Below, piece by piece: positions 1-64,000 of a DNA stretch of 64,000 nucleotides (its first letter is position 1; every line of letters begins with the position of its first letter). Source of the DNA: an uncultured delta proteobacterium (GTDB taxonomy: Bacteria > Desulfobacterota > Desulfobulbia > Desulfobulbales > Desulfocapsaceae); the NCBI GenBank assembly GCA_903875445.1, contig CAIQWD010000018.1, forward strand, positions 1-64,000, given 5' to 3'. The position numbers and the translations under genes are program-made. Below the pieces are notes generated by a model. The model was not told the DNA's origin. It did not search any database and saw nothing but the letters and a program-made list of their open reading frames with translations.

Positions 1-4
1 AGTT

Positions 5-23
5 ATTTCTTAACGGCCCCTAA
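5..23 (+). repeat. Dispersed repeat, copy A
   Basis: The bases ATTTCTTAACGGCCCCTAA match a 19-base motif that recurs at 22909-22964 and 23702-23721. This copy covers the stop codon of the minus-strand kinase gene. Confidence 0.4.
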
Positions 24-1902
24 GCTCTGTATGGATGACTGAGGCTATCTTTTCCAGGGTATACGGTTTCTTAAGATAGCTGCGCACACCAAGTTCCATA
101 GCTTTTTTTATCCTTTCGGTCTCGGAATAGCCACTGACGATAATTACCTTCTGCTGTGGCCGGATCTCCAGAATACTCCGATAGGTATCCAGACCATCCA
201 TGCCTCCTTCCATGATCATGTCAAGAAGAACAAGATCTACTGATTTGCCTTTGAGTAAATCGATGGTTTCCTCACCACTGGCAACCGTTTCTACCTTGTA
301 TCCGAGTGTCGTCAGAATGCTCTTTCCGAGTAATCGTTGGTCCAAATCATCATCGACCAGCAGTATTGTTTCCTCATTTCCACGTTCGATAACCTGCGGC
401 CTGGATTCAACCCGGAGAATTTTGTCATCTTCGTGAACAGGAAGAAACACCGTAATGGTCGTGCCATTTCCCGGAGAACTCAGCACATCCAGGTATCCGC
501 CGTGATCCTTTATCGTGCCCCATACCACCGTCATGCCCAGTCCCGTGCCGCTGCGGCCCATAACCTTGCTGGAATAAAACGGTTCAAAGATCTTCTCCAG
601 ATTTTCCGGGGGAATGCCCATGCCGCTGTCACTGATTACCAGCACCACATATTTCCCGGGAATGGTGGTATCATATCCATGGATGGGGGTATCTACATAG
701 CGGTTTTCGCTTGCCACTACAACAGTACCTTCTTTCTCTATTGCCTCAAAACTGTTGACGAGGAGGTTCATTACGGCCTTTTCCAGATGTACTGGAGACC
801 CGGAGATGCCCCGTAGATCGTGGGCAAGGCGTGTCTCAACCGTCACGCCGGGATAATTCTTCTGCAGAGTAATAAACTCAGGACTCTGCAGGTGTGCCAA
901 GATGACATCATTGAGTTGCACTCTCTCCCTGAGAGTTATTCCCCGGCGAGCCAATGTCAACAAGTCCTGGACAATCGCTGCTGCCCGTTTTCCTGCACGG
1001 CGTATGTTTTGTAAAGGGCCGCGCATTTCACTTTCCGGAGACAAATTGAGAAGCAGCAAGTCGGGATACGTGACGATACCGGATAGCACGTTATTCAGGT
1101 CATGGGCCACGCCACCGGCAAGCTGGCCAAGCAGCTCCATTTTCTCCGCCCTGAGAAGTTCCGATTCCAGGCGTAACCGTTCTTGCTGTGCCAGCTTCCG
1201 TTCCTCAATTTCAACCCGCAGTTGTTTGTTGGCCTTCTCCAGCTCTTCAGTCCTCTGGGTGACTCTCAGTTCGAGCTGGTTCCTGGCCTCTTCCAACTCA
1301 ACCTCTTTTACTCGCAACTCACTTATTTTTTCAGTTAGGAGTCGCTGCTTGTCAAGCATGGCATCCCGAGTATCGGCACGACAATTTTCCACAAGAAAAG
1401 CCAAAACACAGACAGACAGGTAAGAAGGGATGAAACGGATGGCGAAATCTTTACTGTACACATGTATGCTTCCGGATAATAAATCAATAGCAAGAAACCC
1501 CGCACAAAAGCAGAAAAGGAAACAAGTGCTCCATATGCCCTGCCGCAATCCAAGCAGATAAAGAGCGAAAAGAGGAAAGGTATAGAGCCACATGAACGCC
1601 GTGGTGTGGACGCCCCCAATAGCAAAAAGATAACAAAAAAAGAGGAGGGTAATTCCTACACCGAAACGAGATGCTGTAGGCTCATCCCCAGTTTTATAAA
1701 GATAGACAAGGAGCGTGAAAAAGAGGATAGCGAGGAGAAAGTCAGCAATGCCGAGAAACAGGGCATTCTGAACAAGAGCAATACCCCCCATAATCAGAAG
1801 AAGAAGAAACCCGAGGAGGAGAAAGAGATTTAACATAACAACCTTTCTCAAGGTCTCACTGTCATGACACTCGCGGATTCCGTTATATATGTAGGAAAGC
1901 AT
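10..1902 (-). CDS. Membrane hybrid histidine kinase with C-terminal receiver
   Basis: This 630-residue protein is a membrane sensor kinase that probably starts a phosphorelay. About five or six hydrophobic segments occupy residues 20-175. A charged coiled coil runs from about 180 to 255. The HisKA box (GGVAHDLNN) puts the phospho-acceptor at His267. The HATPase has the GTGLGM motif, and a receiver domain (ILLVDDD, LLDMIM, KKPY) fills the last 120 residues. No known ligand domain is visible, so the signal is presumably sensed in or near the membrane. The ATG at 1902 is preceded by GGAG at a 6-base spacing. The stop codon lies inside a copy of a short dispersed repeat. No partner regulator is next to it. 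The kinase assignment is secure; the stimulus is unknown. Confidence 0.93.
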   Translation of the reverse strand: MLSYIYNGIRECHDSETLRKVVMLNLFLLLGFLLLLIMGGIALVQNALFLGIADFLLAILFFTLLVYLYKTGDEPTASRFGVGITLLFFCYLFAIGGVHTTAFMWLYTFPLFALYLLGLRQGIWSTCFLFCFCAGFLAIDLLSGSIHVYSKDFAIRFIPSYLSVCVLAFLVENCRADTRDAMLDKQRLLTEKISELRVKEVELEEARNQLELRVTQRTEELEKANKQLRVEIEERKLAQQERLRLESELLRAEKMELLGQLAGGVAHDLNNVLSGIVTYPDLLLLNLSPESEMRGPLQNIRRAGKRAAAIVQDLLTLARRGITLRERVQLNDVILAHLQSPEFITLQKNYPGVTVETRLAHDLRGISGSPVHLEKAVMNLLVNSFEAIEKEGTVVVASENRYVDTPIHGYDTTIPGKYVVLVISDSGMGIPPENLEKIFEPFYSSKVMGRSGTGLGMTVVWGTIKDHGGYLDVLSSPGNGTTITVFLPVHEDDKILRVESRPQVIERGNEETILLVDDDLDQRLLGKSILTTLGYKVETVASGEETIDLLKGKSVDLVLLDMIMEGGMDGLDTYRSILEIRPQQKVIIVSGYSETERIKKAMELGVRSYLKKPYTLEKIASVIHTELRGR

Positions 1903-2628
1903 AAGTATCTCCAGAAAATAATCTTAGATACAAGGAATCCGATAGTTGTCTATATACAAGATATTCGAAGAGAAAAGAAAAAACAAGCAAAGAAATGAGA
2001 AGCGGGAGGTCGGCTATACCTTGCGATCACTCTGCGACATCAAAACCTTTCACGGAATTCTCTTTGGGATAACACCTTCGAGCAGGGCGTTTAGATTAGA
2101 AAAGTCCGGTTCCAATACCAGTAATTGTTACAAAAATATATTTTGCATTATAAATGAACCTTTTACCTTCGGATTGCGACTATGTTGTATGAAATATGTT
2201 TAAGGTAGCATGTAACTTTCTCGGATTACATGGAGGTTTGCAAATTGATTTCGAATGCCGTCGCATTGATTTCTTCCTGCTCGCTACTTATTTTTTTATC
2301 TGTATATTTTCCAATGTATTAATTTATATGAGTATATTTCATGGCCACTGCAGCCACCAACAATCTATGGTGGATGCGGAGGAGTACGGCGGTAAACAGC
2401 TCTCTCGGCTTATCTTCTTTGCTTTGCTTCCCGGCCTGTTGTAAGATAGGAAGAAATGCAGCAAATCGATGCGTTATCTGGATACACAGGGTGCCTTTCG
2501 AGCACCGTAACAGATTCTGTTCAGCAATAGGTTGTTCGTGTTTTTCTCGGCCCTGGGCCATGGCATTCTAACCACCCTGTTGTGGTCCATACTTTTTTAA
2601 AATAATTCAATAACCGCGGAGGGAATCG
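1903..2628. other. Long non-coding gap, AT-rich
   Basis: About 725 bases separate the divergent kinase gene and the tandem-repeat protein gene. The stretch near 2100-2340 is AT-rich and holds no open frame with a convincing start and family match. A weak hairpin (GGTGC/GCACC, 2490-2506) is present. I see no recognisable riboswitch or RNA gene. It presumably contains the promoters of both flanking genes. Confidence 0.5.
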
Positions 2629-4962
2629 ATGAAAAAGATCATGATGGCAGCCGCCGTTCTGCTCGCTCTGAACGCGTCAGATGGACTTGCGGCCTCAAAT
2701 GTTGAAGGTGTTGTGGTAAACAATGCAGAAGTTTCGCAGGCCGCCAACGTGGCAATAGGTGAAGACAACAAGGCAAATCTCGGTTCACTGAAGATAAAGG
2801 ATTCGCAGACCAAGGGAGTGGTGGTCAACAACGCCAATGTCAAACAGGCCGCCAACGTCGCTATCGGCAAGGATAATACCGCCAATATGGGTTCGACCCA
2901 ATTGCAGGGCTCCGATATCAAAGGGGCGGTGATCAATGTCGGCGAGGTCTCACAGGCCGCCAACGTCGCTATCGGCAAGGATAATACCGCCAATATGGGT
3001 TCAACGCAAATCGAGGGCTCCGATATCAAAGGGGCGGTGATCAATGTCGGCAATGTTTCGCAGGCCGCCAATGTGGCAATCGGCGAGAAGAATACCGCCA
3101 ACCTCGGTTCCACCCAGGTAAAGGATTCCACGGTTAAAGGAGCGGTGGTCAACGCCAGTAACACCTCGCAGGCTGCAAACGTAGCCATCGGTAAGGATAA
3201 TACCGCGAACCTCGGCTCAACCCAGCTTCAGGGTTCTTCGGTGCAAGGGGCTGTCGTTAACGCCGGCAATACCACCCAATCCGCCAACGTTGCCATCGGC
3301 GAGGGCAATACCGCCAACCTCGGCTCGACTCAGCTGAAAGATTCGGATGTCAAGGGGGCAGTGGTCAATGTCGGTAACACCACCCAGGCCGCCAACGTCG
3401 CCATCGGCAAGGATAATACCGCTAACCTCGGTTCCACCCAACTTCAAGGGACATCGGTGAAAGGGGCTGTCGTTAATGTCGGCAATACTGCCCAGTCCGC
3501 GAATGTCGCCATCGGCCAGGGCAACAACGCCAATCTAGGCTCGACCCAGCTAAAAGACTCGGACGTTAAGGGGGCAGTGGTCAATGTCGGCAATACTACC
3601 CAGGCTGCCAACGTTGCCATCGGCAAGGATAATAATGCTAACCTCGGTTCGACTCAGCTTCAAGGTTCTTCAGTGAAAGGGGCAGTGGTTAATGTCGGCA
3701 ATACCGCCCAGTCTGCCAACGTCGCCATCGGCGAGGGCAACAACGCCAACCTCGGCTCGACTCAGTTGAAAGATTCGGATGTCAAGGGGGCGGTGGTCAA
3801 CGTCGGCAATACTGCTCAGGCAGCCAACGTTGCCATCGGCAAGGATAATAACGCCAACCTTGGTTCGACCCAGCTTCAGGGTTCCTCGGTGAAAGGGGCT
3901 GTCGTTAACGTCGGTAATACCGCCCAATCTGCGAACGTCGCCATCGGCCAGGGCAACAACGCCAACCTCGGTTCCACCCAGCTTCAAGGATCAGATGTTA
4001 AGGGGGCAGCGGTCAACGTCGGCAATACCTACGCCGCGGCCAACGTGGCCATCGGCAAGGATAACAATGCTAACCTTGGTTCCACCCAGTTGAAAGACTC
4101 GAGCGTCAAGGGGGCAGTCGTCAATGTCGGCAATACCGCGGGAGCTGCCAACGTCGCCATCGGCCAGGGCAACAACGCCAACCTCGGCTCGACCCAGATT
4201 CAGGGCTCGGATGTCAAGGGGGCAACGGTTAACGTCGGCAACACTGCGGGAGCTGCCAACGTGGCCATCGGCAAAGATAACACTGCAAATCTCGGCTCCA
4301 CCCAGCTGAAAGACTCGAGCGTCAAGGGAGCGGTCGTTAACGTCGGCAACACCGCGGGAGCCGCCAACGTGGCCATCGGCAAAGACAGCAACGCCAACCT
4401 CGGTTCGACTCAGATTAAGGGCTCGGACGTCAAAGGGGCGGTTGTCAATGTCGGCAACACCGCGGGAGCCGCTAACGTGTCTATCGGCAAAGGTACCAAC
4501 GCCAACATGAGTTCAGTGCAGGTCAAGGACAGTTCGGTCAAAGGCGCAATCGTTAACCAGGGGAATGTCGGGGCGGCCGCCAACGTTGCCCTCGGCAGGA
4601 ACAGCGACGCCAATATGGCTTCGGTGCAGGTCAAGAACAGCAATCTCAAGGGTGCGGCCGTCAACCAGGCCAATATCGGTGCCGCTGCTAACGTTGCCAT
4701 CGGCAATAACAGCAATGCCAATATGGGTTCGATTCAGGTCAAGGACGGATCGGTCAAAGGCGGTCTGGTTAACCAGGCGAATGTCGGCGCTGCCGCCAAC
4801 GTCGCCCTCGGCAGCGGAGCGAGCGCCAATATGGGTTCCATCCAGGTGAAGGATTCCTCGGTGGGCGGCGGCATCGTCAACGCCGGTACGGTGGGTCTGT
4901 CGGCGAACGTAGCCATCGGCGGCGGGTCGACCTCGAACAGCGCCTCGGTCAGTTCCGATTAA
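2629..4962 (+). CDS. Exported protein of 21 tandem 36-residue repeats
   Basis: This 777-residue protein has a signal peptide (MKKIMMAAAVLLALNASDGLA) followed by 21 head-to-tail repeats of exactly 36 residues; the last is 33 residues. The repeat core is VKGAVVNVGN, then AANVAIG, then ANLGSTQ. It is rich in Asn, Gly, Ala, Val and Ser and has no Cys, Trp, Pro or His in the repeats. This composition suggests a beta-solenoid or amyloid-like surface or matrix fibre. The VAIG-x-N-x-AN-x-G core recalls YadA head repeats, but no YadA anchor, autotransporter barrel or sortase signal is visible. Repeats 5-12 alternate between two types, so the larger unit there is 72 residues. Repeats 17-21 diverge. The start has a Shine-Dalgarno (GGAGGG) upstream. 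The family was not identified and its function is unknown. Confidence 0.9.
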   Translation: MKKIMMAAAVLLALNASDGLAASNVEGVVVNNAEVSQAANVAIGEDNKANLGSLKIKDSQTKGVVVNNANVKQAANVAIGKDNTANMGSTQLQGSDIKGAVINVGEVSQAANVAIGKDNTANMGSTQIEGSDIKGAVINVGNVSQAANVAIGEKNTANLGSTQVKDSTVKGAVVNASNTSQAANVAIGKDNTANLGSTQLQGSSVQGAVVNAGNTTQSANVAIGEGNTANLGSTQLKDSDVKGAVVNVGNTTQAANVAIGKDNTANLGSTQLQGTSVKGAVVNVGNTAQSANVAIGQGNNANLGSTQLKDSDVKGAVVNVGNTTQAANVAIGKDNNANLGSTQLQGSSVKGAVVNVGNTAQSANVAIGEGNNANLGSTQLKDSDVKGAVVNVGNTAQAANVAIGKDNNANLGSTQLQGSSVKGAVVNVGNTAQSANVAIGQGNNANLGSTQLQGSDVKGAAVNVGNTYAAANVAIGKDNNANLGSTQLKDSSVKGAVVNVGNTAGAANVAIGQGNNANLGSTQIQGSDVKGATVNVGNTAGAANVAIGKDNTANLGSTQLKDSSVKGAVVNVGNTAGAANVAIGKDSNANLGSTQIKGSDVKGAVVNVGNTAGAANVSIGKGTNANMSSVQVKDSSVKGAIVNQGNVGAAANVALGRNSDANMASVQVKNSNLKGAAVNQANIGAAANVAIGNNSNANMGSIQVKDGSVKGGLVNQANVGAAANVALGSGASANMGSIQVKDSSVGGGIVNAGTVGLSANVAIGGGSTSNSASVSSD
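2701..4959 (+). repeat. Tandem 108-bp coding repeat, 21 units
   Basis: The DNA repeats in phase with the protein, 108 bases per unit. The central units are close to identical at the base level, and a 216-base higher-order unit is evident between about 3130 and 3990. Synonymous differences separate the units, so the array is homogenised but not brand new. Confidence 0.92.
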
Positions 4963-5050
4963 GCCGGTCCCGGACGCCGTCGGTACTTGGTATTCCAACT
5001 TTTGTCGGCCAGAGGTGATGATGGTGAGGTGATAGTGTAGGGACGACGGC

Positions 5051-5377
5051 TTAGTCCTTTGCCTCGCCATCCTTAGGTTTATGCAACAGCTTTTTAAGAT
5101 CGGCGAAGGGGGTATGGGTGACCGTTGCCCCCTTCGCCGTGTCTGAATTTTCAGTAGGCAACCATTCGGCATCGAGTGAGCGGGAATGCTCGTTGTCGTG
5201 GCAATAGATGCACAAGAGTTCCCAATTGCTTCCGTCGGGCGGGTTGTTTTTATAATTGTGATCCTTGTGATGAACCGTTAATTCTCGCAATTTTTTACCG
5301 GTAAAATCACGACCGCAATTTGCACAGACCCACGGAAGGATCTTCAGCGCCTGTTCTCGGTATTCTACTTTTTTCAT
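5051..5377 (-). CDS. HNH endonuclease, YajD-like
   Basis: This 108-residue protein carries a compact HNH nuclease fold. A zinc-binding CANCG knuckle sits near residue 18, followed by the first histidines (TVHHKDH), an asparagine-rich stretch (NYKNNPPDGSNWELLC) and a second knuckle CIYCHDNEH. This arrangement matches the stand-alone YajD family, small HNH proteins that presumably cut DNA; their cellular role is poorly known. A charged 40-residue tail follows the domain. The gene is isolated and convergent with the repeat protein gene. No mobile-element partner such as a terminase or group I intron is seen nearby, so this may be a housekeeping YajD-type gene. Confidence 0.85.
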   Translation of the reverse strand: MKKVEYREQALKILPWVCANCGRDFTGKKLRELTVHHKDHNYKNNPPDGSNWELLCIYCHDNEHSRSLDAEWLPTENSDTAKGATVTHTPFADLKKLLHKPKDGEAKD

Positions 5378-5438
5378 TCTCTTACTTTGCAGTAATTGTC
5401 AAAAAATATGGGCCGCAGGAATGCCCGGAACGGCCCCC

Positions 5439-5552
5439 TTAGACTTTTTTGGCTGGTTGTTTGTCAGCCTTTTTCTTATCGTTTTGTTGGTGTTTTACAT
5501 TAGACTGTTTCTGGCTTTTCTCTTTGTCCTTTTTTCCGCCTTTATCGCCCAT
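5439..5552 (-). CDS. 37-residue lysine-rich small protein
   Basis: A short open frame encodes 37 residues beginning MGDKGGKKDKEK and ending QPAKKV. About one third of the residues are lysine and there are no cysteines or hydrophobic segments. An excellent ribosome-binding site, AAAGGAG, precedes the ATG at 5552 with a 7-base spacing, which is the main reason to call it real. Short Lys-rich proteins starting MGDKG are, from memory, recurrent in deltaproteobacterial genomes with no assigned function. The protein may bind nucleic acid or be intrinsically disordered. It lies downstream of a long non-coding gap and upstream of the HNH gene on the same strand. Confidence 0.7.
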   Translation of the reverse strand: MGDKGGKKDKEKSQKQSNVKHQQNDKKKADKQPAKKV

Positions 5553-5945
5553 GGTAAATCTCCTTTCAATGTTGATTGTGAATGGTTCACGATAAGCTCA
5601 CCCGGCGCCTTTTTTCAAGGGGATCGGGTGTAGCGCTGGATTAGCAGTCCCTCTTGGCCAAAAAACAGCGCAACGTTTCGATTACAGTAGACTAATCCCA
5701 GAAACTTGACAAGGAAAAACAGTTGGGAGTACTTCTGCGGTATTTGGGTGATAGACCTGATAGATCGCAGTAGGGTGGTGGTGAGCAAAATTATTTGTTA
5801 AAATGAGCGTAAAAAGGTAGCATGAAGGGATTGAGCCGTATTTTTATAACACTCTCAAAGCGTGATGAGTGAGGGGCTTCCTCTCCAGGCAAAAAAACTG
5901 AGTAAAACAAGCAAAAATTGAATGCAATCAAAATGGAGTTGAAAA
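5553..5945. other. Intergenic region between divergent small genes
   Basis: About 390 bases separate two divergent small genes and presumably hold both promoters. A TTGACA box occurs at 5706-5711 but has no good -10 at the right distance. A weak TTGTTA-N17-TAGCAT pair precedes the plus-strand gene near 5797. No gene is seen. Confidence 0.4.
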
Positions 5946-6422
5946 ATGAAAGCTATGAAAAAACATATCCTTACTGCGTTTTTCGTCATGTTGTCTTCGT
6001 CTGTAGTCTTTGCCCAAAACCCGGTAAGCCAATCGAACCTGACGACCGATGATAAGGGAAACATTACCGGAACAATTGACGGCAAGCCGGTGAAGATGCA
6101 CACCGACCAATTCGGCAATACAACGGGGACCATAGGGAGTGCAAGAATAAACACCCATACGGACGAACTTGGCAATACCACCGGCACGATGGGGAAAAAT
6201 ATAATCAATACCAATATTATCGATACTAACAGTCCGGCTACCGGCACAATCGGGAAATCAATACTCACTCCCCAAACTGCCAACAAGAATACTACAACGT
6301 CTGGCGCAATCGGCAATTCCCTCATTAACTCCTATACCGAAGACCCCGGGAATACCAGCGGTAAAGGTGGTTACAAGAATATCAACAAACGCGGTGCCGG
6401 CAATATGGAAGATAGTTTCTGA
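5946..6422 (+). CDS. Small exported protein with GNTTGTIG-type repeats
   Basis: This 158-residue protein has a clear signal peptide ending VFA and is predicted to be periplasmic or secreted. The mature part contains loose repeats of about 20 residues built on GNxTGTIG (GNITGTIDG, GNTTGTIG, GNTTGTMG, ATGTIG, TTSGAIG, GNTSGKGG) separated by INT/INS-rich spacers. It has no cysteines. It resembles low-complexity outer-surface proteins, but I do not recognise the family. A GGAG lies 9 bases before the ATG; MKK three codons in is an alternative start. It sits in the same neighbourhood as the 36-residue-repeat protein, which may indicate related surface roles, but that is only inference. Confidence 0.75.
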   Translation: MKAMKKHILTAFFVMLSSSVVFAQNPVSQSNLTTDDKGNITGTIDGKPVKMHTDQFGNTTGTIGSARINTHTDELGNTTGTMGKNIINTNIIDTNSPATGTIGKSILTPQTANKNTTTSGAIGNSLINSYTEDPGNTSGKGGYKNINKRGAGNMEDSF

Positions 6423-6434
6423 GCCATAGATTGT

Positions 6435-6466
6435 GGTTTGCCCGCAACGATTGTGCCGGCAAATCC
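6435..6466. terminator. Possible bidirectional terminator hairpin
   Basis: TTTGCC and GGCAAA arms, extended by GG/CC with a bulge, face each other between two convergent genes. No strong T run is present, so the call is tentative. Confidence 0.3.
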
Positions 6467-7858
6467 CTACCGGACCTCAATCATCTTTTTGGTATCGATG
6501 CCGTAGCGTTTCATCCGGTTCCAGATGGTGACTCGGGAGACCCCGAGGATCTCGGCGGCTTTCGATTGGTTGCCGCCGGTCCGTTCGAGGATCTCCAGCA
6601 ACTCCTGTTTTTCGATGGCCTGCAGATTGAAGGCGCTTTTTTTCGGGGCGGCGGCCTGCTGTGCGGTTTTTGGCCGTAAAATTGTCTCCGGCAGATGGCA
6701 GGGTTGGATTATTTCCTCGTGACAGGTGACAAAGGCGTACTCAAATGCCCCTTTCAATTCCCTAACATTGCCTGGCCAGGTGTGGTTGACGAGAATTTCC
6801 ATGGTTTCTCTGCCGATTCCGGCAATGTTTTTGCCGCTTTTTAAGCGCATTTTCTGGAAAAGCTTTTCCGACAGCAAAGGGATATCGCCTTCCCGGTCAC
6901 GCAGGGGCGGGAGAAAAATGGGGATCACATTGATCCTGAAGAAGAAGTCTTTACGATATTCACCCTTATCAACCAGTCGCATCAGGTCCTTATTGGTGGC
7001 GGAGATGATCCTGACGTCGGTAGCGATGGGACTGTTTGAACCAACCCGTTCAAGTACCTTTTCTTCCAGTACGCGCAAAAGTTTAGTTTGGGTGGGAATG
7101 GGCAGGTCGCCGATTTCGTCGAGAAAAATATCACCCTTGTTGGCCATTTCAAACCGGCCAATGCGGTCTTTATAGGCCCCTGTATAGGCCCCCCGAACAT
7201 GGCCGAAGAGTTCGCTTTCGAGCAGGGACTCGGTCAGGCTGGCGCAATTGACCTTGACGAAAGGCTGATCCCGGCGCATGCCGATATCATGGATGGCCCT
7301 ACTGACCAGTTCCTTGCCGGTACCGCTTTCGCCATAGATAATTACCGGGGCGTCGGAGCCGGCGGCGTTTTCGATCATGTCGAACACCCGCTGCATCGGT
7401 ACCGAACTGCCGACTAGGCCGTGGAATTCATCGCCGGAATGAAGTTGCCGGCGAAAAGCCTCCAACTGGTTTTCCTTTTCGGTTATCTCGGAAAGGTCGG
7501 CGAGGGTCTCGACGGCTCCTATGACATTTCCTTCGGAATCGCGCAGGAGGGAGGCATTTTTCAGGGCGTTGATTGTCACCCCGTCTTTTCTTTGGACTCG
7601 GCATTTACGCTGCTCTGTTCCACCCTCATGAAAAAAACTGCACCAGTGTCCTTCTCCTTTGGCCAAAGGCTCATTGCAATCCTCACAATTAAGAATCTCG
7701 CAGGTACGGCCGATGAGTTCTTCCCGGGAGTAGCCGGTAATCTGCTCAAAGGCCTTATTGACGGAGACTATGGCACCGCGGGTATTGACGATCATGATAC
7801 CGTCACGAAGGGTATTCACTACTGTCTTCCAGTATCCGTCAAGCTCACGGCCGTTCAT
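6467..7858 (-). CDS. Sigma-54 activator, PAS-AAA+-Fis
   Basis: This 463-residue bacterial enhancer-binding protein activates RNA polymerase carrying sigma-54. An N-terminal PAS domain (residues 8-125) has a cysteine-rich insert with Cys53, 58, 61, 73 and 86, which suggests a metal, Fe-S or redox-sensing role. The AAA+ domain has Walker A GESGTGKE at 176-183, the sigma-54-contacting loop as GAYTGA at 223-228, and Walker B (DIFLDEIG). A Fis-type helix-turn-helix closes the protein (QSKAAEILGVSRVTIWNRMKRYG). There is no receiver domain, so it probably senses directly through PAS. The ATG has GGAG at a 6-base spacing. It is divergent from the hdr/met operon, whose upstream region holds a sigma-54 promoter, so it is the likely regulator of that operon. 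Confidence 0.95.
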   Translation of the reverse strand: MNGRELDGYWKTVVNTLRDGIMIVNTRGAIVSVNKAFEQITGYSREELIGRTCEILNCEDCNEPLAKGEGHWCSFFHEGGTEQRKCRVQRKDGVTINALKNASLLRDSEGNVIGAVETLADLSEITEKENQLEAFRRQLHSGDEFHGLVGSSVPMQRVFDMIENAAGSDAPVIIYGESGTGKELVSRAIHDIGMRRDQPFVKVNCASLTESLLESELFGHVRGAYTGAYKDRIGRFEMANKGDIFLDEIGDLPIPTQTKLLRVLEEKVLERVGSNSPIATDVRIISATNKDLMRLVDKGEYRKDFFFRINVIPIFLPPLRDREGDIPLLSEKLFQKMRLKSGKNIAGIGRETMEILVNHTWPGNVRELKGAFEYAFVTCHEEIIQPCHLPETILRPKTAQQAAAPKKSAFNLQAIEKQELLEILERTGGNQSKAAEILGVSRVTIWNRMKRYGIDTKKMIEVR

Positions 7859-7944
7859 GCCTTACTCCAGAAAAATATTGGATAAGCCACCGTTGTGAAA
7901 GAGTATTTACCTGAAACAAGCAAATATTTTTCTTCGGGACTGAT

Positions 7945-7992
7945 CACCTGTAAACCTTAACACCTGTAAACAAGAACTGTCTTAACTGTTTA
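7945..7992. promoter_or_regulatory. Candidate upstream activator sites
   Basis: CACCTGTAAAC occurs twice in direct orientation (7945-7955 and 7961-7971), one and a half helical turns apart. A TAAACA/TGTTTA inverted pair spans 7967-7992. The sites lie about 135-190 bases upstream of the sigma-54 promoter, a usual distance for enhancer-binding proteins. The pairing with the divergent activator is inferred. Confidence 0.45.
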
Positions 7993-8125
7993 GCATATTA
8001 TTAACCACTCTACTCATCTTTGGTCGATTTTTCAATCATATTGATTTCTCAAAATTTTATCTAACTTATTAATATTTAATCAAAAATAAAAATTTACGGC
8101 TGGGTGCGTGGATCTTTCCGGATGT

Positions 8126-8141
8126 TGGCCCAAATATTGCT
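8126..8141 (+). promoter_or_regulatory. Sigma-54 (-24/-12) promoter
   Basis: TGGCCC-N5-TTGCT matches the sigma-54 consensus TGGCAC-N5-TTGCW with the invariant GG and GC in correct spacing. Transcription should start near 8152, just upstream of the first gene of the hdr/met operon. Confidence 0.75.
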
Positions 8142-8178
8142 TTTCTATTGACGTTTATCAAAGAGGAGTAACGAGAAA

Positions 8179-8424
8179 TTGGCTGGAATGGCAGATATTA
8201 AATTGGACTTTAGGAATACCTTCTCATCGATCTCACTGTTGAAGATGACGGAGATTTTCGGTCGGATGCAACCGATGCAGATCATGGAAATATGCGGATC
8301 CGATCCGGACATCAGAAAAGATCTTCTGAAGGTTCTGCCGGAGGCTTCCTACGATATGCTGGGAAACGAAGAGGAAGTTGGACAGGATTTTTTTAAGGTA
8401 CGAATACGGAAGCGAATTGTATGA
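8179..8424 (+). CDS. TusA-fold protein lacking the catalytic cysteine
   Basis: This 81-residue protein aligns by eye with the TusA/SirA sulfur-carrier family: LDFRN at the first strand, LLKMTEIFGRMQP for the helix, SDPDIRKDL for the second helix and a final strand FFKVRIRK. The family's CPxP motif, which carries the sulfur-accepting Cys, reads SSIS here, so classical persulfide transfer by that Cys is impossible. A Cys at residue 39 lies elsewhere. I chose the TTG at 8179 because GGAG ends 10 bases before it; the ATG at 8188 would leave an unusual 19-base spacing. It is the first gene of the operon and may be a structural or regulatory adaptor for the Hdr complex; that role is inferred. Confidence 0.75.
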   Translation: MAGMADIKLDFRNTFSSISLLKMTEIFGRMQPMQIMEICGSDPDIRKDLLKVLPEASYDMLGNEEEVGQDFFKVRIRKRIV

Positions 8425-8428
8425 CTGT

Positions 8429-8461
8429 ATCTCCTGATAAGGTATTTGAAGTACAGGAGAT
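8429..8461 (+). other. Intercistronic hairpin
   Basis: Perfect 8-base arms ATCTCCTG and CAGGAGAT enclose 17 bases just after the TusA-like stop codon. There is no T run, so RNA stabilisation or processing is more likely than termination. Confidence 0.45.
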
Positions 8462-8510
8462 TGTGTGCAAATTTCTCAATAAAGAGACCTGAAAAGAAAG
8501 AAGGATAGCT

Positions 8511-9830
8511 ATGGCGGAAAGCAGCATTACTATCAAAGGGAAAAAGAAGAGTTCCTTCATGGAATCGGTCAAGGAGATTCTGCCCGAGGGGGGCAATCTC
8601 AATCTCTGTCTCACCTGCGGCGCCTGTGTCTCGGGTTGTCCGGCAACCGGGCTGGCAGACATGGACCCGCGGAAATTTCTCCGTATGTGTGCCCTTGGTC
8701 TGGACGAGGAGGTGACTACTACCCCCTGGGTCTGGATGTGCACCATGTGCCAGCGTTGCAGCTATGTTTGTCCGATGAAGATCGACATCCCGCAACTGGT
8801 ATTTAATGCCAGGGGAACCTGGCCGAGGGATAAACGACCGAGCGGTATCCGCAATTCCTGCGACATGGCCATGCGCAACGACTCGAACAGCGCCATGGGC
8901 ACCGCCCCCGATGATTTTGTCTTTGTCGTCCAGGACGTCCTCGCCGAGTACCAGGAATCCCAACCTGAATTTAAGGATATGCAGGCTCCGATCGATAAAG
9001 AGGGCGCCCATTTCTTCCTCAATCAAAATTCCCGTGAACCGGTAACCGAACCGGATGAACTGGTGCCGTTGTGGAAAATCCTGCACCTGGCCGGGGTCGA
9101 CTGGACTTACGGCAGCAAGGGTTGGGCGGCGGAGAACTACTGTTTGTTTCTTGCCGATACCGCCTGTTGGGAGCACGTCACCCGGGTGTCGGCCAACCAG
9201 GCCAACCAGCTGGGGAGCAAGGTCTTTCTCAACACGGAGTGAGGCCACATCACCTTCTCAGTCCGGGCCGGACTGAAGAAATTCAACATCGAACACAACT
9301 TTGAAGTAGCCTCTATTTATCAATACTATGCGAAATGGATCCGTGAAGGACGACTGAAAGTCAATGCCGACTGGAACAAGGATCTAAAGGTCAAATTCAC
9401 CATCCAGGACCCCTGCCAGATCGTGCGCAAGGGCTTTGGCGACCCGGTTGCCGATGATCTGCGGTTCGTTATCGAATCGGTGGTCGGCAAGGAAAACGTC
9501 ATCGAAATGACGCCGAATAAATCGAATAATTATTGCTGCGGCGGTGGCGGCGGATTCCTCCAGTCAGGGTATCCCGAGGAGCGTCGCGCCTACGGCAAGG
9601 TGAAATTTGATCAGATCATGACCACCGGGGCTGATTACTGTATCACCGGTTGCCATAACTGCCATGCCCAGGTCCACGATATCGGTCACTATTTCCATGG
9701 AACCTATAAGACGGTGCATATCTGGACGATGATCTGCCTGTCGCTCGGAATTCTCGGACCGAACGAGCGGGCCTATCTGGGCGATGATTTGAAAGAGGTT
9801 AACGTATTTCATCCTGAAACAGCCCTGTAA
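8511..9830 (+). CDS. HdrC-HdrB fusion, probable selenoprotein
   Basis: Two frames in the same register are separated only by the TGA at 9240-9242. Read through, they give one 439-residue protein. Residues 33-43 and 77-87 hold two CxxCxxCxxxC [4Fe-4S] motifs (HdrC-like). The C-terminal half is HdrB-like, with a complete CCG cysteine motif: Cys302, Cys342-Cys343-Gly344, Cys381 and Cys384, in canonical spacing. TGA falls at residue 244 in TE-TGA-GH, where I recall related Fe-S oxidoreductases having ECGH, so selenocysteine in place of cysteine is likely. A suitable hairpin follows the TGA. The alternative, a truncating nonsense mutation, is less likely because the downstream frame is fully conserved. 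In the operon this subunit should pass electrons between HdrA and a disulfide-like or other partner. Confidence 0.85.
9240..9276 (+). promoter_or_regulatory. Candidate bacterial SECIS element
   Basis: The TGA is followed by a hairpin with perfect 7-base arms TCAGTCC (9258-9264) and GGACTGA (9270-9276) around the loop GGGCC. The loop lies about 23-27 bases after the TGA, inside the window expected for SelB-dependent bacterial SECIS elements, and it contains the usual guanines. Confidence 0.6.
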
Positions 9831-9854
9831 ATATGCAGTAAAAAGCATACAGGG
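9823..9854 (+). other. Intercistronic hairpin over a stop codon
   Basis: CCCTGT and ACAGGG arms, extended by ATGC/GCAT with a bulge, fold across the stop codon of the HdrCB gene. This may set the relative expression of hdrCB and the following metF. Confidence 0.4.
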
Positions 9855-9900
9855 TTAACCCCGAATCTGAGATTCTGTTACCTGGAGAGAGATATAACAT

Positions 9901-10773
9901 ATGAGTTTTCAAAAGAGATTGCAGGCAAATGAATTTGTGGTCCTCGCCGAGATGCACACCCCGAAAGGTGTGAACATATCCCGGTTGGTTACCGATGCAC
10001 GGCGGATCAAAGGCAGGGTGGATGCCATCGTTGTCCCCGACATGGACAACGGCATCATGCGGATGAGTGCCCTGGCCGGAGGCGTCCTGATGCAACAGCA
10101 GGGAGTGGAGGCCATCATCCACCTCTACTGCCGCGACCGGAACCGCATGGCGCTGCAGGGCGATATCCTGGCTGCCCATGTCCTGGGTATCGAGAATCTT
10201 ATGGTGGTGCATAGCGAAGAGATGAGCCAAGGCGATCATAGTGATGCCAAAACGGTGGATGATCTTGATGAAATCGGCCTTCTCAAGGCTATAGAGACCC
10301 TGCAGAACGGTAAGGATATGGCAGGCTTTGATCTGGACGGCATCCCCAGTTTTTTCACAGGTTGCAGTATCGCACCCTACGCCGATGAGGCGGCTCTTGC
10401 AGAAGAACTGGCTGCGGCGCAGCAAAAGGTGGCGGTCGGTGCCCGCTATATCCTCACTCCCCCGGTTTTCGATGTCGGCCAATTCGCCTCGTTTTTCAGC
10501 CGCGTAAAGGAGTTGGGGGTACCAGTGATTCCTACCGTCTTTCTCCTCAAATCCCTGGCCATCGCCCAGTACATTGCCAACAGCGAGCCGGGCGCCCATA
10601 TCTCCGACGAACTTATTCGGCGGATCAGGAAATCCGGTGATCGTGAGCAAGAAGGCATCCAGATTGCCGGCGAAACCATCGCCGCCCTGAAGTCGATGAC
10701 GCAAGGGGTGCTGATCCAGACCCTCGGTTGGGAACATAAACTACCGGCGATCCTTGATGTAGCAGGACTCTAG
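9901..10773 (+). CDS. metF: Methylenetetrahydrofolate reductase (first copy)
   Basis: This 290-residue TIM-barrel protein belongs to the MetF family, which reduces methylene-tetrahydrofolate to methyl-tetrahydrofolate with FAD. Family features are visible: an early glutamate in FVVLAEMHTPKG, the CRDRNRMALQGD stretch, GIENLMVV for the FAD pocket, and the late PVIPTVFLLKS strand. In acetogens and sulfate reducers MetF works with MetV and gets electrons from Hdr/MvhD partners in the Wood-Ljungdahl methyl branch; the neighbours here are exactly those. A second, more canonical metF closes the operon at 15036. This copy diverges from it, so the two may form a heteromer or act on different substrates. 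The Shine-Dalgarno is GGAGAGAG before the ATG. Confidence 0.88.
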   Translation: MSFQKRLQANEFVVLAEMHTPKGVNISRLVTDARRIKGRVDAIVVPDMDNGIMRMSALAGGVLMQQQGVEAIIHLYCRDRNRMALQGDILAAHVLGIENLMVVHSEEMSQGDHSDAKTVDDLDEIGLLKAIETLQNGKDMAGFDLDGIPSFFTGCSIAPYADEAALAEELAAAQQKVAVGARYILTPPVFDVGQFASFFSRVKELGVPVIPTVFLLKSLAIAQYIANSEPGAHISDELIRRIRKSGDREQEGIQIAGETIAALKSMTQGVLIQTLGWEHKLPAILDVAGL

Positions 10774-10859
10774 CCAATAGAACCTGCGGTAAACTCGCAA
10801 AAAACCTCGACCGGGAAAGGTCGTACATCCCTGGCACCCGGTGCAAAGAAGAAAGAGCT

Positions 10860-13800
10860 ATGCAAAATAAACAACAGCAGCAAAGTGATAAGGTTCTGGT
10901 CATCGGCGGCGGCATGGGCGGCATACGCACCGCCCTTGATCTGGCGGAGGCGGAAAAGAAGGTCATCCTCGTTGACAAGGCCTATGCCATCGGCGGTCTG
11001 ATGACCCAACTGGACCGAACATTTCCGACCAATAACTGTGATTTGTGCACCCTTTCGCCGGGTCTCTCGGAGGGCAGTCGGCAGGAGTATATCGAACTTT
11101 TGACCATGACCTCGGTGAAAGATGTTAAGGGTAAAAAGGGCAACTTCACCGTGTCCCTTGAGACAGCGCCCCGCTATATCAATCTTGATAAATGTACCGC
11201 CTGCGGCGAGTGCCATAAAAAATTTCCCGAATGTGTCCGTTTCACTCCCGGTCTCGATCATCGGGCTCCTACCTGCATGCGCTATCCGCAGGCCACGCCC
11301 CAGGCCTTTTCCATCGACCTGGCAAAATGCACCGACGTCGAGGCCCTGATGAAGAGCTGTCCGGCCGGGGCAATCAATCCCGACGACATGGGCCGAAAGC
11401 GTGAGGTTACCTGCGGCTCGATCGTCTTTTCGCCAGGCGGCGCTCTTTTTGATCCCAGCTATCTCGATTATCTGGGCTATGCGGCTCAGGCCGATGTGGT
11501 CACCAGTCTCGAATACGAACGTATCCTTTCGGCTTCCGGTCCGACCATGGGCCAGCTGGTCCGTCCGTCGAACGGCAAAAAGCCGAAAAGAGTCGCCTGG
11601 ATCCAGTGCATCGGTTCGCGCGGCTTGCAGAAGGGTGCGGGAAAGCACTGTTCCAGCGCCTGCTGTATGTTTGCCCTGAAAGAGGCCATTGTCACCAAGG
11701 AGAGGTTTCAAGACGATATTGAAACGACCATCTTCTATATGGACATGCGGACCATGGGCAAGGATTACGAACTCTACTACCTCCGGGCAAAAAATGAGTT
11801 CGGGGTGCGCTTTGTCCGCAGTCGTCCGCATAGTATTTTGCGGGAAAACGGCGCCGAAAATCTGACCCTTACTTACAGCTCGGAAGAGAGCGGCGCCAAC
11901 CAGACCGAAGAATTTGATATGGTGGTACTCTCCACCGGCTTCCGGGTGGCGGATGATGTCAAGGAACTTGCGGGGAAACTCGGGCTTGAACTGAATGCCG
12001 GCAGTTTTCCGAAGACCGACGCCTTCAATCCGGTGGCCACCTCGGTGCCGGGCATCTATGTCGCCGGTGTCATTCAGGCGCCAAAAGATATCCCCGAGAC
12101 CATGGTCCAGGCGAGCGCCGCGGCGTGTATGGCCGGTAATGATCTCGGAGTGGTCGAGAAGGTTGAACACGAGAAGGAACTCCTGCCGCTTGAGACCGGG
12201 GTTGTGGGTGAAGAACCGAGAGTCGGGGTCTTTATCTGCGACTGCGGTGAAAATATCGGCGCGGTGGTCGATGCCGCTGCCTTGGCAGAGTTTGCCAAGA
12301 CCCTTCCCCATGTAGCCCTTGCCGAGTTGAAAGGACATGGCTGCAGTCGGGAATCGATGCAGCAGATTCAGCAGGCTATCAAGGATGAAAAACTCAATCG
12401 GGTGGTCATCGGCGGCTGTTCGCCTCGGACCCATGAGGTAAAATTTCAGGAGGTCATCCGCAAGGCTGGGCTGAACAAGTATCTGGTCGAGATTGCCAAT
12501 ATCCGTGACCAGGCCACCTGGGTGCATGCCAACAATCCGGCAAAGGCGACTGAGAAGGCCAAGGACCTGGTTCGCATGGCGGTCGGCAGCGTCGTTCGTT
12601 CGCAACCGCTGGCTGATCATAGCCTGCCGATGAACAAGAACGTTCTGGTTGTCGGCGGCGGTGTTACCGGCATGACCACCGCCTTGCAGCTCGCAGACCA
12701 GGGCCTGAAGGTATATCTTGCGGAAAAATCCGCGCAACTTGGTGGGGTTGCGGTAAAAATTAGGAAAACCCTTGAGAAAGGCGATGTTCAGGCCTTTGTT
12801 AAAGATCTGGTCGCTCGCACCGAAGCGCATGCGAATATCCAGGTCATCCCCCGGGCTCTTATCGTCGATCACAGCGGCATGCCCGGAATGTTTAAAACCG
12901 GCATGCAGACCGGCAAACAGATGTTCTACCGGCAGATCGAACACGGCGTCACCATCCTGGCAACCGGTGCCAAGCCGAATCGGCCGGCCCAGTATCTGCT
13001 CGGGGAAAGTGCCGCGGTGTCAACCCAACTGGACTTACAGAATTTTCTCGAGGAACAGCCCGAGGCCGTCAAATCCTGGGATAATGTGGTGATGATCCAG
13101 TGCGTCGGTTCGCGAACCGCCGATAATCCCAACTGTTCGCGCATTTGCTGTCAGACAGCGGTGAAAAACGCCCTGCGGATACGCGAACTGAACCCGGATG
13201 CCCGCATCTTTGTCCTCTATCGGGATATGCGGACCTATGGATTCCAAGAAGAATATTACCAAAAGGCCCGTGAACTTGGGGTTATCTTCACCCGCTACAG
13301 CCTGGACAACCCTCCCCGAGTCGAGGCGACCGGAGATATGGTCGATGTCACCTTCACCGATCTGATCCTCGGTCGAACCCTAACCGTCAGCGCCGATCAT
13401 CTCTGTCTCAGCACTGGAATGGTCGCCGATGAGGATTCCAATAACGAATTGGCAATGATCTTTAAGCTGCCGCGCACGGCGGACGGCTATTTCCTCGAAG
13501 ATCATGTCAAACTGCGCCCTGTCGATCTGCAGGTTCCGGGATTTTTCGTGGCCGGCACGGCACATGCGCCGAAACTCATCAGTGAAAGTGTGGCCCAGGC
13601 CCTGGCCGTCGCTTCCCGCGCCCGGACAATGCTTGCCAAGGATTCCATCAACCTCGGCGCAAGAGCAGCCAGAGTTGACAAAAACAGCTGCGCTGCGTGT
13701 CTCATTTGCGTCCGTTCCTGCCCCTTCGCCATCCCCTTTATCAACGCCGATGGCTATTCGGAGATCGATCCGGCCAAGTGCCACGGTTGCGGCATGTGTG

Positions 13801-13898
13801 CCTCAGCCTGTCCGGCTAAGGCTATTCAACTCATGCAATTTGAAGACGACAGGATACTTGCCAAGTTGGAAGAACTTTTTGAAAGGAATTTTGCATAA
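10860..13898 (+). CDS. hdrA: HdrA-like flavoprotein, double length
   Basis: This 1012-residue protein is about one and a half times a standard HdrA. The first unit has a Rossmann FAD motif (VIGGGMGG, residues 14-21), the HdrA signature TNNCDLC with Cys60 and Cys63, and a ferredoxin-like CTACGEC at 112-118. The middle carries an FICDCGENIG segment typical of HdrA. A second FAD motif (VVGGGVTG) lies near 596, and two [4Fe-4S] motifs close the protein (CAACLICVRSC near 943 and CHGCGMCASAC near 973). HdrA proteins bifurcate electrons through FAD, so this is the likely core of a complex with HdrCB, MvhD and MetFV. The duplicated FAD unit resembles HdrA2 or fused HdrA types. The cofactors are inferred from motifs. 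Confidence 0.93.
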   Translation: MQNKQQQQSDKVLVIGGGMGGIRTALDLAEAEKKVILVDKAYAIGGLMTQLDRTFPTNNCDLCTLSPGLSEGSRQEYIELLTMTSVKDVKGKKGNFTVSLETAPRYINLDKCTACGECHKKFPECVRFTPGLDHRAPTCMRYPQATPQAFSIDLAKCTDVEALMKSCPAGAINPDDMGRKREVTCGSIVFSPGGALFDPSYLDYLGYAAQADVVTSLEYERILSASGPTMGQLVRPSNGKKPKRVAWIQCIGSRGLQKGAGKHCSSACCMFALKEAIVTKERFQDDIETTIFYMDMRTMGKDYELYYLRAKNEFGVRFVRSRPHSILRENGAENLTLTYSSEESGANQTEEFDMVVLSTGFRVADDVKELAGKLGLELNAGSFPKTDAFNPVATSVPGIYVAGVIQAPKDIPETMVQASAAACMAGNDLGVVEKVEHEKELLPLETGVVGEEPRVGVFICDCGENIGAVVDAAALAEFAKTLPHVALAELKGHGCSRESMQQIQQAIKDEKLNRVVIGGCSPRTHEVKFQEVIRKAGLNKYLVEIANIRDQATWVHANNPAKATEKAKDLVRMAVGSVVRSQPLADHSLPMNKNVLVVGGGVTGMTTALQLADQGLKVYLAEKSAQLGGVAVKIRKTLEKGDVQAFVKDLVARTEAHANIQVIPRALIVDHSGMPGMFKTGMQTGKQMFYRQIEHGVTILATGAKPNRPAQYLLGESAAVSTQLDLQNFLEEQPEAVKSWDNVVMIQCVGSRTADNPNCSRICCQTAVKNALRIRELNPDARIFVLYRDMRTYGFQEEYYQKARELGVIFTRYSLDNPPRVEATGDMVDVTFTDLILGRTLTVSADHLCLSTGMVADEDSNNELAMIFKLPRTADGYFLEDHVKLRPVDLQVPGFFVAGTAHAPKLISESVAQALAVASRARTMLAKDSINLGARAARVDKNSCAACLICVRSCPFAIPFINADGYSEIDPAKCHGCGMCASACPAKAIQLMQFEDDRILAKLEELFERNFA

Positions 13899-14353
13899 TG
13901 GAAAACTTTGAACCGGTAATAGTGGCCTTCTGTTGTCATTACTGTGCTTATACGGCTGCCGATATGGCGGGCAGTCAGAGACTTGCCTATCCCGCCAACG
14001 TTAAGATTATTCGCGTCCCCTGTTCAAGTAAGGTCGATGCCCTGCATCTTGTCAAGGCCTTTGAAAAGGGTGCCGACGGGGTCTATGTGGCGGGTTGTCT
14101 TGAAGGAGATTGCCATTTCAAGAACGGCAATATGCGGGCTGCCCGTTTGGTGGAAAGTGTGCAAAAATATTTGGAGGAGATCGGCATAGAACGAGAACGA
14201 CTCGAAATGGTCATGATGTCCGCCGGAATGGGCTATCGTTTTGCCCAGGTTGCTACGGAAATGACCGAGAAAATTCGGAAGCTGGGCCCCAGTTCGATTC
14301 ATGTTGCCCTAGTCGGCAGGGAAAGCACTTTGCAGCCTGCCGGTATAATTTGA
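13898..14353 (+). CDS. mvhD: MvhD/FlpD-like Fe-S electron-transfer subunit
   Basis: This 151-residue protein matches the MvhD (hydrogenase iron-sulfur subunit) family. The [2Fe-2S] cysteines are visible as FCCHYCAY near the N-terminus, VPCSSKVD near residue 48 and GCLEGDCH near 67. MvhD carries electrons between a hydrogenase or dehydrogenase and HdrA. The ATG shares one base with the HdrA stop codon, so the two are translationally coupled. No hydrogenase gene is present in the operon, which suggests the electron source is an NAD(P)H- or ferredoxin-linked enzyme encoded elsewhere, or MetF itself. Confidence 0.92.
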   Translation: MENFEPVIVAFCCHYCAYTAADMAGSQRLAYPANVKIIRVPCSSKVDALHLVKAFEKGADGVYVAGCLEGDCHFKNGNMRAARLVESVQKYLEEIGIERERLEMVMMSAGMGYRFAQVATEMTEKIRKLGPSSIHVALVGRESTLQPAGII

Positions 14354-14370
14354 GAGGAGAGTGAAAGATA

Positions 14371-15039
14371 ATGATCACTGCAGAACGAAAACCTTTAGAA
14401 GAACTCATTGAGTATATCAAACCCTTCAAACGTTTGCTCCTGGTCGGTTGCAACGAATGTGTGACGGTTTGCGCGGCCGGCGGCCGGAAAGAGGTCGGTC
14501 TTCTCGCCTCCGGTTTGCATATGGCCATGCTGAAGAGCGGCACAAACATCGAGATCCATGAACATACCCTGGAGCGTCAGTGTGATCCCGAATACATTGA
14601 TGAACTGGTACCGATGATCGACAGTGTCGATGCGGTTATGTCCATGGCCTGCGGTTGCGGCGTCCAGGAAATTGCCAGACGTTTCAAAGGCAAACCGGTC
14701 TTTCCGGCGGTTAACACCAAATTCATGGGCGCCTCGGAACGACAGGGGGTCTGGAGTGAGCGGTGTCAGGGCTGCGGCGACTGTCTTCTCGGTAAGACCG
14801 GGGGCGTTTGTCCCATTGCCAGATGCGCAAAACAGCTGATGAACGGTCCCTGCGGCGGTTCGACAGGCGGACATTGTGAGATCGGTGAGGATGTTGACTG
14901 TGCCTGGGCACTGATCTGGGAAAGATTGAAAGAGCTTGGCCAGGAGGACCGGTTTGTGGAAATCACCCCGGCAAAAGACTGGAGACCGGGCGGAGGCGCT
15001 GGCCCAAGAAAGATCATCAGAGAGGATTTGGCAGAATGA
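14371..15039 (+). CDS. metV: MetV, zinc/Fe-S subunit of MetFV
   Basis: This 222-residue protein belongs to the methylenetetrahydrofolate reductase C-terminal (MetV) family. It is rich in cysteines: GCNECVTVC near residue 26, ACGCGVQ near 93, RCQGCGDC near 130, then CPIARCAK and NGPCGG. These bind metal and/or Fe-S clusters and link MetF to the Hdr/MvhD module. The LMNGPCGG motif is diagnostic of the family. Its end overlaps the second metF by ATGA, so the two are translationally coupled and probably form a tight MetFV pair. Confidence 0.92.
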   Translation: MITAERKPLEELIEYIKPFKRLLLVGCNECVTVCAAGGRKEVGLLASGLHMAMLKSGTNIEIHEHTLERQCDPEYIDELVPMIDSVDAVMSMACGCGVQEIARRFKGKPVFPAVNTKFMGASERQGVWSERCQGCGDCLLGKTGGVCPIARCAKQLMNGPCGGSTGGHCEIGEDVDCAWALIWERLKELGQEDRFVEITPAKDWRPGGGAGPRKIIREDLAE

Positions 15040-15959
15040 GAACTGAAAGCAGATTAGAAAAGGTGTTGGCGGCAGGTCACTTGGCGGTCACCTCGGAATG
15101 TGGTCCGCCGCGTGGAGCCCTGCCTGATAAAGTACGGGAGAAGGGTAAATATCTTGAAGGGATCGTCGATGCCATCAATGTTACCGACAACCAGACGGCG
15201 ATGGTGCGCATGTCGAGTCTCGCTGCTTCGGTCATTTTAAAACAGGAAGGATTGAATCCGCTTTTCCAGATGGTCACCCGTGACCGAAACCGCCTGGCCA
15301 TGCAGGCCGATATCATCGGTGCCTATTCGCTGGGCATCGACACGATGCTCTGTCTCTCGGGCGATCATACCAAGTTCGGCGATCATCCGATGGCGATGAA
15401 TGTCCATGACATCGATTCCATCCAGCTCATCCAGATGGTCAAGGGGATGCGCGACGAGGGTAAATTCCAGGGTGGGGCCGAGATCAAGAATCCGCCGCGG
15501 ATGTTTATTGGTGCTGCCGCCAATCCTTTCGCCGACCCTTTTGAACTGAGGGTTTTGCGCTTGGCCAAAAAAATTGCCGCCGGTGCCGATTTTATCCAGA
15601 CCCAGTGTATCTTTAATGTCGATAAGTTCGAAAAGTGGATGGAGCAGGTCTGTGCCCGTGGTTTGCATAAGAAGTGTTACATCCTGGCCGGCGTCACCCC
15701 GATCAAATCGCTGGGGGCGGCCCGCTACATGAAGACCAAGGTGCCGGGCATGGATGTGCCGCAGGAGATTGTCGACAGGATGGCCTCGGTTCCCAAGGAA
15801 AAACAGGCGGAAGAGGGAGTTACCATCTGTGTCGAGACCATTGAACGTTTGAAAAAGGTCGAGGGTGTTGCCGGTTTCCATATCATGGCTATCGACTGGG
15901 AAGAAAAGGTCAAGGAAATCGTTGAGAGGGCGGGGCTGCTCCCTCGACCGCAGATATAA
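15036..15959 (+). CDS. metF: Methylenetetrahydrofolate reductase (second copy)
   Basis: This 307-residue MetF-family TIM barrel shows the family hallmarks: TSECGPPRGALPDKV, a NVTDN motif, TRDRNRLAMQADIIGA, LCLSGDH for flavin binding, and ILAGVTPIKS near the end. It starts inside metV (ATGA overlap) and is the last gene of the hdr/met operon. It is the better match to the MetF partner of MetV. Having two metF genes in one operon is uncommon. A 52-base gap follows before a CheY-like gene, so read-through into the signalling genes is possible. Confidence 0.92.
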   Translation: MRTESRLEKVLAAGHLAVTSECGPPRGALPDKVREKGKYLEGIVDAINVTDNQTAMVRMSSLAASVILKQEGLNPLFQMVTRDRNRLAMQADIIGAYSLGIDTMLCLSGDHTKFGDHPMAMNVHDIDSIQLIQMVKGMRDEGKFQGGAEIKNPPRMFIGAAANPFADPFELRVLRLAKKIAAGADFIQTQCIFNVDKFEKWMEQVCARGLHKKCYILAGVTPIKSLGAARYMKTKVPGMDVPQEIVDRMASVPKEKQAEEGVTICVETIERLKKVEGVAGFHIMAIDWEEKVKEIVERAGLLPRPQI

Positions 15960-16011
15960 ACAACGCAAACAGCGCAAGAACGAAATAATAATATCCGAGG
16001 AGGATTACGAC

Positions 16012-16392
16012 ATGAGTAAGAAACTCATCTTGGTAGTGGATGACGATACGGATCTGGTGGAGATGGTCGCCATGAAACTGGAAAGCAAAAATTTCCGGGT
16101 AGCCAAGGCCTACGACGGTGTTGAGGCAATGGCAAAAATTCAGGAAGAGCGGCCGGCTCTGATGATTCTCGATGTGATGATGCCGAGAAAAGACGGTTAC
16201 ACTTTGTGCGACGAACTGAAAAAATCCGAGGCATACAAAGGTATCGTCATCATCCTGTTGACCGCCGTCACCGAGGCTATTTCCTCGACCAACTATACCC
16301 ATATCGGCGGCAAAACTACCCTGGCCGATGATTTTATCCCGAAACCCATCGATATGGACAAATTGATGGAAATAGTTGAGGATAGTCTTTAG
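16012..16392 (+). CDS. Single-domain CheY-like response regulator
   Basis: This 126-residue protein is a lone receiver domain with the acidic pair DDD near residues 10-12, the phospho-acceptor in LILDVMMP near residue 55, and the conserved lysine in IPKPID near residue 109. A 15-residue insertion (SSTNYTHIGGKTTLAD) lies between the T motif and the lysine. I chose the ATG at 16012 because GAGGAGGA ends 7 bases before it; longer frames lack a signal. It has no output domain and may act in a phosphorelay with the kinases at 17696 and 19232 or signal on the metabolic operon upstream. Confidence 0.92.
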   Translation: MSKKLILVVDDDTDLVEMVAMKLESKNFRVAKAYDGVEAMAKIQEERPALMILDVMMPRKDGYTLCDELKKSEAYKGIVIILLTAVTEAISSTNYTHIGGKTTLADDFIPKPIDMDKLMEIVEDSL

Positions 16393-16404
16393 CCTATAAG
16401 AAAC

Positions 16405-16430
16405 GCTCCTGCGGATTGATCCGGAGGAGC
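16405..16430 (+). terminator. Hairpin after the CheY-like gene
   Basis: GCTCCTGCGGA and TCCGGAGGAGC form an 11-base stem with one mismatch and a TTGA-type loop. A weak T stretch (CCTTTTC) follows, consistent with a partial terminator. Confidence 0.5.
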
Positions 16431-16452
16431 ACCTTTTCAGGGTCTGCCACAC

Positions 16453-17031
16453 ATGAACGAGTGCTATAGAGAGATCGGGGCAATGAAGATCGGCATTGGG
16501 GGAATAAAGTTCAGTGAGGAACTGGTCCATATCTCGCACCGGACGGTTGTGCCTGCCGACAGCTCCTTTGCCGACCTCATTCGGCGTCTTGCCGAAAAGC
16601 GCATCAATGTACCCTTCGTCTGTTCCAGCGTTTATGATGATGCGGCCCTCTGCACCTTTTGCATTGCTACCACCGATTTCCCTTCGCTTGAAAGGCTTCT
16701 TGCCGCTCCGTCGACACTCGGCGAACCGGCAGATGCGTTGTCTTCCGCCCTTTTGTCGAACCCTGAGCATCTGAAGATCACGCAGCGGGTTGGTACCCTC
16801 ACGCTTTTTCCGCATCGGCGAAGCCTTGCCTTGTTCGGTCGGATTGTCGAATTATTTGGCCAATCGGGGATCATCATCCATAGCCTCTGCACCTCTATTT
16901 CCGCCCTGGCCATCAATGTCGATTACCATGCTCTTGATCTGGTCGCCGAAGTCCTTGGAAAAATAGTCGAACTTCCGGAAAACCATGCTCCTTTTCGTCC
17001 GGAATTTTGTGTCAGGCAGATCTCCACCTGA
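16453..17031 (+). CDS. ACT-domain-like protein 1
   Basis: This 192-residue protein looks like two small alpha/beta ACT-like units similar to the regulatory tail of aspartokinase (hydrophobic strands around residues 27-32 and 132-155; LAINVDYHALDLVAEVLGK near 157). ACT domains usually bind amino acids or other small metabolites, but no catalytic domain is attached. A second such protein follows at 17063. An ATG at 16483 (MKIGIGG) is an alternative start with a purine-rich GAGAG upstream. The gene lies between a receiver and two kinases, so a sensory or regulatory role is plausible. The family is not firmly identified. Confidence 0.65.
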   Translation: MNECYREIGAMKIGIGGIKFSEELVHISHRTVVPADSSFADLIRRLAEKRINVPFVCSSVYDDAALCTFCIATTDFPSLERLLAAPSTLGEPADALSSALLSNPEHLKITQRVGTLTLFPHRRSLALFGRIVELFGQSGIIIHSLCTSISALAINVDYHALDLVAEVLGKIVELPENHAPFRPEFCVRQIST

Positions 17032-17062
17032 TTCGCGGAGACTCTCGAAGGATAGATAATCA

Positions 17063-17560
17063 ATGGAAACAATTGCCGTCTACTGGGAACCGAAAATCCG
17101 TGTCTATGGCCTTACTACGAGGAGCGGACTGTCCCTGTATACCTTGATCTTTCCCATTGCCAGGCTCGCCTACTGGGGTGGCGTTGTCGGAAGTCTTGAG
17201 ATAAAAGGCAGCGAGTTTGAATTGATTAACCTGCAGACAGCATCCGCCACGACGATGCAACTCTGCTTATTACCCGCTCAGGATGAACAGGCGGCGGATG
17301 TCCGCATGATCCTTGAGACTGGAGCGGAACACGAGGAAGCTACCTGTTTTAAGGTCGTGACACCGGTCGAGTTAATATACCTGCATGGTCCGCATTTCCA
17401 GGATCGTTACGGCATTGCCGATGCGGCTCTGAGACCCCTGCATACGGCACGGATCCCTATTCTTTCGGCCGGTTGCGCCGGAACCAGTGTCTATCTCGTA
17501 GTTTCCGAGAACCGGGCTGAAGAGGCCGCTGCCTGTCTTTCCGAGACATTTGTCTTCTGA
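17063..17560 (+). CDS. ACT-domain-like protein 2
   Basis: This 165-residue protein resembles its upstream neighbour in fold pattern: beta strands (TIAVYWEPKIRVYGLTT), helices, then a C-terminal ACT-like unit (IPILSAGCAGTSVYLVVSEN, followed by a helix EAAACLSETF) typical of aspartokinase regulatory domains. There is no enzyme domain. The ATG has a GGATAG-type ribosome site. Together the two genes may encode a heteromeric ligand-binding pair that feeds the kinase encoded next. This is inferred from position only. Confidence 0.65.
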   Translation: METIAVYWEPKIRVYGLTTRSGLSLYTLIFPIARLAYWGGVVGSLEIKGSEFELINLQTASATTMQLCLLPAQDEQAADVRMILETGAEHEEATCFKVVTPVELIYLHGPHFQDRYGIADAALRPLHTARIPILSAGCAGTSVYLVVSENRAEEAAACLSETFVF

Positions 17561-17695
17561 TCGAGTACCCTGCCCGACGACCTCAAGGCAACTCAGGCTA
17601 TGGAAAACCTGGCCCCGTATTTGCTAACGACTCCTTAATCTATAAGCCATCCATGATGGCGTCGATGTTCATCATAACACTCTTGGGAGGTGGAA

Positions 17696-19222
17696 ATGGA
17701 AATTATTGACAAGGAGATCGATTGGCGCCTGCGGGTGTTTGATTCGATGTCTTTTCCCACTGTTATCTTCAAACCGGATAAGACAATCGTCGCCGTCAAT
17801 AAGAAGTATTTGGAAAAACTTGGGACCGATGACTCCCTGATTCTTGGTAGACCCTGCCAAGAAGTTAATATCCAACACTATCCCGAACAGAAGTTTCCCT
17901 GCGTAAATAATGGTGAATGTCCACTGGCCAAGACGGTGAAATGCCGTACCGGCCAGTCGGTGTTGCTGAAATTCACCGACCAGCATGGGCAGCTGGGCTG
18001 GGAGGAACGGGTTTTTTCACCGATGCTCGACGAAAACGGTGAGGTAGACTACATTATTGAAAGTATTCGAGATGTCAGCCGGGTTAAGAATCTTGAAAAG
18101 ATGTACAGCGGCATCAGGGAACTTATCGATCGGGTAGTTCAGAGTTCGGTCGCCGCAATTATTGCAGCCGACCGGAGGGGACGCATCATCATGATGAATA
18201 AGGCCGCCGAGGTGCTTTTCGGACATTCGGCCTATTATACCGACAATGTCAATGTCGAAAACTTTTATCCGCCCGGTGTCGCCAGGGAACTCATGGTGAA
18301 GCTGCGGGATGAAAGGATAGGTGGAAGGGGTAAGTTGCCGGTCACCAGAGTCAACATCCGGCACAAAGACGGCACGGATATTCCCGTGGAAATGACAGCG
18401 GTCATTATCTACGAGGATGGCATGGAGACGGCGAGCGCCGGAATCTTTAACGATCTGCGAGACAGGTTGGAAGTGGAGCAACAACTGAAGGATGCCCATG
18501 CGCAACTCATCCAATCGGAAAAACTTGCCTCCCTTGGCAGACTGGCCGCAGGAGTCGCCCATGAAATCAACAATCCGCTAACGAGTATCCTCCTGTATGC
18601 CAACCTCATGCGGGAAAAGCTGGAAAAAGATAATCCACTGGAAAAAAATCTAACATATATCCTCGAGGATACCGAGCGCTGCAAGGAAATAGTCAAGAAT
18701 CTTCTGGCCTATAGCCGACAGACCAATCCGACACGGCAATACTTTAAGCTGAACGACGTCATTGATGAAAGTCTGCGGCTTATCCGTGACCAAAAGCTGT
18801 TTCTGCATATCACGGTTGTCGAAGACAAATGGCCGCATTGGCTGCTGGTTTATGCCGATAAGAATCAAATTTGCCAGGTGTTGATCAACTTGATAATCAA
18901 TGCCATTGATGTCATGGAGGGACAGGGCGTGCTCACGTTGCACACTTTTGAGGATACGGTGAGCGGCAAGGCCTTTCTTGAGGTGACTGATACGGGCGGC
19001 GGTATTCCAGAGGCAAATAAGTCTAAAATATTTGATCCGTTTTTTTCCACCAAGGAGCTGGGGAAAGGTACCGGCCTCGGCCTCAGTATGGCCTATGGCA
19101 TAATGGAAGAAAATAATGGTCGTATTTTTGTGAAAGACACCGGACCGCAAGGGACGACCTTTGCTTTGGAATTGCCTGCGGTGCCGTCGTCGGAAGTAAT
19201 TTTATTTGATTCTATTGGTTAG
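17696..19222 (+). CDS. Soluble PAS-PAS histidine kinase
   Basis: This 508-residue kinase has no membrane segment. The first PAS domain (residues 10-130) carries a cysteine-rich insert (Cys54, 69, 75, 83; motif [16 protein letters not shown]), like the sigma-54 activator at 6467. A second PAS spans about 140-255. The HisKA box [14 protein letters not shown] has the phospho-acceptor at His289, and the HATPase has DTGGGIP and GTGLGLS. The ATG at 17696 is preceded by GGGAGG at a 5-base spacing; a GTG two codons earlier overlaps that site and is unlikely. The next gene follows immediately, so they are probably co-expressed. Confidence 0.93.
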
Positions 19223-19231
19223 TTGGAGACA

Positions 19232-20704
19232 ATGATGCTGAGTAGCGTTGATGGAGATGGAATGGAAAAGCCGCGTATTCTCGTCATTGACGATGAACCG
19301 CGGATACGAGATGCCTGTCGGATGGTCCTCCTGGAGATGGGCTTTGAGGTCGCTTTGGCCGCGGATGGCATGCAGGGATTGGCTAAGATAAAGGAAAGGC
19401 ATTACGACATCATTCTTGTCGATTTGATGATGCCGGTCCTTTCCGGTTTTGACGTTCTTTCCCAGGTAAGGGAAGATCATCCGGATACGGTGGTCATCGT
19501 CATCACCGGTTACGCTACTATCGAGCATTCAATCGAGGCCATGAAAAAGGGGGCCTTCGATTTTATCCCCAAACCCTTTACCCCGGATCAATTGCGGGCG
19601 GTGGTCAGTAAATCGATCAAGTATACCCGCGCCTTGCAAGATATTACCGACACCAAATCCCGGCTCCGGGTAATGGTCAACCGCTTGATGGACGGGGTCA
19701 TGACCACCGACAAGGAAAAGCGCATCGTCCTGGCCAATCCGGCCTTTCTGCATATGCTCGGCTATCACGGAGAAAACGTTGTCGGCTACCTGGCGGAGGA
19801 GATCATGCCGAATGAAACGCTGAACCGGATGATCGACGAGGCACTTGCCATGCCACCGAATACCTTCACGGAAATCGTCCAGGAGTTAAGTTTTGAATCT
19901 CGGGAGGGCCAGAGCGAGCGAATTTTGAATGTCCGTTGTGCACCGTTTCGCGGGCGAACCGGGGTGAGTCTCGGGACCATCACCGTCCTGCATGATATTA
20001 CCGCGATCAAAAAGATCGAGCGGATGAAATCCGATTTTGTTTCGATGGTCTCGCACGAGATCCGCAGCCCGATGAATTCCCTGCTCATGCAGATGAAGGT
20101 CATCCTTGATGGCCTGGCCGGCGAAGTTACCGACAAGCAGCGCGAGATTCTCGAACGGGCCTCCGGAAAGATACAAAATCTCACCGCCATGGTGAGCGAG
20201 TTGCTTGATTTGGCGCGTATCGAGGCAGGGCTGGTTACCGACGAAAAAGAGACGATTGACATGCGAGCCCTCCTGGAAGAACAGGTTGCCTTCCACTTGC
20301 CTGGGGCACAGGCTAAAAATATCAGCCTGCAGTTAGAACAACTGCCTATCCTCCCGACGATTCCGGCAAACCGACGCGGCATGGAAGAGGTCTTTACCAA
20401 TCTCATTACCAATGCCATCAAATATTCCCCCCGCGACCGCCTGATTTCTCTGTCGGCTACCCTCGAAAATGAGTATGTCGCCATAACCGTTCGCGATACC
20501 GGTTTCGGTATCCCGGAAGAAGATTTAGAGGAGATCTTTACCCGTTTCTACCGGGTGAAGGATAGCAATACCCGGGAAATTCACGGTACCGGCCTGGGGC
20601 TTGCCATCGTTAAAAGCATCGTCAATGCCCATCACGGCAGCATCAAGGTGGCGAGCAAACTGGGCCAGGGAACCGCCTTCACCGTCTTCTTGCCATATTC
20701 ATAA
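19232..20704 (+). CDS. Receiver-PAS-histidine kinase
   Basis: This protein of about 490 residues starts with a receiver domain (ILVIDDEPRIR, LVDLMMP, PKPF), then a PAS domain (about 150-265), then HisKA with SHEIRSP (His275) and a HATPase with NLITNAIKYSP and GTGLGLA. Such receiver-kinase proteins accept phosphate from another kinase and act as relays. The start is uncertain: ATG at 19232 or 19235 lie just after a GGAG, while ATG at 19262 also has a GGAG at 5 bases and would begin MEKPRILVIDDEP. The upstream kinase gene ends at 19222, so the two form an operon. Confidence 0.92.
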   Translation: MMLSSVDGDGMEKPRILVIDDEPRIRDACRMVLLEMGFEVALAADGMQGLAKIKERHYDIILVDLMMPVLSGFDVLSQVREDHPDTVVIVITGYATIEHSIEAMKKGAFDFIPKPFTPDQLRAVVSKSIKYTRALQDITDTKSRLRVMVNRLMDGVMTTDKEKRIVLANPAFLHMLGYHGENVVGYLAEEIMPNETLNRMIDEALAMPPNTFTEIVQELSFESREGQSERILNVRCAPFRGRTGVSLGTITVLHDITAIKKIERMKSDFVSMVSHEIRSPMNSLLMQMKVILDGLAGEVTDKQREILERASGKIQNLTAMVSELLDLARIEAGLVTDEKETIDMRALLEEQVAFHLPGAQAKNISLQLEQLPILPTIPANRRGMEEVFTNLITNAIKYSPRDRLISLSATLENEYVAITVRDTGFGIPEEDLEEIFTRFYRVKDSNTREIHGTGLGLAIVKSIVNAHHGSIKVASKLGQGTAFTVFLPYS

Positions 20705-20851
20705 AACTGAACAGGATCAGTTAGATAGAATGGGAGTGTGGAGATTATTCATTCCATTCTCCTCTCTTGCTCCTTCCTGGAGCTCGACCAATATCACTGA
20801 CTGATTCCTCTTTTTTCCAACGTCCACACCTCGCTTTTTGCTCGGCTGGCA

Positions 20852-20860
20852 TGCTATAAT
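20852..20860 (+). promoter_or_regulatory. Extended -10 promoter of TonB receptor gene
   Basis: TGCTATAAT is a perfect extended -10 element 66 bases before the receptor start. No good -35 is visible, which is normal for extended -10 promoters. Confidence 0.5.
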
Positions 20861-20926
20861 GTCCTATTTAATAGCCTTGATACAGCACCTTGAATAGCCC
20901 CCATTTTTTCTGAGGAAAAAACGCCA

Positions 20927-22912
20927 ATGATGCTGGAAATTTTTCGATATTGCTGCGGTTTTCTTTTCCTACTCCTGGTTTTTAATCCTTTTTTGCTGAA
21001 GGCTGACACTCCTCTGGATTTGACCGACCTCAGTCTTGAAGATCTGATGAAGATTCCCGTGTATGGGGCGTCAAAATTCGATCAGAAAATCACAGATGCA
21101 CCTGCGTCCGTCACTATCGTTACTGCCGACGACATCCAGAAATTTGGCTATCGGACTCTCGCTGATCTTTTACGAAGCGTTCGCGGGATCAACGTCTCTT
21201 ACGATCGTAATTACAGCTATGCCGGGCTTCGCGGGTTTTCTTCAACAGGGGATTACAATAGCCGTTTTCTTGTTCAGATCGATGGACATCGCATCAATGA
21301 AAACATCTACAATCAAGCCCTTATCGGTACAGAATTTATTTTAGATATTGACCTGATCGATAAGGTGGAAATCATTCGCGGCTCGGGGGCGTCCCTTTAT
21401 GGAAGCAATGCCTTTTTCGGGGTCATCAACATCGTCACCAAAAATTCAAGCAAGTTCGGCCAGCCGCAAATTGCCGGTGCTTATGGCAGCTACGATAGCT
21501 TCAAGGGACGTCTGAGTTACGGTAGGCAATTTGAGAGTGGTTTGGAATTGGCTCTCTCCGGCACCGACTATTACAGCAAAGGACAGAATCTCTATTATTC
21601 CGAATTCGATAATTCAACCACCCCTGGCGGCATTTCCAGCAATTCCGACGGCGATAAAAGTGGAACGCTCTTTGGTCGGATGAAATACGGTCCGCTGACT
21701 CTGGAAAGCGCTTGGGTTTCTCGTGATAAAACTCTGCCCACGGGTGCATATGGAACCGATTTCAACAACCCGAATACGTTTACTGTCGATAAAAGCTGGT
21801 ACCTGGATCTGAAATATCATCAAACAGTCTACAAAAATACAGAAATTACAGCCCGCCTCTTTTTTGACGAATATCAATATGATGGCCATTATTCTTATGC
21901 AGGGCGCATTAACAAGGATACCGCTTTGGGGCAAGCGTTGGGAAGCGAACTTATCGTCTCCCGGCCTTTTTTCGACGGAGAACACCGACTGACGGCAGGG
22001 GCCGAATTTGTCGACAACCTCGCGCAGAATCAGAAAAACGAGGATCTAGACCCCTATGCATTGAACTTGGACAGCACGGAAACCAGTCAGAAATGGGCCT
22101 TCTTTACCCAGGATGAATACCAAGCGACCACCTGGCTCCGAATCAATGCCGGTCTGTGTCTGGATCATTCTGCAAATTTTGGCAGCTTGGTGAATCCGCG
22201 ACTGGCTTTCATTATCCAGCCGGAAGAGAAAACCACTGTCAAACTCATTTATGGAACGGCTCTTCGGCCTCCCAATGCCTACGAGTTGTATTACGAGGAT
22301 GGTGTAACCAGCAAAAGACCGTTGCATCTGGACCCGGAAAAAAACACCACCTATGAAGCCATACTCGAACAGCGATTCTTCTCAAATTATCGTGCGTCGG
22401 CTGGTGTATTTTCCTACGATATCGTAGATATGATTCGTCAAGTGAACGATCCTGAGACGAATCTATCAATTTTCCAGAACTCCGGCGAAATTACCGCTGA
22501 AGGTTTCGAGCTGGAGCTGGAAGGAGTATGGCCGGCAGGTCTTCGTGGCAATATCGGGTATACTTTTCAGGATGCCACAGATAAGAGTACCGGCGAAGCA
22601 CCTGCCAATTCTCCGCAACATATCGGAAAGGTGAATCTGATAGTTCCCCTTTTTTCCGACGCCTGGTCTCTCGGAACCAATCTGCAATATCTCAGTCCCA
22701 GAAAAACCAACGACAGCTCCAGTACCGATGAGGTATGGCTTATCAATATGACACTCCTCGCCAAGAATATTCAACCGGGATTAACATTGTCTTTGAGCGG
22801 TTATAATCTTTTGAATCAGAAATACAAGGACCCGGTCGGGCTGGAATTCCGGCAGACTGGTATCGAGCAGGACGGGATTACCTTTCTGCTGAAAATGGTC
22901 TTGTCTTATTAG
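20927..22912 (+). CDS. TonB-dependent outer-membrane receptor
   Basis: This 661-residue protein has a signal peptide of about 27 residues, a TonB-type plug domain (PASVTIVTADDIQKFGYRTL, then LRGFSSTGDYNSRFLVQIDG and VEIIRGSGASLYGSNAFFGVI), and a 22-strand-type beta barrel ending in a C-terminal aromatic strand (FLLKMVLSY). It imports a ligand, probably an iron or metal chelate, cobalamin or an organic molecule, using TonB energy. The short region DLTDLSLEDLMKIPV just before the plug is typical of a subfamily often found beside YfiR-type proteins. The YfiR-family gene follows. There is no clue to the substrate. Confidence 0.93.
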   Translation: MMLEIFRYCCGFLFLLLVFNPFLLKADTPLDLTDLSLEDLMKIPVYGASKFDQKITDAPASVTIVTADDIQKFGYRTLADLLRSVRGINVSYDRNYSYAGLRGFSSTGDYNSRFLVQIDGHRINENIYNQALIGTEFILDIDLIDKVEIIRGSGASLYGSNAFFGVINIVTKNSSKFGQPQIAGAYGSYDSFKGRLSYGRQFESGLELALSGTDYYSKGQNLYYSEFDNSTTPGGISSNSDGDKSGTLFGRMKYGPLTLESAWVSRDKTLPTGAYGTDFNNPNTFTVDKSWYLDLKYHQTVYKNTEITARLFFDEYQYDGHYSYAGRINKDTALGQALGSELIVSRPFFDGEHRLTAGAEFVDNLAQNQKNEDLDPYALNLDSTETSQKWAFFTQDEYQATTWLRINAGLCLDHSANFGSLVNPRLAFIIQPEEKTTVKLIYGTALRPPNAYELYYEDGVTSKRPLHLDPEKNTTYEAILEQRFFSNYRASAGVFSYDIVDMIRQVNDPETNLSIFQNSGEITAEGFELELEGVWPAGLRGNIGYTFQDATDKSTGEAPANSPQHIGKVNLIVPLFSDAWSLGTNLQYLSPRKTNDSSSTDEVWLINMTLLAKNIQPGLTLSLSGYNLLNQKYKDPVGLEFRQTGIEQDGITFLLKMVLSY

Positions 22913-22964
22913 GAGCCGTTACGAAATAACTTGAACATTTACTCCATTTCGTTACGGCTCCTTA
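22909..22964. repeat. Inverted pair of the dispersed repeat (copies B, C)
   Basis: Arms 22909-22927 and 22946-22964 are 19-base copies of ATTTCGTAACGGCTCCTAA in opposite orientation with two mismatches, enclosing 18 bases. The hairpin begins at the receptor's stop codon and could work as a terminator, though the T run is weak (GCTTTT). A third, shorter copy lies at 22992-23012. Confidence 0.6.
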
Positions 22965-23089
22965 TGCCGCTTTTAGTGAGATGGTTCGAGTTATTTTTGC
23001 TTAACGGCTTAGTACTTTAGAAATTCTTTTTTCAAATAATTTCGTGAAGATACTTATCCCGGCTTGTCGGGGCTTAGGCCTTGTAAAAC

Positions 23090-23644
23090 ATGTTGAAACA
23101 TAAACAACATTTTCGGTTCCTTTGGGTCCTGCTGCTCTGCCCTCTTTTTCTCATAAGCAGTTGTGGTCTTCTTCGTGCCCAAGAAGCCAATCAGGAATAC
23201 CAGCTTAAGGCCGCTTTTCTTGTGAATTTTTCCCGGTTCATTACCTGGCCTGCGCAATCGTTTTCACCTGATCAAGAGAAAGTTACCTTCTGCATCGCTG
23301 GAAAAAACCCATTCGGTACCACTCTCGATGCTGTCGAAAGTAAGAAGATCAACGACCGTAGCGCCCAGGTTGTCTCTATCGATTCCTTCCAAAAGCTTCC
23401 ACAATGTCATTTGCTCTTTGTCAGTAAATCCGAATACAACGATTTTAGCTTTTTGCTCTCCCGTATTGGTAAAAAACCAGTCGTCATGGTCAGCGATATT
23501 CCGGGATTTGTGGATGCCGGCGGCTCCATCGAATTTGTTATCAAAGAGGAACGGTTGTCCTTTATCATTAATAATTCCGACTTAAAGCAACGGGGCATAC
23601 AGGCCGGTTCCTCTCTGCTGGGATTAGCGGTATCAGTAAGATAG
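23090..23644 (+). CDS. YfiR-family (DUF4154) periplasmic protein
   Basis: This 184-residue protein has an N-terminal signal sequence with a possible lipobox-like ISSCG, then the YfiR/DUF4154 pattern: EYQLKAAFLVNFSRFITWP, a central FCIAGKNPFG, CHLLFVS, then SIEFVIKEERLSFIINNSDLKQRGI and a final SSLLGLAV. In Pseudomonas YfiR is a periplasmic repressor of the diguanylate cyclase YfiN. Here the adjacent gene is a TonB receptor, and no YfiN-like cyclase or kinase follows, so the partner is either elsewhere or lost. The role is inferred from family. Confidence 0.88.
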   Translation: MLKHKQHFRFLWVLLLCPLFLISSCGLLRAQEANQEYQLKAAFLVNFSRFITWPAQSFSPDQEKVTFCIAGKNPFGTTLDAVESKKINDRSAQVVSIDSFQKLPQCHLLFVSKSEYNDFSFLLSRIGKKPVVMVSDIPGFVDAGGSIEFVIKEERLSFIINNSDLKQRGIQAGSSLLGLAVSVR

Positions 23645-23701
23645 GAATGGGCTTATGAGACAGTGACTCATCCAACTCCCGATGTTGCTGTCTTCACGAT
23701 T

Positions 23702-23721
23702 ATTTTGGTAACGGCCCCTAA
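23702..23721 (+). repeat. Dispersed repeat, copy D
   Basis: ATTTTGGTAACGGCCCCTAA matches the motif at 5-23 and 22909-22964. It lies between the YfiR-family gene and the convergent chromate operon. Confidence 0.45.
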
Positions 23722-23731
23722 ACTGTCGCCG

Positions 23732-23755
23732 ATATGGATTCGCCTCCATATACGA
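23732..23755 (+). terminator. Terminator of the YfiR-family gene
   Basis: A perfect 7-base stem ATATGGA/TCCATAT with a TTCGCC loop is followed by ACGATTTT. Confidence 0.45.
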
Positions 23756-23797
23756 TTTTGCCTGGTGCTCCTTCCCTAAGCTCAATCCCGCGGATTT

Positions 23798-24466
23798 CTA
23801 CTGTTCGGTTGCCTTGATATTGTCGAAGCACGTTAAGGAGTCGGCTTTGGTCCACAACCCCACTTTTCCATTCTTGAAGGTACCATCATGAGCCTCGACT
23901 ACCAGCTTCTGGTTCAAAAAACCACGGATGGTGTCACCCTTGACCTCTACCCGCAATTCTTGCCATTCTCCGGATGGGACCTTGGCCGAGCCTTCCTTGA
24001 TATCACGGCGATACCCTCCGGTATATTTATAGATGTTGACGTTGTCCTCCAGGGCGTTGGCCCGCAGGATATAGTAGTTATCCTTGTCTTGAATACGAAA
24101 AATGATGCCGGCAGCCTGATCTGTTTTGCCGGAAATAGGCTTGAAACTGGCTGAGACAACTACATCGACGAATACCTTGTCACTCAGTGAAAGAGCTGGG
24201 AAAGATTCCTTAGCGGTTTGACAAAGAGCATTGGGCTGACTCGGTGTGTCTGACTCAGCACGGATCGCCCAATTTCCACTGAAAACATTTGCTCCTGCCG
24301 GAAGTCCTCCAGCTTTATCGGTGTCAAAGTTCCATTGCATCGTCTGGCCAGTCTCGGCATTGTTATTTTTCGATTGATACCTCTCTGTTGCCTGACATTT
24401 TGCGTAATAAGTTAAAAGGCAAACCACCAATAGCAACGCATAGTAACTTATCGTTTTCGTTCTCAT
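23798..24466 (-). CDS. Exported LamG/DUF1080-like protein
   Basis: This 222-residue protein has a signal peptide and a concanavalin-like beta-sandwich: QWNFDTDKAGGLPAG, GNWAIRAES, then VVVSASFKP, AAGIIFRIQDKDNYYILRANA, GEWQELRVEVKGDTIRGFLNQKLV and a final FKNGKVGLWTKADSLTCFDNIK. This pattern fits the DUF1080/laminin-G-like family, often carbohydrate- or ligand-binding. The ATG at 24466 has AGGAG at 7 bases, and an eight-codon upstream extension lacks this signal. It is the last gene of the chromate operon. No link between this fold and chromate is known to me. Confidence 0.8.
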   Translation of the reverse strand: MRTKTISYYALLLVVCLLTYYAKCQATERYQSKNNNAETGQTMQWNFDTDKAGGLPAGANVFSGNWAIRAESDTPSQPNALCQTAKESFPALSLSDKVFVDVVVSASFKPISGKTDQAAGIIFRIQDKDNYYILRANALEDNVNIYKYTGGYRRDIKEGSAKVPSGEWQELRVEVKGDTIRGFLNQKLVVEAHDGTFKNGKVGLWTKADSLTCFDNIKATEQ

Positions 24467-24508
24467 CTCATTTCTCCTTTGTGACTGCAAACGCTTCCTC
24501 TGGATCGG

Positions 24509-24817
24509 TTATTTCTGTCCATCCGGCCACCCCAGAATGCCTCCTGCGAGGAACTTTACGCCGGGATGGCTTTTCTGCAGAGCATCGGCAATCGACTGGC
24601 TCACCGAGCCTCCCTTGACACAGTAGACAACCAACTCCTGGCCCGTAGGCAGAGTTTTCTTCCATTCTTCAACCTTTTCCGGATCGTACCACGTCGCCCC
24701 TTCGATCATCTCCGGCGATTTTTCGTAGTCGGTTTTTCTTCTGATGTCGAGCACACAGACCTTGGCTTTTTCAGTGAGTTTATCTTTCAATTCGAGTGGG
24801 GTAATCGAGGTACTCAT
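24509..24817 (-). CDS. Rhodanese-domain protein
   Basis: This 102-residue protein is a single rhodanese domain: a VCVLDIRRKTDY strand-helix start, and the catalytic cysteine in the loop VVYCVKGGSVS near residue 70, followed by a helix and GGILGWPDG. It can transfer sulfane sulfur or reduce oxyanions in some relatives. The start at 24817 is chosen because GGAG lies 8 bases upstream; the ATG two codons earlier would have only a 2-base spacing. It sits between chrA and a LamG-like gene. Rhodaneses near chrA occur in chromate clusters and may deal with thiol or sulfate stress; this is inference. Confidence 0.9.
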   Translation of the reverse strand: MSTSITPLELKDKLTEKAKVCVLDIRRKTDYEKSPEMIEGATWYDPEKVEEWKKTLPTGQELVVYCVKGGSVSQSIADALQKSHPGVKFLAGGILGWPDGQK

Positions 24818-24854
24818 AGTCATCTCTCCATAATGAAGGTAATTTTCTAAGATC

Positions 24855-26174
24855 TTAAAATCCAAGGAAATGCCAGAGCAAACCTGCACTTCCAGCACCG
24901 GCGATTATTGCAATAATACCGACTTCATAAAACTGCATCACAACGAATGTCACGATGGCCAGGATCGCCGAAAACCAGGCAAAACCGCTCGCCGGGAACA
25001 GCACCTGGGTGCCGAACCATACGCCGAGATTAAGAATCACTCCGACCACGGCGGGGGTGATGGTAGCTAGAGCCGCCGACATTTTCGCATTGCCGGTTAG
25101 CCGTTCTATATAGGGAGCTCCGAGAAAAATGAACATGAAACTTGGCAGAAAGGTAAAATAAGTGGCAATAAGCGAACCTGTAACAGATCCAAGAAATGGC
25201 CTCAGCGAGCCGGAATGGTTCCAACCGGCGAGAAAACCAATAAACTGCACGACCATGATAAGAGGACCGGGTGTTGTCTCAGCCAGACCAAGCCCATCCA
25301 TCATCTGCAGACTGGTCAGCCAGTGGTACTGTTCAACTCCGGCCTGGGCGATATAGCCGAGGAGAGAATAAGCCCCACCAAAAGTCAAAAAAGCTGCCTT
25401 GGTAAAAAAGTAGGCTTCTGTGGCAAAAGCTGAACCGTGCAGAAGGTAATAGAGCCCGAGAAAAGGAATCCCCCATAGGAGAAGAAAAACCGTTAACAGC
25501 AAGGTGATTCTGGAAAGAGAAGGCGTTTGATTGTGTTGTCCTTGAACATCGGCTCGAGAGGTCCCACCCGCTTGTTTCGCAGCGATAAAAAGATCTGGAT
25601 AATACTGACTGCCGATTATGCCGACAATTCCTACTGTGAGAATCAGGGCGGGAAAAGGGAGGTTGAGAAAATAGGTGCCCAGGAAAGAAAGCACGGCTAT
25701 TCCTATCAGCACATTGTTTTTCAGAGACTTCTTGCCGATCTTGATGACTGCGGCAAGGACAATGGCCAAGACGGCAGCCTTGAGGCCGACAAAGATCGCC
25801 GCCACCCAAGGCAAGGTGCCATAGGCGATATAGATATAACTGAGGCCAAAGAGTATAAACACCGAAGGCAAGACAAAGAGCACCCCGGCGACGATGCCGC
25901 CCCTGGTTTTATGAAGCAGCCAACCGATATAGGTGGCCAGTTGCTGGGCCTCGGGTCCGGGCAGAAGCATGCAATAGTTGAGGGCGTGCAGGAATTTATC
26001 ATTGCTGATCCATTTTTTTCGATCTACCAGTTCCTGGTGCATGATAGCGATCTGACCAGCAGGGCCGCCAAAACTGATCCAGCCGAGTTTCAGCCAGAAA
26101 AGAAAGGCTTCCTTGAAGGAGGGGGTGATCTGTTCCGCTCCTGCGTTTGTTGTTATGGGATTTGCTGGAGTCAT
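24855..26174 (-). CDS. chrA: Chromate efflux transporter ChrA
   Basis: This 439-residue membrane protein is a long-chain ChrA, with two homologous CHR halves. The signature of the first half is visible: FWLKLGWISFGGPAGQIAIMH, then LHALNYCMLLPGPEAQQLATYIGW. The second half repeats it as FLTFGGAYSLLGYIAQ and MDGLGLAETTPGPLIMVVQF. ChrA exports chromate and relies on the conserved glycine/proline-rich loops. About 10-12 membrane segments are present. It follows an MFS gene and chrB in the same direction. The assignment is solid. Confidence 0.96.
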   Translation of the reverse strand: MTPANPITTNAGAEQITPSFKEAFLFWLKLGWISFGGPAGQIAIMHQELVDRKKWISNDKFLHALNYCMLLPGPEAQQLATYIGWLLHKTRGGIVAGVLFVLPSVFILFGLSYIYIAYGTLPWVAAIFVGLKAAVLAIVLAAVIKIGKKSLKNNVLIGIAVLSFLGTYFLNLPFPALILTVGIVGIIGSQYYPDLFIAAKQAGGTSRADVQGQHNQTPSLSRITLLLTVFLLLWGIPFLGLYYLLHGSAFATEAYFFTKAAFLTFGGAYSLLGYIAQAGVEQYHWLTSLQMMDGLGLAETTPGPLIMVVQFIGFLAGWNHSGSLRPFLGSVTGSLIATYFTFLPSFMFIFLGAPYIERLTGNAKMSAALATITPAVVGVILNLGVWFGTQVLFPASGFAWFSAILAIVTFVVMQFYEVGIIAIIAGAGSAGLLWHFLGF

Positions 26175-26189
26175 ACATTCACCGTGTAT

Positions 26190-27410
26190 TTATGAAGAAG
26201 CTGGTATCGTCCGGCGGAAGAATAAAGCTGATATTAAAAGGATAGCTGCAATGATCGCGAAGGCCAGGCGAAAATCCTGACCGTTTGACAGACCTATCAA
26301 AAGGCCGGTGAGAATCGGGCCAGTGGCATGGCCGACATCATAGAGGGTGCCGAATACCCCCATCGCCAAGCCGATATTGTCCTCCCTGCAAAAGTCGGCT
26401 ACCATGGCCGCCGACGATGAGGTGACGATCGCCTCGCCAAGACCGAAAACCGTGGAAAGGAGCAGAAGAATTGTGTAGCTCTGCACCCAGGGAACGATGG
26501 CAAATGGCAGGGCGCAGACAAACATGCCCAAGAACAACAAAGGCCTGCGACCGTGTTTGTCGGAGATTTTGCCCATCAGCGGTTTGGCGACAATGGTCGA
26601 AAAGATCTGCATCCCCCAGATGAGCCCAGCCTGAAACTCCGAATAGCCGAGAACCATAACGATATAGATGGGCATAAAGGCCTCAAGGGCACCGACGGCG
26701 AGATTCTCCACTCCCTCCATATTGCTTGTCACCACGATTCTCCGATCTGTGAGAATGTTTTTCAGGCTATGGCAAAAATGGCTGAGCACTGCCGAAACCG
26801 TCGATTTGCCTGTGCCGTCACCTGGTTTTCCGGCCATCCCTCTGCTGGCCCAGATACCTGCCACGAGGGCGGCCATGCCGAGAGCCGCCACCACGCCATA
26901 GATGATGTGGAAGTGCAGCAGTTGCTGCCCGCCACCACTTGACAGGCGACCGAGGAGGAAACCGCCCAGGGGTGCGCCGATGAGGTTGCCGATGATGGTA
27001 ATCGACGAGAAGAGAGAAAGCATTTGGGCCCGCTTGCCATCGGCGATATCGACCACCACCGCCATGATTACCGGCCCGTAAATGGCCGTCGCGAAGCCGT
27101 GGAGAAATCTGACCACCAAGAGGGTGTTATACGAATCGACCAGCAGGTAACTAAATGGAATGACGGCAAAAAATATCAGCCCGATCAGCATGGTCCGCCG
27201 CCTACCGATGATATCGGAGATAACACCGGCAGGCATCTTGAAAAAAACTCCGGTTATAGTCGAAATGGCCACGGCAAAGCCGATAGCCTCGGGCCCTACG
27301 CCGAAAGAAGCGGCAAACAGGGCGAGCACCGGAGTCCTTGCCAGGGCATAGGAGGCTTTGGCGAGAAAACCGGAAAGGCAGAGGCCATAAAAGTTGGTGC
27401 GTGGTTCCAT
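26190..27410 (-). CDS. MFS transporter in the chromate operon
   Basis: This 406-residue protein has the 12-segment layout of major facilitator transporters. The MFS motif between segments 2 and 3 is visible (GVISDIIGRRRTM), and the equivalent in the second half is KISDKHGRRPLL. It lies between chrB and chrA in a tight operon. ChrB-MFS-ChrA orders occur in other chromate clusters; the substrate of the MFS member is not known. It has no attached domain. Confidence 0.92.
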   Translation of the reverse strand: MEPRTNFYGLCLSGFLAKASYALARTPVLALFAASFGVGPEAIGFAVAISTITGVFFKMPAGVISDIIGRRRTMLIGLIFFAVIPFSYLLVDSYNTLLVVRFLHGFATAIYGPVIMAVVVDIADGKRAQMLSLFSSITIIGNLIGAPLGGFLLGRLSSGGGQQLLHFHIIYGVVAALGMAALVAGIWASRGMAGKPGDGTGKSTVSAVLSHFCHSLKNILTDRRIVVTSNMEGVENLAVGALEAFMPIYIVMVLGYSEFQAGLIWGMQIFSTIVAKPLMGKISDKHGRRPLLFLGMFVCALPFAIVPWVQSYTILLLLSTVFGLGEAIVTSSSAAMVADFCREDNIGLAMGVFGTLYDVGHATGPILTGLLIGLSNGQDFRLAFAIIAAILLISALFFRRTIPASS

Positions 27411-27422
27411 TATCTGGCTCCG

Positions 27423-28445
27423 CTATTTCGATCCGAAATATTTGATTGCTGTTAACGAAAGAAACAGTGCTTCAAAGACAGCCACGCCCTCTTCCAGGAT
27501 CTGGCTGTCAGACAATGCTTTGTTGCGGATTCCTTTCAATATCATTTCTACTCCACGGGTCTCGGGTGACACAAATTTCTCGTCTTTTATGTCGATATCG
27601 TGGACTATTGCGGCAAGGGCGTCGAGCCCCTTTGCGGTTAGGCCAAAACTTTTTTGCAGTACTTCGAAGGTGCATAGATCCTCGATGTGGGTGAAATCGC
27701 CATTGCGAACGTCAAAAGAAACTTCGTTCTCTCTTTTTTGAGTTTTCAATTCCGCCTCTTCCCGGAAGGCAAAGGTCGCCAGCGGATCGATGAAGCGTCG
27801 GATGAGCCAGGCGCAAGCCATTCTGTCGACAAAGGGCCGCTTGCGGGTGATCCATTGCATGTTCGAAAAATCTTCAATTCTTTTGCCATTGGACAATTCA
27901 TTACCGGCAAATCTCCTCATACCTTTTTCGAGAGCAGTGAGAGCTTCCAATTGGTCTTTCAGCGTCTGGAGCCGAGCCGTCAGGTTCAGGCCCGATTCCG
28001 ATTGAAAGAAATCGCGATGCAGCACAGTATGGAAATCGGCCTGTATCTTTTCAAACTGTCTGAACAGGGAGGTGGTCTTTTTGTCCTTGCCGCCTTTGCG
28101 CAGGTTGTTGATCCGGCCGGATAGTTCATCTATCTTCTTGTCGACTTCCTGGTACTGCAGGTGCCGCTGTTCATTGAAAAAAGATATAATCTCCTGCCGT
28201 TGCAGCGGCTCAATGGTCTCCGTGGTGACGAGAAGCCCTTCTCCTTTGAGGCCGGGGAGTTCGGCGAGCATCCATTGCAGTGCCTCATGGTTGTCCTCCC
28301 GGTAAGGTAGGATGTAGACCCCGCCCTTGAGCTGAACGGCACCGGTTTTCTGCAGTTTGCGCCAAATTTTCACTCTGTTTTTTACCGGAGTGGCCGGGAT
28401 GGAATAAAAAAATAGGAGCCATTTTAAGGTTTGAACATTTTCCAT
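27423..28445 (-). CDS. chrB: Chromate resistance protein ChrB
   Basis: This 340-residue protein matches ChrB. The N-terminal part (LLFFYSIPATPVKNRVKIWRKL, then GAVQLKGGVYILPY) has the ChrB N-terminal domain, related to PaaX-type transcription factors. The C-terminal half has the ChrB catalytic-like domain (WITRKRPFVDRMACAWLIRRFIDP, then FDVRNGDFTHIEDLCTFEVL and LAAIVHDIDIKD). ChrB is reported as a chromate-responsive regulator. A coiled coil links the domains. It is the first gene of the operon and lies next to a palindrome in the promoter region, consistent with autoregulation. Confidence 0.95.
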   Translation of the reverse strand: MENVQTLKWLLFFYSIPATPVKNRVKIWRKLQKTGAVQLKGGVYILPYREDNHEALQWMLAELPGLKGEGLLVTTETIEPLQRQEIISFFNEQRHLQYQEVDKKIDELSGRINNLRKGGKDKKTTSLFRQFEKIQADFHTVLHRDFFQSESGLNLTARLQTLKDQLEALTALEKGMRRFAGNELSNGKRIEDFSNMQWITRKRPFVDRMACAWLIRRFIDPLATFAFREEAELKTQKRENEVSFDVRNGDFTHIEDLCTFEVLQKSFGLTAKGLDALAAIVHDIDIKDEKFVSPETRGVEMILKGIRNKALSDSQILEEGVAVFEALFLSLTAIKYFGSK

Positions 28446-28483
28446 GGTGGGTTGTCCTGTTCTATGATAGGAGGTGGCATTTG

Positions 28484-28532
28484 AGTATCACATGTTACAA
28501 TAATTGGTAACAATAGTTCTATAAATTGTCAA
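28484..28532 (-). promoter_or_regulatory. chr operon promoter with palindromic operator
   Basis: On the minus strand a TTGTTA-N18-GATACT pair (28513-28484), with an extended TG, and an alternative TTGACA-N17-TACCAA pair (28532-28504) precede chrB. A perfect inverted repeat TGTTAC-N8-GTAACA (28493-28512) lies across the same stretch and is a good operator candidate for ChrB. Confidence 0.5.
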
Positions 28533-28566
28533 GGATGTGTCCTGATAGCAAGATGCTTTTGCACTC

Positions 28567-28833
28567 TCACTTCTTGTTTGGTAAGGCGGGTGGTTGTTCT
28601 TCTATAGTGGGGGAGGTGGTATAGAATTTGGCTTCTTGGTCGGCAAGTTTGCCCTGCTTCAGCAGGAGGCGGAGCTGCTCGACGTTGACCGTTCGTGGTT
28701 TTCCCATGGATGCAGTGGCTGGGGATTCATGCCACACGCCTGCAAGTTCGCTGTAGCGTGCGAGGGAGAGGGTAAAAATAACCAGCAGCAGAGTGCCGAC
28801 TGCCAAGAGGTATGCCATTTCAATTTTTTTCAT
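28567..28833 (-). CDS. Small single-pass membrane protein
   Basis: This 88-residue protein begins MKKIEMAYLLAVGTLLL and has one hydrophobic segment (residues 7-25) followed by a periplasmic or cytoplasmic tail rich in Lys and Pro. Its ATG overlaps the end of the giant membrane protein gene by 14 bases, so the two are translationally coupled and it may be a subunit of the same complex. No family is recognised. Reading the frame upstream would extend it into the preceding gene, but no start signal is seen there. Confidence 0.65.
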   Translation of the reverse strand: MKKIEMAYLLAVGTLLLVIFTLSLARYSELAGVWHESPATASMGKPRTVNVEQLRLLLKQGKLADQEAKFYTTSPTIEEQPPALPNKK

Positions 28834-31800
28834 GACGGCACCTGTCACATTGCAGACAATCCAACTCGGAGCGGTTGCGCACTCCGAGATCGCACCTCTC
28901 GGGTCTCGTTTCCGGGAGGAAGCGGCGGAGCAGCCGCACACCGCCTAAAAGCGCCAGAAAGGCACCGGCCGGACAGAGATTTCGGCACCAGAAACGCCGG
29001 AAGAAAAAAGAGAGGAAGAGGACACAAAGGGCGAGGATAGTCATCGTCCGGTCACGGGCCGCACCAAAAATGGTGATGAGCGGATCGGCGTGCAGCACGG
29101 AAAAATCGCGGGTCAAGGCAAAGAGGAGGACGAAGAAAAAGAGCAGGACATACTTGGCGAAGCGGCCATAACGCCAGATTTGTTTCCGCGGGTCGGGGAG
29201 GAGTCGCCTTGGTCGGAGATCCCCGAAGAGTTCTTGCAAGGCGCCAAAGGGACAGAGGTAGCCGCAGTAGACATTGCCGAAAAGCACGGCCACTAAAGGG
29301 ATGATCCCCACGAGGAAAAAGCCGCTGTTGGTGATCTCCCAGGAAAAATTACCGGAGAGGAGCGCCAAGACCTGTTGGGAAGCATATTGAATATTGAGCT
29401 CTATACCGAAGAGGATGAGCGATACCGTCAGGAGAAGACGCCTCAGCCAAGCGCCCGGACGGTAGCGTGCGGCAAGAATCACCATCGTCCAAACCAGAAG
29501 GGCAGCAAATTGCCACGACGGCTCTGCCGAAGAGGAGGAATCGGTGTCGCCCCGAGCGGGCCGACCGAGTACGGCCTCGCCGAAGGTGCTTGCGGATCGG
29601 CTGAGGGTTTTTAGGATTGCAGCCGAGGACATTGTCGCCCCGGTCACCGCATCTATCCTCTGAAATGGCTTAGCCACGAACAGCTCCCTCTCTTTCAGGC
29701 TCTCCAGCCAGCCACGGAGAAATGCCAGATAAACCGGGGTTTCGTTGGACCTAAGGAGGCGAAAATTCTTCAGAATACCCTGGTCATCTATCCAGACGGC
29801 GAGAGGGATCTCTCCGCCGTAGCCCCTGATACCTCTTGCGAGGTTCGCCGAGGGAAAGATGTATCCGCCGGCGACCAAGTAATAGCTCAAGGTCGAACCT
29901 CCCGGAAGCGTCACCTTCTGTTCCTTACGTTCTAAGGTGCCGGCCATTTCCGCTGCTGCCGCCTGGAAGTCGGCCGCTTCATGGCCACTTTGTGAGGCCT
30001 CGAAGTCTTGGGAGACCAGCAGTGCAAATGCACCCACTGCAAACAACAGATAACCGAAGGGCCGCCGACTTCTGTCGAACCAGTTGTCGGTGACGGCGGA
30101 AACGGCATGCAGTCGGGCAATCCGGGACATAAGGTTGACGACAATAACGGCGGCGATCAAGATCACAAGCGACGCCTTTACCCCCAAAAGGGGCAAGAGC
30201 AAAAGACCGGTGGCCAGAGCCCCTGCTGCCCCTCCAAGATGATCGAGCAACTCCAAGCGTCCGGCTGCGGCCTCCACCCGGTAGCCGCCGGCATGCAAAC
30301 ACCCTGCCGCCAAGGGAAAGTACAAGCCGGAAACAACACCCACCGTGGTAAAGAACATGCCGAGAGCTAATCGGGAGGTCTCCATGGGCGAAAAGAAAAT
30401 CAAGGCGAAGAAAAAGATCGCCTCGAAAATGGTGAGCGTCAAGATAATCCGGGGAAGTGGCAAGAGCCTTCGCAGTAGCAGTCTTTCACACGAGAGTCCA
30501 CCAACCGCTGAGCCAAGCATGAATAAAGACGAGATCAACCCCATATCGAGAAAGAGGGAGCCAAAGCGAACCTGATAGCAGAACATCAGTACCACCGTCG
30601 CAGACATGCCGACCAGACCGGCCATAAAAAGCATGACTTGGATATCAAAGAGGTTCGGTATTCTCTCCGTCGCCGGTTGTTTCGATACAGTGTGCGGGGA
30701 GTTTCGCAGGTAAAAAACCCGCAACAAACCGTAGAGAAATATCCAGCCAAAGCAGATCCACATGCCATTTTCAACCAGGAATGCCGCCCCTTGGGCGACA
30801 GTGCCCAGCCCGGCACGGCGCAGGGTCAACAGCAGGTCAAAAAGGAGGGCCTTGGGGTGCTCGTCGGTATTTTCGAGAAGATTTCTCCCATATTTTACTT
30901 CGGCATTGCGGTATCTGCCCTTCTGAAAAGCGATCCGGTCCTGGGGAAAGGCGGCGAGCAAGCCCTCCTTAGGATAGAGTTCTGAGGAGCCGTCAACCGC
31001 TGCAAAACGACCGGCCAATTCCGTTGGCGACTCGCTGAGGACATCTTCCACCGAGGCAAACAAAAAACTCTCATCGCCAGGCTTCAACATCACATGGGGG
31101 AAAACCGTCGATAGGGTCGTGAGGGTCGAGGCACCAGCCAACACCCGTTCGTCACCGAGGAAATTGGCTGCACCGGATACCCTGATGGCACAGATCCCGC
31201 CGGGCGCGAGGACGTCTCGGACAAGGGAGAAGAAGGCCAGGGAAAAATAGCGGTTGAGGACGAGGGTGGTTGCCTCGGGGAGATTGACGAGCACCAGATC
31301 AAACTTTTTCCTCGTCTGCTGCAGGTAGGCCCGCACTTCCTGTTGCGGTGCATCGATATGGCCGAAGGCCTGGTAAACCCCGCTCGGTAACACTCCCAAC
31401 AGCTTCTGTGGAAACTCGGGATCGGGGTAAAGCCAAACCACCTCACGAATCTGCGGCAGCACCTTGAAACGATTGGCGATCGCCGGGCCGCCGGGGCCGA
31501 CGACGAGGACGTTTGTTGCTCGAGGGTTTTCGGCCATCGCCCAGGCAGAGACTGCCGAGGCATGCTCCTCCTCGGGCAGGGTCTCAATCACCCCGCCTTC
31601 AGTCATGACGATGAAATCGCCGGCACGTTCGCCGTACAGATATCTGGACTGGGCGGTGATGAAGCTGCCGCCATAGGTATCGACCGGGAGCAGCCGGCTC
31701 CACTGCGCCCGGGCCGCATGGCCGGCAGCAAGGCCTCCGATGTAGGTCACGGCGAGCGAGGCGGTCGCCGCACAGGCAGCAACAATGGCCCAGCGCAAGA

Positions 31801-32380
31801 GACTCATCCGCTCCGGGACAAGCAGGGCAACCAAAAGCACCAGGGCCGCATAGAGGAACACCTTTTCCCCCGGCATCCCCAGTGTAAGGAGCCCGGTAAC
31901 AAAAAGCCCGCCGACGAATCCGCCGGCGGTTTCAATGATATAGACTCGGGCAACGGGCAGGGCGAAGGCTTCCACCACCCAGGCGCAGGCCATGGAAAAG
32001 AGAAAGCCGCTGAGAAAACTGGTAGGGGCGTTGGCAAGGGCGGCAAAGGCCAGAAGAGACGGCAGAGGCACCAGGACAAAGGATTCCAGGCCGAGGAGCG
32101 ATCTGGCGCTGCCGATCAGCTGGTGCTGGACGAGATAGGCGGGGAGATAGAGCAGTGGCAGGAAAAGAAAACGGGGGAGCACCGCCGGATGTCTCAAGGC
32201 TAAAAACCTGCCGGCAACCGCACCGGCACCCACCCAGAGCAGCCATGACCCGAAGAAAGTCCCGACCGCGATTTCATTGCCTTCAAGGGAAGTGAGAAAA
32301 TCGCGAAACAGCAAGGTTTGCGAAACCAGAGCAAAGAATCCCAGGGTGGCAATGGGAACCTCTCTCGGCAGGCCTCTCAT
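28820..32380 (-). CDS. Spermidine-synthase-like/FMN-binding/NapH-like membrane fusion
   Basis: This 1186-residue protein joins modules usually found apart. Residues 1-220 are a hydrophobic block, then 285-410 is a spermidine-synthase-like Rossmann unit (VVGPGGPAIANRF near 292; FDLVLVNLP near 360 and APGGICAIR). The usual catalytic Asp position reads N, so aminopropyl transfer is doubtful. A second membrane block spans about 525-775. Residues 810-930 are an FMN-binding domain with the covalent-flavin motif DAVTGATMSS near 912. A NapH/NosR-like C-terminal membrane ferredoxin follows, with CGYLCPFG near 1038, CRNLCPAG near 1135 and a final CLQCDRC. It probably moves electrons across the membrane. 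It overlaps the upstream MEMO-AMMECR1 gene (ATGA) and the small gene downstream. Confidence 0.88.
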   Translation of the reverse strand: MRGLPREVPIATLGFFALVSQTLLFRDFLTSLEGNEIAVGTFFGSWLLWVGAGAVAGRFLALRHPAVLPRFLFLPLLYLPAYLVQHQLIGSARSLLGLESFVLVPLPSLLAFAALANAPTSFLSGFLFSMACAWVVEAFALPVARVYIIETAGGFVGGLFVTGLLTLGMPGEKVFLYAALVLLVALLVPERMSLLRWAIVAACAATASLAVTYIGGLAAGHAARAQWSRLLPVDTYGGSFITAQSRYLYGERAGDFIVMTEGGVIETLPEEEHASAVSAWAMAENPRATNVLVVGPGGPAIANRFKVLPQIREVVWLYPDPEFPQKLLGVLPSGVYQAFGHIDAPQQEVRAYLQQTRKKFDLVLVNLPEATTLVLNRYFSLAFFSLVRDVLAPGGICAIRVSGAANFLGDERVLAGASTLTTLSTVFPHVMLKPGDESFLFASVEDVLSESPTELAGRFAAVDGSSELYPKEGLLAAFPQDRIAFQKGRYRNAEVKYGRNLLENTDEHPKALLFDLLLTLRRAGLGTVAQGAAFLVENGMWICFGWIFLYGLLRVFYLRNSPHTVSKQPATERIPNLFDIQVMLFMAGLVGMSATVVLMFCYQVRFGSLFLDMGLISSLFMLGSAVGGLSCERLLLRRLLPLPRIILTLTIFEAIFFFALIFFSPMETSRLALGMFFTTVGVVSGLYFPLAAGCLHAGGYRVEAAAGRLELLDHLGGAAGALATGLLLLPLLGVKASLVILIAAVIVVNLMSRIARLHAVSAVTDNWFDRSRRPFGYLLFAVGAFALLVSQDFEASQSGHEAADFQAAAAEMAGTLERKEQKVTLPGGSTLSYYLVAGGYIFPSANLARGIRGYGGEIPLAVWIDDQGILKNFRLLRSNETPVYLAFLRGWLESLKERELFVAKPFQRIDAVTGATMSSAAILKTLSRSASTFGEAVLGRPARGDTDSSSSAEPSWQFAALLVWTMVILAARYRPGAWLRRLLLTVSLILFGIELNIQYASQQVLALLSGNFSWEITNSGFFLVGIIPLVAVLFGNVYCGYLCPFGALQELFGDLRPRRLLPDPRKQIWRYGRFAKYVLLFFFVLLFALTRDFSVLHADPLITIFGAARDRTMTILALCVLFLSFFFRRFWCRNLCPAGAFLALLGGVRLLRRFLPETRPERCDLGVRNRSELDCLQCDRCRHEKN

Positions 32381-33936
32381 ATCTCGCTTTCACCGAAGAC
32401 AATGGCCTGAAAGACGGTAAACGACGCCCCCTTCTGCCAGGCATCCGGTGGAAGACCGGCCTTCAGGGCGAGCTGGGAAAGCATTTCTTCGAGCCCCCAA
32501 CCCTGCTCCGGGGCGACCTGGGGCAGGAACACGGCGCTTCGCCCGTTTTTTTGCAGAACCACTCCGTCCCGGCCGATGACGATGTCGTGGTAGGAGGGGA
32601 CCGGCGTGGGCGGGGTGAGGGCGGAGATCTCGAAGGACAGTTCTTTGAAATCGTCCTTGTTCACCGGTGAAAATCGGTAATCGTTCACCGCCGCATCGAT
32701 GGCTCGGTGCATGACCGCCTCATACAGCGGTCGTACCGGGGTAATCTCGCCGATGCATCCCCGAAGATTTCCGTGCTCCTTCAGAGTAACAAAGGCACCC
32801 ATGATCTGCTGCATTCCGGGGGTGAGTTCGATGCCTAGTTGCGAAGGCGTCGGGGCTTTGCCCTTCTCCAGATAGCCTTGCAAAGTGCCTTTCGCCAGGG
32901 CCATGAGGCGGATTTTATCTTCCCCTGATAAGCCGGGGCTAACGGCAGTCTTTTTTTCTTTTGCAGCCACCTCCCAGTTGCCGGCAACGGCGGCGCTCAG
33001 GTAACTGACTGAATGGGAAAAATCTTGGGTCTTGGCAGCCGAGGTTTCATAGTGCAGCAGCTGGACTCTGCTTTTTGCCGGAAGCATGGCCAGCAGCACC
33101 TCGATTGCCGCCTGACCGCAGATAGTGGCACCGGTCCGCTCTACATAGGCGGAAAAACCCCGGAGATTTTTGTCCTCGATTAACTGGAAAGCACCCATAT
33201 CAAGTTTTTTCAAGTTTTCCTGGATATCCGCAGTAAAGGGAAGGTAGCCGAAACTGCTGCCGTAGTGGGTAAAGTCGCTTGATGCGACCACCAGAGTGTC
33301 AGGGGTGAGGTGGTGCCGCAGTATCTCGGCGATGGCCTCGACCGAGGCAATGTCAAGCCTGCCGAGGACGATGGGCACAAAGCGGAAATCCCCCAATCTT
33401 CGCTGCAGGGCCGGGAGGAGGACCTGGACGCTGTGTTCGTTTTCATTAGCCGTCGGGACGACATGGAAGTACGGCGATTGCAACAGTTCGCCGATGAGAT
33501 CGACATCCAGGGGCGTTTCACCGAGTGGTGTGGCGTAGTGGGTCGCATCCGGCAGACTCGCCGAATTCTCCATGAAGACATGGTGCGAAGGCCCGAGGAT
33601 GATGACCTTGCGGATTTTTGCCCCTTCAACCTGCTTGAGCCCGTAGGCGGCAGTCTGTCCCGACCACTGCAGTCCGGCGTGCGGCAGGATCAAGGCACAG
33701 ACCGGCGGAAGAAGCTCGTCGGGTACACGGCTCAGATATCCATCGATTTCCGCCGATAACTTGGCTGGGTCGGCGTCATACCAGGTGCCGGCAAAGGGTG
33801 AGGGAAAGACCCTTTTTTCTGTATCCCCGCCTGGCTTGGAAGCTTCAGGTTCACTGGGACCGGCTGCTAAAAAGGCCGGCAGGATAAGCCCCAAACTGCT
33901 CACGAGAAAGAGAGTGACAACAAGACTTTTGTGCAT
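32377..33936 (-). CDS. Exported MEMO-AMMECR1 fusion (AmmeMemoRadiSam)
   Basis: This 519-residue protein fuses the two non-radical-SAM parts of the AmmeMemoRadiSam system. Residues 1-25 are a signal peptide (MHKSLVVTLFLVSSLGLILP). Residues 45-315 are the MEMO domain, with the histidine/aspartate metal-site motifs LILPHAGLQWSG, LGPSHH and SSDFTHYG. Residues 335-519 are an AMMECR1 domain with GNLRGCIGEI. MEMO proteins resemble LigB-type dioxygenases and bind metal. Export is unusual, because family members without a signal peptide are the norm. It lies directly upstream of the redox fusion and downstream of a Tat-signal protein, so the system probably works outside the cytoplasm. The target is unknown. 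Confidence 0.93.
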   Translation of the reverse strand: MHKSLVVTLFLVSSLGLILPAFLAAGPSEPEASKPGGDTEKRVFPSPFAGTWYDADPAKLSAEIDGYLSRVPDELLPPVCALILPHAGLQWSGQTAAYGLKQVEGAKIRKVIILGPSHHVFMENSASLPDATHYATPLGETPLDVDLIGELLQSPYFHVVPTANENEHSVQVLLPALQRRLGDFRFVPIVLGRLDIASVEAIAEILRHHLTPDTLVVASSDFTHYGSSFGYLPFTADIQENLKKLDMGAFQLIEDKNLRGFSAYVERTGATICGQAAIEVLLAMLPAKSRVQLLHYETSAAKTQDFSHSVSYLSAAVAGNWEVAAKEKKTAVSPGLSGEDKIRLMALAKGTLQGYLEKGKAPTPSQLGIELTPGMQQIMGAFVTLKEHGNLRGCIGEITPVRPLYEAVMHRAIDAAVNDYRFSPVNKDDFKELSFEISALTPPTPVPSYHDIVIGRDGVVLQKNGRSAVFLPQVAPEQGWGLEEMLSQLALKAGLPPDAWQKGASFTVFQAIVFGESEI

Positions 33937-34011
33937 CGTTATGCCCCCTGTCAGATGACTATTATTTGCAGAGCGGAAAATCAGTCAAAATCCCACGGTG
34001 TCTCAGGCCCT

Positions 34012-34200
34012 TCAGCCGGCCCATTTCCCCGGACGGCTGACACTTTCTTGATCCAATGGGCGAACAGGACCTGGGTAGTATCTCCCCCGCAAGGCCTGGA
34101 CAACCCGGGTATCTTCCGTTTGCCGAATCCACCGTGCCATCGGCACGGCTATGACCGCGCACAGTGCCGTTATTCTCAACAAGAAACCTCTGCGACTCAT
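34012..34200 (-). CDS. 62-residue Tat-signal protein
   Basis: This small frame begins MSRRGFLLRITALCAV, a twin-arginine-type signal (SRRGFLL) followed by a hydrophobic stretch and a basic, Pro-rich tail ending GKWAG. The ATG overlaps the stop codon of the radical SAM gene (TTATGA), so translation is coupled. Its length (62 residues) made it easy to miss. It may be a membrane-anchored or exported small partner of the MEMO-AMMECR1 protein. No family is recognised. Confidence 0.75.
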   Translation of the reverse strand: MSRRGFLLRITALCAVIAVPMARWIRQTEDTRVVQALRGRYYPGPVRPLDQESVSRPGKWAG

Positions 34201-35168
34201 AACCACACGCCGTATATCTGGCGATTGCATCGCGGGCACCTCCCGTTTTCGATAGTGTTTTTCAGGACTTCGAAGGCTCGACGCTCGATCAAGAGGTCGC
34301 CACATTCCGGACAGAAGGTGTTTTCCCCGTCGGGCACCAGGATGTTGCCGAGGTACACGTAATAGAGCCCCGCGCTCCTGGCGATTTCCCTGGCTCTGAT
34401 CAGCGCTGAAGCCGGAGTCGGGGGAAGATTCTTCATTTGGTAGTTGGGAAAAAAGCGCGAGAAATGCAGCGGTATCTCGCGGCCGAGGTTCTGGACAATC
34501 CACTGGCAGAGGGCACGAATTTCCCGGTCGCTGTCGTTTAAGGTAGGGATGAGGAGGTTGATCACCTCGATATGGACGCCGAGCGATCTGGTGGTAATCA
34601 GGCTGTCCAGCACCGGCTGCAGGGTAGCGCCGCAGATATCCTGATAAAATTTATCGGTAAGGGCCTTTAAATCGATGCGCACCGCATCTACCTTTCGGCA
34701 CAGTTCGGTCCATGGCTCGCGGTTGATGTAACCAGCGGTAACCAGCGCGTTTTTCAGGCCTGCTTCGCGCACACACAGGGAACTGTCGGCGGTATATTCG
34801 TAATAAACGACAGGGTCGGTATAGGTGTAGGATACCGAGCGGCAGCCATGCGCTGCTGCTAACTTTGGAATCTCCGCCGGAGAAAGAGGAGAGGCCGGAA
34901 CTTCCTCGGGGTTCTGTTGGGAAATCTCCCAGTTCTGGCAGTTCTTGCAATGCAGATTGCAGCCGACAGTGGCGAGCGAAAGGCTGGTTGTTCCGGGAAG
35001 AAAATGGAAAAACGGCTTTTTCTCGATCGGGTCCACATGCACTGTACAAGGATGTCCGTATGTTACCGCAACCAGTCGACCGTCGAGGTTCACCCGAATG
35101 CGGCATTCACCACTTTGGCCGGGTTCTATCATGCATCGTTTGGGACACAAGTCGCAGCGGATTATCAT
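34197..35168 (-). CDS. amrS: AmmeMemoRadiSam radical SAM enzyme
   Basis: This 323-residue protein is the radical SAM member of the AmmeMemoRadiSam system, related to pyruvate-formate-lyase-activase-type enzymes. The [4Fe-4S]/SAM motif is CNLHCKNC with Cys70, Cys74 and Cys77. N-terminal CDLCPKRC (residues 5-12) and a C-terminal zinc ribbon (CPECGD and CPRC) frame it. It has no signal peptide, so it is cytoplasmic. It overlaps the upstream protease gene by ATGA and the downstream Tat-signal gene by three bases. The family's substrate is not established. Confidence 0.95.
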   Translation of the reverse strand: MIIRCDLCPKRCMIEPGQSGECRIRVNLDGRLVAVTYGHPCTVHVDPIEKKPFFHFLPGTTSLSLATVGCNLHCKNCQNWEISQQNPEEVPASPLSPAEIPKLAAAHGCRSVSYTYTDPVVYYEYTADSSLCVREAGLKNALVTAGYINREPWTELCRKVDAVRIDLKALTDKFYQDICGATLQPVLDSLITTRSLGVHIEVINLLIPTLNDSDREIRALCQWIVQNLGREIPLHFSRFFPNYQMKNLPPTPASALIRAREIARSAGLYYVYLGNILVPDGENTFCPECGDLLIERRAFEVLKNTIENGRCPRCNRQIYGVWL

Positions 35169-37066
35169 TGGACGAGATCTTCGCAGGCAGCGGTGTCGGT
35201 CGGATAGAGGTCTTCGAGGATGAGGGTGATGGCAAGGATCTGCTCCTCCCTTTGCACCTTCATAAGAACGCTGCCGCTGGCCGGTCCGTGCAGCATATAA
35301 CGCAAGGGGGTTATGGGATGGTTTGGACCTACGGCCTGCCCGTCCATCTCGACAATGATATCCCCGGCAACAAGGCCGGCCTTGGTTGCCGGACTGTTGT
35401 CGGCGACAAAGGAGATCATCGGCTGGTTGTTTTCCGCGCGGCCTATGATCAGACCGGATTTGTCGCGGGGAAAGGCGACATTGAAACTGATACCTTCTTC
35501 CAGGATGATTTTCTGTTCGGGATAGTTGAGGAAGAGGTGAAAATGGCGCAGGGTGGAGTTGCCGAGATTGCCCCCGACTTCGCCAAGCGCCGTCGCCCCG
35601 ACGCCTTTTTCAATGGGAAGGGAGATGAGAGGCAGGTCGAGCCGGAAACGGTCGATTTGCAAGCAGTTGAACTGAATATTCCTCTCACGGGAAAGCCCCG
35701 ACATGCCTTGGCTGACGATTTCCACCCCCACTCTGTCGAGCAGCCCGTGCTTTTCGGCAAAGGGGTAATGGATGGAGCTGTGATAGGAGCCGAGATCAAG
35801 GCTCCAGAGGCTTTTGAAGGTGCCATCAATGGTTACCGGCAGGGAGAAGGTCCGGTATTTCAGCGGGGCATCGATCACTACCCCGGACCCCTGGTAATGA
35901 AAGGATTCGGGGGCGTGGAAGGTGACCTGTTTCCGGTCGTAATCGATCTCCACCACGAAGCGGGAGAGGAAGTCATAGCCGAGGATGCCGACCATCAGCG
36001 GTTCGTAGCTCCTGGCCTCCAGGCCTTTTGAAACATACAATTTCTGGCTGTCGAAGTGGATGGAGCCGACCTGATGCCCGGGTACCTTGACGAAGGACAG
36101 GTCGAATAATGCACCAAAGCCGTAACCCTTGATATTACCCTGGACTTCCATACCAAGTTTTTCAGCATACTCCTGGTCGATAACCGACATCGAGGCGCCG
36201 CTGTCAAGCACCCAATATTGGGTGTCGCCGCCGACAGTGACCGGCAGATAGATAAGATTTTCAATGAATTCGAAGGGAATCGTAGCCGAGGTGTCGCCAT
36301 CGGGGAAATGGTAGCCTTTTTCTGTCCGCGGCGGCAGAAAAAGTCCTTCATCGATCCTTTGGTTGTTGGTGTAATGGGTGATCCAGGTTTCTTCGGTCTT
36401 TTCCCAGGGATGGAAGGTGTTGTGCTGATGAAAGGGCATGAGAATGCCGTCCACTTCGCGAAAATCGTCGTAAACGCTTTCTGTCTCCATATCCGGCTGA
36501 TGGTGCAGGGATTTGACCATGTACAGGGTCTCTTTATCGAAGAAGAAATGGCCGCGATCGGTATTGATGGTGTTGGTGAGTACGACCTCGTAACAGGGGC
36601 GGTCGCCTATGGTGGCAATGCCGGCGAAGGCCATGGAGAAATTGGGGGATTGCCGGTCGAGGTGTTCATACTGGTCGAGAAGTACGCTGATACGCCTACG
36701 TTTCAGGGTCTCTTCATCTTTGACGATCAGCAGTTGCCCATTGGTATCGTAGAACCAGGCGTAATCACCGCTATCGCCCTCGATCTGGGAAATGATCGAA
36801 TAGTCCTCCTCGGTCCGGTATTGCAGGGGCCGGTTTTCCCAATGTTTGAAGGTTCCCTGCAGGCCGTCGTAGTGGACCCGGCCCTCGCTCTGGCTGGTGA
36901 TGATGCTTTTCAGACGCTCAAGGCCGCCGACCGCCGCATAGTGGGCCTGCATTATTTCGTATGGGTCGGAGAGGTCGGTGCTTCTACCGGTTCCCGCCAG
37001 CAGCAGGGTGCAGAGGCATATCAGGGCAATATTGATGGCTCTAGCGGGAAAAGGTAGGCGACGCAT
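35165..37066 (-). CDS. Exported retropepsin-like protein with PDZ domain
   Basis: This 633-residue protein has a signal sequence, an N-terminal LolA-like beta domain (residues 35-240), then a retropepsin-type aspartic protease domain with the motif VLDSGAS near residue 287. A second retropepsin-like unit near 423 reads LDLGSY, which lacks the standard D(T/S)G and may be the partner half of a pseudo-dimeric active site. A PDZ domain closes the protein (residues about 530-615). It starts 13 bases after the OmpA-like lipoprotein gene and overlaps the radical SAM gene, linking the two blocks of the operon. It probably cleaves or scaffolds a periplasmic substrate. Confidence 0.88.
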   Translation of the reverse strand: MRRLPFPARAINIALICLCTLLLAGTGRSTDLSDPYEIMQAHYAAVGGLERLKSIITSQSEGRVHYDGLQGTFKHWENRPLQYRTEEDYSIISQIEGDSGDYAWFYDTNGQLLIVKDEETLKRRRISVLLDQYEHLDRQSPNFSMAFAGIATIGDRPCYEVVLTNTINTDRGHFFFDKETLYMVKSLHHQPDMETESVYDDFREVDGILMPFHQHNTFHPWEKTEETWITHYTNNQRIDEGLFLPPRTEKGYHFPDGDTSATIPFEFIENLIYLPVTVGGDTQYWVLDSGASMSVIDQEYAEKLGMEVQGNIKGYGFGALFDLSFVKVPGHQVGSIHFDSQKLYVSKGLEARSYEPLMVGILGYDFLSRFVVEIDYDRKQVTFHAPESFHYQGSGVVIDAPLKYRTFSLPVTIDGTFKSLWSLDLGSYHSSIHYPFAEKHGLLDRVGVEIVSQGMSGLSRERNIQFNCLQIDRFRLDLPLISLPIEKGVGATALGEVGGNLGNSTLRHFHLFLNYPEQKIILEEGISFNVAFPRDKSGLIIGRAENNQPMISFVADNSPATKAGLVAGDIIVEMDGQAVGPNHPITPLRYMLHGPASGSVLMKVQREEQILAITLILEDLYPTDTAACEDLVQ

Positions 37067-37078
37067 TGATGTAAGCCG

Positions 37079-37681
37079 TTAGCGAACCATGACCTCAACC
37101 CGTCGATTACGGGGCTCGGCAACGTTGTTGGCGGTGGGAATGAGTGGGTTGCCTTCCCCATGATAGGAGATAGTCATATCCTCTGGGCTGACGTTTTCAG
37201 TACGGAGGATGTCGTAAACCCGCTGCGCCCTTTCAAAGGAGAGTGTGCGGTTGTGTTCGGCGCTCCCGGTCCTGTCGGTATGACCGATTACCGAGATATC
37301 CCGGGACTGGCGTTTCTTGATGGCTTCGAGTATGTTGCCGATAAGATTTTTCGATGCATCGGTCAATTCATTGGAATTAAATTGGAAATAGAGAATAAAA
37401 CTCTCGGGCATAAGGGGTTGAACCTGGAGCGCTTCCTGAAAAACTCGCTGGGTGTCCTCCTGGCTGATTGGCGCCGGAGTGGAAGGAGCGGAGTTGTGGC
37501 CGCCGATGAAGATGGCCTTGCCACCTTCGTCCAACACCCCTGAGCCTTTATCGGTTGCAACCTTCAGGGCACCCACGGAGCCGTCGTCTGCCGGGCTGAG
37601 CACAACGAAATTTTCCTTGGCACTGCAACCGGCAAAGAGGAGCATAATTGCCGCTAGCACGATTAAGCTTTTCCAGTTCAT
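37079..37681 (-). CDS. OmpA-family lipoprotein
   Basis: This 200-residue protein begins MNWKSLIVLAAIMLLFAGC, a lipoprotein signal with the lipobox FAGC. An OmpA peptidoglycan-binding domain follows (ILYFQFNSNELT, VIGHTDRTGS, then NRTLSFERAQRVYDIL and NRRVEVMVR), anchoring the outer membrane to the wall. The ATG at 37681 has GGAG at 6 bases; an ATG four codons upstream is less well placed. It lies fourth in a cluster of envelope genes. Confidence 0.92.
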   Translation of the reverse strand: MNWKSLIVLAAIMLLFAGCSAKENFVVLSPADDGSVGALKVATDKGSGVLDEGGKAIFIGGHNSAPSTPAPISQEDTQRVFQEALQVQPLMPESFILYFQFNSNELTDASKNLIGNILEAIKKRQSRDISVIGHTDRTGSAEHNRTLSFERAQRVYDILRTENVSPEDMTISYHGEGNPLIPTANNVAEPRNRRVEVMVR

Positions 37682-37745
37682 GGGATTCTCCATTTTTGGA
37701 GGTGAAGATTTAAGTGCGACACTTTACGACCTTTTCTTACTCGCC

Positions 37746-38204
37746 TTATTCGGTAAACCTTGCCTTAAAACTGGTTTCCTCCTTGAGCATGCTGATCCGA
37801 CCGACCGGAGTATCCAGCTCAACCGCATGGGGTGCCAGTTTGCCAAGCAAACCCGATTGGTAGACAAAAGTGCCGTGCTGCATATTGAGGCGCATGGCAT
37901 ATTCGTTGGTGGCTGGGGCAAAGGTGAATTTATCCATGGAAACACGGCTGATCGGTCCCATGGAGATGAGAGTATTGTCTTCGAGGAGGATTCCTATCGC
38001 CCCATCCGAACCGGTGAGGATGGTGTCGCTCTGATAAATGCGGTCATTGGGAAACGCCGGTTTGGTCTTGCCATCCCGAAGGATGGAGACAAGACCTCGA
38101 AGCCCTTTGACTTTGCCGATCACCCTTGGTTCGGCAAAGGCCAGAAGGGGCAGGGCGCAGAGCAGCAAAACGGCCAGACAAGAGTGCAAGAGAGGTTTTT
38201 TCAT
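37746..38204 (-). CDS. FecR-domain exported protein
   Basis: This 152-residue protein has a signal peptide (ending AFA) and a FecR-like domain: GKVKGLRGLVSILRDG, then NDRIYQSDTILTGSDGAIGILLEDNTLISMG and HGTFVYQSG. Such stand-alone FecR domains are common in periplasmic proteins next to OmpA and CsgG genes, and probably bind peptide or polysaccharide. No cognate sigma factor or receptor is nearby, so a signalling role in the classical FecR sense is unlikely. Confidence 0.85.
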   Translation of the reverse strand: MKKPLLHSCLAVLLLCALPLLAFAEPRVIGKVKGLRGLVSILRDGKTKPAFPNDRIYQSDTILTGSDGAIGILLEDNTLISMGPISRVSMDKFTFAPATNEYAMRLNMQHGTFVYQSGLLGKLAPHAVELDTPVGRISMLKEETSFKARFTE

Positions 38205-38312
38205 CGCAGTTTCTCCAGTGTCAGGTATATCATCGGCAACGTGCCTGTCGAATACTTTGCAGGGATACCAGTATCTTGGCGCCGTGTAAACGTTTCATCT
38301 TCAGGCGGGGAC

Positions 38313-39776
38313 TTACAGCTCTTTGAGACTCTTCTCGGCATAGCCCTTAAGTTTATTGTGTGGTGCCTCGCTTGCCACCTTACTGAGCGTTGCCCGATAC
38401 TTACTTTGGCCCGAAGCCCCCAAGGCCTTGCACAGCCAGGACAAGGTGTCAATCCGGTCATCGCGGTCGTTGGTGCTCGTGAGATATCCTTTAAGCAACA
38501 CCCTCTCAACCGCGTCGAGTACCACCGTGTCGCGAAGCTTGGTCTTGACCATCAGCTGGGCTGCATCTTTTTGTTCCTTGGTGTTGTTGGAGTCAAGCAT
38601 CCGGAGATACTTCGCCTGTTCGGATGTCAATTGGGGGCTCTGCTGTGGTTGTGGCTGTGGCTGTGGTGGTTGTGCTTGTATTTGCGCTTGTTGACGTTGA
38701 TGTGGTTGTGGTTGCTGTTGTGGCGGTGGCGGTGGCGGTGGTGTGAAGGTTTCTTTTTTTACCGCTATGGGTTGTTTCACAGGGGTTTCATCAGAGGCAA
38801 CATTGCCTGCGCTCAGGGTCATTGAAAGGTTTCTCTCGTCATTTTTTTCTAGCGTCACCCATTCTCTGGCGGATTTATAGCCCGAGGCAGTTGCTTCGAC
38901 ATGATACGGTCCGGGGTCAAGCACCATACCCGGTTCGTATGCCTTGGAGATATTGAGGATGCGGACCTTGGCATTGGCCGGCGTTACTGTCACGGTGAGT
39001 CGTGCTTTCTTTGGTGTCGTGTCAATCAGGCTTTTCACCAGTTGGCTGTAAGTAACGGAACCGGAACTGGTTTCCTCGTCTATTTTAGCGGTGCAGATTT
39101 TCTGAGCGACACTGGTAATGGTAACCTTGCCCGTCTCAATACGCTCCACATCGAGGACTTCCCCGGTCTTCGGATGTTTTATAATCTGCCCCTCCTTGTA
39201 GACGATAAAGCGCATGCCGTTTTTTACCCCGGTGCGAATACCGAGATCCAGGGTAACCGAGTCACCGCTTCGATTGACCACATAGCCTTCAAGGGGAAAA
39301 TTTTTGATAATTTTATCCGACATCTCTACGACCATATCCTGGAGATTGGCAGTAGAGGCACCTTTAATGTTTTCAGCAGCGATAATGGAGGCACTTTCGA
39401 CATCGATGATCCGGGCGTTGATCTCGGTGACATCTTTGAACTTCATGACGGAACCGCTGATGATGACCTTGACGCCAAGCAGTTTTCCTATCTGGGTGGC
39501 ACTCGTGGCGTCGACGATCCCGGACATTGCCAGCTTCTGTTCGCCAAGGATCTTTTCAAGCATTCTTCTTTCCACCACGTCGAAGCGGCCCTCGCGGACC
39601 ATGGCGGTGGTGAACCACTCGGCGACAATAGTTCCCATGTCCTTGTTGTCGAAGTTTTCCCCTTGCAGCTGGAAATCGAGAACGGCAATTTTTGTTTTAC
39701 TGAACTCGGCCGAAGCAGAGAGGGGCACAAGTAAGGCAATTATCAAGAAAGATAGAAGCTTCATTAAATTTTTCAT
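38313..39776 (-). CDS. CsgG-like exported protein with PEGA domain
   Basis: This 487-residue protein has a signal peptide, then a CsgG/FlgO-like fold (IAVLDFQLQG, RFDVVERRMLEKIL, LGVKVIISGSVMKF). A PEGA domain follows near residues 270-330 (PANAKVRILN and GPYHVEATASGYKS). A Pro/Gln-rich linker of about 50 residues, with runs of P and Q, leads to a helical C-terminal domain. CsgG-type proteins form outer-membrane export pores or periplasmic assembly factors. No lipobox is visible, unlike true CsgG. The ATG has AGGAG at 6 bases. It may export or assemble surface polymers such as the repeat protein at 2629, but that is only a guess. Confidence 0.87.
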   Translation of the reverse strand: MKNLMKLLSFLIIALLVPLSASAEFSKTKIAVLDFQLQGENFDNKDMGTIVAEWFTTAMVREGRFDVVERRMLEKILGEQKLAMSGIVDATSATQIGKLLGVKVIISGSVMKFKDVTEINARIIDVESASIIAAENIKGASTANLQDMVVEMSDKIIKNFPLEGYVVNRSGDSVTLDLGIRTGVKNGMRFIVYKEGQIIKHPKTGEVLDVERIETGKVTITSVAQKICTAKIDEETSSGSVTYSQLVKSLIDTTPKKARLTVTVTPANAKVRILNISKAYEPGMVLDPGPYHVEATASGYKSAREWVTLEKNDERNLSMTLSAGNVASDETPVKQPIAVKKETFTPPPPPPPQQQPQPHQRQQAQIQAQPPQPQPQPQQSPQLTSEQAKYLRMLDSNNTKEQKDAAQLMVKTKLRDTVVLDAVERVLLKGYLTSTNDRDDRIDTLSWLCKALGASGQSKYRATLSKVASEAPHNKLKGYAEKSLKEL

Positions 39777-39839
39777 CGTAAACTCCTAAGCCGGGTGGAT
39801 GATACAATCATCCCGAGGCGTTTTGATTCGGATATGGAA

Positions 39840-40967
39840 TTATTGCAAATTCAAGGCAACACGATTACCGGCAACATTGGTGACTGCCAGTTTGGCATCG
39901 TCCACAACCTTGCTGTCGATCCGGTCACAAAAGGTTTCGACGCTCCCCTTAAAAAGAACGGAGAGTTCCAGCTTGCCGCCGCCGAAGTTTCTCTTGGTAA
40001 CCGAGAGTACCCCCTCGGTGTCTTCCAGGACTTTAGCCGCACTTTTTTGTAAGCCGTAGCTTTTCACGCCGGAGATGACGATTTCGTAACTCGCGCCATT
40101 GTTGACCGTATCCTGGAAGGAGGTGACTATCGCCTCGAAGAGTTTTTTGTCCATGAGAGTGGTTGCCGCTTTGGCGGCTGCCTGGGATTTGGCAATATCC
40201 TCGGCCAGATGGACCGCCGCTCCGGTAGCCGATTTAGTGGCGACAATGCGGCCGTTCGAGCAGTTGACTACCTTAACCGTAAGGCTTGCCTGCCCGGATT
40301 TCATGCCCGAGCCCTTGAGCACTTCATTGTCCAGAATACTCTTTCTGACGCTTCCTACCACCACGTATTCCGCGCCATTTTCCGCCCCGAGTTTGGCGGC
40401 GGCCACCGGATCACCGTCGATGGCCTTGCGGATAAAGGGATCATCTTTCGCCATCAGCGCTGCCGCCTGTGCCGGATCGACCAGGTCAAATCCTTTGCCC
40501 TGGAGATAATCGACAACCGTGCTTTCGGCGTTCTGTCCGCCTTCTTCCTGAATGAGGACCATGGTCCGGGGTTTATCCATGGAAACGAGGAGAATCTTCA
40601 AGGCCATCAGATCGGCGGTAATTGAATCCAAAGAGACAACCGCACTGATCTTAACGGACCAGGTGTCTCCTTTCTGTTCTTCTTTTATGGTCGTATAACT
40701 ACGAACCGCGCCGAAACTCTGGGTGATGACCTTGTCTTTTTTCAGCATAAAGTTTTCGACTTCGGTCTGAGAGCTGAGTACCACGCCGATACCTTCCTCG
40801 ACCGCCGCTCTTTTTGCCTGCAAAAGGGCATCCTGTTTGGATGCGCCGTGGCCCTCGGCGGTAATGGTCTTATCGCCGGTTGTTTTTGTTGTACTGGGTT
40901 GGGCAGCGAGTACCGCGCCGGGAACGAGAAACAGAAGGAAAATCACTGCCAGTAGGAGGTCTTTCAT
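39840..40967 (-). CDS. FlgT/LPP20-like exported protein
   Basis: This 375-residue protein has a signal peptide, then the LPP20/FlgT N-terminal motif (ITAEGHGASKQDALLQAKRAAVEEGIG) and later CsgB-like/FlgT middle and C-terminal pieces (VLIQEEGGQNAE, SVRKSIL, and a final FKGSVETFCDRID). The FlgT family works in flagellar or envelope structures. No flagellar gene is nearby, so a general envelope role is more likely. The ATG has GGAG at 7 bases. It is the first gene of a ten-gene minus-strand run. Confidence 0.8.
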   Translation of the reverse strand: MKDLLLAVIFLLFLVPGAVLAAQPSTTKTTGDKTITAEGHGASKQDALLQAKRAAVEEGIGVVLSSQTEVENFMLKKDKVITQSFGAVRSYTTIKEEQKGDTWSVKISAVVSLDSITADLMALKILLVSMDKPRTMVLIQEEGGQNAESTVVDYLQGKGFDLVDPAQAAALMAKDDPFIRKAIDGDPVAAAKLGAENGAEYVVVGSVRKSILDNEVLKGSGMKSGQASLTVKVVNCSNGRIVATKSATGAAVHLAEDIAKSQAAAKAATTLMDKKLFEAIVTSFQDTVNNGASYEIVISGVKSYGLQKSAAKVLEDTEGVLSVTKRNFGGGKLELSVLFKGSVETFCDRIDSKVVDDAKLAVTNVAGNRVALNLQ

Positions 40968-41034
40968 GCCTCGACTCCGTTAGGTGAAGTTGTAGGGACA
41001 AGGTGCGGGAAATGAATGTTAATTAGTATTAGAT

Positions 41035-41063
41035 AGCATATTATCTATCGCATAAAAAAACAA
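41035..41063 (-). promoter_or_regulatory. Candidate promoter of the ten-gene run
   Basis: TTGTTT-N17-TATGCT reads on the minus strand in an AT-rich stretch about 70 bases upstream of the FlgT-like gene. Confidence 0.4.
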
Positions 41064-41241
41064 TGACCATCAATTCTTTTCGCGGGTAAATGGCGGATGA
41101 CGGGGGTGCGGATCAGTCTGTTGCCAAAGTAATTGCACGCAGCAGGTTGTAGATAGGGGCAGGGGATGAAGGAGGGGGGATGGCAAGGGCAGGCTGTTCG
41201 CTTTGTCCGGAGCGGGCAGCCTGCTGCAGAGGTTTCGGCTA

Positions 41242-41781
41242 TCAACCGAGCAGGCAGTTCTGGTCAATCTGAAAGACCTGCATCATAATGGAATGGTCGA
41301 TCATTCCGACTCCCTGGGCCAGGGCATCGACCATATCCCTCTCGTCCCAGCCGAGTTCCTTTAAATTGGCGATATCGGCCGCGGTGATTGAGTCCGGTTT
41401 TTTCATGGAGCGGATGACGAAACTCAGCATGGCGCTTTCATGGGCTTCAAGCATCGATTTGCTCGGATCGTCTTCCATTGCTCGGATGCTGTCATCGTCG
41501 TTGCCAAGTTTTTTTAAGAGATGGCGGTTGAAGTCCATGCAGTAGGAATAATCGAGGGTTTGCGCCGCCAGATAACGGATATGGGCGAGGAGAGCGAAAC
41601 TCAGTTTCGGGTGTTTGCCGAAATACCTGATCCGTTTCAGTTGCAGCTCAAAAAGAGCCGGACTGGCGCTGAGGAGCTGCATTGGTTTAGGGATCGCCCC
41701 GACATTTTTCATGAACATTTCATAACCTTCCTTAACAATCCCTTCTGCATTTTCAGGTGCTACCGTTGTAATAAGTGCCAT
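41242..41781 (-). CDS. AhpD/CMD-fold protein
   Basis: This 179-residue protein belongs to the carboxymuconolactone decarboxylase/AhpD-like fold: KPMQLLSASPALFELQLKRI, then LSFALLAHIRYLAAQTLDYSYCMDFNRHLLKKLG, where AhpD has its CxxC. Only one cysteine, Cys near residue 102, is present, so the standard disulfide reductase mechanism is unlikely. The second half is helical and conserved in the family. It is divergent from a LysR gene and separated by a clear palindrome, so it may be under LysR control. Confidence 0.82.
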   Translation of the reverse strand: MALITTVAPENAEGIVKEGYEMFMKNVGAIPKPMQLLSASPALFELQLKRIRYFGKHPKLSFALLAHIRYLAAQTLDYSYCMDFNRHLLKKLGNDDDSIRAMEDDPSKSMLEAHESAMLSFVIRSMKKPDSITAADIANLKELGWDERDMVDALAQGVGMIDHSIMMQVFQIDQNCLLG

Positions 41782-41816
41782 GGTTTTTGCCTCTTGTCAG
41801 AGTGTTGATGAATGGT

Positions 41817-41843
41817 CGGTCAGTGGTACACAGCGACTGACCG
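41817..41843. promoter_or_regulatory. Palindrome between divergent genes
   Basis: CGGTCAGT-N11-ACTGACCG is a perfect 8-base inverted repeat between the AhpD-like and LysR genes. It has the size of a LysR-type or other operator. Confidence 0.45.
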
Positions 41844-41932
41844 TGATGAATTGTTATGGCAAAATACCAAGGATCTGGTTATAAGTAAAATTAATATATA
41901 TAATCTATTTAATAAGGACAGGTAATCAAAAC

Positions 41933-42858
41933 ATGCATAATCTCGAAATCAAACACCTCCGCATGCTTCGTGCCATTACCGACAGCGGCAATATGACCAG
42001 GGCAGCGGAAAAGCTGTGCCTCACCCAATCCGCCCTCAGTCAGCAATTGAAGGACATAGAAGGCAAGCTGGGCACCGACCTGTTCTTTCGAACCCGCAAA
42101 AAATGATTGTCACCGAAGTCGGCAGGCAGCTTCTTGAAACCGCAACCCAGGTAATTGAGGCGGTGGATTCGGCGGAAGAGGATATCTCCAGGAAGATCTC
42201 CGGCGAAAGAGGCGAACTCAAGGTGGGGACCCAATGTATTTTCTGTTACAAATGGCTGCCGCAGGTACTGCATCGCTTCCATCACAAGTTTCCCGGTGTT
42301 GAAATTGAGGTGGGGAATTCCGCCGATCTGTCCTGCGAACTGGAAGAGAAAAAATATGATCTGATCATCTCCGGGGCGGTGTCGCCGGATGGTACGCAAA
42401 CCTCCGTTCCCCTCTTCCGCGATCAACTAGTCTGCATCATGAATGCGGACCACCCACTCTCCACCTGCAGTTTCATCAAGTTTGAGGATTTTCGCGGTAA
42501 TAATCTCATCTCCCACACCGACAAAGGTAAAAACCGCTTTTACCAGCAGACACTGAAAGTAAAAGGCATAGAGCCGAAAAGGATTATGAACGTCGGCGCC
42601 CCGCAGGCCATTATCGAAATGGTCGCCGCCGGCTTCGGCATCAGTATCTTCCCCCGTTGGGCGATTGCCGGTGCCTTGAAAACCTGGCCGATCGTCGCCC
42701 GGCCGATCGGTCCGAGAGGCCTGCCCCTGACCTGGCATGCGGTCTCTCTCGGCCACACCAATACCCCTATATATCAACAGGAGTTCATTAGAAATATCAG
42801 CATGTTGAATGTTACAGAGCAGACCATGATAACCGGTCAACAGGCGATCGCCCGGTGA
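41933..42858 (+). pseudogene. LysR/MetR-like regulator with a frameshift
   Basis: From ATG 41933 a normal LysR helix-turn-helix is encoded (NLEIKHLRMLRAITDSGN, then LCLTQSALSQQLKDIEGKLG) until RTRKK and a TGA at 42104. The remaining LysR protein (MIVTEVGRQLLE onward, with the co-inducer domain up to 42858) continues in the -1 frame. Rejoined, the protein has about 308 residues, the normal length for LysR, and resembles MetR-type homocysteine-responsive regulators. The break lies in the A6 run 42098-42103; seven A's would restore it. It could be a sequencing error, a real mutation, or a site of polymerase or ribosome slippage. The ATG has AGGACAGG upstream. Confidence 0.8.
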
Positions 42859-42891
42859 CCGGTTCTTCACTACAATTTATTAGTGTCTAAT

Positions 42892-42920
42892 TTGCCATCT
42901 CCCGCATTTTATAATATAAC
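42892..42920 (+). promoter_or_regulatory. Sigma-70 promoter of the signalling island
   Basis: TTGCCA-N17-TATAAC matches the sigma-70 consensus 5/6 and 5/6 with ideal spacing, 67 bases upstream of the first kinase start. Confidence 0.6.
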
Positions 42921-42986
42921 CTTGTATAAGAGCTGTGCAGAACGTAAAAGCTTGATACGTTAACACCACATTGCGAGGTTTTCGGC

Positions 42987-45464
42987 ATGATAACCGATAC
43001 GCGTCCAGCCAGGCTTATCCGTTTGTTCTTCATGCTTTCTCTTCTCTTTTCGGTTTGCATCTGTCGGACGACTGCCTCCGCTGATGTCGTCGAAGAGCCG
43101 GCAATAAAAATCGGCATCTATGAAAACGAACCGAAGGTTTTCACCTCGAAAGCAGGTAAACCTGCCGGCATTTTTATTGATATCATCGAGCATATTGCCA
43201 AGAGCGAAGGCTGGAAACTCCAGTATGTCCCGGGTACCTGGGCCGAAGGATTGGAGCGTTTGGAGAAGGGGGAAATCGACCTCATGCCCGACGTCGCCTT
43301 TACCGCGGACCGGGGGGAAATCTACTCCTTTCACAAGGAACCGGTTTTATCTTCCTGGTCTCAGGTCTATGCCAAGAAAGGCAGCGGTATTCGCTCGATA
43401 CTCGATCTCGACGGCAAGCGGATCGCCACCTTGCAGGGTTCGGTTCAACAGGAGGCCTTTACCCGACTGAGTGAGAGCTTCGGCCTGAAAATCACCCTTC
43501 TTTCCGCAGTAGATTTTAAACAGGCCTTTGCCATGGTCGCTATCAATGAAGCCGATGCAGCCATCAGCAACAGTTTTTTCGGAATGCTGCATACCGAAAA
43601 ATACGGGCTTGAGGACACGGCTGTCGTTTTCAGTCCTTCCAAACTGCTATTCGCGGCACCCAAGAATTCTCCGCAACACCTGCTGGCGACCATTGACAGG
43701 CATCTGCTGGAGATGAAAGAGAATTCTAAGTCAGTCTACTATGTGTCGCTGAAGCATTGGACATCGGATGAAGTCACGTTCAAGATACCATTATGGTTGC
43801 AAATTGTCGGTCTCGGGGGTTTAGGCATTTTAATCATGAGCCTGGTCGGCAGTGCGATTTTGAAGCATCAGGTCGGTCTGCGCACCCGGCAACTGCGAAC
43901 AAGTGAACGCGAATACCGCGAACTGGTGATGCTCGCCAATAGCATCATTCTCCGGTGGTCGTCGGAAGGGCTGATTACCTTTTTAAATGAGTTTGGCCGG
44001 CAATTTTTCGGTTACACGGCAGAGGAGATAGTTGGCCGCCATTTGGTCGGGACACTGGTTCCCGAAGAGGACAGTAAAGGCCGGAAGTTGCGGCCGCTGA
44101 TTGAAGAACTCTGCGCCGATCCTCGTAAATTCGAACGTAATATCAATGAGAACGTCCGTCGTAACGGCGAACGGGTGTGGATCGACTGGACGAACAAAGT
44201 AGTGCTTGATGAGCAGGGAAAGATAAAAGAAATTCTCAGCATCGGTTCCGACATAACCGAGCGCAAGCAGGCCGAGGAACAGATTAGTCGGCTCAATGAA
44301 GACCTGCGGCAGCATGCGGAGACCCTGGAACAGCGAGTGGCCGAGCGCACCGCGGAACTGGCAGCAATTAACGATGAACAACGCACTATCTTCGAATCGG
44401 CCAGTACCGGTATCGTCCTCTTGCGGGATCGTGTAATTCTCCGTTGTAATCGCAAATTGGAAGAAATTGCCGGCTATGGCCACGGGGAGCTTGTCGGCAA
44501 ATCGACGCGTATCTGGTATCCGGATGACAAAGCCTATGCCGACGGCGGGGATATTGTGTACTTGCAGATGGCGAGAGGGGAGACCTTTCGCCATGAACAA
44601 CAAATGGCCCGCAAAGATGGTTCCCTCTTTTGGGTACGTTTAAGTCTTCGCGCCTTTGATAAAAACGATCCTCTTAAGGGAGCAGTTGGTATTATCGAGG
44701 ATATCAGTGATGAATTCGAAGCGGCCGAAAACCTGCGTAAGGCCATGGAAGCAGCACAGGCAGCCGATCGGCTCAAATCGGCCTTTCTTGCCACCATGTC
44801 CCACGAATTGCGCACACCGCTCAACTCGATCATCGGCTTCACCGGCATCATGCTCCAGGGTTTGACCGGACCTCTCAATCCTGAGCAACACAAACAGATG
44901 ACCATGGTGCAAAACAGTTCCCGCCATCTCTTGTCTCTGATCAACGATGTCCTGGATATCTCTAAGATTGAGGCAGGCCAGCTGGTTCTTGCTCGTACTT
45001 CCTTTGATCTGGGGGTGTCCATTGATAAAATGGCTAAACTCGTTTCGCCTCTCGCCGAAAAGAAAGGGATCGCGTTGCAGTTGGACCTTCCCGATACGCC
45101 TATGACGATGACAACGGATCAACGTCGTTTGGAGCAGGTTATCCTTAATCTTCTTAATAATGCCGTTAAATTCACGGAGATAGGGAGTGTCAGGATTTCC
45201 TGTTTAAGCGAAAACGATCATTTTCTCATTTCTTTTGCCGACACCGGTATCGGGATAGAGCCTGCGGAAATTCCCAAGCTCTTCCAGCCGTTTCACCAGG
45301 TCGATACCGGCCTTGCGCGCAAGCGTGAGGGTACTGGTCTCGGTCTTTCAATCTGTAGAAAAATCGTCGATATGATGGGCGGTTCAATCGAGGTGCGGAG
45401 CACCTGGGGGCAGGGCAGCATCTTTACCATCCGCCTTCCCCGCCAGGCAGGAGGAAGGGTATGA
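42987..45464 (+). CDS. Periplasmic-sensor histidine kinase (SBP-PAS-PAS-HK)
   Basis: This 825-residue kinase has a signal peptide, then a periplasmic solute-binding domain of the SBP_bac_3 type (residues 35-265, with IKIGIYENEPKVF, GIFIDIIEHIA and GEIDLMPDVAFTADR). One membrane helix lies near 272-295. Two PAS domains follow (about 305-430 and 455-580), separated by a coiled coil. The HisKA box FLATMSHELRTPLNS carries His606, and the HATPase has NLLNNAVKFTEIG and GTGLGLS. It resembles BvgS/EvgS-type sensors and should sense an amino-acid-like or other small ligand. It overlaps the next receiver gene by 4 bases. Confidence 0.95.
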   Translation: MITDTRPARLIRLFFMLSLLFSVCICRTTASADVVEEPAIKIGIYENEPKVFTSKAGKPAGIFIDIIEHIAKSEGWKLQYVPGTWAEGLERLEKGEIDLMPDVAFTADRGEIYSFHKEPVLSSWSQVYAKKGSGIRSILDLDGKRIATLQGSVQQEAFTRLSESFGLKITLLSAVDFKQAFAMVAINEADAAISNSFFGMLHTEKYGLEDTAVVFSPSKLLFAAPKNSPQHLLATIDRHLLEMKENSKSVYYVSLKHWTSDEVTFKIPLWLQIVGLGGLGILIMSLVGSAILKHQVGLRTRQLRTSEREYRELVMLANSIILRWSSEGLITFLNEFGRQFFGYTAEEIVGRHLVGTLVPEEDSKGRKLRPLIEELCADPRKFERNINENVRRNGERVWIDWTNKVVLDEQGKIKEILSIGSDITERKQAEEQISRLNEDLRQHAETLEQRVAERTAELAAINDEQRTIFESASTGIVLLRDRVILRCNRKLEEIAGYGHGELVGKSTRIWYPDDKAYADGGDIVYLQMARGETFRHEQQMARKDGSLFWVRLSLRAFDKNDPLKGAVGIIEDISDEFEAAENLRKAMEAAQAADRLKSAFLATMSHELRTPLNSIIGFTGIMLQGLTGPLNPEQHKQMTMVQNSSRHLLSLINDVLDISKIEAGQLVLARTSFDLGVSIDKMAKLVSPLAEKKGIALQLDLPDTPMTMTTDQRRLEQVILNLLNNAVKFTEIGSVRISCLSENDHFLISFADTGIGIEPAEIPKLFQPFHQVDTGLARKREGTGLGLSICRKIVDMMGGSIEVRSTWGQGSIFTIRLPRQAGGRV

Positions 45465-45853
45465 ACAACCGGCTGTTAATCATTGAGGATAACGAACAAA
45501 ATCTCTATCTAATGCGGTTTTTACTGGAAAGGAGCGGCTTTACCATTATCGGTGCCGAAGACGGCCGAAAGGGTATCGAAATAGCCCTGAGCTGTGATCC
45601 CTTGGCTATTCTCCTGGACATCCAGCTGCCGGCAATGGACGGCTATGCCGTTGCCGCCGAACTGAAAAAACATCCCGAACTCGATAAGGTGCCGATCATC
45701 GCGGTAACCTCCTATGCCATGGTTGGGGATAGAGAACAGATTCTCGCCGCCGGTGCCACCGGCTATATCGAGAAACCCATCAATCCTGAGACCTTTGTTG
45801 CCGAGATCATGCACTATTTGCCGAAAGACCGGCAAACCGCAGGGGAAAAATAA
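45461..45853 (+). CDS. Single-domain response regulator
   Basis: This 130-residue receiver domain has the acidic pair IIEDNEQN, the phospho-site AILLDIQLPAMDG and the lysine in YIEKPIN. It overlaps the preceding kinase gene (ATGA), so it is likely its immediate phosphate acceptor, like DivK. No output domain is present. Confidence 0.93.
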   Translation: MNNRLLIIEDNEQNLYLMRFLLERSGFTIIGAEDGRKGIEIALSCDPLAILLDIQLPAMDGYAVAAELKKHPELDKVPIIAVTSYAMVGDREQILAAGATGYIEKPINPETFVAEIMHYLPKDRQTAGEK

Positions 45854-45855
45854 CT

Positions 45856-47913
45856 ATGCGTATTTTAAGCGTCGACGATCAGGACGAGAACCGCTATCTG
45901 GTTGAGGCCCTGCTCACGGGAAACGGGTATGAGGTCCAGTCGGCTGCCAATGGCGCCGAGGCCTTGGATTATCTGCAAAACGACACGTTTGACCTGATCA
46001 TCAGCGACATCCTTATGCCGGTCATGGACGGTTTTGAACTGTGTCGAAAGGTCAAGACCGACGAAAGATGGCGGCATATTCCCTTCATCGTCTATACGGC
46101 GACCTATACCGGGCCGCAGGATGAGGCCTTTTCCCTGAAGATCGGTGCCAACCGCTTCATTGTCAAACCCTGTGAGCCGGAGGTGCTCATGGAGGCCGTC
46201 AATAGCGCTCTGGCAGCCGCTCGGAACGGTGATGCTTCTCAGCCGACCGACCTGCCGCGGGAAGAAGAAGTCTTCAAACTGTACAACGAGCGTCTGGTAC
46301 GAAAGCTTGAGCAAAAAATGCTGCAACTGGAAAAGGAAACTGCTGCCTTACGCGAGGCTCAGGAAGCTTTACGTACGTCCGAGCAAAAATATCGTCGGCT
46401 GCATGAAAGTATGACGGATGGCTTTGCCTATGTCGATATGCAGGGCTATATCCGTGAAAGCAACGAAGCCTTTTGCGAAATGCTCGGCTATTCTGCCACG
46501 GAACTGTCCAAAATGACCTACCTCGATCTGACGCCGGAGCAATGGCACCTCCAGGAGCAGGAAATTGTCGATAGGCAGATTTTGGTCAACGGCTTTTCCA
46601 ATGTCTATGAGAAGGAGTATCGACGGAAGGATGGCAGTATCTTCCCCGTAGAACTGCGGGCCTTCCTGGTTCGCAATGCGCTGGGCGAAGAGGAAGCAAT
46701 GTGGGCCATTGTCCGGGATCTGACCGAGCGCAAGCGGGCCGGAAAAATTCAGAAAGACCTGGAGAATCAACTGCATCAGGCGCAGAAGATGGAATCGGTC
46801 GGTCGTCTTGCCGGAGGTGTGGCCCACGATTACAACAATATGCTGAGTGTTATCCTCGGCTATGCGCAGATGGGTCTTGAAAAGACTGAGCCCGATTCCT
46901 CGCTGCATGACGATTTGTGCGCAATCCTCGATGCGGCCAAGCGTTCTGCCGCTATTACCCGGCAACTGCTGGCTTTTGCCCGCAAACAGACCATTGCCCC
47001 GCAAATTCTCGACTTGAACGAGACCATCCAGGGCATGCTGAAGATGCTCAGACGGCTTATCGGCGAGGATGTCAGGCTCACCTGGATCCCGGCACCGTGT
47101 CTCTGGCCGGTAATGATCGATCCCTCGCAAATCGACCAACTCCTGGCCAATCTCTGCGTCAATGCCCGCGATGCCATCATCGGCGTCGGCAAGATTACCA
47201 TCGAAACGAATATGATTGCCTTCGATCATGAGTATTGCACCGCCCATGCGGCAACAAAACCCGGTGACTATGTAATGCTGGTAGTCAGCGATAACGGCTG
47301 CGGCATGGAAAGGGAGATCCTTGACAAAATCTTCGAACCCTTTTTCACTACTAAAGCATTCGGCCAGGGCACCGGTCTTGGCTTGGCTACCGTCTATGGG
47401 ATCGTCAAGCAGAACAGCGGTTTTATCAACGTCTACAGCGAGCCGGAGAAAGGAACGACCTTCAAGATCTACTTGCCACGACACACTGAGCCGGTAACCA
47501 CGATCGACAAAGAAAGCCCTGACATAATGCAACGCGGTCGAGGTGAAACGGTTTTGGTCGTGGAGGACGAACCCTCGATTCTCAAACTCATCACCAAAAT
47601 GCTTGAGATCCTGGGCTATGTCGTTGTTACCGCCAGGAGTCCCGTCGAAGCGATCACTCTTGCCAAAGAATATCGGACGGCAGTCGACCTGCTCATCACC
47701 GATGTGATTATGCCGGAGATGAATGGGCGGGATCTGGCGGACGTGCTTCTCGCAATCTATCCGGATCTGAAATGCCTGTTCATGTCGGGCTATACCGCCA
47801 ACGTTATTACCAGTCAAGGTATACTAGAGGCAGACGTGCATTTCATCCAGAAACCCTTTTCAGCTATGGATCTTGCGGCAAAGGTCCGGAAAACGCTTGA
47901 GGAAGAAGTGTAA
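45856..47913 (+). CDS. Receiver-PAS-kinase-receiver hybrid
   Basis: This 685-residue protein has an N-terminal receiver ([19 protein letters not shown]), a coiled coil (145-180), a PAS domain (180-305), HisKA with [13 protein letters not shown] (His324), a HATPase (GTGLGLA) and a second receiver at the C-terminus ([24 protein letters not shown]). Its kinase half is similar to that at 51760, suggesting duplication. It starts two bases after the preceding receiver gene. It is cytoplasmic. Confidence 0.94.
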
Positions 47914-48024
47914 CTCTAAGGTTACAAAACAAAAACACCCGATGCGCAATTCATCCAAGGCATGTGTCCGGAATGTGAACAGAAAGTCTTCGGGGGATTT
48001 GATGGATGAGGAAAGGGAAGAGTT

Positions 48025-49641
48025 ATGGAAAAGAGTGCATGTATTCTCATTGTTGACGATGAAGCGGTTATACGAAGACTGATGTTAAGATATCTTACAA
48101 AAGCCGGTTATGAATGCCAAGAAGCAGACAGCGCCGAATCGGCCCGGGAAATCCTGAGCGCCATGTGTTTCGATCTCCTCCTCAGCGATATCATGATGCC
48201 GGGGGAATCGGGGGTGGAACTCATGCGCTATGCAAAAGAACATTATCCGGAAACAGGACGGGTTATAATTAGCGGCTATGGCTCTCCGGAAGTATCCAAC
48301 GAGATAATCCAGATCGGGGTGTACGGCTATATCATCAAACCGGTAACCAGAAATGAGCTCCTGATAACGGTCGAAAATGCCTTGCAGCACCTGCGCCTGG
48401 ATCGCCATATGGCTGCCTATAAAGCTGAACTGGAGAAGAAAATTTCCGGACAGATCGAAAAGAGCAGCGCCATAATGAACAATCTCAGCGTTGGCGTGGC
48501 GATGTTTGACAAACGTATGCTAGTCGTTGAGTTCAACCGGAAAATGCATCAATGGTTTCCGGAAATCAGCCCCGGTACAAAAGTTCCCTGTTACCGGGCC
48601 GGCCATTGTTCAGACAATGATGATCCATGCGGGGATTGCGCGATGTTTGCCACCTTTCGAACAGGCAGTGTCGGGGAAACCGAACGAAATATATCGACAA
48701 TACAGGGCCAACGGGAATTCCGAATTGTGACCTCGCCGGTGCTTGACAAAGACGGTATTGTCTATGCAGGCGTAGCGCTCTATGAAGATATAACGGAGAA
48801 CAAGCTCCTCGAAAAAGATCTGTATCAGGCGCAAAAAATGGAGGCTATCGGCCAACTGGCTGCCGGTATCGCCCATGAGTTGAACTCTCCGATTCAGTAT
48901 ATCGGCGATAATATGCGTTTTCTGCAAGATTCCCTGCAAGGTGTCACCAGTGCTCTCGATATCTATGACCATTTGTGGCGGGAGCTGGTGGATCGCGGGG
49001 TTATCCCGGAAGAAATGAGCCGCAGACTGGCAAAGGCCCGCGACGATGCCGATATCGAATACCTCGCGGAGGAGCTTCCCAAAACGCTTGATCAGAGTCT
49101 GGAAGGTGTCCATCGGGTTGAGAAAATTGTTCGTGCCATGAAGGATTTCTCCCATCCCGGGGATGAGGCAAAGACTCTGGCGGATATCAACACGATACTG
49201 AGGACCACAACGACAATCTGCCGTAATGAATGGAAATACGTAGCGGAAATGGAGACCGATCTGACAGCCGATTTACCACTGGTATCGTGTTTTGCTACGG
49301 AAATCGGCCAGGTATTTTTAAACATCATTGTCAATGGCGCCCATGCCATTGAAGAATTCATAAAAAGTGGAAATAAAGGGCTGGGGAAAATATCCATTCA
49401 TACCAGCCAAGCGGGCAACAGTGTGCAGATCCGGATACACGACACCGGCGGGGGAATCCCGCAGGCAATCCGGGACCGGGTCTTCGAACCTTTTTTTACC
49501 ACCAAACAGAGGGGGAAAGGCACCGGACAGGGATTGGCAATAGCACGTCGGGTGGTGGTTGATAGACATCAGGGCTCTCTTTCTTTTGAAACCGATAAAG
49601 GAGTGGGAACAACCTTTATCATTCTGCTGCCGTTGGGATGA
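48025..49641 (+). CDS. Receiver-sensor-histidine kinase
   Basis: This 538-residue protein starts with a receiver ([27 protein letters not shown]), followed by a PAS-like domain (about 150-265) with a cysteine cluster (Cys189, 195, 202, 205; motif CGDC). HisKA has [14 protein letters not shown] (His284), and the HATPase has DTGGGIP and GTGQGLA. The cysteine pattern resembles those in the regulator at 6467 and the kinase at 17696. The gene ends in an ATGA overlap with the next gene. There is no membrane segment. Confidence 0.93.
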
Positions 49642-51797
49642 CGCACCAGCGCAGGTTTGCCATGAAGAAAATTGATACCGACAAGGCATTGCCGCTCAGT
49701 GAGACAAGGTTCGACGATTTTCTGGAATGCTCTCCCGATCCGGTAATGATTGTCGACGACCGGCACCGGGTTCTCATCGTCAATCGGCGATTTGAAACGA
49801 TATTCGGCTATGATCGTTCTGAAGTAATCGGCAGTTCTGTGGAAAAGCTAATTCCCCAACGGTTTATTCATCATCGGGACAATGCCGGTGGCTATTGCCT
49901 GAATCCCGAGATACGTCCCATGCACCACAGCGGAGAAAATTTCGCCCTTCGCAAGGATGGCAGTGAATTTCCGGTTGAGATACACCTGGGTCCGATTACG
50001 ACGGCTGAAGGAACTGTAGTTGTCGCGACTATTCGTGATATCAGTGAACAAAAACAAAACCAGGCGCAACTCGAATATTTGGCAAATCACGATAGCTTGA
50101 CCGGTTTGCCCAACTGCAACCTCCTGGAAGACCGAATCGGTCAAGCCCTGCTGCAGGCAAAACGATTCCAACAGCAGGTGGCGCTCCTGTTTGTGGATTT
50201 CGATCGTTTTAAATTGTTCATGGCTGGGCTCAGCCATGACACGGGGGATCGGGCTTTAAAGAAAATAGCAGGTCGCTTGAAAGCCTGTGTCCGCGAATAC
50301 GATACGGTTGCCCGCCTGGGAGATGATGTTTTTGCCATTGTTCTGGCAAATCTGCATGAAAGTGCAGATGCCGGAAAAGTGGCACAAAACGTCCAGAAAA
50401 ATGTACTTCGGCCAATGGAGATAGGGCCTCGGGTATCCGAATTATCTTGTAGTATCGGTATCAGCATTCATCCCAAGGATGGCAAGGATGGACGGACCTT
50501 GCTTAAAAACGCCGAAGTGGCCATGCTTCGAGCCAAAGAAAAAGGGCGCGGTTGTTTTCAGTTTTTTACCGACGAATTGAATGATCGGATAGCAAGCCAT
50601 ATGACCATGGAGCGATGTTTGCGCCAGGCCTTGGAAAATCAGGAATTCTCGGTGCATTATCAACCGCAGATGGATTTACGGACCGGGCGGATGATTGGTT
50701 TCGAGGCACTCCTCCGTTGGCAGAATTTTGATTTGGGAGCAGTGTCGCCCGGCAGATTTATCCCTCTGGCGGAAGAGACCGGCCTGATCATTCCCATCGG
50801 CGAATGGGTACTGCGGACGGCGTGCATGGACAACAAGAATTGGCAGAAGGCCGGGTGTTCTCCCATGGCCGTGGCTGTCAACCTCTCTCCTCGTCAGTTT
50901 TGGGATCCGGGGCTCGTCGATACCATTGCCCGAGTCCTAGACGACAGCGGTCTCGAACCCCGATACCTGGAACTGGAAATCACCGAGGGCCTAGTGGTGC
51001 GGGATGTGGAGAATGCACTCGCCATGATCAGTGCATTAAAAAAACTGGGAGTACAGTTATCCATCGACGATTTCGGTACAGGCTATTCAAACCTGAGCCA
51101 TTTGAAACGTTTTCCCTTTGATAAACTGAAAATGGATATTTCCTTTGTTCGTGAAGTAACGCATGACCCCGGATGTGCGGCAATTGCCAAAACGATAATC
51201 GCTTTGGCCCATAATTTGAATCTGAAGGTGATTGCCGAAGGCATTGAAACCGAAGGACAGCTCAGCTATCTCCGCCTCCGGGGTTGCGATGAAATGCAGG
51301 GCTTTTATTTCAGCAAGCCTTTGCCCTCGCAGGATTTCGAACGATTAATGATGGAAGGACGGAGTCTTCAGTTTCCCGAACAAAGCGAGGGACGGCCAAA
51401 GAGGGTATTGCTTCTGGTCGACGACGAATCGAACCTCCTTGCCTCCATCGAGCGGGCATTACGCCAGGAAGGCTACAGGATACTTGCAACAACCAAAGCC
51501 AGTGAAGGATTTGAATTACTGGCAAAAAATCGGATCGGTGTTGTTCTTTCCGATCTGCGCATGCCCGGTATGGACGGCATCGAATTTCTCAGCAGGGTCA
51601 GCCGCCTGCATCCCGAGACCATCCGTATCGCCATGTCCGGCTATGCAGATATGAATATGGTTACCGAGGCTATTAATCGCGGAGCCATCTATAAATTTCT
51701 CTCCAAACCTTTCGAAAACCAGGCACTGCGACAAAACCTTGCCAAGGCCTTTGAACAATATGAACTCTCCCTCGCACGCCACTATGATAGAACATAA
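49638..51797 (+). CDS. PAS-degenerate GGDEF-EAL-receiver protein
   Basis: This 719-residue protein has a PAS domain (residues 25-150), a GGDEF-type domain, an EAL domain and a C-terminal receiver. The GGDEF motif reads GDDVF (228-232), so c-di-GMP synthesis is unlikely. The EAL domain keeps EALLRW (Glu356), [10 protein letters not shown] and the KMDISFV strand, so c-di-GMP phosphodiesterase activity is likely. The receiver ([22 protein letters not shown]) should let a kinase control it. It starts inside the previous kinase gene. An ATG at 49662 is an alternative start. Confidence 0.94.
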
Positions 51798-54700
51798 AAT
51801 CCAGGTAAACGGCCATTTCCTTGAAAGGCTTTCCTGCGGTTTTTCAACTTTGGCAGCCGGTCTTGGCGTGATAGCCCTTGTCGGCTGGATTGTCTCCATC
51901 CACTGGCTCTCTTCTTTCTGGCCGGGCGGCATTCCCATGGCCCCGAGCACCGCTTTGCTTTTTCTCTTTTTTGGCTCGGTTTTGCCACTTCGGACATGGG
52001 GTACGAATATTTTTCGGAATTCTTGGAAGTCGACGCTGCTGGTCTGGGCAGGAACCGCCATTTCCCTGGTACTCCTCATCCTTTCTCTGCGCGGTGTCTA
52101 TTTACCTGTCGAGTATCTCGGAATGGATATTTCCGGGAAGATGAACGGGACTCCCATAGGCCACATATCGCCGATGACCGCCTCTATTTTTTCAATTACC
52201 GGCTGCTCTCTTCTCCTTCTTTCTCCTCATCATCGGCAACGGGCGCTGTTTTCCTTTTGGCTGGCGGCGCTCATCGTTCTCGTCAGCATGATTCTCATAG
52301 TCGGCTATTTGGTAGATGCGCCGCTGTTTTATGGTACTGCCATTATTCCACCGGCGATGGCCACTTCTCTTGCTTTTATGCTCCAGGGCATTGCTCTTCT
52401 TCTGTCGGCCGGTCTCTGTGCCTGGCGGCCACGGCAAACCGTACATGATGCCGGCAAGAATGGGGCTGGCATTATTCTTCTTTTGGTTTTCATGCTTCTG
52501 GCAACCGGCATTCTTGGTACCGGCTATCTGTATTCGCAAAAGCAGCAGAAGCAATTCCGCAATCGGATTGAGGTTGAACTCAGCACCATAGCCGACCTGA
52601 AAATACGAGAACTGAAAGCATGGCGTGAAGAACGCCGTTCAGATGCATTGATATTTTTCAAAAATGCTGCATTTTCCGAAACGGTTCGGCAATTTTTAAG
52701 CCAGCCGAGCGATATGGAGACAAAGCGGAATGTGGGAATTTGGCTGGAAAAAGTAAAGCAAATGCCGCAATACGACAGAATTTCACTGTGCAATACTGCA
52801 GGCATCGAGCTTCTTTCCACCCTCAACCGTTTTGGAGAAATTGTTCCTGAAAACAATCAGGATATTAAAGCTGCAGTCGAGGGACGGCAGGTGATTTTTC
52901 TCGATCTCACCAGGAAAAGTCCTGGGCTGCCCCCTTACTTGGCTATTGTTGTGCCGATTCTTGCGGCACCGGACTGGAACGAGGTCCTTGCCGTACTGAC
53001 TGTTGAGATTGACCCGGAAGAGTATTTGTATCCGCTCATCCGCAACTGGCCGATTCCCAGTGAAAGTGCCGAGACACTCCTCGTCCGCAAGGATGGCGAC
53101 GGAGTTCTCTACCTGAACGACCTCAGGTTCAAAAAGAACGCTGCCCTCAACCTCCGTTTTCCTTTAACGCAAAGCGACCTGCCGGCGGTGATGGCAGTGC
53201 AGGGTAAGGTCGGGATCGTCGAGGGGCTTGATTATCAAGGCCAAAAGGTGGTCGCAGCCGTCCAGCCCGTACCCGATTCCCCGTGGTTTTTGGTGACTCG
53301 TATGGATCTGGAGGAGATCACCCGGCCATTGCGGGAGCGTCTTTTGGGAATGGCAGGATTGCTCTGCACCCTCCTCTTAGGCTCCGGGGCGTTGGTAGGG
53401 TTTATCTGGCGTAACCAACGGGCACATTTTTACCGATTGCAGTATGAGGCGGCGACGGCGGTGGAGGAGTCGGAAAAGAGGCTGCGTGTCATCTTTGAAG
53501 GTTCCAAGGACGGTATTTTGGTGGCTGATGTGAATACCAAAGTCTTCATGATAGCCAATGCTGCCATTTGTCGGATGCTCGGTTATAGGCATGACGAATT
53601 GTTGACGATGCGGGTAAGCGATATCCACCCTGCCGCAGATTTACCGGCAGTTATCGAACACTTCGAACAGCAGACGCGGGGGGAAACGTCAATAGCTGCC
53701 AATATTCCCATGCTCTGCAGGGACGGATCGGTCTTTTATGCCGATATCAACGCAACCCCCATTCAACTCGGCGGGCAAGCCGCCATACTTGGAACCTTCA
53801 GGGATATAACCGACAGGATGCAGGCCGAGGCGCGGATAGAGCATCTCAACCGGGTCCTCCGGGCAATTCGCAATGTCAACCAATTGATCGTCATCGCCAC
53901 GTCTCCTGACGAGTTGATCCGGAATGCCTGCAGGGTACTAGCTGATCATCGGAGCTACACCAGTGCCCTCATCGTTCTCACCGATGAGAGCGGACAGCCT
54001 GTTACCCATGCAGAAGCTGGCGTTGGCGTTGACTTTCGTCCCCTCATCGAGCAGATGGAACAGGGAGTCCTTCCCTTTTGCTGTGCGGCGGCCAAGGACC
54101 AAAAAGGTGTGTATCTTGTCAGAGGGAAAGACACCTTCTGTGAAAACTGTCTGGTGGGTGCTGTCTGTGTTTCGCCACAAAAAATGTCGATCCGTCTTGA
54201 ACATCAGAAGACCGTCTATGGCTACCTGGCGGTGAGTGTCGATATGGAAATCGCCATGAATGACGAAGAAGAGAAGCTGTTTGTCGAGTTGGCCGGGGAT
54301 CTGGCCTATTCACTCCACAATATGGCGGTAAAAAAGGAAATGCTGCGAACAGAGGATGAAAACAAAAAACTCGAGGCACAGTTCATCCAGGCGCAGAAAA
54401 TGGAAGCGGTGGGGCAGCTGGCCGGAGGCGTGGCCCATGACTTCAATAATCTGCTGTCCATCATCCTCGGTTATACAACCATCCTGCAAGAAGAGGTGGT
54501 AGTCACCGATTCCTCTGAAGAGGCGCTCACGGAAATTTATAATGCCGCCATCCGGGCGACGAAGCTAACCCGACAACTCCTTGCTTTTAGCCGGAAACAG
54601 ATGCTGGAGATGCGAGTTGTCGATGTGAATGAGGTGATCGGCGGTTTCGAAAAGCTGCTGCGTCGAACCATCGGAGAGGATATTCAGATGCGCCTTGCCC

Positions 54701-55518
54701 TGAGCCCCGAATCTGCATTGACCAAGGCCGATGTATCGCAACTCGAACAGATTCTGTTGAATTTAGCGGTCAACGCCCGGGATGCAATGCCCGATGGCGG
54801 TTTGCTCACCATTGAGACAGCCCATGTCCATCTTGATGAAGCCTACGTTGCCGGTAAACCCGGCACAAAACCCGGACAGTATATAATGATCGGTGTCAGT
54901 GACAACGGCAGCGGCATGGATAAAGCAACACAGGCCAGGATTTTTGAGCCATTTTTTACCACCAAGGCTTTGGATAAGGGTACGGGATTAGGACTAGCGA
55001 CTGTCTATGGCGTGGTAAAACAGCACGATGGCAACATCTGGGTCTACAGCGAGCCTGGTCAGGGTACAACGTTTAAAATTTATCTGCCGGCAGTGCAGGA
55101 GACCATTGCCCTGCAGGAAAAGCATCTGGACAAGCAGAGACCTTCGACACAGGCGGAAACGGTTCTGGTAGTCGAAGATGAAGCATCACTTCGGAAACTC
55201 GCCTGCCAGGTCCTCATGCGTAATGGATATATGGTCCTGGAAAGCAAGGATGTGAACGATGCGGTTGCCATTGCCGGTCATTATCCCGAACCGATCCATT
55301 TACTCCTGACCGACGTCATTATGCCGACAATGAAAGGCACCGAGGTCTACAGAAAGGTATGCGAATTTCATCCTCATATCCGAGTGCTCTATATGTCGGG
55401 ATATACCGAAAACGTCATAGCCCATCATGGTGTCCTCAAAGAAGGCGTGCATTTCCTGCAAAAACCCTTTTCCACCGAAAGCTTGCTGGAAAAGGTTCAT
55501 GAGACACTCCGTGGTTGA
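51760..55518 (+). CDS. Large membrane hybrid kinase (MASE-like/Cache/PAS/GAF/HK/REC)
   Basis: This protein of about 1250 residues begins with about seven or eight membrane segments, then a periplasmic Cache-like domain (about 265-525), another membrane helix, a PAS domain (about 575-690), a GAF domain (about 700-865) with many cysteines ([18 protein letters not shown]), HisKA with [13 protein letters not shown] (His893), a HATPase and a receiver ([26 protein letters not shown]). The start is uncertain: ATG 51760 or 51784, both overlapping the end of the preceding gene. It is the last gene of the island. Its kinase half is a paralogue of that at 45856. Confidence 0.93.
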
Positions 55519-55535
55519 TTGCTATCAAAAAACCG

Positions 55536-56789
55536 TTATTGTTTCACGCCTTCATCCTTCAATGCCGCCAGACCGTCAAGGTTGATGCTGTTCGCGGCAT
55601 CCTTTAATTTCGAGATATCGGTCGAACTGCCGGATATTTTGACACTGAAGCGCTCGCCGACGATTATGCCGTACTCTCCTGACGATGCCTGCTTGTCCCA
55701 CTGTTCATGCACAAAGGCCTTACCTTTCCTGTAGGTCTTCTCAAAGCCGGTCTCGGTAACACGATCTTGCTCGACGCCAACCCAACCGGCAAGGGCCATT
55801 ACCCCTTTTGCCACTCCCATATCGGTGATCTCCACATGGAGGCCATTGCCACTCTGGTCGGTATAGGATGCCTCGGCGGTTGAGATCTGCATGCCCATTG
55901 CCCCGGTACGCTCGGCCGATATGGCAGAACGGGCCTGGCCGGCAAGTTTTTGCGGCAGGAAGGCCTTGATGCGTTCGGGTGCGAGTGTTTCGATCTGGCC
56001 GTTATTACCGAGGGCAGTTGCCATCATTTTGCCCACCGCCTCACTCTGCTGCTTGGCATCCCCTGATTGCTGCGCCTTTTCCATATCTTTGGTCGCAGAC
56101 TCCATCTTTTTCGTCCAGGCCTCCATCTTGCTGCCGGGGCTGTTTTTGTCGAAGCCGCCCTCCGTCATGTTCATATGTGACGTCGAACTATGGCCCATCA
56201 TGCCACTCACTCCGGTGATCCCGCCAACCACCGCCGAGAGGATAAAACCGAGAATAACGGCAACGACAATCGCAACAGCCGTGTACCCTTTGGCCTTTTC
56301 AGGAGGGCATTGCATCATGACCGGCAGGCCGAGGTAGAGCAGGTAGATACTGTAAAGAGAACCGACAAGCAGAATCACCATTCCCACCCAGGGCAAAATC
56401 AGGCCGGCTCCTGCAACCCAGGCGGCGGTATAGGCATAGGCAACTGTCTTCAAAGCCTGCAGCTCGTTTTTCTGGCCCCCGAAAGAAGGTGCGAGCAGGT
56501 TGATGACTAGGGCAACAAGGTAGACGCCGACCAGGGCCATGACATAACTAAACAGCATATTGCCGAGACCGGCACCAATTCCCACCCGATAGGTACCCAT
56601 GACCGGGACATTGATGCCGAACAGGGTCATTTTGACAAATCCGAAGACCGGCCCTATAGCCGCCAGCACCATGATATAGCCGAGATATAGATCTTTGATC
56701 GTCGACTGTTCACCGACAATTACCGACCATTCTGATTTTGGATTGGTGAGAATAGCCTGCACGCGAGCAATGATTCTGGTAATATCCAT
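55536..56789 (-). CDS. Yip1-family membrane protein
   Basis: This 417-residue protein has a Yip1-type membrane domain (residues 1-205, four or five segments, with NPKSEWSVI, a classic motif, near the start). The rest is a soluble region (about 210-417) with a helical segment and a C-terminal alpha/beta domain (GYIVGER-like strand, KISGSSTDISKLKDAANSIN). The role of bacterial Yip1 proteins is not known. It is convergent with the island's last kinase gene. Confidence 0.85.
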   Translation of the reverse strand: MDITRIIARVQAILTNPKSEWSVIVGEQSTIKDLYLGYIMVLAAIGPVFGFVKMTLFGINVPVMGTYRVGIGAGLGNMLFSYVMALVGVYLVALVINLLAPSFGGQKNELQALKTVAYAYTAAWVAGAGLILPWVGMVILLVGSLYSIYLLYLGLPVMMQCPPEKAKGYTAVAIVVAVILGFILSAVVGGITGVSGMMGHSSTSHMNMTEGGFDKNSPGSKMEAWTKKMESATKDMEKAQQSGDAKQQSEAVGKMMATALGNNGQIETLAPERIKAFLPQKLAGQARSAISAERTGAMGMQISTAEASYTDQSGNGLHVEITDMGVAKGVMALAGWVGVEQDRVTETGFEKTYRKGKAFVHEQWDKQASSGEYGIIVGERFSVKISGSSTDISKLKDAANSINLDGLAALKDEGVKQ

Positions 56790-56991
56790 ATTCCGTCTCC
56801 TTAAAAGTTCAGCAACTTAAGAGTCTTTATACCAATCGAGTGGTCGCTTCTCAGGGGTCTGGAGACAATATAAGGAATCTTTTTGATAAGAGAAACGAAA
56901 TAAGTAAAATGACAGCAAAACTCTTTAATGAGGAACGAATGCAGACATCTTTTGCCTGTCGGACAGCAGCGCCATCACTCATGGAGGATTT

Positions 56992-57432
56992 ATGCAGATT
57001 CCAAGACTTACCATGGTGACACTCGGCGTCGCCGATTTAAGTATCGCGACAAGGTTCTATTCAGCTGTGTTCGCTACACCGCCAAACACAACCTATGACG
57101 GCGTCACTTTCTTTGAGCTTCCGGGCGCTTGGATTTCCCTTTATCCGCTTGAGAACCTTGCAAAAGACATCTCTTCTGAAATTCCGATTACTCGGGGTGG
57201 ATTTAGCGGCATTACGCTTGCCCACAATGCAGGCAGCAAGGCCGACGTCATTGCCATAGTGAAACGGGCGAAAGCGGCCGGCGCGCGGGTCATGAAAGAA
57301 CCTCAAGAGACATTCTGGGGTGGTTATAGTGGCTACTTTGCCGATATTGATGGCTATTACTGGGAAGTGGCCTGGGGGCCGATGTTTCAGTTCACTGAGA
57401 ATGGCGACATGTGGTTCAAGGTTGACGAATAA
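56992..57432 (+). CDS. VOC/glyoxalase-family protein
   Basis: This 146-residue protein has the paired beta-alpha-beta-beta-beta modules of the vicinal oxygen chelate fold (RLTMVTLGVADLSIATRFYSAVF, then FFELPGAWISLYP, GITLAHNAG and GYSGYFADIDGYYWEVAW). It may be a lyase, dioxygenase or antibiotic-binding protein; the family is too broad to say. It is the first of a run of same-strand genes. Confidence 0.9.
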   Translation: MQIPRLTMVTLGVADLSIATRFYSAVFATPPNTTYDGVTFFELPGAWISLYPLENLAKDISSEIPITRGGFSGITLAHNAGSKADVIAIVKRAKAAGARVMKEPQETFWGGYSGYFADIDGYYWEVAWGPMFQFTENGDMWFKVDE

Positions 57433-57452
57433 ATCAAGATTTGGAGTATGAC

Positions 57453-57995
57453 ATGGATGTTTTAATCGTCATCGATATGCAAGAGGCGCTCTTTCGGACA
57501 CCGCGATTGAGGAGTGAAGCCGTTATCACCCATATCAACAATATCGCCTCCGCTGTCCGGCAGAAAGGGGGCCATGTCATTTTTATTCAGCACAATGGTA
57601 CTGAGGAAGAAGGTCTTTTCCCGCACTCCGAAGGCTGGGCAATCCTTCCGGCCCTTGATGTCGCGCCACCGGATACTGTCATCGAGAAATCCGTCTGCGA
57701 TGCCTTCTACGAAACCGAACTGTTCAACACCCTGGCACAGCTTGCTCCTGCAAGAGTTATCGTCACCGGCTGTGCCACCGACTTTTGTGTTGATACCACC
57801 ATCCGTTCTGCGGTAAGTCATAACTTGAATGTAATTGTAATATCCGATGGCCATACGACGGCCGACCGCCCGCATTTGGATGCGCAGTCGATCGTTAGGC
57901 ATCATAATTGGATGTGGGAAAATTTAATCACCCCGAAGGCCCCGGTTAGATTGATAACGGCCGCTGCTTTCCTTGCCGAACTTTATGAATGTTAA
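57453..57995 (+). CDS. Isochorismatase-like hydrolase
   Basis: This 180-residue protein has the cysteine-hydrolase fold with the catalytic triad: Asp in VLIVIDMQEALF, Lys in DTVIEKSVCDAFYETEL and Cys in RVIVTGCATDFCVDTTIRSA. The substrate could be nicotinamide, an isochorismate-like ester or an N-carbamoyl compound. The ATG at 57453 has GGAG at 6 bases; a TTG 12 bases upstream is not used. It lies between the VOC and cupin genes. Confidence 0.93.
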   Translation: MDVLIVIDMQEALFRTPRLRSEAVITHINNIASAVRQKGGHVIFIQHNGTEEEGLFPHSEGWAILPALDVAPPDTVIEKSVCDAFYETELFNTLAQLAPARVIVTGCATDFCVDTTIRSAVSHNLNVIVISDGHTTADRPHLDAQSIVRHHNWMWENLITPKAPVRLITAAAFLAELYEC

Positions 57996-57998
57996 TGT

Positions 57999-58484
57999 AT
58001 GAAAAACAGAGCCTTATCACTAATCGACAGCCTGGAACTCTCGCCGCATCCGGAGGGAGGCTATTATAAAGAGGTGTACCGCTCGCCAACCACGGTTCAT
58101 TCACCCCGTGCCGGGGAAAACCGCAATGCCCTGACGGATATTTACTTTCTTTTGTTATCCGGGCAGGTCAGCCGGTTGCACCGCGTGCTGCACGACGAAA
58201 TCTGGCACTTTTATGAAGGCGCGCCGCTGCTTCTCATGGAAATAGAGGCGGAAGGATTCAAGTTGCAGGAGGTTCGCCTGGAGAGTTGTGGTTCTCAGCC
58301 AAGATATAAACACTGCATACGAGGTGGCAACTGGCAGGCGGCCTACAGCACCGGCGAGTATTCCCTGGTCGGCTGTACGGTTGCGCCCGGTTTCGATTTT
58401 GCCGACTTCGAATTTTTATCGGAAAATGCTGCTCAGAAGGCAGCTGTTCTCGAAAAATTCCCAGAGGTTAAATCGTATGTATAA
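57999..58484 (+). CDS. Cupin (DUF985) protein
   Basis: This 161-residue protein is a single cupin of the DUF985 family: LELSPHPEGGYYKEVYRS, TDIYFLLLSGQVSRLHRVLHDEIWHFYEGAPLLLMEI and GCTVAPGFDFADFEF. It may be a sugar epimerase or dioxygenase-like protein. Its last 8 bases overlap the start of the SbcD-like gene, so translation is coupled. Confidence 0.93.
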   Translation: MKNRALSLIDSLELSPHPEGGYYKEVYRSPTTVHSPRAGENRNALTDIYFLLLSGQVSRLHRVLHDEIWHFYEGAPLLLMEIEAEGFKLQEVRLESCGSQPRYKHCIRGGNWQAAYSTGEYSLVGCTVAPGFDFADFEFLSENAAQKAAVLEKFPEVKSYV

Positions 58485-59736
58485 ATTCGTTCACACCGCC
58501 GATATTCACCTCGATAGCCCGCTCCGGGGGCTTGAGGCGCACGACGATGCGCCGGTTGCCGAGATTCGCGGGGCGACGAGACGGGCTTTTGACGCACTCA
58601 TCGACCTGGCCATCGACGAGGCGGTTGCCTTTCTCCTTATCGCCGGCGATCTCTATGACGGCGATTGGAAGGACTACAATACCGGCCTCTATTTCGCCGG
58701 GCGGATGGGCCGCTTGGCCAAGGCCGGGATCAAGGTTTTTATTGTATCCGGCAATCACGACGCCGCCAGTCAGCTCACCAAGGCCATGCCGTGGCCGGAG
58801 AATGTCACGATTTTTTCGGCGCGAAAGGCCGAGTCGAAAAAACTGGAGGAGTTGGGGACCATCATCCATGGCCAGAGCTATTCCTTCCGCGCCGTGACCG
58901 ACAATCTGCTTGCCGGATATCCCCGCAAGGAACCCGGCTATGTCAATATCGGCCTCTTGCATACCTCGCTTACCGGTCGGGCAGGACATGAGGCTTACGC
59001 ACCCTGCACCGTCGCCGAACTGCAGGCAACGGGCTATGATTATTGGGCGCTTGGCCATGTGCACCGGCGGGAAATCGTGGGCGTTGAACCGTGGATCGTC
59101 TTTCCCGGCAATCTCCAGGGGCGCCATATTCGGGAAGAGGGCGCCAAGGGTGTCACCGTGGTGACGGTCGAGGAGGGACGAATAACAGAGGTTCAAGAAC
59201 GGCCGCTCGATGTGCTGCGTTGGGCTCAATACCGGGTTGATTTGTCCGAGTGCGACAGCATAGAGAGTGTGTACGGCGCGGTGCGCCAAGCGCTTATCCG
59301 CCAGCGTGAGCAGGCCGACGGCAGGACCCTCGCCCTTCGCCTGGTACTGACCGGCAACTGCCCTGTCCATGCCCATTTGCTTGCCCGGACAGCCGAATTG
59401 ACCGAGGAGTTCCGGGGTATAGCCGCCGGGATTGGCGAGTTGTGGCTGGAACAGGTGCGGTTTCAGACCAGCCGTAAGGTGCGTCTTGAGGAAATCCTTG
59501 GTGAGGATACCCCGCTTGCCGGCCTCCTGCAAACCGTTCACCAGCTGGAACTGGATGCTGACACTCTCCTTACACTTGTGCCGGAACTGGCGGTCCTTAA
59601 AGCCAAATTGCCGGCCGAGGTCGACAGCGACGAAGAACCTTTCTTCGATTCCTCCCCTGCAAAAATCGCCGAACTGCATGCTGAAGTACGGGAGCTGTTG
59701 ATCGCCAAACTCCTGCAGCACGGAGGGAGCCAATGA
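58477..59736 (+). CDS. SbcD/YhaO-like exonuclease subunit
   Basis: This 419-residue protein is a Mre11/SbcD-type calcineurin-like phosphoesterase. The metal-binding motifs are HTADIHLD, GDLYDG, GNHDA and GHVHRRE. It works as a nuclease with the SMC-like ATPase encoded next and repairs DNA breaks or hairpins. I chose ATG 58477 because the domain starts there; an upstream extension would lie in the cupin gene. It overlaps the next gene by 4 bases. Confidence 0.93.
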   Translation: MYKFVHTADIHLDSPLRGLEAHDDAPVAEIRGATRRAFDALIDLAIDEAVAFLLIAGDLYDGDWKDYNTGLYFAGRMGRLAKAGIKVFIVSGNHDAASQLTKAMPWPENVTIFSARKAESKKLEELGTIIHGQSYSFRAVTDNLLAGYPRKEPGYVNIGLLHTSLTGRAGHEAYAPCTVAELQATGYDYWALGHVHRREIVGVEPWIVFPGNLQGRHIREEGAKGVTVVTVEEGRITEVQERPLDVLRWAQYRVDLSECDSIESVYGAVRQALIRQREQADGRTLALRLVLTGNCPVHAHLLARTAELTEEFRGIAAGIGELWLEQVRFQTSRKVRLEEILGEDTPLAGLLQTVHQLELDADTLLTLVPELAVLKAKLPAEVDSDEEPFFDSSPAKIAELHAEVRELLIAKLLQHGGSQ

Positions 59737-62700
59737 GACTCCTCCGTCTTGAAATGCGGGCCTTCGGCCCCTTTTCCGATCGCAATCTGGAATTTACCAC
59801 CGAGGTCCCGGGCCTGCACCTCATCTTTGGTGCAAACGAAGCCGGAAAAAGCAGTTCCCTGCGGGCGCTCAAAGCCCTATTGTGCGGCTTTCCCCAGCAG
59901 ACACCGGATAATTTTCTGCATAACTACGACCAATTGCTGGTGGCCGGTTGTCTTCGCAACAGCGCCGGCCAGGAACTCTGCTTTCAGCGGCGGAAAAAGC
60001 GGGTAGGCGATATTCTCGACGCGGTCGGCAATCCTCTTGACGCTGCGGCCTTGGCGCCTTTTTTACACGGTCTTGAAGCGCCGATCTTTACCTCCCTCTA
60101 CGGCATCGACCATGACACCCTGGTGCGGGGTGGGGAAGAGATTCTTGCGCAAAAAGGCGAGGTGGGCCAGGCCCTGTTTGCCGCCGGCGCCGGCATCTCC
60201 ACGGTGAGTGAAGTCATCGCCCAGCTCGAAAAAGAGGCCTCGGAGTTATTCAAGGCAACCGGCCAGCTGCCGGCTATCAACATGGCGACTAAAAGGTTCA
60301 GGGAGTTGCAAAAAGATATGAAGGCAGCCGGGCTTTCCGTCAAGGACTGGAAAGAGCATCGCAAGGCCCTGGAGGATGCCCTGGCTGCCCGGACGAAACT
60401 TGAACTTCTGCGGGATGAAAAAAGCACTGAGATGCATCGCCTCGAACGGTTGCGGCAAGCCGTTCCCGAGCTGGCGGTGCTGCAATCCAGCCGGGAGCAT
60501 CTGCAGTCCTTAGGTGAAGTTGTCCCCCTCGATCCGGATTTTACCGAGAGATACCAAGAAGTCAGCCGGGAAATACGGGAGGCCGCAGAGCGGTTGCAGG
60601 CTGCTCGGGAGCGCCTGGCAAAACTGGTGGAGCGGCGCCAAACTATTTCCTTAAACAAAAAACTCCTGCACGAGGCTGAGAGGGTCGATGATTTTCATCA
60701 GCGCCTCGGTGAATACCGCAAGGGTCAGAAGGACCGACCGGAGAGAAACGGTATGCGCATCAGCCTGCGCACCGAGGCGGGACGCTTGCTTCAGCAGGTG
60801 CGGCCCGATCTGCCTTTGGAAAAAGTTGAGAGCCTTCGACCGATGCTTGCCAAAAAAAGGACGATTCAGACTCTAACAGCCCAACATGTGGCAATAAAGC
60901 AACAGCTTGCAGCGGCGGAAAAGCAAGGTCGGGCGGCAGAAGAGGAATACCGAAGGGTGGAAGCAAGTCTTGCGGCAATGGTTGCGCCGGTCGAGACAGG
61001 CAGCCTTCTGCAGGCGCTGAAACCGGCCCAGAAGGTCGGTGATCTTGATGGACAGCTGGCCAAGAGTCGCGGCGATCTTGAACTGCAAAAAAGAGAGTGC
61101 CTTACCGAACTGAAAAGGCTTGGCCTGTGGACAGGCGAATTGGCCGCTTTGATGGCACTGGCCCTGCCACTTTCCGAAACCGTGCACAAATTTGTGGAAG
61201 ATTTCGAGGAAATGAGCGATGCCCGGCGGGAAATTGAAAAGACCCGGAAAAACTGCGAACAGGAAATGAACCATGTCCGGGCGGAAATCAGAAAGGTCGA
61301 ATATACAGGTGTTGTGCCCGGGGAGGAAGATCTCATCCGGACCCGTGCCAAGCGCGAGCAGGGCTGGCGGCTTTTGCGGCGGCAGTGGCTTGACCGGGAG
61401 GATATAGAAGAAGAAAGTCGGGAATATGCTCCCAAACAACCGCTGGCCGAGGCCTATGCGGGATATGTCGGCCAGGCAGACAGCATCGCCGACCGGCTGC
61501 GTCGCGAGGCGGACCGGGTAGCGGGCGCGGCGGCTTTGCGTGCCCGGATGGAAACCTTGGAAGGAACTCTGGTCGAAAATCACCGGGAGCAGGAGGTCTT
61601 ACAGCTCCGAGTGGAAGAGCAGACTGCCGCCTGGAATGCGGCCTGGCAGGCGTCCGGCATCGTGCCGCTGTCGCCGAAGGAAATGAGCGGTTGGTTGGCA
61701 GAGATTGATAAACTCCGCTTCAAAGGAGCAGATCTCTGCAAAAAAGAAGAGCAGTTGGAGCGGGATCTGCAACTCCGTGCGGGACTGCTGGAGGCGTTAG
61801 CGAAAGAGCTTCCGGCAAGAGGCGAGGCGGCCCCGGAGGGGCGAGCGCTAGGCCCCGTGGTGATTGCCGCCGAGACGGTTGTGGAGAAGATGGCCGACCG
61901 AAAAAAGGAGCTGGAAAAATTCCGGGACAGGCGGGAAAAGGCGGCAAAGGACAGGCAGCAGGCGGCGGAAGATCTAAAGACCGCTCGCCAGGCGCTGGCC
62001 GGCTGGCAGGAACAGTGGCGCAAAGCCCTTCTCGGTTTGGGGCAGAAGGACGAGGTAACGCCCCTTGAGGCAGGTGACCTGCTGGAAACCCTGCAGAGCT
62101 GTTTCGAAAATTTAAACAAGGCTGATGAAATGCAAAAGCGCATCGACGGCATTGACCGCGATGCGGCTGCACTTGACCGGGAGGTGAGGGCCTTACTCGT
62201 GATGGTCGCTCCGGAAATGTCGGCCTTGCCCCTTGACCAGGCCATTCTGCAACTGCGGATTGTACTCGGTCAGGCGCAAAAGGATGGCGCCCTGTATGAC
62301 GAACTGACCAAGGACCTGAACACCCTGCAGGAAGAGATCCTGGCGACCGAGAGCACCTTTCGCTTTGCGGGAGAGCAGATGGCTGAGCTCCTGCACCTGG
62401 CAAAATGTGCCACTCCGGACGAATTGCCGGCAAGAATTGATCGGTTTGCCGAAAATCAGCGGCTGCGGCAGAAGATTGTCGATCATGAAGAAAACCTTGC
62501 CAGGATCGGAGCCGGGACGCCGCTTGCGGAACTTGCCGCCCAGGCAGCGGTGCTCAATATTGACGAAGTGCCGGTCCTGCTTGAAGCGCTCCTTCGAGAC
62601 ACTAAGGAAAGGTTGAACCCGGAGATCAACCGCCTTTCCCAGATGGTCGGTGAAGAAAACACCAGGCTTGCAACGATGGATGGCGGGGCTCGGGCGGCTG

Positions 62701-63239
62701 AACTGAGCGAAGCAATGGAGCGCGAACTCGCCCTCATTCGACGGCTGGCCGGGAGATATACCCTGGTGAAACTGGCGGCGAGGGTGTTGCAGCAGGCAAT
62801 CGACCACTACCGGGAAGAGCACCAGGACCCGGTTTTAAAAATCGCCGCCGGCTACTTTCAGAGACTGACCCTCGGTTCCTTTGCCGGAGTACGCACCGAT
62901 GTCGATGACGCAGGGCAACCGGTTCTGGTGGGAGTGCGAGAAAACGGTTCCCGTCTTACGGTTGAAAAAATGAGTTCCGGCACTCGCGACCAGCTGTTTC
63001 TCGCCCTGCGCTTGGCGACTCTAATGTGGCGTCTGCAGACCGACGAACCGATGCCCTTCATCATCGACGACATCCTCATCAACTTCGACGATGTTCGGTC
63101 GCGGGCAACTCTGCAAATTCTCGCCGAGCTGGGTGAAAAGAATCAGGTGCTCCTTTTTACCCACCACCGGCGCATCGTCGAGGAGGCGAGGCAGCTGGAA
63201 GGGCAGGGAAGAGTGCAAATCCACGAACTTTCCGTTTAA
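59733..63239 (+). CDS. SbcC/YhaN-like SMC ATPase
   Basis: This 1168-residue protein is a Rad50/SbcC/YhaN-type ATPase. Walker A is GANEAGKSS (33-41) and the YhaN-type N-terminal motif is RAFGPFSDRNLEF. Long coiled coils fill about residues 170-1010. The C-terminal lobe has the signature SSGTRDQL, Walker B FIIDDILINFDD and a His-loop TH. It pairs with the SbcD-like protein, which it overlaps, to process DNA ends. The lack of a CxxC zinc hook in the middle fits the YhaN type better than true SbcC. Confidence 0.93.
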   Translation: MRLLRLEMRAFGPFSDRNLEFTTEVPGLHLIFGANEAGKSSSLRALKALLCGFPQQTPDNFLHNYDQLLVAGCLRNSAGQELCFQRRKKRVGDILDAVGNPLDAAALAPFLHGLEAPIFTSLYGIDHDTLVRGGEEILAQKGEVGQALFAAGAGISTVSEVIAQLEKEASELFKATGQLPAINMATKRFRELQKDMKAAGLSVKDWKEHRKALEDALAARTKLELLRDEKSTEMHRLERLRQAVPELAVLQSSREHLQSLGEVVPLDPDFTERYQEVSREIREAAERLQAARERLAKLVERRQTISLNKKLLHEAERVDDFHQRLGEYRKGQKDRPERNGMRISLRTEAGRLLQQVRPDLPLEKVESLRPMLAKKRTIQTLTAQHVAIKQQLAAAEKQGRAAEEEYRRVEASLAAMVAPVETGSLLQALKPAQKVGDLDGQLAKSRGDLELQKRECLTELKRLGLWTGELAALMALALPLSETVHKFVEDFEEMSDARREIEKTRKNCEQEMNHVRAEIRKVEYTGVVPGEEDLIRTRAKREQGWRLLRRQWLDREDIEEESREYAPKQPLAEAYAGYVGQADSIADRLRREADRVAGAAALRARMETLEGTLVENHREQEVLQLRVEEQTAAWNAAWQASGIVPLSPKEMSGWLAEIDKLRFKGADLCKKEEQLERDLQLRAGLLEALAKELPARGEAAPEGRALGPVVIAAETVVEKMADRKKELEKFRDRREKAAKDRQQAAEDLKTARQALAGWQEQWRKALLGLGQKDEVTPLEAGDLLETLQSCFENLNKADEMQKRIDGIDRDAAALDREVRALLVMVAPEMSALPLDQAILQLRIVLGQAQKDGALYDELTKDLNTLQEEILATESTFRFAGEQMAELLHLAKCATPDELPARIDRFAENQRLRQKIVDHEENLARIGAGTPLAELAAQAAVLNIDEVPVLLEALLRDTKERLNPEINRLSQMVGEENTRLATMDGGARAAELSEAMERELALIRRLAGRYTLVKLAARVLQQAIDHYREEHQDPVLKIAAGYFQRLTLGSFAGVRTDVDDAGQPVLVGVRENGSRLTVEKMSSGTRDQLFLALRLATLMWRLQTDEPMPFIIDDILINFDDVRSRATLQILAELGEKNQVLLFTHHRRIVEEARQLEGQGRVQIHELSV

Positions 63240-63264
63240 CTCCTATCGTCAGCCACAGCCTTGT

Positions 63265-64000
63265 TCAGACAATTTGCTGCACTCGGTTGATATGTGCATG
63301 GTCGCGTTGTACGGTGCGGCGGTAGGTAACATCGGGGCGACCGAAGACCATTATATAGCCGACTTGATGCGAGTCGGGCACCCCGAGACCGGCGAGGATT
63401 TCCGGGGTGATTCCGGTCAGCGTCCATTTGGCCAAGCCCGACCAGAGGGCGCCCATCCCCATGGAGGCGGCCAGCAGCTCGAAATAGGTCAGGGCGATAA
63501 AGCAATCGGCCTCGGGGCAGGGGCCGGCTTTGGGAGAGGAGGCAATCAGCAGGTGCGGCGCTCCGCGGAAAAGGGTGTCCTGCCCGGTTACCAGGGCGTC
63601 CTGCACATAGCCTTGCAGATACTCCATCCCGGCCGGAAAGCTGCCGCTTTCACAGAGCTTTGCCAGAATGGTATAGACCTTCTTGCGCAGGCTGTCCATG
63701 ATTTGTGGGTCGTCGATGACGGTGAGCAGGACCTGTTGGTTGTTGATGCCGGTGGGGGCGTAGCCGACGGTTTCGAGCAGAAAGGCAATGTCTTCCGGCG
63801 ATACCCGGTCTTTTTTATAGCGGCGCACGGAACGCCGGCTCTGCATCAGGGTGGCCAACTGCTTCGCCGGGATTGCACTGCCGGGGAGGGGAATCGAGTC
63901 GGCGGGATTTTTGCCGAGAATGCTGAGTGCCCCGGTGCTGCAGACGGCGAGACAATGCTGGCATTGTAAGCAATTCGCCTCGTTTTCTTTTGCCATGGTC
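63265..64000 (-). CDS. Ferredoxin-nitroreductase fusion, 5' partial
   Basis: The window edge probably cuts the 5' end, since the frame stays open to the edge and such proteins usually have a second ferredoxin motif first. The visible part (243 residues from a first in-window ATG at 63996) has one CxxCxxCxxxC [4Fe-4S] motif (CLQCQHCLAVC) and then a nitroreductase domain: SRRSVRRYKKDRV, APTGINNQQVL, GAPHLLIAS and GYIMVFGRPD. It probably reduces nitro or flavin substrates with electrons from its own cluster. It is convergent with the SbcC-like gene. Confidence 0.88.
   Translation of the reverse strand, partial: TMAKENEANCLQCQHCLAVCSTGALSILGKNPADSIPLPGSAIPAKQLATLMQSRRSVRRYKKDRVSPEDIAFLLETVGYAPTGINNQQVLLTVIDDPQIMDSLRKKVYTILAKLCESGSFPAGMEYLQGYVQDALVTGQDTLFRGAPHLLIASSPKAGPCPEADCFIALTYFELLAASMGMGALWSGLAKWTLTGITPEILAGLGVPDSHQVGYIMVFGRPDVTYRRTVQRDHAHINRVQQIV

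Follow-up and report, generated by a model that had tools for sequence, protein, structure and literature searches.

The closest described relative of the locus reported here is the AmmeMemoRadiSam system, defined by three curated families (TIGR04335-TIGR04337) of AMMECR1, MEMO and radical SAM proteins; the AMMECR1 and MEMO families, which have no assigned function, include human proteins. The present locus resembles that system in passing all three cut-offs and in keeping the cysteine motifs and the MEMO metal triad intact, and differs from it in a MEMO-AMMECR1 fusion that is apparently exported, in a radical SAM enzyme (rSAM) shortened at its N-terminus and accompanied by a Tat mini-protein, and in a membrane partner of SpeE/MFS-FMN-NapH type. 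A second described arrangement, the Tat hitchhiker, consists of a signal-bearing partner that carries a folded, signal-less enzyme, as in NiFe hydrogenases and formate dehydrogenases (PMC10924467). The putative carrier considered here has only about 43-68 aa and is an apparent detached piece of its own cargo, and the cargo is an rSAM. The nearest solved fold, as judged from the model of a relative of the rSAM (L149), is that of pyruvate formate-lyase (PFL) activating enzyme, which is shorter (244-245 residues) and cytosolic, unlike the proposed exported rSAM. To our knowledge, all radical SAM chemistry described so far takes place in the cytoplasm, which provides both SAM and low-potential electrons.

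Within the window, i.e. the whole stretch of 64,000 nucleotides that was analysed, positions 28567-37066 hold six intact and adjacent open reading frames on the minus strand (Table 1). Overlaps of 4 nt (retropepsin/rSAM), 4 nt (rSAM/mini-protein), 4 nt (fusion/SpeE-like protein) and 14 nt (SpeE-like/small protein) and a gap of 75 nt between mini-protein and fusion bear out the six coupled genes with four overlapping junctions that an earlier note on this DNA had described.

Table 1. Genes and motifs of the operon for the proposed exported AmmeMemoRadiSam system, in window coordinates
Feature	Position	Strand	Remarks
Retropepsin-like aspartyl protease (Asp_protease_2) + PDZ	35165-37066	-	633 aa; first gene
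Radical SAM enzyme (rSAM), TIGR04337	34197-35168	-	323 aa; without signal
Radical SAM cluster motif CNLHCKNC	34938-34961	-	coordinates computed from residues 70-77
Tat mini-protein	34012-34200	-	62 aa; MSRRGFLL... signal, tail ending in GKWAG
MEMO-AMMECR1 fusion	32377-33936	-	519 aa
SpeE-like/FMN_bind/NapH-like membrane protein	28820-32380	-	1186 aa
Flavinylation-type motif DAVTGATMS, residues 910-918	29627-29653	-	
First CxxxCP motif, residues 1039-1044	29249-29266	-	predicted cytoplasmic side
Second CxxxCP motif, residues 1132-1137	28970-28987	-	predicted cytoplasmic side
Small membrane protein	28567-28833	-	88 aa; one hydrophobic segment

The retropepsin/PDZ protein (PF13650, 51.7 bits; PF17820, 42.1 bits) has a hydrophobic, signal-like segment at its N-terminus and orthologues (78% identical) in loci L035 and L036; phmmer at E 1e-3 revealed no homologue in the other loci compared. 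The fusion starts with a Sec-type signal peptide (about residues 1-25, by eye and hydropathy), followed by a MEMO domain (residues 48-315; TIGR04336, 200.5 bits, cut-off 26) and an AMMECR1 domain (residues 346-514; TIGR04335, 162.7 bits, cut-off 99). With 378.1 bits for the rSAM against TIGR04337 (cut-off 220), all three curated models are exceeded. Residues H86, H118 and C273 of the MEMO domain are conserved and align to H49, H81 and C244 of human MEMO1, which are its Fe/Cu ligands according to PMC11081632. The AMMECR1 motif LRGCIG (391-396) is invariant in ten aligned sequences and might, by way of speculation, be a candidate site of radical transfer. Scattered over three other contigs of the window genome (G000) are a separate rSAM (45% identical), a MEMO and an AMMECR1, and the operon thus represents an extra set.

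The complete six-gene set is present in one congener (G005, locus L035), and in another (G001, L036) the upstream part, from the retropepsin gene through rSAM and mini-protein to the start of the fusion, runs up to the contig end. The neighbourhood highlighted in the earlier note is reproduced elsewhere, and was found in this exact order within the genus only; the unit that recurs beyond the genus consists of the MEMO-AMMECR1 fusion, the SpeE-like membrane protein and the rSAM. Fusions of the window's kind occur in 12 of the 57 genomes searched, the window's own included and that of G001 matched only up to its contig end. In nine loci of relatives (L037-L045) an SpeE-like protein (about 700 aa) and an rSAM (about 390-400 aa) come after the fusion. 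Among the best 80 named loci of a wider scan, with groups taken from record titles and binning errors of metagenome-assembled genomes (MAGs) possible, all three components were found together in Desulfobacterales, Desulfobulbaceae and their relatives, and in MAGs with the titles Bacteroidales (L112, where the fusion lies on the opposite strand), Chlorobiota (L128), Fibrobacter (L079) and, with the SpeE-like gene on the other strand, Terriglobia (L127) and Altiarchaeota (L062). The fusion and a Tat-tagged rSAM, with no SpeE match in the stretch, were found in Neomarinimicrobiota (L115, L125), Bryobacterales (L106) and Altiarchaeales (L066). No further recurrent neighbour of the triad was prominent in the gene strings inspected by eye. 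As judged from these sequences, an AmmeMemoRadiSam system with an apparently exported rSAM is widespread, if little studied, among bacteria and extends to some MAGs titled as archaea.

A signal on the fusion goes together with a Tat motif on the neighbouring rSAM. By script, 34 loci had both, 6 the fusion signal only, 1 the Tat motif only, and 17 neither. This table was corrected by eye for three rSAMs with Tat motifs below the script threshold (L041, L049, L051) and for one fusion whose start codon had been missed (L061, which has a hydrophobic stretch); five second contig copies (L041, L129, L141, L143, L154) were dropped, and loci lacking a usable rSAM or a fusion N-terminus in the stretch were left out. 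After correction the rSAM is Tat-tagged in all 40 loci with an exported-type fusion, 37 in cis and 3 in split form (L035, L114 and L138, the last being the window's operon), and in 0 of 17 loci with a non-exported fusion. The fusion N-terminus of L111 (MNAVKILLIMACFSFS), one of these 17 loci, might on inspection be taken for a signal; the rSAM of L111 lacks a Tat signal, no mini-protein was found, and the enzyme sits inside the exported group of the rSAM tree. If L111 is counted as exported, the figure becomes 40/41. In a tree of 86 rSAMs the cis-Tat and split enzymes group together, and tree-aware counting yields two independent transitions between states, or one without L111; the contrast of 40/40 with 0/17 accordingly does not stand for many independent events. 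With L180 and L111 omitted, a single branch separates the exported rSAMs from the rest (SH-aLRT 86, not starred). A topology in which the exported rSAMs form one clade and both L180 and L111 are forced outside was rejected (p-AU 1e-4). Together with the Sec-type signal of the fusion and the Tat signal of rSAM or mini-protein, the association upholds the earlier view that the system is directed outside the cytoplasm, and it extends that view, in that the rSAM enzyme itself is, from its sequence context, very probably exported.

The longer rSAMs of relatives carry a twin-arginine signal at their own N-terminus. Among the 51 rSAMs with the cis-Tat label 39 have RRxF, where shuffling gives an expectation of 0.98, and among the 27 with the cytosolic label none has it; the cis-Tat label itself is built on a looser motif. 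A looser Tat motif for which no start codon is demanded occurs in 48/51 cis-Tat and 1/27 cytosolic N-termini. The curated Tat model PF10518 matches 10 of 40 rSAMs at E up to 1, 34 of the 40 being labelled cis-Tat. A TatC gene (190.6 bits) lies directly upstream of a Tat-rSAM in L062, and TatC is present in the window genome. A phylum sample was formed, export disregarded, from the best TIGR04337 match of each of the 30 best-scoring of 118 genomes. In it, 17 rSAMs bear their own Tat signal (16 recognised by script and L191 by eye), 5 have the split form (the window's being one) and 8 keep the strand segment described below with no signal, one of these, L180, having its N-terminus cut off at a contig end. 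An enzyme of a kind that is usually intracellular thus appears, by its N-terminal signals, to leave the cytoplasm.

The window rSAM begins with MIIRCDLCP, lacks the EAxxY segment of its relatives, and has cysteine motifs CxxCxxxC at residues 5-12 and CxxxCxxC at residues 70-77. In the model of the cis enzyme L149 (pLDDT 93.6), EALYY opens a hairpin made of a strand (39-43), a turn (44-47) and a second strand (48-51) that leads to the first cysteines. By this numbering the split rSAMs begin within the turn 44-47, which places the split in or near the hairpin turn. The nearest solved fold of the model is PFL activase (Z 23.4, rmsd 2.1, 225 residues), followed by the NifB family (Z 17.7, rmsd 2.9, 214 residues); by sequence, PFL activase is also among the nearest curated families, behind TIGR04337.

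What the shortened enzyme lacks seems to be encoded next to it. The mini-protein has a twin-arginine n-region (SRRGFLL) and then a hydrophobic stretch; an upstream ATG at 34230 would lengthen it to 72 aa, the start at 34200 being most likely because L035 and L036 start there with the same 4-nt overlap with rSAM. Nine genomes (the window's, G005, G001, L114, L166, L167, L173, L169 and L199) show the slot order rSAM, mini-protein, MEMO. In seven of them the rSAM starts abruptly, either right at the first cysteines or a few residues ahead of them, and in the other two (L173, L199) its start is lost at the contig end. Mini-protein tails read KADFWRKGDRLAG, KEAQFYKRGDRWAG and KKAMFWRNTDEA, and ESVSRPGKWAG in the window's genus, where the fit to the KEAxFY segment is loose and the poorest; the ending G..AG/WAG is common to eight of the nine, L114 differing. 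Cis enzymes have KEALYYEKY at the place matching the tail, and minis from outside the window's genus seem to carry the strand segment missing from the rSAM. A single profile comparison of the nine minis with cis N-termini gave 85% probability (E 6e-6), part of the likeness being the Tat signal itself. The curated model TIGR01409 matches one of eight minis (E 0.047). With no more than 15 candidates scored per genome, a profile of the minis (E up to 0.01) finds matches in at least 14 of 395 genomes, six of them strong (E below 1e-11) and eight weak (E 1e-4 to 0.01), one of the latter (L200) reading as a Rieske-type protein. In a scan of 15 loci the mini was confined to those whose rSAM has no N-terminus of its own; control loci showed odd RR-containing reading frames, none of them between rSAM and MEMO with such a tail. 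The Tat mini-protein thus looks like the detached N-terminal signal of the rSAM, whose export here probably rides on a separate tiny Tat protein. A generic small Tat protein was considered and rejected, given the single slot in nine genomes and the absence of the rSAM N-terminus in 7/7 visible cases. Multiple independent fissions were set aside too: a quick tree places the split enzymes in two places, yet one clade scores higher (p-AU 0.646), and a single fission of rSAM and mini is, on these trees, not rejected.

The third component is the membrane protein, in which a predicted MFS-like half, an SpeE-like domain, a second predicted MFS-like half, FMN_bind (residues 853-926; PF04205, 34.3 bits, predicted outside) and a NapH/NosR-like Fer4_5 module follow one another. 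The fold was taken from an AlphaFold model of a 712-aa homologue, L041 (pLDDT 87.7), which has a soluble domain with seven long helices before it and seven after it; hydropathy alone gives six helices ahead of the SpeE-like domain, and loop charges place this domain outside, in the predicted periplasm. The membrane part of the L041 model is MFS-like (VMAT1: Z 28.4, rmsd 3.9, 346 residues) and its soluble part resembles polyamine aminopropyltransferases (1uir_A: Z 27.7, rmsd 3.6, 282 residues; 1uir_B: E 1.1e-11). As in other membrane-fused SpeE-like proteins, an SpeE domain is thus combined with membrane helices, and the adenosyl-site E and D are each kept in 31/34 sequences; we take the acidic residue to contact the ribose and D the adenine, as in SpeE structures. 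Unlike in those proteins, the domain sits between two MFS-fold halves and is predicted to be periplasmic, and the first Asp of DSTDP, presumably one of the catalytic pair of spermidine synthase, is absent in 30/34 (kept in L063, L069, L073 and L127). The window protein reads NLPEATT at this place, i.e. the catalytic Asp pair is not present, and its degenerate adenosyl site has Y in place of E and E in place of D, as has that of L035; L126 has H for E. An SpeE-like protein was found in at least 40 of 76 exported-fusion loci, a lower bound since many stretches end early, and in 0 of 29 others.

The TGAT motif of FMN_bind predicted outside and the CxxxCP motifs predicted inside are those of NosR/NapH- and RnfG/NqrC-type proteins, from which the present protein differs in being fused to an SpeE/MFS membrane protein. 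The main text of the 2021 flavinylation survey (PMC8238504) contains none of the words AMMECR1, Memo, spermidine or radical SAM by word search. The predicted periplasmic FMN-type domain and cytoplasmic Fe-S motifs favour the wiring to electron transfer put forward in the earlier note, as a feature of some members and not of the system in general: FMN_bind and NapH are fused to the SpeE-like protein in the window, L035 and L126, L037-L045 hold the SpeE-like/MFS part only, and separate Fer4_5 proteins lie beside the set in L114 and L057 and about 4 kb off in L106 and L127. A search for the flavinylation-type motif in the fused protein of L126 (1301 aa) gave no match; fusion N-terminus and rSAM of L126, which would show its export state, lie off the contig. 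ApbE is needed for covalent FMN attachment; it was not found in G000 (95% complete) and is present in congeners G001 and G005 and in the genome of L126; a check of 9 genomes found it in 8, G050 being the exception. The tail of the window's small protein (QLRLLLKQGKLADQEAKFY) resembles the C-terminal tail of the L126 fused protein, an indication that the small protein is part of the unit. A KEAxFY-like motif in the small protein (QEAKFY in the window, read by eye; pattern matches in L035 and L126) is an alternative candidate source of the segment missing from the rSAM.

On balance, we think it probable from these sequence data that the locus encodes an extracytoplasmic AmmeMemoRadiSam system whose rSAM is exported as a Tat hitchhiker. 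The rSAM would fold and take up its [4Fe-4S] cluster in the cytoplasm and bind the mini-protein, which brings the twin-arginine signal and also, recognisably in the minis from beyond the window's genus, the N-terminal strand segment that the enzyme lacks; the Tat translocase would then carry both, the signal being fused in cis in most relatives examined. In the periplasm the enzyme would work with the Sec-exported MEMO-AMMECR1 protein, its metal triad intact, on some target in the envelope, for which the closeness of the rSAM fold to PFL activase might suggest a protein backbone position. The MFS-fold/SpeE-like protein may supply SAM to the periplasm, or clear 5'-deoxyadenosine and methionine from it, and in the window's lineage the FMN and NapH-like extension could pass electrons from the cytoplasm to the periplasm and so fire the cluster. 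The oxidative or reductive, protein- or metal-modifying role suggested earlier is a guess. The bolder proposition, that a whole rSAM clade works outside the cytoplasm with its own SAM or deoxyadenosine transporter, and that here a 62-aa Tat peptide replaces the N-terminus, at least partly restores the fold and smuggles the enzyme across, strikes us as evenly balanced between right and wrong.

We know of no report of SAM in a periplasm, or of any precedent for it outside the cytoplasm, and this gives weight to an alternative that we nevertheless regard as unlikely, in which the rSAM performs its reaction in the cytoplasm and only afterwards leaves it, or becomes anchored in the membrane through an uncleaved Tat signal. 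The periplasmic partners would then work with its product or with the protein that it has modified, and periplasmic SAM would not be needed. Several cis signals and the window mini-protein have no clear AxA cleavage site by eye, as would fit an anchor. Tat substrates are, however, generally translocated and not left inside, and the MFS-fold protein with its adenosyl-type domain, predicted to lie on the outer face and found only beside the exported form, would call for an external adenosyl compound.

Less probable still would be that the mini-protein is the peptide substrate of the rSAM, in the manner of a RiPP precursor, its tail (FYKRGDRWAG, GKWAG) being modified and exported as an active product or cofactor. 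PFL activase acts on a peptide glycine, and a small peptide encoded beside an rSAM with this fold relative, the shared G..AG/WAG pattern and the retropepsin-like protease co-encoded in the window's genus would all suit such a role. Against it, the mini is restricted, in the 15 loci scanned, to those with an N-terminally incomplete rSAM, the equivalent segment of cis enzymes is part of the chain and is ordered in the model, and 37 of the 40 exported systems counted have no separate peptide. Least credible, and already disfavoured, is an ordinary cytosolic AmmeMemoRadiSam set with chance signal-like N-termini in a local operon grouping, for which the separate copies of the three genes in G000, the low scores by curated Tat models and an association resting on one or two transitions might be invoked, but which is at odds with the RRxF excess, the matched MEMO and rSAM signals, the SpeE link, the nine mini genes in one slot and the TatC gene beside one Tat-rSAM.

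With hitchhiker export of the rSAM as the preferred reading, what stands out most as new is the group of apparently exported rSAMs together with the split Tat mini-protein. The literature covered, outside which most subscription journals and preprints lie, yielded no description of a radical SAM enzyme that is exported, and none of a SAM exporter or a membrane spermidine synthase. If the exported clade is real, cells would have to supply SAM and low-potential electrons outside the cytoplasm, and the AMMECR1 and MEMO families would gain a concrete setting, that of the envelope, a metal and a SAM-derived radical. The natural split of rSAM and mini-protein would offer a simple test of whether a small Tat peptide can carry an enzyme.

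Directly 3' of the six-gene AmmeMemoRadiSam operon and on the same strand lies what is likely a chromate-response group, and the region upstream of the operon, also on this strand, is an envelope gene group (see table).

Location of the neighbouring gene groups and of features at loci from other genomes
Feature	Location	Strand	Remark
ChrB-like protein	within window 24509-28445	-	PF09828, 144.8 bits
MFS transporter	within window 24509-28445	-	
Chromate transporter	within window 24509-28445	-	PF02417, 254.6 bits
Rhodanese	within window 24509-28445	-	
OmpA-like lipoprotein	within window 37079-40967	-	
CsgG-like protein	within window 37079-40967	-	
FecR-like match	within window 37079-40967	-	under curated cut-off
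FlgT-like match	within window 37079-40967	-	under curated cut-off
Radical SAM enzyme, Bacteroidales	L111:2979-4040		
Separate MEMO and AMMECR1 genes	L199:1161-2445		
Tandem MEMO-AMMECR1 fusions, WOR-3 MAG	L110:7986-11197		
TatC	L062:5892-6599		MAG titled Altiarchaeota
Small membrane protein, congener	L035:3105-3482		

The radical SAM enzyme of the Bacteroidales locus falls within the exported group of the tree, and neither a Tat signal in cis nor a mini gene was seen for it; the fusion at this locus may carry a signal, as judged by eye. In a second lineage with a split radical SAM enzyme (L199 and L198), MEMO and AMMECR1 are encoded by two separate genes, each product having its own N-terminal hydrophobic segment preceded by a K/R run. 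Of the tandem fusions in the WOR-3 MAG, the first has a lipobox-like signal (by eye) and the second has none. The TatC gene of L062 is located immediately 5' of a Tat-tagged radical SAM enzyme.

A motif resembling the KEAxFY segment of the radical SAM enzyme, G[KR]LSDKEAxxY, is present in the small membrane protein of the congener and at the C-terminus of the fused membrane protein of L126. Three genomes (G086, G091 and G122) feature nine TIGR04337 matches each at E <=0.001, tallied by E value, which may reflect expansion of the family or the presence of related activases among the matches.
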